Source: a virus. From it: DNA of 23,569 bases. Positions 1 through 23,569 of the stretch are shown piece by piece. Below the pieces are notes generated by a model. That model saw only the letters and a program-made list of their open reading frames with translations, ran no database searches and was not told the DNA's origin. A program made the position numbers and the translations under genes. The stretch is taken from IMG/VR virus record IMGVR_UViG_3300030406_002318, positions 1-23,569 of that record; one strand, given 5' to 3'. How positions within the stretch are numbered: the first letter of the stretch is position 1; each line of letters starts with the position of its first letter.

Positions 1-1
1 T

Positions 2-931
2 TACAGACAGTTTCCAAGAACTGAAGAGCACGCGTTTAGAGACGAGGCTAATAACAGTATATTTAACTTAGTAAAAATATACGAACAGATAGATTATAAC
101 GAAGAACTAGGAAGATCTTTAGGTTTAACTAGAGGTAACTTTCAATGGGTTAACGGTGTTAAGGATTCTCAAGTTATATTTTATCCAGATCCAAAAGGTA
201 GATTTAATATAAGCTGGGTTCCAAAACCTCAACAACAAAACAACGTAATATTAAAAAACGGAATACGATACCCTGGAAATGAACATATTGGTGCTTTTGG
301 TTGTGATAGTTACGATATATCAGGGACAGTTGATGGAAAAGGATCGAAAGGATCTTTACACGGATTAACAAAGTTTTCAATGGAGGAAGCACCTATTAGC
401 CAGTTCTTTTTAGAGTACATAGCTAGACCTCAAACAGCTGATATATTTTTTGAAGATGTATTATGCGCTCTAGTTTTTTACGGAATGCCAATGCTTGCAG
501 AGAACAACAAACCTAGACTTTTATACTATTTAAGACGTAGAGGTTATAGAGGTTTTAGCATGAATAGACCTGACAAGCTTTGGAATAAACTTTCTTCAGC
601 TGAAAAAGAAATAGGTGGTATACCAAACTCAAGTGAAGATATAAAGCAAGCTCACGCTGCTGCTATCGAAATGTATATACAAGATCACGTTGGTATAAAA
701 GAAACTGGTTCTCATGGTAATATGTACTTTAATAGTACTTTAAATGATTGGGCTAGGTTTGATATAAATAAAAGGACAAAGTTTGATGCCACGATTAGTA
801 GTGGTTTAGCAATAATGGCTTGTAATAAAAACTTATACAAACCAAATCCAACAAAAGAAAATAAAGCATTAAATATTAATATTGCTAAGTATAGTAATAG
901 AGGAACGAATTCAAGAATAATTAAACGATAA
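2..931 (+). CDS. Terminase large subunit, C-terminal nuclease part (5' end outside window)
   Basis: The reading frame is open from base 2 to the TAA at 929-931, giving 309 residues without a start, so this is the 3' part of a longer gene. TerL is the packaging motor: an N-terminal ATPase (not in the window) pumps DNA through the portal and a C-terminal RNase H-like nuclease cuts the concatemer. The fragment opens with YRQFPRTEEHAFRDEA, the 'R-x-[FY]-P-x-T-x-E-x-A-F' signature that links the two domains. Candidate nuclease acids are D102 in GAFGCDSYD (305-307), acids within IFFEDVL (about residues 155-161), and D262 in FDATISSGLA (785-787). The ATG at 380 is internal, because the signature and the first nuclease Asp lie upstream of it. 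The portal ATG follows the stop after one base, which fits the usual terL-portal pairing. Family assignment is by recognised motifs and context, not a search. Confidence 0.87.
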   Translation, partial: YRQFPRTEEHAFRDEANNSIFNLVKIYEQIDYNEELGRSLGLTRGNFQWVNGVKDSQVIFYPDPKGRFNISWVPKPQQQNNVILKNGIRYPGNEHIGAFGCDSYDISGTVDGKGSKGSLHGLTKFSMEEAPISQFFLEYIARPQTADIFFEDVLCALVFYGMPMLAENNKPRLLYYLRRRGYRGFSMNRPDKLWNKLSSAEKEIGGIPNSSEDIKQAHAAAIEMYIQDHVGIKETGSHGNMYFNSTLNDWARFDINKRTKFDATISSGLAIMACNKNLYKPNPTKENKALNINIAKYSNRGTNSRIIKR

Positions 932-932
932 T

Positions 933-3338
933 ATGGCAGAGTCTGTACATACAAATTTTCCTTCTCAAGTTGTAAGCGACTTAGAAAAGTCAACCATGGA
1001 ATACGGGTTGAAAGTGGCTAACGCTATAGAGAACGAATGGTTTAAAGGTTCTCACTCTAATAGATACCTGCACAATGAAAATAGATTTCATAATTTAAGG
1101 TTATATGCTAGAGGTGAACAATCAATACAAAAATACAAAGATGAGTTATCTATAAACGGTGACTTAAGCTACTTAAATCTAGACTGGACACCAGTTCCAA
1201 TTATACCTAAGTTTGTTGATATAGTTGTTAATGGTATGGCACAGAGAACATTTGATGTTAAGTGTTTTTCTCAAGATCAATACGGTGTTAGTAAGCGAAC
1301 TGAATACATGGAAACCATAATGGACGACATGAGAGCTAAAGAGTTTAACGAGGCTGCTAAAAACACTATGAATATGGATCTTTACAAAACAGATCCTACA
1401 AAACTACCTGAAACAAAAGAAGAGTTAGAACTACACATGTCTTTAACTTACAAACAAGAGGTTGAATTAGCAAACGAGCAAGCTATAAATCTTTTACTTG
1501 AAGGTAGTAAGTTTGATTTAATACAACAAAGATTATTAAGAGATTTAACAGTTTTAGGTATTGGCGCTGTAAAAACAAACTTTAATTATTCTGAAGGAGC
1601 TACTGTAGAATATGTTGACCCAGCTAACCTTGTTTATTCTCACACCGACTCTCCTTATTTTGATGACTGTTATTATGTTGGTGAAATTAAGTGTATACCT
1701 ATAAATGAACTTGTAAGACAGTTTCCTGAGTTAACTCAAGAAGAGCTAGAGAGAATAAATAAAACAGCTAAAAGAACAAACTCAAGATATACCAACTACG
1801 GTCAAAACGATAAAAACAAAGTACAGGTTTTATACTTTAACTATAAAACATACACTAACGACACTTACAAAGTCAAGACAACTGGATACGGTGGTAAAAA
1901 AGCTATTGAAAAAGAAGATACATTTAAACCTAGCGGAAAAGGTGATTACGAAAGAGTTTCTAGAGCTTACGAGGTTTTATACGAAGGAGCTAAAATATTA
2001 GGAACAGACAGAATTATAAAGTGGTGTAAGTGTGAAAACATGATGAGAACTAAGAGTGATTTTAACAAAGTTAAAATGAATTACTCTATAGTTGCGCCTA
2101 GAATGTATAATGGTAAAATAGAAAGCTTAGTAAGTAGAATTACTGGTTTTGCTGATATGATACAGCTTACTCATTTAAAGCTACAACAAGTGTTATCAAG
2201 AATGGTTCCTGATGGTGTTTATTTTGACGCTGATGGTTTAGCTGAAATAGATTTAGGTAACGGTACAAACTATAACCCGCAAGAAGCGTTAAACATGTTC
2301 TTCCAAACTGGTTCTATATTAGGTAGATCTTTTACTGGTGAAGGAGATGCTAACCCTGGTAAAATACCTATACAAGAAATATCAAATGGTCAAGGCGCTG
2401 GAGGTAAAATGCAAGCTCTTATAAGTAATTATAATTATTACTTACAAATGATTAGAGATGTAACTGGTTTAAATGAAGCTACAGATGCTTCTATGCCAGA
2501 TGAAAGAACTTTAGTTGGTGTACAAAAATTAGCAGCGGCAAATAGTAATACAGCAACAAGACATATATTAAACGCAAGTCTTTTTGTTACAGCTGAAACT
2601 TGCGAGGCTTTGTCTCTTAGAATATCTGATATACTCGAGTATTCACCTACTAGAGATGCGTTTATACAAGCTATAGGTGCTCACAACGTTGCAACATTAA
2701 AAGAACTTCAAGAGTTATATTTATATGACTTTGGTATATTTATAGAGTTAAAACCTGATGCTGAGGAAAAAGCTACTTTGGAAAACAATATACAAATGGC
2801 TATACAGCAAAAAATGATTGATTTAGATGATGCTATTGATTTAAGAGAAGTAAAAAGTATTAAAATGGCTAATCAATTGTTAAAGCTAAAAAGAAAAAAG
2901 AAAGCTGAGCGTGATCAAAAAATGCAACAAGAAAACGCAAAAGCACAAGCAGAAGCTCAATCTCAAGCACAGCAAGCCGCTTCTCAAGCTGAAGTTCAAA
3001 AGCAACAACAGTTAACCTCAACTCAAATGGAGATGGAGAAAACTAAGAACGCTTTAAAAATAGAATACATGAAGCAAGAGGCTATGTTAAAAAGAGAACT
3101 TATGGATCATGAGTTTGAAATAAACATGAAGCTTAGAAAGATGGATGCTGAAAACCAAAGACAAAAAGCTAACGATGCTGAAAATCGTAAAGACCAAAGA
3201 ACTAAGATACAGGCTTCACAACAAAGCCAACTTATAGACCAAAGAAAAAATGAAACTGAGCCTAAAAACTTTGAATCTGCCGGAAACGATAATATGGGAT
3301 CTGGTGGAATAGGTATCGGTGGATTAACTAGTAACTAA
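933..3338 (+). CDS. Portal protein
   Basis: The protein has 801 residues. It forms the dodecameric ring at one capsid vertex through which DNA enters and leaves, and where terminase and then the connector proteins dock. Support comes from its position straight after terminase, its length, and portal-like stretches: VEYVDPANLVYSH (from about residue 225) and the helical stem/clip region around residues 510-545 (DASMPDERTLVGVQ), which resembles portals of marine podoviruses and crAss-like phages. From about residue 650 to 775 the sequence is a long Gln/Ala/Lys/Glu-rich coiled coil, expected to form the barrel or crown projecting into the capsid. The end is glycine-rich (GSGGIGIGG). Residues 780-786 (FESAGND) recur almost exactly near the N-terminus of the next protein. 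There is no Shine-Dalgarno; the start is TAATATG-like, one base after the terL stop. Isoleucine is mostly ATA (14 of the first 19 by hand count). Confidence 0.83.
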   Translation: MAESVHTNFPSQVVSDLEKSTMEYGLKVANAIENEWFKGSHSNRYLHNENRFHNLRLYARGEQSIQKYKDELSINGDLSYLNLDWTPVPIIPKFVDIVVNGMAQRTFDVKCFSQDQYGVSKRTEYMETIMDDMRAKEFNEAAKNTMNMDLYKTDPTKLPETKEELELHMSLTYKQEVELANEQAINLLLEGSKFDLIQQRLLRDLTVLGIGAVKTNFNYSEGATVEYVDPANLVYSHTDSPYFDDCYYVGEIKCIPINELVRQFPELTQEELERINKTAKRTNSRYTNYGQNDKNKVQVLYFNYKTYTNDTYKVKTTGYGGKKAIEKEDTFKPSGKGDYERVSRAYEVLYEGAKILGTDRIIKWCKCENMMRTKSDFNKVKMNYSIVAPRMYNGKIESLVSRITGFADMIQLTHLKLQQVLSRMVPDGVYFDADGLAEIDLGNGTNYNPQEALNMFFQTGSILGRSFTGEGDANPGKIPIQEISNGQGAGGKMQALISNYNYYLQMIRDVTGLNEATDASMPDERTLVGVQKLAAANSNTATRHILNASLFVTAETCEALSLRISDILEYSPTRDAFIQAIGAHNVATLKELQELYLYDFGIFIELKPDAEEKATLENNIQMAIQQKMIDLDDAIDLREVKSIKMANQLLKLKRKKKAERDQKMQQENAKAQAEAQSQAQQAASQAEVQKQQQLTSTQMEMEKTKNALKIEYMKQEAMLKRELMDHEFEINMKLRKMDAENQRQKANDAENRKDQRTKIQASQQSQLIDQRKNETEPKNFESAGNDNMGSGGIGIGGLTSN

Positions 3339-3355
3339 TTATTATATTTTATATT

Positions 3356-4564
3356 ATGGAAGAGAACAAAGAAAACGTAGTTGAAGAAACTACACAAGAA
3401 CAAAAGACTGAGGAAACACCTCAAGTCGATGAAAGTAAATTTGAATCTGCTGGAGATGATACTGTTATAAAAGTAGATTTAAGTAAACCACCAAAATCAA
3501 AACAAGATGCCGTTCCAGAGCAAAGCACAAATGAGGTTCCTGTACGCGACGGATCCGAAGCTAGCGAAGAAGTTCAAAAGCAAGACGTCGAAGAAACAAA
3601 TGAAGAACCTACCGGAGAAGAAGTCTCCGTTCAAGATGAAGCCGAAACCGTACTAGAAGAAGTAACTGAAGAAGAAGTACAAGAACTACAAGAACAAGTT
3701 GAAGAAGCTGTAGCAGAAGCTGAAGCAACAGGTAAAGACTTGCCTGAAGAGATACAAAAACTTGTAGACTTTATGGAAGATACCGGTGGAGATTTAAACG
3801 ATTACGTAAAGCTAAACACAGATTACACCGATAAAAAGGATGCTGATGTTTTACAAGAATATTATAGACAAACTAAACCTCATCTAGATAACGAAGAGAT
3901 AGACTTTTTGTTAGAAGATCAGTTTTCATACGACGCTGACGTTGATGAGGATAGAGATATAAAAAGAAAGAAATTGGCTTTGAAGGAGCAAGTTGCTCAA
4001 GCAAGGCAACACTTAGAAGATAGAAAATCTAAGTATTATGAAGAGATTAAAGCTGGAAGTAAACTGACAACAGAACAACAGAAAGCTATAGACTTTTTCA
4101 ACCGCTATGAGAAAGAGTCCAAAGAGTCTCAACGAATAGCACAACAACAAACTGATACTTTTTTAAATAAAACTAATCAAGTTTTTAATGACAAGTTCAA
4201 AGGTTTTGAATACAACGTCGGAGACAAAAAGTTTAGGTTTAACGTTAAAAACGTGAATGAAGTTAAAAACACTCAAAGCGACATTAATAATTTTGTCAAA
4301 AAGTTTTTGAACAAACATAATCAAATGGAAAACGCTACGGGTTATCATAAATCTTTATTTACAGCAATGAATCCTGATGTTATTGCAAATCATTTTTATG
4401 AGCAAGGTAAAGCCGATGCTATTAAAGAAGCCGCTGCCAAAGCTAAAAACGTGAATATAAATCCACGTAAAGCAGCTGGTGAAATTAATATGGGTGGAGT
4501 TAAGTTCAGAGTGTTAGGTGATAATTCAGATTCGTTGAAATTTAAAATTAAAAACAAAAATTAA
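3356..4564 (+). CDS. Probable capsid scaffolding protein
   Basis: The protein has 402 residues and lies between portal and major capsid protein, the classical scaffold slot. Residues 1 to about 130 are very acidic and look disordered (runs of E, Q, V, T; TEEEVQELQEQVEEAVAEAE suggests coiled coil). A better-ordered middle follows from about residue 140 (LNDYVKLNTDY, EIDFLLEDQFSYD), then helices rich in K/E/Q (KKLALKEQVAQARQHLEDRK). The C-terminus is basic (SLKFKIKNKN), like scaffolds whose basic tail contacts the capsid protein. The middle and C-terminal parts resemble a family found in uncultured marine phages in this same position. I see no protease catalytic motif, so a fused maturation protease is not supported. 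Residues 29-35 (FESAGDD) repeat the portal C-terminal motif. It starts 17 bases after the portal stop in an AT-only leader without Shine-Dalgarno. An alternative is a minor inner-capsid protein. Confidence 0.65.
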   Translation: MEENKENVVEETTQEQKTEETPQVDESKFESAGDDTVIKVDLSKPPKSKQDAVPEQSTNEVPVRDGSEASEEVQKQDVEETNEEPTGEEVSVQDEAETVLEEVTEEEVQELQEQVEEAVAEAEATGKDLPEEIQKLVDFMEDTGGDLNDYVKLNTDYTDKKDADVLQEYYRQTKPHLDNEEIDFLLEDQFSYDADVDEDRDIKRKKLALKEQVAQARQHLEDRKSKYYEEIKAGSKLTTEQQKAIDFFNRYEKESKESQRIAQQQTDTFLNKTNQVFNDKFKGFEYNVGDKKFRFNVKNVNEVKNTQSDINNFVKKFLNKHNQMENATGYHKSLFTAMNPDVIANHFYEQGKADAIKEAAAKAKNVNINPRKAAGEINMGGVKFRVLGDNSDSLKFKIKNKN

Positions 4565-4586
4565 CTAACCTTAAAATTTTTACATT

Positions 4587-6050
4587 ATGATTACAGGCGT
4601 TCCGGCTGCTGGTTATACACCAGCGCCAATTAAACACGCGTTGACTCAAAACTACATTGATTTTGCTACTTTAGGTGCAAGCGATGGTTGGGCTCAACAA
4701 TATTTACCAGACCTAATGGAAAAAGAAGCTGAAGTGTTCGGTAACAGAACTATTGCAGGTTTTCTTTCTCAAGTAGGCGCTGAAGAATCTATGACTTCTG
4801 ACCAAGTTGTTTGGTCTGAGCAAGGTAGATTACACCTATCTTATACTGCTACGAGAGCTAATGATGTTATTACTATCGCTAACGATGTTGATGGTAATCC
4901 TATCGGTGTTAATCACGGTATTCGTCCAGGTGATATGTTATTAATATCTGATGCTAACGCTACTGTTAGGGCTTACTGTATCAACGTTGACCCTACTGCT
5001 GCTGCTTACGCTCAGATCACTGTTAAACCTTACGCTACTATGGCTGGTGGTGCTGCTGCAAACATGAATGCTACTGCTATTGGTAACAACGACCTTACTG
5101 TACTAGTATTCGGTTCTGAATATGTTAAAGGTGCAACTGGTAGAGGTTTATCTAACGAGCCACAGTTCAAATCTAGAAAAAACAAGCCTATCATTATCAA
5201 AGATCAGTACCACGTTTCTGGTTCTGATGCTTCTGCTATTGGTTGGGTTGAAGTTTCTGGTGAAGATGGTCAATCAGGTTACTTATGGTACTTGAAAGCT
5301 GCTGGTGACACTAGACAGAGATTTACTGACTACTTAGAGATGACAATGTTAGAAGCTCAAGATGCTGCTCAGGTTATTACTGCTAATCCTTCTGTTTCTG
5401 GTGTTGCTCAAGCTGGTGCTGCTGGTACAATTACTGGTAGTGAAGGTTTATTCTCTGCGTTAACTACAAGAGGTAATCAAACTTCTGGTATTACAGGTGT
5501 TCCTTTAGCTGATTTAGCTGAGTTTGACTTAATGTTAGCTGAGCTTGATAAAAACGGTGCTATTGAGGAAAACATGTTGTTTGTTGATAGAACTACTGCT
5601 TTAGCTATTGATGATATGTTAGCTGCTATGAACTCTTACGGAGCTGGTGGTACATCTTACGGTGTATTTAACAACTCTGAGGATATGGCACTTAACTTAG
5701 GATTCTCTGGCTTCCGAAGAGGTTCTTACGACTTCTATAAGTCTGACTTCAAATACCTTAATGATAAAGGTACAAGAGGTGGTCTTAATGATGCTGTTAA
5801 CAACATCAGAGGGGTAATGATTCCTGCGGGTGTATCATCTGTGTATGATGAGCAATTAGGTAAAAACCTTAAGCGTCCATTCTTACACGTAAGATATAGA
5901 GCTTCTCAAACAGATAACAGACGATTCAAAACTTGGACTACTGGTTCAGTTGGAGCGACTACTTCTGATTTAGACGCGATGGAGATGCACTTCCTATCTG
6001 AAAGATGTTTAGTTGTACAAGGAGCTAACAACTTCTTCTTGTTAAACTAA
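4587..6050 (+). CDS. Major capsid protein (HK97-like fold)
   Basis: The protein has 487 residues. It is the shell subunit, predicted to adopt the HK97 fold. The N-terminal region carries the family signature of crAss-like and related marine podovirus capsid proteins: QNYIDF near residue 21, then WAQQYLPDLMEKEAEVFGNR and TSDQVVWSEQGRLHLSY. A small beta/Ala-Thr-rich insertion lies around residues 105-165. Its place after portal and scaffold agrees. Codon use differs from neighbours: Ile is ATT or ATC in 22 of 23 cases by hand count, while flanking genes favour ATA, and Ala is mostly GCT. This looks like translational selection for a very abundant protein. The leader (4565-4586) is A/T-rich without Shine-Dalgarno. 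Ten bases after the stop a strong intrinsic terminator begins, so MCP probably ends a major transcript. No decoration domain or crosslinking residue can be assigned by eye. Confidence 0.88.
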   Translation: MITGVPAAGYTPAPIKHALTQNYIDFATLGASDGWAQQYLPDLMEKEAEVFGNRTIAGFLSQVGAEESMTSDQVVWSEQGRLHLSYTATRANDVITIANDVDGNPIGVNHGIRPGDMLLISDANATVRAYCINVDPTAAAYAQITVKPYATMAGGAAANMNATAIGNNDLTVLVFGSEYVKGATGRGLSNEPQFKSRKNKPIIIKDQYHVSGSDASAIGWVEVSGEDGQSGYLWYLKAAGDTRQRFTDYLEMTMLEAQDAAQVITANPSVSGVAQAGAAGTITGSEGLFSALTTRGNQTSGITGVPLADLAEFDLMLAELDKNGAIEENMLFVDRTTALAIDDMLAAMNSYGAGGTSYGVFNNSEDMALNLGFSGFRRGSYDFYKSDFKYLNDKGTRGGLNDAVNNIRGVMIPAGVSSVYDEQLGKNLKRPFLHVRYRASQTDNRRFKTWTTGSVGATTSDLDAMEMHFLSERCLVVQGANNFFLLN

Positions 6051-6059
6051 CAGGTTTTT

Positions 6060-6092
6060 AAAAGAGTCGGGGCTTCGGCCTCGACCCTTTTT
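6060..6092 (+). terminator. Rho-independent terminator with UUCG tetraloop, downstream of major capsid gene
   Basis: An 8-bp stem is formed by GTCGGGGC (6066-6073) and GCCTCGAC (6078-6085), with one G-U pair, closed by loop TTCG (6074-6077) in a C(UUCG)G context, an exceptionally stable tetraloop. After one A/C mismatch the stem can extend by G6064-C6087 and A6060-A6063 against T6088-T6091. The descending arm runs straight into CCCTTTTTATTT, a U tract. It lies in a 70-base gap and is one of only two GC-rich patches in an AT-rich sequence. The remaining bases to the next ATG (6093-6120) are almost pure A/T; I cannot point to a convincing promoter there. Confidence 0.88.
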
Positions 6093-6120
6093 ATTTATTA
6101 ATTTTTTATTATATTATATC

Positions 6121-6957
6121 ATGGCAAAAAAAGCAAAAAAAGAAGAGGTAGAGGTACCTGTTGTTGAAACACCAGTTGTTGAAACACCAACACCAAAAGT
6201 AGTGGTTAAAGAAAAACCACAAAAAAAGAAAGATGATTGGGTTATTAAAGATCGTGTATACGAATTAATAGGTGCTCAACCATTAATGAGAGCTGTAAAA
6301 TCACATAGCATATATTATTTTGACGAAGAAAAAGGTTACGAAAGAGAATTAAAATATACGTCAAACCAAAGAAGTTGCTTTGTTGATGAGTTTCCAAAAG
6401 ACGCAAGACACGTATTAGAACATATTGTTTTTAGAAACGGTGTACTAGCCGTACCTAAAGAAAAAACTGTTTTGCAAAAACTATTATCATTATATCACCC
6501 TCACAGAAATAGACTGTGGGTTGAAGTAGATAACGAAGCAAAAGCTGAAGAAGAAACATTAGATATAGATTTACAACTTGATGCTATGAATTTAGCTAGA
6601 GAAATAGATATTGATGCAGCTGAAGCTATTATGAGATCAGAGAAAGGTTCTGAGGTATCTACGATGAGTTCTAAGGAACTTAAACGTGATTTATTACTAT
6701 TTGCTAGAAATAAGCCTAGACTGTTTCTAGAGTTAGCTTCTGATGATAATGTTTATCTTAGAAATTTAGGTATAAAAGCTGTTGAGGCTAATATCATAAG
6801 AATGACTCCGGATCAAAGATCATTTGTTTGGTGTAGCAACGATAGAAAACTTATGAATGTACCTTACGATGAACACCCATACTCAGCTTTAGCCGCTTGG
6901 TTTAAAACTGACGAAGGTATGGAGGTTTTCAACAATATTGAAAAAAGATTAAACTAA
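6121..6957 (+). CDS. Conserved head-module protein of unknown function (marine phage family)
   Basis: The protein has 278 residues. Residues 1-40 are a charged, low-complexity leader (Lys runs, two VVETP repeats, a second Lys cluster), probably disordered. The folded part begins near residue 40 (DWVIKDRVYEL). Recognisable stretches are YYFDEEKGYERELKY, an acidic linker (residues about 140-160), helical segments NLAREIDIDAAEAIMRSE and SSKELKRDLLLFARNKPRLF, and the C-terminal PYSALAAWFKTDEGMEVF. I recognise these from a family that sits directly after the capsid gene in uncultured marine phages, but I know of no established function. A capsid-vertex, minor head or internal role is possible from position only. 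The gene is isolated by hairpins on both sides (terminator 6060-6092, hairpin 6965-7001), so its expression may be set separately from the flanking genes. The start is followed by two runs of seven A. There is no Shine-Dalgarno. Confidence 0.7.
   Translation: MAKKAKKEEVEVPVVETPVVETPTPKVVVKEKPQKKKDDWVIKDRVYELIGAQPLMRAVKSHSIYYFDEEKGYERELKYTSNQRSCFVDEFPKDARHVLEHIVFRNGVLAVPKEKTVLQKLLSLYHPHRNRLWVEVDNEAKAEEETLDIDLQLDAMNLAREIDIDAAEAIMRSEKGSEVSTMSSKELKRDLLLFARNKPRLFLELASDDNVYLRNLGIKAVEANIIRMTPDQRSFVWCSNDRKLMNVPYDEHPYSALAAWFKTDEGMEVFNNIEKRLN
6160..6189 (+). repeat. 15-base tandem repeat (x2) encoding VVETP-VVETP
   Basis: The unit GTTGTTGAAACACCA occurs twice back to back (6160-6174 and 6175-6189), followed by a partial ACACCA (6190-6195). 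It is in frame and encodes two VVETP units plus TP in the disordered leader of the head-module protein. The copies are identical in nucleotide sequence, so the duplication looks recent. Copy number could vary between related genomes without breaking the frame. Confidence 0.85.
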
Positions 6958-6964
6958 TCTAACT

Positions 6965-7001
6965 GTAGTGGTAGTCGCCCTACGGGGCGATTACAAACTA
7001 C
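6965..7001 (+). promoter_or_regulatory. Long RNA hairpin with UACG tetraloop, no U tract; upstream of gene 7017-7721
   Basis: The arms are GTAGT (6965-6969) with ACTAC (6997-7001), a 1x2 internal loop, GTAG (6971-6974) with TTAC (6991-6994), and TCGCCC (6975-6980) with GGGCGA (6985-6990). The loop is TACG (6981-6984) in a C(UACG)G context, another UNCG tetraloop. That is about 15 pairs. Downstream is A-rich (AAATAAAAAATAATT), so it lacks the U tract of a standard terminator. It ends 15 bases before the next ATG, leaving an unstructured A-rich ribosome landing site. Possible roles are an RNA processing site, a stabilising 5' stem, or a weak or factor-assisted terminator. Confidence 0.75.
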
Positions 7002-7016
7002 AAATAAAAAATAATT

Positions 7017-7721
7017 ATGGCAATAAGCGTAGATACAGTATATCAAAGAGTGTTGGCGTTAGCTAACAAAGAACAAAGAGGATATATAACACCTCAAGAG
7101 TTTAACTTACTAGCAAATCAAGCTGAACTCGAAATATTTGAAATGTATTTTTACGACTTGAATATTAGAGAAAGAGTAGATGTTGAAAGAGACCAACACA
7201 CTACACTATCTGATATTACTACACTAATAGGTAGAAAGTTAGATCCATTTGTTACAATAGCAACGGTCACTTCTGGCCACACGTTTCCTGCTGCATACAT
7301 GATAGGTAAAATATTCCACAACAACCGTTTATGCAAGCAAGTTCCTAGAAACGAAATATTCAACTTATTACAATCACCCAGACATGCAACCATGCTTAGT
7401 AGGTCACCAGTATATTGTGAAAGCGATACAACTGGTCAAGATATAGAAGTGTATGGTGGTGCTACACAAGCCGCTGGTAACACAGTTACTTGTGAGGTTA
7501 TAACTGCACCTACAGGAAATGTAGCTTGGGGATATGTGGTTGTAAACGAAAAAGCTTTATACAACGCGAACTCAGCTGTGAATTTTAACTTACATGATTC
7601 TGAAGAAACAAACTTAGTAAACAAAATAGCAGAGTTAGCTGGTATAGTAATAAACAAAGCTGGTCTAGCTAGTACGTTTGCTGGTAGAGATGCTAATGAA
7701 ACACAAATCAAAAAACAATAA
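7017..7721 (+). CDS. Head-tail connector / ring-type structural protein
   Basis: The protein has 234 residues. The N-terminus (AISVDTVYQRVLALANKEQR, then GYITPQEFNLLANQAELEIF) is a hallmark of a small structural family found between the capsid gene and the nozzle gene in uncultured marine podoviruses and, in diverged form, crAss-like phages. The N-terminal 60 residues are helical; the rest is mixed alpha/beta with a Thr/Val/Ala-rich stretch (about residues 150-185) that looks like beta structure. By analogy with crAss-like virions it may form one of the rings stacked under the portal, but which ring cannot be told from sequence alone. It lies 15 bases after the hairpin 6965-7001 and stops 3 bases before the next gene (TAA-ACT-ATG), so it is surely co-transcribed with that gene. 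There is no Shine-Dalgarno. The exact role is inferred; membership in the virion module is well supported. Confidence 0.68.
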   Translation: MAISVDTVYQRVLALANKEQRGYITPQEFNLLANQAELEIFEMYFYDLNIRERVDVERDQHTTLSDITTLIGRKLDPFVTIATVTSGHTFPAAYMIGKIFHNNRLCKQVPRNEIFNLLQSPRHATMLSRSPVYCESDTTGQDIEVYGGATQAAGNTVTCEVITAPTGNVAWGYVVVNEKALYNANSAVNFNLHDSEETNLVNKIAELAGIVINKAGLASTFAGRDANETQIKKQ

Positions 7722-7724
7722 ACT

Positions 7725-8624
7725 ATGGGTTTAAACTTTCCAAATAATAACGACAGTTCGTATTATGTAGCTAATGGTAATCATGGTGAATATCAATATA
7801 TAAGTTTAGAGGATATTGTTGAAACATTCATGGCTACTTATGTTGGTGAAAACAAAGTGTGTAAAAATGTTCTTGCTGCAGATGTTTACTTTCATGCTAC
7901 GAGAGCTTTTCAAGAATTAAGCTATGACACACTTAGAAGAGTTTTATCACAAGAATTAGTAATACCTAACTCTTTACACATGTTACTACCTAGAGACTTT
8001 GTAAACTATATAAAGTTTAGTTGGTCTGATTCTAGTGGTATAGAACATGTCATATATCCAGCTAGTAAAACTTCAAATCCAACAGACATAGGTTATGACG
8101 CATCTACAGATACATATAGTTTTACAGCTAATGTTTTAGATAGCGACGAAACATCTGATACAATGACTAATTTTAAATCAGCTACACCAGTTGAGAACCA
8201 AGATAGCTACGATGATGAAGATTATGATTATTTAGTAGGGCAAAGATATGGGCTTGATCCTCAATACTCTCAAATAAATGGATCGTTTTTTATTGACTAT
8301 AAAACAGGAAAAGTTCATTTTAGCTCTAACTTAGCGGGAAAAACTGTGATAATAAAATACATAAGTGATGGTTTAATAGAGTCAGAAAGTGATGCTGATA
8401 TAAAAAAGGGAGACTCTGTTATACATAAGTTTGCTGAAGAAGCTTGTTATAAACATATATTATATGGATGTTTATCTGCTTTAGCAAACCCTCCAGCACA
8501 ATTAGCAATGATTAAAAAAGAAAAATTTGCAGAAACAAGAAATGCAAAAATAAGATTATCCAATATAAAAGTTGAAGAGATTACTCAAATATTAAGAGGT
8601 AAATCTAAATGGATTAAACACTAG
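7725..8624 (+). CDS. Head-tail adaptor / tail-tubular-like connector protein
   Basis: The protein has 299 residues. The N-terminal half contains EYQYISLEDIVETFMATYVG and ADVYFHATRAFQELSYDTL, then PRDFVNYIKFSWSDSSG. This set is typical of a family that precedes the nozzle gene in marine podoviruses and matches the helical head-to-tail adaptor pattern (T7 gp11 / P22 gp4 type role). A beta-rich insert with many Asp/Ser lies in the middle (about residues 120-200). A helical C-terminus (FAEEACYKHILYGCLSAL; ends GKSKWIKH) follows. The likely job is to bind the portal and present a platform for the nozzle. It is the only gene here that ends in TAG (8622-8624); the TAG is in frame with the next gene, whose ATG comes six bases later, with no other stop between. 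Function is inferred from family and place. Confidence 0.7.
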   Translation: MGLNFPNNNDSSYYVANGNHGEYQYISLEDIVETFMATYVGENKVCKNVLAADVYFHATRAFQELSYDTLRRVLSQELVIPNSLHMLLPRDFVNYIKFSWSDSSGIEHVIYPASKTSNPTDIGYDASTDTYSFTANVLDSDETSDTMTNFKSATPVENQDSYDDEDYDYLVGQRYGLDPQYSQINGSFFIDYKTGKVHFSSNLAGKTVIIKYISDGLIESESDADIKKGDSVIHKFAEEACYKHILYGCLSALANPPAQLAMIKKEKFAETRNAKIRLSNIKVEEITQILRGKSKWIKH

Positions 8625-8630
8625 AATAAT

Positions 8631-11600
8631 ATGGCAGAAATGAAGAGAACGTTCTCTGAGTCCAAGATGAACAAAGATCTTGATGAAAGACTTGTTCCTA
8701 ATGGTCAATACAGAGATGCAAAGAACATACAAATATCTACATCTGATGGTTCTAATATAGGTGCTGCTCAGGTTGTTTTAGGTAATGCTAAAAAAGCTGT
8801 TGGCTCTGTTGATGAGCTGTACACTACAACAGTGGGTGTTTTAGATGTTCCTGAAAAAGATTTAATATATTACTTTGTTGCTGCTTATGGTTGGGAAAGA
8901 TATAATTATGCTCCTAATATATACAAAGATTTAATTATAGAGTATGACACTGTAAACGATTCTTTTAAATATGTTTTTGTAGATATATTTAAAGTAAGAG
9001 CAACACAAGAGGGAGCACCATCTGCACCGGGTAGATTAAATGTTAGTAGTAACGGTGATAACACTATGAATATTACTGGTGCTAGAATCGGTATGCAAGT
9101 TGTTGGTACTTTTACAAATACAACTGGTGGTACTATAACTTGGCGTGGTAACAACGTTGCTAATGGTGCTACTTACACTTGTATAACTAATGATGAGGTA
9201 TTTATAACAGATATTCAAATTGATGCCGCTAACAACAGATGGCATTTAATATTAACCACTAATAAATACGGTGAAAACTTACGTTGCACAGCTAATGATA
9301 CATACGATTTAAGAGCTGATAGGGTATTAAACTTTAGTCACAACAATAAAATACCTGCTATAAATCATTTAGATGGTATGATATTTTGGACTGATGACTC
9401 AACTGAGCCTAAAAAAATAAACATAGAAAGATCTATAGCTGGTACTGGAGGTATACACTATATGCCTAATGGTGGTATAAATGGTTTTGCTGCTGGTGTT
9501 CCTAGTGATAATCCAGCTGTTAACATACAGAATAACAACGCTCACTTTCACACTAGGCTAGTTATAGATAAAGACTTTCAGCTTAGACTAGCGGTTAACC
9601 ATACGGAACAATTACCTATACCATGTAGAGAACAACACATAACGGTTATAAAGAAAAACCCTGAAATGCCGCTTGACCTTGAAATGTCAACTACAGCCGC
9701 TACTAGAGTACCATCCGGTTCTACAACTCCAAACAGTATATTTACTCAATTTAACGACTCTAACGCTACTAGTGTTTTTTACGACACAGCTAATAACCAA
9801 CCTCATGAAGTTGGCCACCAATTAACAGTAACTTTTAACACAGCGGTAGATTTTAGACCTGGTGATGTATTGCTTTTCTTAAACGATTTAAATGCTAGTC
9901 CAGATGCTTTTCCAACTGAAGATGCTTTAGTTAGAGCTGTTGTTATAAATGGTCCTGGTGGTTATCCAAACAATGGTGGTTCAGTAGGTCCTTACACTAT
10001 AGAAATACAGTCTGTTGATGCTACACTTGGTAATATACCTGAAGACTGGTTAGTTAGATTAGAACAAGAAAAACCTTTATTTGAGTATAAGTTTCCTAGA
10101 TTTTCCTACAGATGGAAATACACTGATGGTGAATACTCTTGTTATGCTCCTTGGTCTGAAATAGCTTTTTTACCTGGTGATTTTGATTATTTACCTAAAA
10201 AAGGTTATAATTTAGGTATGCGTAATAATGTTAGATCGCTAAAATTAACAAGATATTTTCAAGAACCTTCTAATACACCTGAAGATGTTATTGGTGTTGA
10301 ACTACTTTATAAAGAAACAAACAAGGCTGAGGTTTATACTATAAAAGAATTAACAATGAAAGATGGTCCTCCTTTTTGGCCAGCTTGGAATATTAACTTT
10401 TACAATAGAGGTGAATATGAAATAACATCAGAAATTATACACGCTATAGTCCCTTCTAACCAATTGTTAAGACCTTATGATAATGTACCTAGAAGAGCTA
10501 GAGCTCAAGAAATAACTGGTAATAGATTAGTTTATGGTAACTATTTACAGAACTATAATATATCAGCTGGTTCTGTTTCTAGAAGTTTAGAAATAGATGT
10601 AAACTACGCTAGCGAGTTAATAGATAACTCTATAAACCCTGATGGTATAGAGACACCTACTTTGTCTTGTAAAACTATGAGAACCTACCAGGTTGGTGTA
10701 GTTTTTCGTGATAAGTATGGTAGAGAAACACCTGTGCAAGTTCCTAAAAGCGGTGGTTCTGTAACAATACCTAAAAAAGCTTCTACTACAGCTAATCAAA
10801 TAACAGCAACATTAAGATCAGATCCTCCTTTCTGGGCTGAGTCTTTTAAATATTACATTAAAGAAACATCTAACGAATACTATAACTTAGCTATGGATCG
10901 TTTTTACGATGCTGAAGATGGTAACGTTTGGATTAGTTTTCCTTCTGCAGAAAGAAATAAAATAACTGAAGACACATACTTAATACTTAAAAAACAGCAC
11001 GACAGTGATATTGCTGTAATAGATCAAGCTAGATATAAAGTTATATCTATAGCTGAAGAACCACCAACTTTTATAAAACAATATAGAAAGTCTTATGGTA
11101 TGGCTCATGTGGATTATGCAGCCGCGGGAGCACCAGAGCCAGACAAATCTTTTATACTTGTAAGAAAAGATGATTTCTTAGCTACGTTTAGTTCTGTTGT
11201 AGAACCTGATTTAAAAGAAGATTTAGAACTAAGAATAGGTGGTACATCTGGTGGTACACCTCTATTAAGTAATTTTTATGATGTTGTTTCTATAGCAGTA
11301 CCATCAAGTGGTACTTGGGTTAAAATAACTATAGCTGGTAAGTTTGAAAACGACTGTAATCAGTTTGTTGGTTTGAACTTAGACAACGACCTAAAGTTAG
11401 AAATTTTACAAAATACACTTAAACATAAACCGGAGTTTGATGGTAGATTTTTTGTAAAGATATACAAAGACTTAATATTACAAAACAAACTTTTAAATAA
11501 CTTTACAACAGATTTAGAGTACGCTGTTGTAGATACTATGAGGGTTGGATTTTTAAATGATCACAACGGTAGTGGTGAAAGCTTTTGGAGTGACTGGAAA

Positions 11601-14600
11601 CACACCAACTATAAAGATCAGTATGACAGAGGTAATCAGTGGTTTTATGATGATGAAGATTATCAAGACGATAGTTATTACCCTACTCCTGGTTTTTGCA
11701 AGGGAGGTTGTTTTGATCACGCGGGTAACGCTCACTTTGATATATCTTTTGCAAACTTTCATCAAGATTCTAATCCTGTTGGTTATGCAGGAAATATATT
11801 CCAAGTTCCGTATACTAGATTAACAAACATAGGAGGTTTAATTAGATTTGCTGAAGATCCAGCCCAAACTATATGGGAAATAGTACAAGTAAGAGGTAGA
11901 TTATATACAAACCTTGGTGCTGGTATGAATTACTTTGGAGGTGAAAGTGGTAGTGCTAGTAGTCCACTTGTTGGTGGTACTGGCGATAGTGACTGGAACT
12001 GGAGTAATAGTGATTCTAACTCTGGTAATCAAAGATTTGGTATTAGGGTTAAATTAAGAGGTTACAGAGATCTTGATAACGTAGATGTTACTGGGCTAGG
12101 TACACATGATGAGTGGTTTAGTCCTAACAGAGTAGACGCTAATGGTGACTCACACTATTTTTGTCCTATTGCTAGTGGTTTAGTTGGTGGTAACTCTTAT
12201 TGGATGCAACCAGATGGTACGTTAGCAGTTAGAACCGCACAATCCGCTACATGTTCTCATAGTAGTGGTATATTCAATGGAATGACACATCCTACTATAG
12301 ATGGTTTTTCAGCAAACCCAAGAAACGATAGTACTATAGAGTTTATGGAGCCTTTTATAGTTACGGATAGTGAAGGTGCTCAAGAATTTTCAAGTAACAA
12401 TCCAGCTATATGGGAAACAGAACCTAAAGAAAATGTTGAACTAGATATTTATTACGAGGCTTCCGCTGCAATACCCGTTAAGTTTTCAAAAGAAACAAAC
12501 GAAATGATAGTGCCATACAAAGCTACTTTTGAGCATGGAGGCACAACACACACCGTAACAAGTTTATCTGATAACAACATAACTTTTACACCAGCTTTAA
12601 CAGCTGTTATACCTGAGTTTGATCCAGCTTTACCAAGTATAACTGGAAATGAAAGCTCTATAACTATATATAGATACGATGGTTCTAAAATAACTTCTAA
12701 AGTAAATGTAAGTGGTAACGTTCCTGTTGGTGCTACTACAATACAGTTATTTATGGGTGATAACCCTCGTAAACATGATTTTTCAATTGTTACTAAAAAT
12801 GCAACACATCACCAAACATATTACTTAGGCTGGTGGAACTGTTGGGCTTGGGGTAACGGTGTTGAGTCAGATAGAATTAGAGATGATTTTAATGCACCAC
12901 AACTAGATAACGGTGTGAAAGCTTCAGCTTCTGTAGCAGAGCCTTATAAAGAAGAACATAGAAAAAATGGTTTTATATGGTCTGGTATATTCAACTCTAT
13001 AAGTGGCGTTAACAACTTAAATCAATTTATAGCAGCAGAACCTATAACCAAAGATTTAAATCCTGGTTATGGTAGCATTCAAAAAATGCATGCTAGAAAC
13101 ACTGATACAGTAGCCTTTTGTGAAGATAAAGTTTTAATCATATTAACAAACAAAGACGCATTATTTAACGCTGATGGTAACTCTAACGTTACTGCGACTG
13201 CTAGAGTTTTAGGAGCTGCAACACCTATACAAGGTGAGTATGGTATATCCACTGATCCAATGAGTTTTGCTAAAACACCTTTTGGTGCTTACTGGTGTGA
13301 TCAAATGAGAGGGCAGGTTTTAGGTTTACAAGGACAATCAAGCATAAGCGTTATATCTGATGTTGGAATGAAAGATTACTTTAATGACAATCTTCAAGGT
13401 GTTACAGATATACTTGGTACTTACGATGGTAAGAAAAATGAATATAACTTAACGTTTGGAACAAGAGCTTACAGAAGTCAGATGAGGCCAAGTGGAACTA
13501 CTGTTTCTTGGAACGAAGATATTAAAGGCTGGGTAAGTTTTAAATCTTTTGATCCTGAAAACGGTATTAGCTTAAACAACGAGTATTACACGTTTAAGTT
13601 TGGTCAAATATGGAAGCATCACCAAACAATTAACCATTTGGGTAATCCAAATCCTAATAATATGTTTTATGGTATACAGTATTATCCTAGTATTAAATTG
13701 TTGTTTAATGACGATCCTGGTTCTGTTAAAAGCTTTGGAACCGTTAACTACGAGGGTACTCAGTCTAGAATAACCGCTTTTGTAAATCCTTCAGTAACAG
13801 ATGCTGCTGGTAATACATTTAATATAGGTGATAGAGAGTATTATAATCTAACACAAAAACAAGGTTGGTATATAGATAGTAGTACCACAAACCTACAGTC
13901 AACTGAAAACATAGAGTTTAAAGAAAAAGAAGGTAAATGGTTTAGTACTTTTACAGGCGCTACTACTTTACTTTCAAATTTAGACGAAAAAGAATTTAGT
14001 GTTCAAGGTATTGGTATGGCTACTCAAGAAACAGTTGTAGATTCTGGAACTAATAGAAGTCAACGAAAATTTACGTTTAACGTTACAAACAACACAGCTA
14101 CTGGTGGTGGTACTTACGATGCTACAGCTGATAGTGGTTGGACTACTGAAAATGTTTCTAATCAATCAAGCCACACAGATGGAACAACCGTTGGTACTAA
14201 CAACACAAGTTTTAAAGAGCTTACAATAACAAATATTGTAAATGATGAGTACACTGGTATAAATTTAGACGCCTTTGATTTTACTATTGGAGGAGATGTT
14301 ACAATAACAGATACAACCTTTAGAACAATAGAAAAACAAGGTGGAGGAAGCTGGAACGCTACAGCTGGTGTAAACAAGATAGAGTTGTTTAACAATGGTG
14401 TTGCTGGTGAACCAACTAATACTATTAAAGTTAAGGTTTACTATGATAACTTTACAATAACACAAGATACTGTTTACACTGTAGATTTAGACAAGCAGAC
14501 AGTTAGTTTAAACACACTACTAAAAACACCGTTTGAAGCTTTAGTTCAGCATGATGGCACGGTAGGTAATTTTAATTTAACTATAGCTAATGTTAATGAT

Positions 14601-16133
14601 ATTAATAGAACAACTGATAGTAAAAGACCACTAAAAGGTCACGATGCGTATGTTCATACTGGTAATTTAAATAAAGGTCAAACTACGCTTTGGGGTAAAT
14701 ACACGTTTACAGCTTCTAATGGTTATTATTTTAAACCTTTAGATCCAAGAAACCCAAATCCTGTAGACGTAGATTACACCTCTACAAATAGAGAGCTTGG
14801 AAAACAGTTTGATGTAAAAATAACACCTACATTAAATTCTGCTAATCAATGCACCGTTGCTGTTGTAGAGTTTTTCTTTACACCGCTGGCTGGTGAAGAC
14901 GATCAACTACCTACTACTGGAAGTTTTGCAGATTTTGATAATCAATTTACAATTAGACTTGCTACAGAGCAAATAACACAAAGTGGTTATTCTGATAATG
15001 TTGTTGCAGCTATTAAAAATGTTTCTTATAGAAAAGATATATTAACCTCTGTTATAGCTCAACAGCAACTTATAACAATACAAGCTTCGGCTCCTGGTAG
15101 AACATCTTTCCAATTGGGTAGAAAGAGTGGTAGTGGTACGGTTGACTTATATTATAATTTTGCAACAGATGCTTGGCAAGCCGGTGCTTCTACTAACACT
15201 GTTGACTTTACAAAAGATGAGTTGATAAAACAGTTTTCTGTTTTTCATTCTACTTTAAATGAAGATAAAACATATTCTGTAAAACTAATAGAAACAACAG
15301 GTGGCGGCCTTACACACTTAGATGTTCCAACTAGTACAGCTGGAGTTCCAGACGCGTTTGAAGAATTAACATATAAAACAGCAACAAACGTTACTGGATC
15401 TGTAAACGCTGTTAACACTAGTGGTGGTACCGCTATAACTGGCTTATCAGTTACTAATAATACTGCTACGACAAAAGCTAGAGTACCTCAGTTTAGAAAA
15501 CCTAAAGCACTTCAGCTTAGTAAAGATAGAACTTACAACACAATAAATTTTGTGTATACAATCACCGGTGAAGGAAAAGCAATATCAATATCTTCAGGTA
15601 ACGGTAGACAACCTGTTGTTGATGATAGCGGCTCAGGTAGCAGCCATCAAATACGTGATGTTAGAGGAGCTGGACATACAGTTTGCTTACCAGCAAATAG
15701 CTTGGCTCCAGCTGGTGGAAGATATATATATTTAGACGAGTATAATGGTGATGGATTAAAAGTAGGTATGGGAGTGTCAGATGTAGGTTATGAAAGAGGT
15801 CAAAAAAGTTATAGTGGTACGATTTTAACTGCTAGTAGAATAGCAAGTGGTGCGAATGTAACAGCTATTGATAGCGCTGGGTATAATATTGGTGGTACTA
15901 ATTATAAATACAGAATAACAATATCTGCTGATATAGTAGATACGGGTGCAGCGTTTGCTCAATATGATAAAATTGAATTTACTAGTGACTGGAGTTATGC
16001 TTTAAGAGCTACAGCTGTTCAAGATAGTGCAACACAAGTAACAGTTACTGTTAGTTATATAGCAAAAGACTATGGTGATGCCACACCTAACGGAGCTATT
16101 ACTTTGTATCCTAAATTTTTAAATGTAACATAA
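8631..16133 (+). CDS. Giant tail nozzle ('muzzle') protein with long C-terminal extension
   Basis: The protein has 2500 residues. Family hallmarks of the tail nozzle/stabilisation protein are visible: residues 8-48 (KMNKDLDERLVPNGQYRDA, then NIQIST and VVLGN); NGVESDRIRDDFNAP at about 1409; NLNQF and NPGYGSIQK near 1460-1485; WCDQMRGQVLGLQG near 1555; KKNEYNLTFG and GWVSFKSF at about 1610-1638; then LNNEYYTFKFGQIWKH. This pattern fits a beta-propeller-based tube (crAss muzzle, T7 gp12 / P22 gp10 type role) that closes the short tail. Residues about 1000-1040 hold an acidic stretch and a Cys/His cluster (C1023, C1027, H1030, H1035). From about 1665 to the end lies a Thr/Asn/Gly-rich, beta-looking extension with repeated Ig-like-sounding segments (for example NNGVAGEPTNTIKVKVYYDN) and few Cys; I cannot assign it. 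It may be surface-exposed and contact the host. An alternative start is M4 (8640), since relatives often begin near there. Confidence 0.8.
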   Translation: MAEMKRTFSESKMNKDLDERLVPNGQYRDAKNIQISTSDGSNIGAAQVVLGNAKKAVGSVDELYTTTVGVLDVPEKDLIYYFVAAYGWERYNYAPNIYKDLIIEYDTVNDSFKYVFVDIFKVRATQEGAPSAPGRLNVSSNGDNTMNITGARIGMQVVGTFTNTTGGTITWRGNNVANGATYTCITNDEVFITDIQIDAANNRWHLILTTNKYGENLRCTANDTYDLRADRVLNFSHNNKIPAINHLDGMIFWTDDSTEPKKINIERSIAGTGGIHYMPNGGINGFAAGVPSDNPAVNIQNNNAHFHTRLVIDKDFQLRLAVNHTEQLPIPCREQHITVIKKNPEMPLDLEMSTTAATRVPSGSTTPNSIFTQFNDSNATSVFYDTANNQPHEVGHQLTVTFNTAVDFRPGDVLLFLNDLNASPDAFPTEDALVRAVVINGPGGYPNNGGSVGPYTIEIQSVDATLGNIPEDWLVRLEQEKPLFEYKFPRFSYRWKYTDGEYSCYAPWSEIAFLPGDFDYLPKKGYNLGMRNNVRSLKLTRYFQEPSNTPEDVIGVELLYKETNKAEVYTIKELTMKDGPPFWPAWNINFYNRGEYEITSEIIHAIVPSNQLLRPYDNVPRRARAQEITGNRLVYGNYLQNYNISAGSVSRSLEIDVNYASELIDNSINPDGIETPTLSCKTMRTYQVGVVFRDKYGRETPVQVPKSGGSVTIPKKASTTANQITATLRSDPPFWAESFKYYIKETSNEYYNLAMDRFYDAEDGNVWISFPSAERNKITEDTYLILKKQHDSDIAVIDQARYKVISIAEEPPTFIKQYRKSYGMAHVDYAAAGAPEPDKSFILVRKDDFLATFSSVVEPDLKEDLELRIGGTSGGTPLLSNFYDVVSIAVPSSGTWVKITIAGKFENDCNQFVGLNLDNDLKLEILQNTLKHKPEFDGRFFVKIYKDLILQNKLLNNFTTDLEYAVVDTMRVGFLNDHNGSGESFWSDWKHTNYKDQYDRGNQWFYDDEDYQDDSYYPTPGFCKGGCFDHAGNAHFDISFANFHQDSNPVGYAGNIFQVPYTRLTNIGGLIRFAEDPAQTIWEIVQVRGRLYTNLGAGMNYFGGESGSASSPLVGGTGDSDWNWSNSDSNSGNQRFGIRVKLRGYRDLDNVDVTGLGTHDEWFSPNRVDANGDSHYFCPIASGLVGGNSYWMQPDGTLAVRTAQSATCSHSSGIFNGMTHPTIDGFSANPRNDSTIEFMEPFIVTDSEGAQEFSSNNPAIWETEPKENVELDIYYEASAAIPVKFSKETNEMIVPYKATFEHGGTTHTVTSLSDNNITFTPALTAVIPEFDPALPSITGNESSITIYRYDGSKITSKVNVSGNVPVGATTIQLFMGDNPRKHDFSIVTKNATHHQTYYLGWWNCWAWGNGVESDRIRDDFNAPQLDNGVKASASVAEPYKEEHRKNGFIWSGIFNSISGVNNLNQFIAAEPITKDLNPGYGSIQKMHARNTDTVAFCEDKVLIILTNKDALFNADGNSNVTATARVLGAATPIQGEYGISTDPMSFAKTPFGAYWCDQMRGQVLGLQGQSSISVISDVGMKDYFNDNLQGVTDILGTYDGKKNEYNLTFGTRAYRSQMRPSGTTVSWNEDIKGWVSFKSFDPENGISLNNEYYTFKFGQIWKHHQTINHLGNPNPNNMFYGIQYYPSIKLLFNDDPGSVKSFGTVNYEGTQSRITAFVNPSVTDAAGNTFNIGDREYYNLTQKQGWYIDSSTTNLQSTENIEFKEKEGKWFSTFTGATTLLSNLDEKEFSVQGIGMATQETVVDSGTNRSQRKFTFNVTNNTATGGGTYDATADSGWTTENVSNQSSHTDGTTVGTNNTSFKELTITNIVNDEYTGINLDAFDFTIGGDVTITDTTFRTIEKQGGGSWNATAGVNKIELFNNGVAGEPTNTIKVKVYYDNFTITQDTVYTVDLDKQTVSLNTLLKTPFEALVQHDGTVGNFNLTIANVNDINRTTDSKRPLKGHDAYVHTGNLNKGQTTLWGKYTFTASNGYYFKPLDPRNPNPVDVDYTSTNRELGKQFDVKITPTLNSANQCTVAVVEFFFTPLAGEDDQLPTTGSFADFDNQFTIRLATEQITQSGYSDNVVAAIKNVSYRKDILTSVIAQQQLITIQASAPGRTSFQLGRKSGSGTVDLYYNFATDAWQAGASTNTVDFTKDELIKQFSVFHSTLNEDKTYSVKLIETTGGGLTHLDVPTSTAGVPDAFEELTYKTATNVTGSVNAVNTSGGTAITGLSVTNNTATTKARVPQFRKPKALQLSKDRTYNTINFVYTITGEGKAISISSGNGRQPVVDDSGSGSSHQIRDVRGAGHTVCLPANSLAPAGGRYIYLDEYNGDGLKVGMGVSDVGYERGQKSYSGTILTASRIASGANVTAIDSAGYNIGGTNYKYRITISADIVDTGAAFAQYDKIEFTSDWSYALRATAVQDSATQVTVTVSYIAKDYGDATPNGAITLYPKFLNVT

Positions 16134-16143
16134 ACAATAAAAC

Positions 16144-16512
16144 ATGCCAACAACTTTAACATTTTCTAAACCATTAAACGTTTCTTGTCAAATAGGAGAT
16201 ACGGCTTATTATGTTCTTACTACAGCTTCTGGAAACTTTACAGTTAATTTAGCTAATGTAATTGAGATAGGACCTATTTCAGCCATAAACAATCCACAAA
16301 GTAACGCTCCTACCATTGTTTGTAGCCCAAGCTTGTTGCCAGTCGGATTTAATCCTCCTCCTGCATTTATTCTTTTTAGCAAAGACAATAAAGCTAACTT
16401 AAGTAGTATATTAGGTTATTATTTAGAGATGGAGTTTAAAAGTAATAAAGCTGGATCTGATCACGAAGAAATATTTTCCGTAGGAACTGATTATTTTATA
16501 AGTAGTAAATAA
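16144..16512 (+). CDS. Small structural protein of unknown function
   Basis: The protein has 122 residues. It begins 10 bases after the nozzle gene in an A-rich leader and ends in TAA. The sequence alternates short polar and hydrophobic stretches (NVSCQIGDTAYYVLTTASGN, VNLANVIEIGPI), which suggests a small beta-sheet domain. A proline-rich loop lies near residues 70-80 (NPPPAFILF) and a charged tail ends in DYFISSK. The IGDTAYY motif resembles small proteins that follow the nozzle gene in related marine phages. The slot suggests a tail accessory or nozzle-associated part; no enzyme motif is visible. There is no signal peptide or membrane helix. Confidence 0.6.
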   Translation: MPTTLTFSKPLNVSCQIGDTAYYVLTTASGNFTVNLANVIEIGPISAINNPQSNAPTIVCSPSLLPVGFNPPPAFILFSKDNKANLSSILGYYLEMEFKSNKAGSDHEEIFSVGTDYFISSK

Positions 16513-16558
16513 CATGTAAATAGTGTGATTATAAAGTAAATTAAATATAATTACATGT
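16512..16558. repeat. Inverted repeat spanning the gap before the cupin gene and covering its start codon
   Basis: ACATGTAA (16512-16519) and TTACATGT (16551-16558) are perfect reverse complements 31 bases apart. The right arm contains the cupin ATG at 16555. In RNA the two arms could pair and hide the start codon. The 31-base loop is A/T-rich and eight pairs are weak, so this may be chance. Apart from it I see nothing in the 42-base gap; no convincing promoter or terminator is present. Confidence 0.4.
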
Positions 16559-17010
16559 CTAATAACGAAATACGCAAAACAAACCGTGAAAAAATACTTA
16601 ATTTTCAACAAGCGTTAATTAATAATGCTGATGAAATTAATGTGGTAACACACCAAGATTCAGAACATTTCCCGTTAAAACATACGTTTGCTGATGGAAT
16701 ATATGTTAGACAAATGTCAATGAAACCAGGCTCAGTTGTTGTTGGTGCTATACATAAACATCTGCATGTTTGGTTTTTATTAACTGGACATATATCTGTA
16801 GCCACAGAAGATGTTATAGAAGAGTACGTTGCGCCTTGTTATGTTGTTGCTACTCCTGGAACAAAAAGAGTTATATACGCAAACGAGGAAAGTGTATTTG
16901 TAAACATACATAAAAACCCGACTAACACTCAAGATATACAACAATTAGAAAAAGATATTGTTGCAAAAGATTTTAAAGAATATGAAGATTATATTAACAA
17001 AAACAAATAA
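16555..17010 (+). CDS. Cupin-fold protein in the virion module
   Basis: The protein has 151 residues. The central part has the cupin pattern: HFPLKHTFADGIYVRQM (about residues 41-57), MKPGSVVVGAIHKHLHVW with H67, H69 and H71, FLLTGHISVAT, then the second motif around P101 (ATPGTKRVIYA) and VFVNIH ending at H119. The fold is therefore a small double-stranded beta-barrel. The usual Glu four residues after the His pair is replaced by an aromatic residue, and the His of motif 2 is absent, so metal binding, if any, would rest on the H67/H69/H71 cluster. Similar short cupins appear among tail genes of marine phages; whether they are enzymes or structural barrels is not established to my knowledge. 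It is followed by a Lys/Asp/Glu-rich helix. The next gene starts 3 bases after its stop, so it is part of the same transcript. There is no Shine-Dalgarno. Confidence 0.75.
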   Translation: MSNNEIRKTNREKILNFQQALINNADEINVVTHQDSEHFPLKHTFADGIYVRQMSMKPGSVVVGAIHKHLHVWFLLTGHISVATEDVIEEYVAPCYVVATPGTKRVIYANEESVFVNIHKNPTNTQDIQQLEKDIVAKDFKEYEDYINKNK

Positions 17011-17013
17011 GAT

Positions 17014-17700
17014 ATGAGTTTTTTACTAGTAGGTGCTGCCGCTATTGGTGTTGGTGCTGGTGTAGCTAAAGCTATATCTGGTGGTAAGCAAAAGAAAGCA
17101 GCTAAAAAAGAAGCTGAAGCCGCTAAAGCAAGATTAGAACAACAAAAAGAAGCGTTTAAAAACTTAGACACTTCAAACCCTTATAAGGACATGCAGAATA
17201 CTATGGAAGACTTAACTGTTAATCAACAGCAGGCTGAGTTTGAAAGAGCACAGCAACAACAAAGTCAAGCTAACATACTTAATAGTATGAGAGAAACTGC
17301 TGGTAGTTCTGGTATAGCAGCATTAGCACAAACCTTAGCTAACCAAGGCGCTATGGATGCTCAAAAAGCATCAATATCAATAGGTCAACAAGAAGCTGCA
17401 AATCAACAAGCTGAAAGAAGTATGGCCTCTCAAATACAAAATCAAAAAGTTCAAGGTGATATTATGTCGCGTGACATGGAAAGAAACAAAGTATCTACAC
17501 TTATGGGTATGGAAGCTGGAGATGTTGCTGCTGCTAATCAAAAAGTAGCTATGGCAGATGAAAAAATGTGGTCAGGTATATCAGGCGCAGCTAGTTCTGT
17601 AACAGGCGCTTTAACTGGTGGAATGGGTGGAGCCGGTGGTGGTGTTGGTGGTGGACATCAAATGGACTTCCAAAATCCTTTCTGGAAACAACAACAATAA
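17014..17700 (+). CDS. Small internal virion / ejection protein (T7 gp14-like type)
   Basis: The protein has 228 residues. The N-terminus is a glycine/alanine-rich hydrophobic stretch (LLVGAAAIGVGAGVAKAIS, residues 4-22), a possible membrane-inserting segment. It is followed by a helical Lys/Ala/Glu/Gln region (residues 26-120), the conserved-looking block NPYKDMQNTMEDLTVNQQQA and ETAGSSGIAALAQTLANQGA, and a Gly-rich tail near residues 195-220 (TGGMGGAGGGVGGG). The composition and the order hydrophobic tip, Gln-rich helices, Gly tail are those of small ejection proteins such as T7 gp14, and I recognise these blocks from marine phage virion modules. It would be stored in the head and delivered into the cell envelope during DNA entry. 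It is spaced 3 bases from both neighbours' coding ends (TAA-GAT-ATG and TAA-ACT-ATG), indicating one operon with the cupin and the next gene. Confidence 0.65.
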   Translation: MSFLLVGAAAIGVGAGVAKAISGGKQKKAAKKEAEAAKARLEQQKEAFKNLDTSNPYKDMQNTMEDLTVNQQQAEFERAQQQQSQANILNSMRETAGSSGIAALAQTLANQGAMDAQKASISIGQQEAANQQAERSMASQIQNQKVQGDIMSRDMERNKVSTLMGMEAGDVAAANQKVAMADEKMWSGISGAASSVTGALTGGMGGAGGGVGGGHQMDFQNPFWKQQQ

Positions 17701-17703
17701 ACT

Positions 17704-19002
17704 ATGAAAGATAAATTTGAAAAACACATGATGTACAAGGGTGATAAAGCTGTTATGGCTAAAACATACCAAGAACATCTTGATTTAAAGAAAAAAGGTT
17801 ATAATCATACTAAGCCAAAAAAATCCCCTTTAAAACAGATGGATTCTGGATTAGTTCAAGCATATACTAACGCTAAAATGTCAGAAGCTGCTAACTACGC
17901 TAGTAGTAGAGGTTTTGATACTTTAATGAATATTAGTAATGACTTAGTTAGTGGGTTGCACGCTAGAGCCGCTCAAAAAAAGCAAATAGAAAAAGCAGCT
18001 GAAGAAAAAACAGATGGTATAGTTCAAGAGTGTTTAGCTACTGGTGGTGCTTTGGGTGAAAACACGTTTAATAGTTGTTATCCACATACAGAAGATCTTC
18101 AAAAACAATATATAGAGGCTGTTAAAAATAATGATAAAAAAGCTCAAGCAACAATAATGCAACAGCTAAATGAGTTTAGTGTCGGTGTTGGTGGTTTAAA
18201 AGAACTTAATCAAGACGTTGCTTTAGCTCTAGATCAAAAAGATTTAAGTGCAAATATAAGTCCTAGTAGTCCAGAATATTTAAAACTACAAGCTTTTTTA
18301 AACAAAGAAACAACACAAAGATATGACCCTGAAACAAAGTCGTTTATATACACATCTCAAATACCTACTGGTGAAAATGATGAAAATGGAGAGCCTATAA
18401 TGGAAGAGGTTGAGTTTAGTAACTCAGATATTCAAAACATACTAAAAGAAAATACAACTGATAGTAAGTCTATAGCTGATATTAGAGATTTAATAATACA
18501 AGCTGGTGACGAAGCTATTACGCAAAATAGATCTGGTTACCTTGAAGATGATTATGATGCTGTTAGGACTACTTCTAAAATGAATACTATAATAAAGAAA
18601 GGTAATTTAAATTCTTTGTTATATGATGACGTGTTAGAAGACGGAGGTTCTTTTGCTCAAAACATAGCAGATAATCCAGAAATAGAGAACATGACATACG
18701 AGTCTTTAGGTATAACAATGAATAATGGCGTTTTAGAAATAGACACGGATGGTGATGGAAAAGTAGATTCTTCTTTTCAAGATGATGGAGATGGTAAGAT
18801 TAGTGCAGAAGAAAAACAAACGCTTTTGAGCTCTGGCTTTAAAGATCAAATAATAGATGCTTTAATAAATCCTAAAAATGATAACTTTGATGAAGAAAGA
18901 ACTAGAGGTATTATGGCTACGTATTTTAGTGCAGCCGTAGGAAAACAATATAGAAACAAGAAAGATAAAAAGAGAACAACTGGTCAATACGACGATTTAT
19001 AA
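17704..19002 (+). CDS. Putative internal virion protein with paired Ca-loop-like motifs
   Basis: The protein has 432 residues. The N-terminus (KHMMYKGDKAVMAKTYQEHL, then KKGYNHTKPKKSPLKQM) is a short basic motif that I recognise from ejection-type proteins of marine phages. A helical, Ala/Gln-rich middle follows, and charged segments fill residues 100-330. Two 12-residue loops sit back to back: DTDGDGKVDSSF (347-358; D347, D349, D351, D355) and QDDGDGKISAEE (359-370; D361, D363, E370). They look like EF-hand or type-3 Ca loops; the first lacks the Glu at position 12 and the second lacks Asp at position 1. The tail is basic (KQYRNKKDKKRTTGQ). There is no signal peptide or membrane helix. Placement between a gp14-like protein and the giant multidomain protein suggests a packaged, ejected component. 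No enzyme motif is visible and the function is unknown. Confidence 0.58.
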   Translation: MKDKFEKHMMYKGDKAVMAKTYQEHLDLKKKGYNHTKPKKSPLKQMDSGLVQAYTNAKMSEAANYASSRGFDTLMNISNDLVSGLHARAAQKKQIEKAAEEKTDGIVQECLATGGALGENTFNSCYPHTEDLQKQYIEAVKNNDKKAQATIMQQLNEFSVGVGGLKELNQDVALALDQKDLSANISPSSPEYLKLQAFLNKETTQRYDPETKSFIYTSQIPTGENDENGEPIMEEVEFSNSDIQNILKENTTDSKSIADIRDLIIQAGDEAITQNRSGYLEDDYDAVRTTSKMNTIIKKGNLNSLLYDDVLEDGGSFAQNIADNPEIENMTYESLGITMNNGVLEIDTDGDGKVDSSFQDDGDGKISAEEKQTLLSSGFKDQIIDALINPKNDNFDEERTRGIMATYFSAAVGKQYRNKKDKKRTTGQYDDL

Positions 19003-19011
19003 TAAAATAAT

Positions 19012-22000
19012 ATGTCACAAAAACTATATGCTGCGTTAACTAGTGCCGGATCTTATACAAAATCGTACAAAGACTTTGAGTCACAGTTTTCTACGCGTGA
19101 AAAACAAAATGCCCTTTACGAAACTTTAGTTGCTAGTGGTACTTACACTAAATCGGAAGATGAATTTGTAAAACAGTTCTTTCCACCTAAAGTTGTTAAG
19201 CCTGCTCCTAACAAAGTAAGCTCTCAATCTAATCCTGAGGTAACCTCTTCAGGACAACCCCAAGTAGACTTATCACAAATCACAGACCCTAAACAAAGAG
19301 CTTATCATGAAAGAATGATGAAGAACCCAAATGCGGTTTACAATCCAAATACGGGAGGTTACACTTTTATAAAAAAAGGTCAGAAAAAAGAAGACGTAGT
19401 ACACCAAACCCAACAAGAAGTAAACGCTAATATTGAACAAAGCAAAAAGGTAAAACAAGAGCAAGAAGATCAAAACATGCTAAAGAGTGCACACATTACT
19501 TTTGATCAGATGAGTAAAGGTGAAGGGTTGTTTGATGACAAAGAAAAGATATACAAACAAAACTTAGAAAAGTTTTACGAAAAAGAAGGTATAACAGTAA
19601 ACATTATTGATGAGTGGGGAAGTGATGACCAAATAGAGTTAGTTGATGCTAATGGTAGAAAACTTCAAATAAGATCTAGTCTACTAAAGAAACGTCCTGA
19701 CATGATAATGAACCGTATTAGTAATTGGGTTCAAACAAGTAGAAAAGACATAGTTGAAAGTAGAGGTAAAAAAGTTGAAAAGATTAACCCTGAAGATCTT
19801 GTTATACCTGGCTTTGAAAATCAAATTGATAAAGACATAAAAAATCTTGAAGAAATTATTGAAAATTCAACTGGGCCAACTAAAGAAAAGCTGAAAGCTG
19901 AGCAAGAGTTGAGTGTTTTAAAAGAACAGAAACTCGACAATGAGTTTGATCAAAATTATAGAAAGCAAGACGAGCTGTTAGAAAAGTATAACTCAGAAGT
20001 TAGTGAGGTTGCTAAAAACTATGAGAGTTATTTAAAACAAAACCAACCAGATTTAACTGAAGAACAAATAGCTGAGCAAGTTGACAAAAGAGTTAACAGC
20101 TATATAAACGGAAACTTTTCGCTTCCTGAAAGAAGAATTATAGAAGAAAACGTAGGTGGCATTAAATATGGTTCAAGAACAACAAGAGGAACAAAAGAAA
20201 TAAGAGACGCGGCTATAGCAAATCTTAAAAAATCTATAGCAGATGGTTATGGTAGTGGTCAATTTAAAGATGCAGATGTTGACTTAGAAAAATATATAGG
20301 CGATGACGAGTGGAAATTGCTAGATGGTTTAAGCATGGAAGAAATAGAAGCTTTAGCTGGTTTAACTGTACGTGGTGACAAAGCGGTTGAAGTTGACGGT
20401 AGTATTTGGAACGATGAAAAGAAACAAGCTCACATTAATAAAATAAAAACAAAGCTTTTTAATCAAGAAAACAGAGATGCTGTTAAACAGTCAAGATTAT
20501 TAGAGCAAGAGTTTGAAGGTTTAGAAGTAACATCTACAAACTTAGAAAAAGAAGCTCAATCACTACAGAGTAGAACAGAGGTTTTTAACGCAAGAATGAA
20601 CCCTGTTATAGAACAACTAGAAACACAGCAAGCACAAAAAACAAATTTAGAGGCTGAGTTACAAAGCTTGTACAATGAAATAGATCAATCTGCTCAACCA
20701 ACAACACAAGAAGAAGTTAACGAGTATAATAATAAGATTAAAAAATACGAAGGCTTATTAAGTAAGTATAACGGTTTAACAGAAAACATTCAAAATACAT
20801 ACTCTACTTATGAAGAGTTAATGAAAGAAGGTGATGCTTTAAAGCAAGAGTCTGAGAACTTTAACAGTAGATTAGAACAGCATAAAGGTCAAGTAAAAGA
20901 CTTTACTAAAAGATCTGATATAGTACAAACACAAGTTGATGCAACGAAGGCTAAATACGGTATAGAAATTGTTGATGGTTTCATGAAGTTTAAAAACGAT
21001 TATGTAAACATAGACAGGTACGAAGAGTGGAGAAAAAGACACAAGATAGAATACTCTATATTTGATAAAGACGCTTGGGCGTTGTTTGGTCAAGGTCTTG
21101 GTCAAACAGCTTTAAAATGGGCTACAGGTACACCGTTGTTAGCTAACCAAGCCTTAAGTGCTGCGTTTGGTGATTTTGCAGATGATCCAAATCAGTATGA
21201 TAGATTAGACTTCTTAGAAGACATGTATGAGAAGTATACTAATTATGATTTAGTTGGTGTTGCTAGAGATGAGGATTACAACCCTGGCGACATGAGTGTA
21301 TTAGATAAAGGTACTAGAGCTATTGCTCAAGGACTTCCTTTTATGTTAGCTATTGCTGCTAGTGGTGGAAAAGAAATAATAAAAAACCCAGGAGCAATGT
21401 TTAGTGGTCCTTTAGGTAAAAAGCTTATAGAAAACTTACCTTTAGCTGTAACTGGTTTTAACTTAACAGCTCAAGATAATGTTATAGAAGGTAAAAGAAT
21501 GGGCTTAAGTGATAATCAAGCTTTAGCTTATGGTACTATTGTTGGTAGTACTATAGGTATGTCACAGATGATAATGCCTGACTCTAATTTTTTAACTGGA
21601 GCTGGAAGTGCAAGTGCTAAAAATGCTTTGAAAGAGGCTTTGAAAAATATAACCACAAAAGCTGGTATGAAGTATGTTGCTAAAAACTGGGCTGGTAATG
21701 TACTTAAAGAAGTTCTTGAAGAAGAAGTTGAATTTGCTTTAGAGTCGTTAACACAAGGTGCTTTTGGTTTAGAGCATGCTAAAGGTTTTACTGATTGGAA
21801 AAACCACTCTAGATTAATACATGACACTATATGGTTATCAGGTGGTATGGGTGCTGTCGGTGCTAAAAGAGATTACAAAAACTTTAGAAACGCAGCAATG
21901 CTTAAACTTAAAGGTAACACTGAACCTGTACTAAAACAATTAAATACTTCAATACGTGAAATTGAAAAGCGTATAGAAAAAGCTGGTCAAGAAAACGATA

Positions 22001-23569
22001 CTGATGCCATGCAAGAGTATGACAAGCAATTAAAACAATTACTCAATGCTAAAAACTACATAAACAATTTTAAAGCAGCACTTAACGTAGCACCAGAACT
22101 AGTTACTGAAGATGAGTTAGAGTTGCTAGTTGAAAAAATGAGATTAGAGCAGTTAAAAGCTAATCAAGATCCTAGTTTTCATAAAGCAATTGATAAACAG
22201 TTAGATGATATTAATGCTAAGATAGAAGACTCTGCTGTGCAAAGAAACCAAAAAGAGATTTACAAAAGAACAGTTGAAAACGTGAAAAATATGATTAACG
22301 GAACAACTGATTCACAAGGTAAGACTAGAACTGTTAAAGAGTTTGAAGACGATCAAGACGGTAGTGCTATAGAAAAAATAGACAAATGGCTAGAAGAAAA
22401 TGGATATAGCCAAGAACAAAGGTCTGAAGCTGCTCAAGGTGTTTACGGTACATACTTAACAGATAAAAATGGTAACAAAGTTTTAGTTTTAAACAAGTCT
22501 TTTTCTCAAGAAGGTGGTGCTGGAGTTAATGTAGCTGCACATGAGTTTTTACATGACATGATGCAAACAACCTTTGCTGCTACAGATGCTGATGGTAACA
22601 TACTTAGAGATAGAGATGGTAATATACAAATAGATAAAAAGAAAGCGATAGCTATTGGAGGTAGTTTATTTGAATGGGTTAAACAGCAAAAAGGCGAAGA
22701 TTTTATTGATAGTGAAATGTATAATAGACTAGCTACCTACGGAGATAAACCTAGTAGCCAACAATTTCAAGAAGTTATGACGCTATTGTCAGATGCTGTT
22801 GTTAGTGGTGATATGACCTTCAGTGAGGGACCAATGACAAAGCTTGGTGATATATTTAGAAGACAACTTCAGAAAATAGGTATGCCTGTTAAATTTAATA
22901 CAGGTAAAGATGTTTTTAATTTTGTAAAAGACTATAACAAATCTATAAAAGAAGGTAACTTAACACAAGCACAACGAGATGTATTAGACAAAGGAGCTAA
23001 AATAGGTGGTAAAATGCAAAAGCTAATAGACAGCGACGGTGTTAGAGAAATAGCTCTTGAAGAAAGCATAGAAGAAAGAAGAAACTTATTAGCTCAAAAT
23101 GGAGTAGATCCAGACTCGCCCGCTGGTAAAGCACTTTTAGCTTCAAAGCCTAGTAACTTAAGTGGTCTATTAGACGAGTTTGATGGTAACAAAAGAAACA
23201 TGATTAACAAAACCGTCGGTGAAACAAAAGATGGTAAAAGTGTTTTTGATTTAAAAAACCCTGATGGTAGTTACGTTGATAATCCGTTTGTAAGATCTAG
23301 GTTTGGTCAAGAGGTTGCGCCTATAGTTGAAACAATAACAAAGAGATTATTTGATCCTATACCACAAAATTTAAGAAAAGGAATTACAAGAGGTCGTTTC
23401 ATGAACGAGTTGACTTCAATAGCAGCTGGACTAGTTGAAAGAGAATACGATGCTACTAAGCAAGATCTTGATAAGTTTGTTAGTAATAGATTAAATCTTA
23501 GAGCAAACAGACTAGCTAGTGATTTAGGTATTGAGTCAACCGTTGATGAAGGTGGTTTAGGTGGAGCGG
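19012..23569 (+). CDS. Giant multidomain (polyvalent-type) virion protein with HExxH metallopeptidase motif; 3' end outside window
   Basis: The frame stays open from ATG 19012 to the right edge, so at least 1519 residues are encoded. Residues 5-26 and 35-56 are two copies of a small LYxxL...YTKS..F..QF repeat. A long charged helical region follows (about 150-480), then a coiled coil (about 484-640; NLEKEAQSLQSR). A part with hydrophobic or small-residue segments spans about 690-950 (GLPFMLAIAASGG at 774; LAYGTIVGSTIGMSQMIM at 838-855), then a second coiled coil (about 972-1025). At 1177-1181 lies HEFLH within NVAAHEFLHDMMQTTF, the zincin HExxH signature. Two DxDGNI hairpins follow (1192-1208), and E1254 in FQEVMTLLSDAV is a candidate third zinc ligand. 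This architecture is that of phage polyvalent proteins carried in the virion and ejected with DNA, and it follows two other ejection-type genes. Whether the peptidase is active and what it cuts are unknown. More domains probably lie past the window. Confidence 0.72.
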   Translation, partial: MSQKLYAALTSAGSYTKSYKDFESQFSTREKQNALYETLVASGTYTKSEDEFVKQFFPPKVVKPAPNKVSSQSNPEVTSSGQPQVDLSQITDPKQRAYHERMMKNPNAVYNPNTGGYTFIKKGQKKEDVVHQTQQEVNANIEQSKKVKQEQEDQNMLKSAHITFDQMSKGEGLFDDKEKIYKQNLEKFYEKEGITVNIIDEWGSDDQIELVDANGRKLQIRSSLLKKRPDMIMNRISNWVQTSRKDIVESRGKKVEKINPEDLVIPGFENQIDKDIKNLEEIIENSTGPTKEKLKAEQELSVLKEQKLDNEFDQNYRKQDELLEKYNSEVSEVAKNYESYLKQNQPDLTEEQIAEQVDKRVNSYINGNFSLPERRIIEENVGGIKYGSRTTRGTKEIRDAAIANLKKSIADGYGSGQFKDADVDLEKYIGDDEWKLLDGLSMEEIEALAGLTVRGDKAVEVDGSIWNDEKKQAHINKIKTKLFNQENRDAVKQSRLLEQEFEGLEVTSTNLEKEAQSLQSRTEVFNARMNPVIEQLETQQAQKTNLEAELQSLYNEIDQSAQPTTQEEVNEYNNKIKKYEGLLSKYNGLTENIQNTYSTYEELMKEGDALKQESENFNSRLEQHKGQVKDFTKRSDIVQTQVDATKAKYGIEIVDGFMKFKNDYVNIDRYEEWRKRHKIEYSIFDKDAWALFGQGLGQTALKWATGTPLLANQALSAAFGDFADDPNQYDRLDFLEDMYEKYTNYDLVGVARDEDYNPGDMSVLDKGTRAIAQGLPFMLAIAASGGKEIIKNPGAMFSGPLGKKLIENLPLAVTGFNLTAQDNVIEGKRMGLSDNQALAYGTIVGSTIGMSQMIMPDSNFLTGAGSASAKNALKEALKNITTKAGMKYVAKNWAGNVLKEVLEEEVEFALESLTQGAFGLEHAKGFTDWKNHSRLIHDTIWLSGGMGAVGAKRDYKNFRNAAMLKLKGNTEPVLKQLNTSIREIEKRIEKAGQENDTDAMQEYDKQLKQLLNAKNYINNFKAALNVAPELVTEDELELLVEKMRLEQLKANQDPSFHKAIDKQLDDINAKIEDSAVQRNQKEIYKRTVENVKNMINGTTDSQGKTRTVKEFEDDQDGSAIEKIDKWLEENGYSQEQRSEAAQGVYGTYLTDKNGNKVLVLNKSFSQEGGAGVNVAAHEFLHDMMQTTFAATDADGNILRDRDGNIQIDKKKAIAIGGSLFEWVKQQKGEDFIDSEMYNRLATYGDKPSSQQFQEVMTLLSDAVVSGDMTFSEGPMTKLGDIFRRQLQKIGMPVKFNTGKDVFNFVKDYNKSIKEGNLTQAQRDVLDKGAKIGGKMQKLIDSDGVREIALEESIEERRNLLAQNGVDPDSPAGKALLASKPSNLSGLLDEFDGNKRNMINKTVGETKDGKSVFDLKNPDGSYVDNPFVRSRFGQEVAPIVETITKRLFDPIPQNLRKGITRGRFMNELTSIAAGLVEREYDATKQDLDKFVSNRLNLRANRLASDLGIESTVDEGGLGGA
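19024..19179 (+). repeat. Tandem 30-residue protein repeat at N-terminus of the giant protein
   Basis: Residues 5-26 (LYAALTSAGSYTKSYKDFES, then QF) and 35-56 (LYETLVASGTYTKSEDEFVK, then QF) align with a 30-residue period. Conserved positions are L5/35, Y6/36, L9/39, G13/43, Y15-S18/Y45-S48, F22/52 and Q25-F26/Q55-F56. The nucleotide copies have diverged, so this is an old, selected duplication, probably a small helical docking module. Confidence 0.75.

Follow-up and report, generated by a model that had tools for sequence, protein, structure and literature searches.

The window analysed here, a stretch of 23,569 nucleotides, is part of the 28.8-kb incomplete virus record IMGVR_UViG_3300030406_002318 and carries the end of a terminase gene together with portal, capsid and tail genes on the plus strand. 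Its nearest annotated relatives are the Elemovirus phages of Flavobacterium, the Cellulophaga phages phi38:1 and Calle_1 (Callevirus, Pervagoviridae), Maribacter phage Panino and the metagenomic genome MW202828, with capsid identities to the window of 35-48%. All of these share the same order of terminase, portal, one further gene and capsid, with a terminator behind the capsid gene. The features around the capsid gene that are relevant to its transcription are as follows.

3336 to 3355, plus strand: A/T-only element P1, directly 5' of the ATG of the 402-aa gene; reads TATATTTTATATT followed by ATG, a diverged copy of the box at P2
3356 to 4564, plus strand: 402-aa gene, first in the probable capsid unit; without PHROG or Pfam match
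4587 to 6050, plus strand: major capsid protein gene; phrog_13704, virion structural protein; the Calle_1 homologue is annotated as major capsid protein
6060 to 6092, plus strand: hairpin, almost certainly an intrinsic terminator; A tract, 8-bp stem (6066-6073 with 6078-6085), UUCG loop, U5
6098 to 6104, plus strand: TTAATTT; forms the 5' portion of the A/T element conserved at P2
6110 to 6120, plus strand: P2 box TATATTATATC; almost unchanged across the clade, abutting the ATG at 6121; candidate -10 element
6121 to 6957, plus strand: 278-aa gene, first behind the terminator; phrog_34748, unknown function
6965 to 7001, plus strand: second conserved hairpin, TCGCCC-UACG-GGGCGA inside GUAGU/ACUAC; without T tract

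Further along, positions 8631-16133 hold a 2500-aa gene, far longer than the phi38:1 gene at the corresponding place (3975 bp), and a very large ORF (more than 1519 aa within the window) occupies 19012-23569 and continues beyond, with a metallopeptidase-like HEFLH motif recognised by eye. The presumed counterpart of this ORF in a relative of 57.7 kb, G001, is 3448 aa long and has no PHROG match.

A preliminary description of this DNA had placed a hairpin ten bases after the capsid stop, and this is where it lies: the stop is at 6050 and the extended stem begins at the tenth base behind it, with the G+C-rich part of the stem beginning at the sixteenth. The main stem closes the UUCG loop (6074-6077) with eight pairs, six of them G-C, one A-U and one G-U, and is extended across an A/C mismatch by the pairing of AAAAG with CUUUU (6060-6064 with 6087-6091). 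Folding of the 81-base stretch 6040-6120 gave -19.1 kcal/mol (z -3.24), and none of 200 shuffled versions was equally stable. The U tract of the earlier description is present, but consists of only five bases (6088-6092) set two C's away from the 8-bp stem, and most of this run is paired in the extended fold. Similarly, an A/T-only stretch does follow, although its limits are not 6093-6120 as first described; the G/C-free run, which is the longest in the window, covers the 32 nt from 6088 to 6119, and base 6120 is a C. A search of the window against Rfam gave no match, and a terminator consensus scan of positions 1-20000 returned nine terminator-like sites where 7.7 were expected, which is not significant alone; the site behind the capsid gene has the most G-C pairs among the nine (six vs three). 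We nevertheless accept this site as a terminator, since it is conservation that decides.

For this comparison, gaps were collected with capsid queries from the window, MW202828, Panino, Elemovirus and the sigma-bearing contigs described below, the capsid scans contributing at most their best 80 loci, or 50 in one case, so that locus counts are to be read as samples. From 312 capsid-match loci we dropped 5 that were truncated or incomplete, 29 in which the start of a following gene was missing and 1 whose gap was shorter than 35 bases; the remaining 277 include the window and its own record (L001) and amount to 222 distinct gaps. A hairpin with a T tract stands behind the capsid gene in 215 of these 222, compared with about 8 after shuffling. 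In the window's clade this is 80/80, and in other clades 135/142, against means of 5/80 and 3.2/142 for dinucleotide-shuffled gaps and 0/80 and 0.4/142 for same-length windows of capsid-coding sequence. The gaps before the 402-aa gene carry the terminator signal in 0/164. Six of the seven distinct gaps that fail (L170, L225 and L351 to L354) keep a G+C-rich hairpin with a long loop or few T's, and the seventh, L197, is long and without a clear hairpin.

The pairing itself is also under constraint. In an ungapped alignment of 34 hairpins of the clade with four-base loops, 10 of 12 pairs have changed on both sides, so the compensatory changes that the preliminary description had proposed looking for in relatives are indeed found. 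Paired cells make up 92.4% of this alignment vs 76.3% after shuffling, double-change cells number 55 vs 11.3, and shifting the partner by one column leaves pairing at 57-61%. On the other hand, the exceptional stability and the UUCG loop, which had been singled out as the notable feature, are not conserved. We scored 83 hairpins from 86 loci plus the window (L031 and L068 end inside the gap, and the finder missed L028 and L039, whose hairpins are seen by folding), and the loop is C(UUCG)G in 55 of them; the other 28 have different loops, such as UUAAUU, CUAGU, UACG or GAAA. Relatives at 25-48% capsid identity keep the position of the terminator with different stems and loops, which indicates that UUCG is not essential. 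What is conserved is position and pairing, not letters.

Structure, covariation and the 215/222 gaps agree, and the hairpin is almost certainly a factor-independent (intrinsic) transcription terminator, as first described. Stable hairpins at 3' ends protect mRNA, and one could suppose that this one is mainly a stabiliser of the mRNA 3' end or a processing site, the more so as the hairpin nearby at 6965-7001 lacks a T tract. Given how consistently a T tract accompanies the hairpin behind the capsid gene, we consider this very improbable as the main function, and the stabilising and terminating roles are in any case compatible.

The other end of the presumed transcript was approached through the main -7 box of Bacteroidetes, TAHHTTTG (PMC6847099). 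In other clades this host box lies before the homologue of the 402-aa gene in 108 of 133 distinct gaps, vs 1 of 83 in the window's clade, and in 72/73 gaps of the largest sister clade its end lies 15-30 bases upstream of that homologue's ATG. With a host box in front and a terminator behind, the series of promoter, 402-aa homologue, capsid gene and terminator in these other clades looks like a unit. The earlier proposal that capsid mRNA is made as a distinct unit is therefore probable, and we have good confidence that the terminator closes a separate two-gene capsid unit, made up of the 402-aa gene and the capsid gene. The product of the former may be scaffold-like, judged by its position only. 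Among the named relatives, elemoF, phi38:1, Panino and MW202828 have TANNTTTG before the capsid unit; TANNTTTG is also found behind the capsid terminator in elemoF and MW202828, but not in phi38:1 or Panino. In the window there is no TANNTTTG in 3336-3355 or 6088-6120, and TAHHTTTG is necessarily absent from 6088-6119 because that stretch has no G.

In place of the host box, the window's clade has a conserved A/T-only element at both P1 and P2. At P2, the gap ends in TATATTATAT(T/C) directly before the ATG in 78 of the 80 distinct gaps of the clade and in 0/142 elsewhere. Across the 80, positions -11, -9 to -6 and -4 to -2 are invariant (100%) and positions -10 and -5 are at 97-98%; TATATT lies 5 bases ahead of the ATG, and a part containing TTAA some 20-25 bases upstream. 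At P1, 50 of 83 gaps of the clade have the exact box (0/133 elsewhere) and 82 of 83 are A/T over the last 12 bases, with relatives mostly reading TTATTAAYTATTATTATATTATATT directly before the ATG. An A/T-only ending of 12 bases occurs in other clades too (48/142 P2 gaps and 26/133 P1 gaps). Conservation over the last 20 bases amounts to 34.0 bits at P2 and 28.8 at P1, compared with 21.8 in the capsid gene's own leader.

How particular the element is to these two places was considered by a matrix scan of nine genomes of 58-71 kb from the sigma-bearing part of the clade. These genomes are A/T-rich, and each gave 8-18 hits, most of them away from an ATG and some outscoring P2. In each genome only 1-3 of them lie directly against an ATG; those listed are P1 and P2, with G022 showing P2 only (its P1 has diverged) and G032 having a third; in two sister genomes, no matrix hit abuts an ATG. 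There are a few further places that match the box with one mismatch, for example in G040, G027, G024 and G021. A reversed-pattern control also matches, in 7/12 records and 22/29 contigs, but this control is weak because TATATTATAT reads the same backwards.

Since the box directly abuts the ATG, it might be a translation signal instead, that is, an unstructured leader for two genes that is conserved because host ribosomes read it. Translation in F. johnsoniae is favoured by A at -3, -6, -12 and -13 (PMC6847099), and in keeping with such a signal P1 and P2 both retain A at -3, and P1 retains A at -13 in 91%. However, the capsid gene, presumably the most heavily translated of all, has no box, and its leader has A at -14 to -11 and at -3 in both clades examined, the sister clade included. 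P1 and P2 mostly have T at -6, -7, -9 and -11, with T in 98-100% at -6, where A is favoured, and a box joined to an ATG is found at only 1-3 places per genome. These points make a purely translational role improbable.

A further possibility is that the terminator works without any promoter behind it, as in phage T7: a single upstream promoter, a leaky terminator and read-through, with the A/T element an inactive leader. In T7, the terminator T-phi aborts most but not all transcripts, and read-through of it is the sole route to expression of genes 11 and 12 (PMC5592923). Consistent with this, 116 of the 142 P2 gaps of other clades lack TAHHTTTG although the terminator is mostly present there; the host box is found in the remaining 26, in 13 of the 115 gaps of the largest sister clade and in 1 of the 80 gaps of the window's clade. 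The largest sister clade thus seems to live on read-through behind its terminator, and it follows that P2 need not be a promoter. What such an arrangement leaves unexplained is the near-invariant box at P2, its copy at P1 and the loss of the host box at P1, and we consider it unlikely for the window's clade.

We favour the interpretation that the P1 and P2 boxes are phage-specific promoters placed at the ATG, which the sequence comparisons make rather likely. For P2, a promoter is probable on the grounds of conservation and of the replacement of the host box. The mRNA from P1 and P2 would then perhaps be leaderless or nearly so. The preliminary description had suggested a promoter in the A/T stretch, and there is a conserved element at this place, but it contains neither a standard Bacteroidetes box nor a site of the sigma-70 promoter scan. 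That scan (58 sites vs 72 expected) was set aside as uninformative for this phylum. Among the matches listed for open-licence PMC text, none describes such a promoter scheme.

Apparent changes to promoters in this clade extend beyond P1 and P2. At the junction before the gene at 7017, TANNTTTG is present in 179/179 loci of other clades and in 0/61 here, counted per locus rather than as distinct gaps, and with 54 of 133 gaps of one sister clade longer than 250 bases, where TANNTTTG is likelier by chance. In other clades, 177 of the 179 loci have a hairpin with a T tract at this junction; the 61 gaps of the window's clade all have a hairpin, 14 of them with a T tract. The loop of the hairpin at 6965-7001 is of the UNCG type. 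Over whole genomes, TANNTTTG is rare in the upstream gaps of the nine sigma-clade genomes (11/264) compared with two sister genomes (18/68), and another motif, GATAATAT, is enriched (44 upstream gaps vs 2.4 expected). Before early genes, TACGA often lies exactly 9 bases before it (TACGA-N9-GATAATAT). In its strict form this early motif has 46 sites in 7 of the 9 genomes and 0 in both the reversed sequence and the two sister genomes; of 9 further sigma-clade records, 6 have it, and it is absent from the window's record, 14 sister contigs, 7 named genomes and the only cellular assembly found with a relative, a metagenome-assembled genome (MAG) discussed below. In the early region of G001 (L091-L093), G013, G022, G029, G040, G028 and G037, a longer and rigidly spaced form, TTACAAA..AAATACGA-N9-GATAATAT, can be seen, which we regard as a candidate early promoter of the sigma-bearing clade.

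The clade also encodes a candidate for the factor that would read such promoters. G001 encodes a 253-aa protein with a match to Pfam Sigma70_r4 above the cut-off (25.3 bits), to region 2 just under it (22.5 bits alone, and 26.2 with its neighbours in the genome search), and to phrog_351, RNA polymerase sigma factor (66.7 bits). The profile of this family aligns with FliA along positions 30-242 of 253 and, within region 2, with SigA/RpoD. A predicted model has a pLDDT of 77 and a pTM of 0.46, and the Foldseek matches shown are sigma factors or sigma complexes (best E 1e-6, TM about 0.3); given the poor placement of domains in the model, it is the sequence profiles that identify the protein as a sigma factor. 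With a profile for sigma region 2, it was found in 8 of the 9 sigma-clade records, with 4 scoring over the curated cut-off, and in 0/36 others, these being 7 named genomes and 29 sister contigs of 43-100 kb, some of which may be fragments. In the ninth record, G036, the profile missed the sigma and tblastn found it.

The co-occurrence of sigma and box needs careful interpretation given the incompleteness of many records. A tblastn search found the sigma in 1 of 17 records, G001, and in neither the 11 other box-bearing records nor five named relatives, such that 1 of 12 box-bearing records has it. Of these, G002 ends 174 bases into a gene near the sigma's place, G003-G006 are without the whole neighbourhood, and no sigma was seen in G007-G011 (30-36 kb) or in the window's own 28.8-kb record, which is too short to show it. 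Across the viral collection, the sigma occurs in at least 31 loci on at least 30 contigs, a lower bound because the scan uses exact peptide patterns. Besides G001, there are 29 such contigs, of which 24 have the capsid gene, and in 23 of these 24 the box is present within one mismatch, bearing in mind that the contigs were picked for the sigma; in the exception, G037, which has both genes, no box is seen at that threshold. The five sigma contigs without the capsid gene (4.5-29 kb) have no box. In the Elemovirus phages, phi38:1, Calle_1, Panino and MW202828, neither A/T box nor sigma was found (elemoF is deposited as partial). It may be that box and sigma trace to one origin, in which case their association may be a single event. 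In addition, the presence of a separate early-gene motif in the clade means that the sigma might serve that motif instead. That the clade's sigma factor reads the P1 and P2 boxes is thus a suggestion from the sequences which we hold at slightly less than an even chance. In G024 (L163, L165), the capsid match consists of two pieces that overlap, and one of them contains an in-frame TAG, possibly through a frameshift or an assembly error.

It could also be the case that the host's own polymerase reads these promoters, if the main sigma of the host has another consensus, in which case the early motif and the A/T box would both be promoters of the host's kind. The genome-wide scarcity of TANNTTTG is in line with this, as is the fact that early genes, whose expression precedes that of a phage sigma, have a motif of their own. 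Against this, the only cellular assembly found with a relative is a Sphingobacteriales MAG, in which the relative is on a phage-size contig. We rate host reading as rather unlikely. The absence of the early motif from this MAG says little, because its phage contig also lacks the strict motif, and a count of the host-promoter pattern in the assembly was uninformative (111 vs 105 in the control). The contig in question (L426, JAAXIF010000025.1) is 63 kb long, with a capsid gene at 62%, a sigma at 56% and a variant box, and is either a possible hint at the host or a misbinned phage; neither it nor the pattern count points firmly to a host for the clade.

Taking the clade's own sigma as the reader, the following scheme may be proposed. 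RNA polymerase starting from P1, before 3356, would mostly stop at 6088-6092, so that capsid message would exceed that of the genes that follow. Transcription of 6121 and beyond would come from read-through and probably, in this clade, from P2 as well, where the P1 element recurs immediately after the terminator. Both elements would have the A/T-only, -10-like box TATATT, with a start so near the ATG that the mRNA may be leaderless or nearly leaderless, and would be read by the host RNA polymerase carrying the clade-encoded sigma. As a whole, this account of a capsid-unit terminator, read-through with P2, and phage promoters read by the clade's sigma seems to us likely. More tentatively, and with somewhat more doubt than belief, we suggest that this clade of uncultured phages, related to flavobacterial podoviruses, left the Bacteroidetes promoter code for an A/T promoter that its own sigma reads, placed right at the start codon and used at about two sites in each genome, with leaderless messages for the capsid unit and the genes downstream, and a second, early promoter.

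Parts of this scheme have parallels elsewhere. T-phi, too, is a single terminator immediately after the major capsid gene, with late genes continuing on the same strand, but it is read by the single-subunit RNA polymerase of T7; in the present clade, a candidate promoter lies right behind the terminator. A search for a single-subunit RNA polymerase (PF00940) matched 0/12 records, but no positive control matched and most records are fragments, and we do not use this as evidence of absence. When the giant proteins of G001 were scanned with PHROG for a virion RNA polymerase, the 3448-aa protein had no match and the only matches of a 2387-aa protein were to one virion structural protein and to two families without assigned function; G001 may still package a virion polymerase. 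The late promoters of T4 are many, whereas this clade has about two boxes per genome, directly at the ATG. The T4 late promoter TATAAATA, served by the sigma gp55, is likewise a short A/T-only box of the -10 type paired with a phage sigma (PMC1524935); the clade's sigma resembles SigA/FliA in regions 2 and 4, and the likeness to T4 concerns the pairing of a box with a sigma, the latter seen in relatives. The box TATATT also resembles the -10 box of the leaderless genes of Deinococcus-Thermus, which is TANNNT a few bases before the ORF and depends weakly on other promoter parts (PMC12340547), but those are host genes of another phylum, and here a leaderless start is only inferred. In Flavobacterium psychrophilum, leaderless mRNAs are a minority, 5.5% of those mapped (PMC9723704).

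The capsid terminator is, then, a known kind of device, and what is new is the adjoining promoter-like element together with the sigma. A large group of podovirus relatives, from a lineage other than that of T7, has kept a terminator at the place known from T7, behind the capsid gene, and what is retained is its position rather than its sequence. If the boxes are promoters, then this clade has replaced the unusual promoter code of the Bacteroidetes with one of its own, for which a candidate sigma factor is in hand. Should this be true, it would represent a directly testable change in phage promoter specificity, and may offer possible orthogonal expression parts for Bacteroidetes.

Follow-up and report, generated by a model that had tools for sequence, protein, structure and literature searches.

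The window analysed here, a stretch of 23,569 nucleotides, derives from a marine podovirus of flavobacteria. Genes for the portal, scaffold-like, major capsid and connector proteins (933..8624, + strand) fix its synteny with podoviruses of Cellulophaga, Flavobacterium and Maribacter. From the portal onward, eight genes are collinear with gp91-gp97 and gp99 of phage phi38:1, matching in order the portal, the scaffold-like protein, the capsid, three connector-type genes, a large tail protein and a small hydrophobic protein. The 2,500-residue tail protein (8631-16133) carries at residues 1675-1774 a stretch resembling the C-terminal domain of the crassvirus muzzle (PF25729, E 2e-5, below the cut-off). 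The small hydrophobic protein (17014..17700, + strand) is a homologue of phi38:1 gp99 (blastp E 1e-4, hhalign 83%), and its phi40:1 counterpart is detected by MS/MS; the virion proteomics paper behind the phi40:1 data is reportedly that of Holmfeldt et al. 2013. A 432-residue protein follows (17704..19002, + strand), assigned to the phi40:1 gp100 position by its location alone, as there is no sequence match to gp100; EF-hand-like DxDxDG repeats lie close to its end. One relative (L096) belongs to a contig that was binned into a Flavobacteriaceae MAG; it is the sole match among 84,980 genomes scanned and suggests Flavobacteriaceae as the host group.

Directly downstream, the open reading frame of a giant protein (19012..23569, + strand) contributes its N-terminal 1,519 codons and runs off the window, remaining open up to an N gap in the 28.8-kb IMG/VR record. 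The intact giant of 3,135 amino acids is found in contig IMGVR_UViG_3300030116_003951 (the contig behind L002/L013), with residues identical up to that gap. In tblastn searches, neither half of the giant matched any of 50,697 phage records. The giant sits at the position of phi40:1 gp101, the last gene of the collinear virion module, which is annotated as structural on the basis of "experimental MS/MS proteomics" (GenBank note). By this synteny the giant is likely carried in the virion, as originally predicted. The support is indirect for the member bearing the domain described below, because the phi38:1 counterpart of the MS-detected gp101 lacks HExxH. Furthermore, gp101 differs from the giant in its length of 1,691 amino acids and in the absence of detectable sequence similarity, and the phi38:1 protein contains only one F-S-K.

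The feature of interest is a zincin-like metallopeptidase domain, modelled over residues 1064-1338 of the giant (22201..23025, + strand) by AlphaFold2 with a pLDDT of 91.3 and a pTM of 0.89. The original prediction had placed a HEFLH motif at H1177-H1181 (22540..22554, + strand; H1177 at 22540-22542, E1178 at 22543-22545, H1181 at 22552-22554), directly preceded by NVAA, with a third ligand, E1254 (22771..22773, + strand), within FQEVMTLLSDAV and 73 residues after H1181; all of these positions are exact. In the model, a small sheet is followed by the HEFLH helix (model residues 111-122), a long helix, and a helix at 185-202 that carries E191, corresponding to E1254. This placement is consistent with E1254 as the predicted third zinc ligand of a gluzincin-type site. 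A conserved C-terminal cap, FNTGKDVFNFVKDY (22894..22935, + strand), occupies near-invariant alignment columns and corresponds to model helix 235-251. Two DxDGNI units, DADGNI and DRDGNI (residues 1192-1205; 22585..22626, + strand), separate the active-site helix from the helix that follows it. They had been described as hairpin-like, and they do form short paired beta bridges in the model, but they belong to a lineage-specific insert outside the conserved active site, which the window phage shares with its closest relatives and which is absent or shorter in most others. Among relatives, the spacing from H to E ranges from 53 to 103 residues, with the DxDGNI units falling in this variable insert, and a catalytic or calcium-binding role for them as conserved features was rejected, as few relatives carry the insert.

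The highest rows of a VIA-align fold search are zincins. The zincin-like first domain of anthrax lethal factor aligns over 173 residues (Z 5.5, rmsd 5.1) and its catalytic domain over 175 residues (Z 5.2, rmsd 5.7), followed at Z of about 3 by MATCAP, collagenase, PPEP-1, the polyvalent protein ArdC and ACE. The likeness to solved zincins is remote (VIA Z below 8, with a Foldseek E of 0.27), yet the rows above the rest are zincins. A PDB sequence search at E 10 gave no match, so that the likeness to the M34 (anthrax lethal factor-like) family is one of fold alone and membership is not claimed. No Pfam, PHROG or PDB-sequence model matches this domain of the window protein above the cut-off; the 25 Pfam families matched most often at E 10 include no curated polyvalent MPTase model, and the Pfam M78, SprT-like and DUF3267 zincin models match some family members weakly. 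Fold matches in BFVD include large polyvalent proteins.

Zincin-like MPTase domains have been described in polyvalent proteins of phages and plasmids, for which autoprocessing was proposed in general terms (Iyer et al., 2017, PMC5512222). Like the present family, these are zincins in giant multidomain phage proteins encoded beside virion genes, with a common core of three strands, an N-terminal helix, a HExxH helix and a helix bearing Glu (PMC5512222). In contrast to them, the domain in the window protein matches no curated Pfam or PHROG model above the cut-off. It very probably belongs with the polyvalent-protein metallopeptidases (PMC5512222), as a family unnamed in the libraries searched. 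A syntenic giant, gp18 of the Flavobacterium Elemovirus (3,694 amino acids, annotated as structural), contains a HEIFH domain that aligns to the window zincin family, third Glu included, over 145 columns (probability 96, E 3e-9), while the remainder of that protein is not detectably similar.

A profile scan of IMG/VR returned 247 relatives of the domain, 80 of which were kept; the open reading frames that bear it are mostly 2,000-3,400 amino acids long where complete. Counted more widely, the relatives number at least 589. H1177, E1178, H1181 and E1254 are invariant in all 61 rows of the homologue alignment (A3) and in 44 sequences less than 70% identical, so the histidines and glutamate on which the original prediction had staked its case are indeed conserved. 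Only 6 of the 61 rows fit a search pattern containing HExxH, the other 55 having been recruited through [TS]G[KR][DG]V[YF]NF about 120 residues downstream, and the invariance is thus not an artefact of recruitment. Taken with the confident model and the zincin fold matches, this conservation makes it highly likely that this part of the giant is a zincin metallopeptidase domain of the gluzincin type, as had been predicted, and one that presumably binds zinc.

A wider set shows variation at the site. Among 71 giants fetched through a conserved C-terminal module, about 59 have HExxH in a zincin-like context, eight have the domain with EExxH or QExxH, one lacks the zincin domain and three are fragments. 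In a sister clade, HEFLH is replaced by a conserved [LI]EELFHL, while the zincin context and the third Glu are kept (L107, residues 1018-1030; also L109, L110, L126, L130, L140 and L141); this may be an altered metal site or mark a pseudoprotease. A second short HExxH segment, AHEKxHxxDMKSGKLNYD, is conserved in the last 65 or so residues of some giants (L028, L035, L043, L052, L058, L169, L176, L179 and L180) and absent in the window phage. An initial view of the C-terminal module as homologous to the Cellulophaga giants was dropped, hhalign having given no support.

The sister clade bears on whether the domain is catalytic at all. A zincin fold without catalytic activity, acting as a structural part or in DNA ejection, would account for a clade that swapped the first His for Glu and kept the domain. 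It also has a precedent in the giant virion RNA polymerase of phage N4, an ejected virion protein of about 3,500 residues with a HExxH domain (C1) in its C-terminal part (PMC12633501), which is packaged unprocessed (PMC5512222). Unlike that protein, the giants of the zincin family contain no RNA polymerase recognised in family scans. Without metal chemistry, there would be little reason for H, E, H and E to stay invariant over 61 divergent sequences, and a purely structural role is very improbable.

The original prediction also held that neighbouring domains past the window might be informative, and a HAD domain and a recurrent short motif were found there. A HAD phosphatase domain with the motifs DFDDTL, LTAR and FADD occurs in 41 of 98 non-redundant giants. 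In the window phage, it lies beyond the window, with its motif at 25650 of the record, and spans residues 2197-2400 of the intact giant (AlphaFold2 pLDDT 83). An assignment as polynucleotide kinase (phrog_415, E 2e-4) was dropped, since the Foldseek matches are HAD-type, of generic HAD and deoxyribonucleotidase-like kinds, and the domain is called a HAD phosphatase only. Several unrelated domains can thus share one polypeptide, namely the zincin and the HAD domain, joined in relatives by Zeta/AAA kinase or PD-(D/E)xK-like motifs. In one relative (L152), a Walker A motif, VGGPGAGKT, stands at residue 801, directly after the zincin, and one scanned giant of the zincin family also matched the Zeta_toxin and AAA_33 models.

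The motif, referred to here as the FSK tag, has the consensus [IVL]-[KQM]-F-S-K and turns up repeatedly downstream of the zincin, ahead of the C-terminal module, at sites that are not homologous to one another. It was first spotted by eye, as [hydrophobic]-x-F-S-K at domain edges, and tested afterwards. A first set of 31 giants has 40 tags in the stretch from the zincin to the C-terminal module, where shuffled sequences have 4.7, and background levels elsewhere. The set fetched through the C-terminal module, largely separate (about nine contigs overlap the first set), gives 89 tags against 14.4 (maximum 27); in its other regions, the N-terminal part and the zincin are at background, and the C-terminal part, with 17 against 9.0 (maximum 20), lies within the shuffle range. 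These shuffles preserve composition only, and tag sites shared by descent are not independent. With the HAD domain and its flanks masked, 100 tags remain against 20.6. Because a single protein may carry up to five tags (at least two in 45 of 90 giants) and flank identity between sites is 0.10, the tags are not copies of one homologous segment. This distinguishes them from other motifs enriched in the same region. WY[KR] proved to be one conserved homologous segment (none or one per protein, flank identity 0.60), and the KG[KR] examples listed belong to conserved stretches close to the C-terminal module, with a flank identity of 0.18.

The placement of the tags follows the edges of the HAD domain. 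Of 70 tags, 38 bracket it, against 7.3 by random placement, and only one falls inside it, against 8.2 expected, while a control motif shows neither bracketing (8 against 7.1) nor avoidance of the interior. Measured from the DxDDT motif of the HAD domain, they concentrate at about 25-50 residues on the N-terminal side and 150-175 on the C-terminal side. In the window phage, the tags lie past the window in the same record: a variant, DAMFSQAAL, at 24249, and LYFSKASDS (25536) and LTMFSKASD (26139), which flank the HAD motif. In the model of this HAD domain, the trailing tag falls in segment 194-201, which has a pLDDT below 50 and is probably an exposed linker. Such positions at domain edges would also fit a non-proteolytic linear motif, such as a docking peptide or a packaging or ejection signal, or junctions left by domain shuffling. 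The serine of the tag is encoded by TCN at some sites and AGY at others, even within one gene, which suggests selection on the protein level and argues against recent junction repeats at the DNA level. In addition, such explanations give no reason why the tags should be confined to the part of the giant that follows a protease, and we assign them little probability.

The proposal that the original prediction had listed as a release of other domains of the same protein gains from the interdomain position of [IVL][KQM]FSK; the two further roles it had named, in disarming a host defence and in cutting an envelope barrier, gained nothing from the analysis. The zincin would cut its own giant polypeptide, in cis or between copies, at the tags. 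Such cuts may part the HAD phosphatase, the other domains downstream of the zincin and the C-terminal module from one another, either as the head matures or once the protein has been ejected into the host. Proteolysis of such proteins has parallels: the ejected protein DarA of phage P1 is cut by the prohead protease Pro (PMC12810830), and head proteins of SPN3US are likewise processed by a prohead protease. These phages use a separate prohead protease, whereas contigs of 14 relatives (38-69 kb, possibly incomplete), searched for PF04586 (Peptidase_S78) and PF00574 (CLP_protease, ClpP-type), contain neither family.

Several observations count against self-processing. The EExxH sister clade keeps the tag in four of five members, which leaves three explanations: activity of the EExxH form, cutting by a different protease, or a different function of the tag. 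By the tag pattern, 22 of 84 HExxH giants have no site. Furthermore, syntenic HExxH giants outside the zincin family (Elemo and Manatee) lack tag enrichment, as the Elemovirus gp18 comparison illustrates. Separately, no clear enrichment was seen in three other polyvalent proteins checked, from phages including Pseudoalteromonas phage Y3 and HTVC027P. The one full-length giant that has lost or never had a zincin domain (L117) is free of the tag, though this is a single case. Persistence of the tag in the EExxH clade, together with the P1 precedent, would suit a scheme in which a host protease, or an unrecognised phage one, cuts the tags and the zincin does something else. Such a scheme has a low probability, given the result for the two prohead protease families in those possibly incomplete contigs, and a host protease would leave the phage-specific variants of the tag unexplained.

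These variants are seen in the residue before F, which agrees between two tags of one protein in 43 of 75 pairs against 23.1 expected (p 0.0002), with a composition control of 0.07 against 0.57. In a partial Mantel test, tag site correlates with zincin distance given C-terminal distance (0.20, p 0.0055). The covariation of tag and zincin is a weak effect, and nearest-neighbour agreement does not favour the zincin over the C-terminal module (36 against 40 of 66). An active zincin protease that mainly targets host proteins after ejection, with the FSK tags as unrelated linkers, would agree with the invariant active site and with a role among those proposed for polyvalent zincins (PMC5512222). 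It leaves the self-similar interdomain motif and its covariation with the zincin unexplained, and the present data suggest no host target; we consider it unlikely.

The fold, the invariant HExxH...E site, the virion-protein synteny and the interdomain tag downstream of the zincin were computed here, and on this basis the chances are about even that the domain is a protease freeing the domains of a virion polyprotein at the tags. Autoprocessing in general was already proposed in 2017 (PMC5512222), and the new element is the candidate site code. A search of that study's text turned up no cleavage motif, and in the literature searched we found no cleavage sites for polyvalent-protein zincins. More tentatively, and somewhat short of an even chance, marine podoviruses of Bacteroidota, a large uncultured group, may package a true polyprotein whose resident zincin reads a phage-specific [IVL]-[KQM]-F-S-K between cargo domains and frees effectors (the HAD phosphatase and kinase- or nuclease-like domains), with sites and protease coevolving as in the polyproteins of RNA viruses. 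As the candidate recognition motif comes with positions that predict exact fragments, self-processing is directly testable. If true, the tag would provide a rule for telling where injected effector domains start and stop, applicable to hundreds of giants from uncultured phages, and the zincin would possibly be a new site-specific protease.
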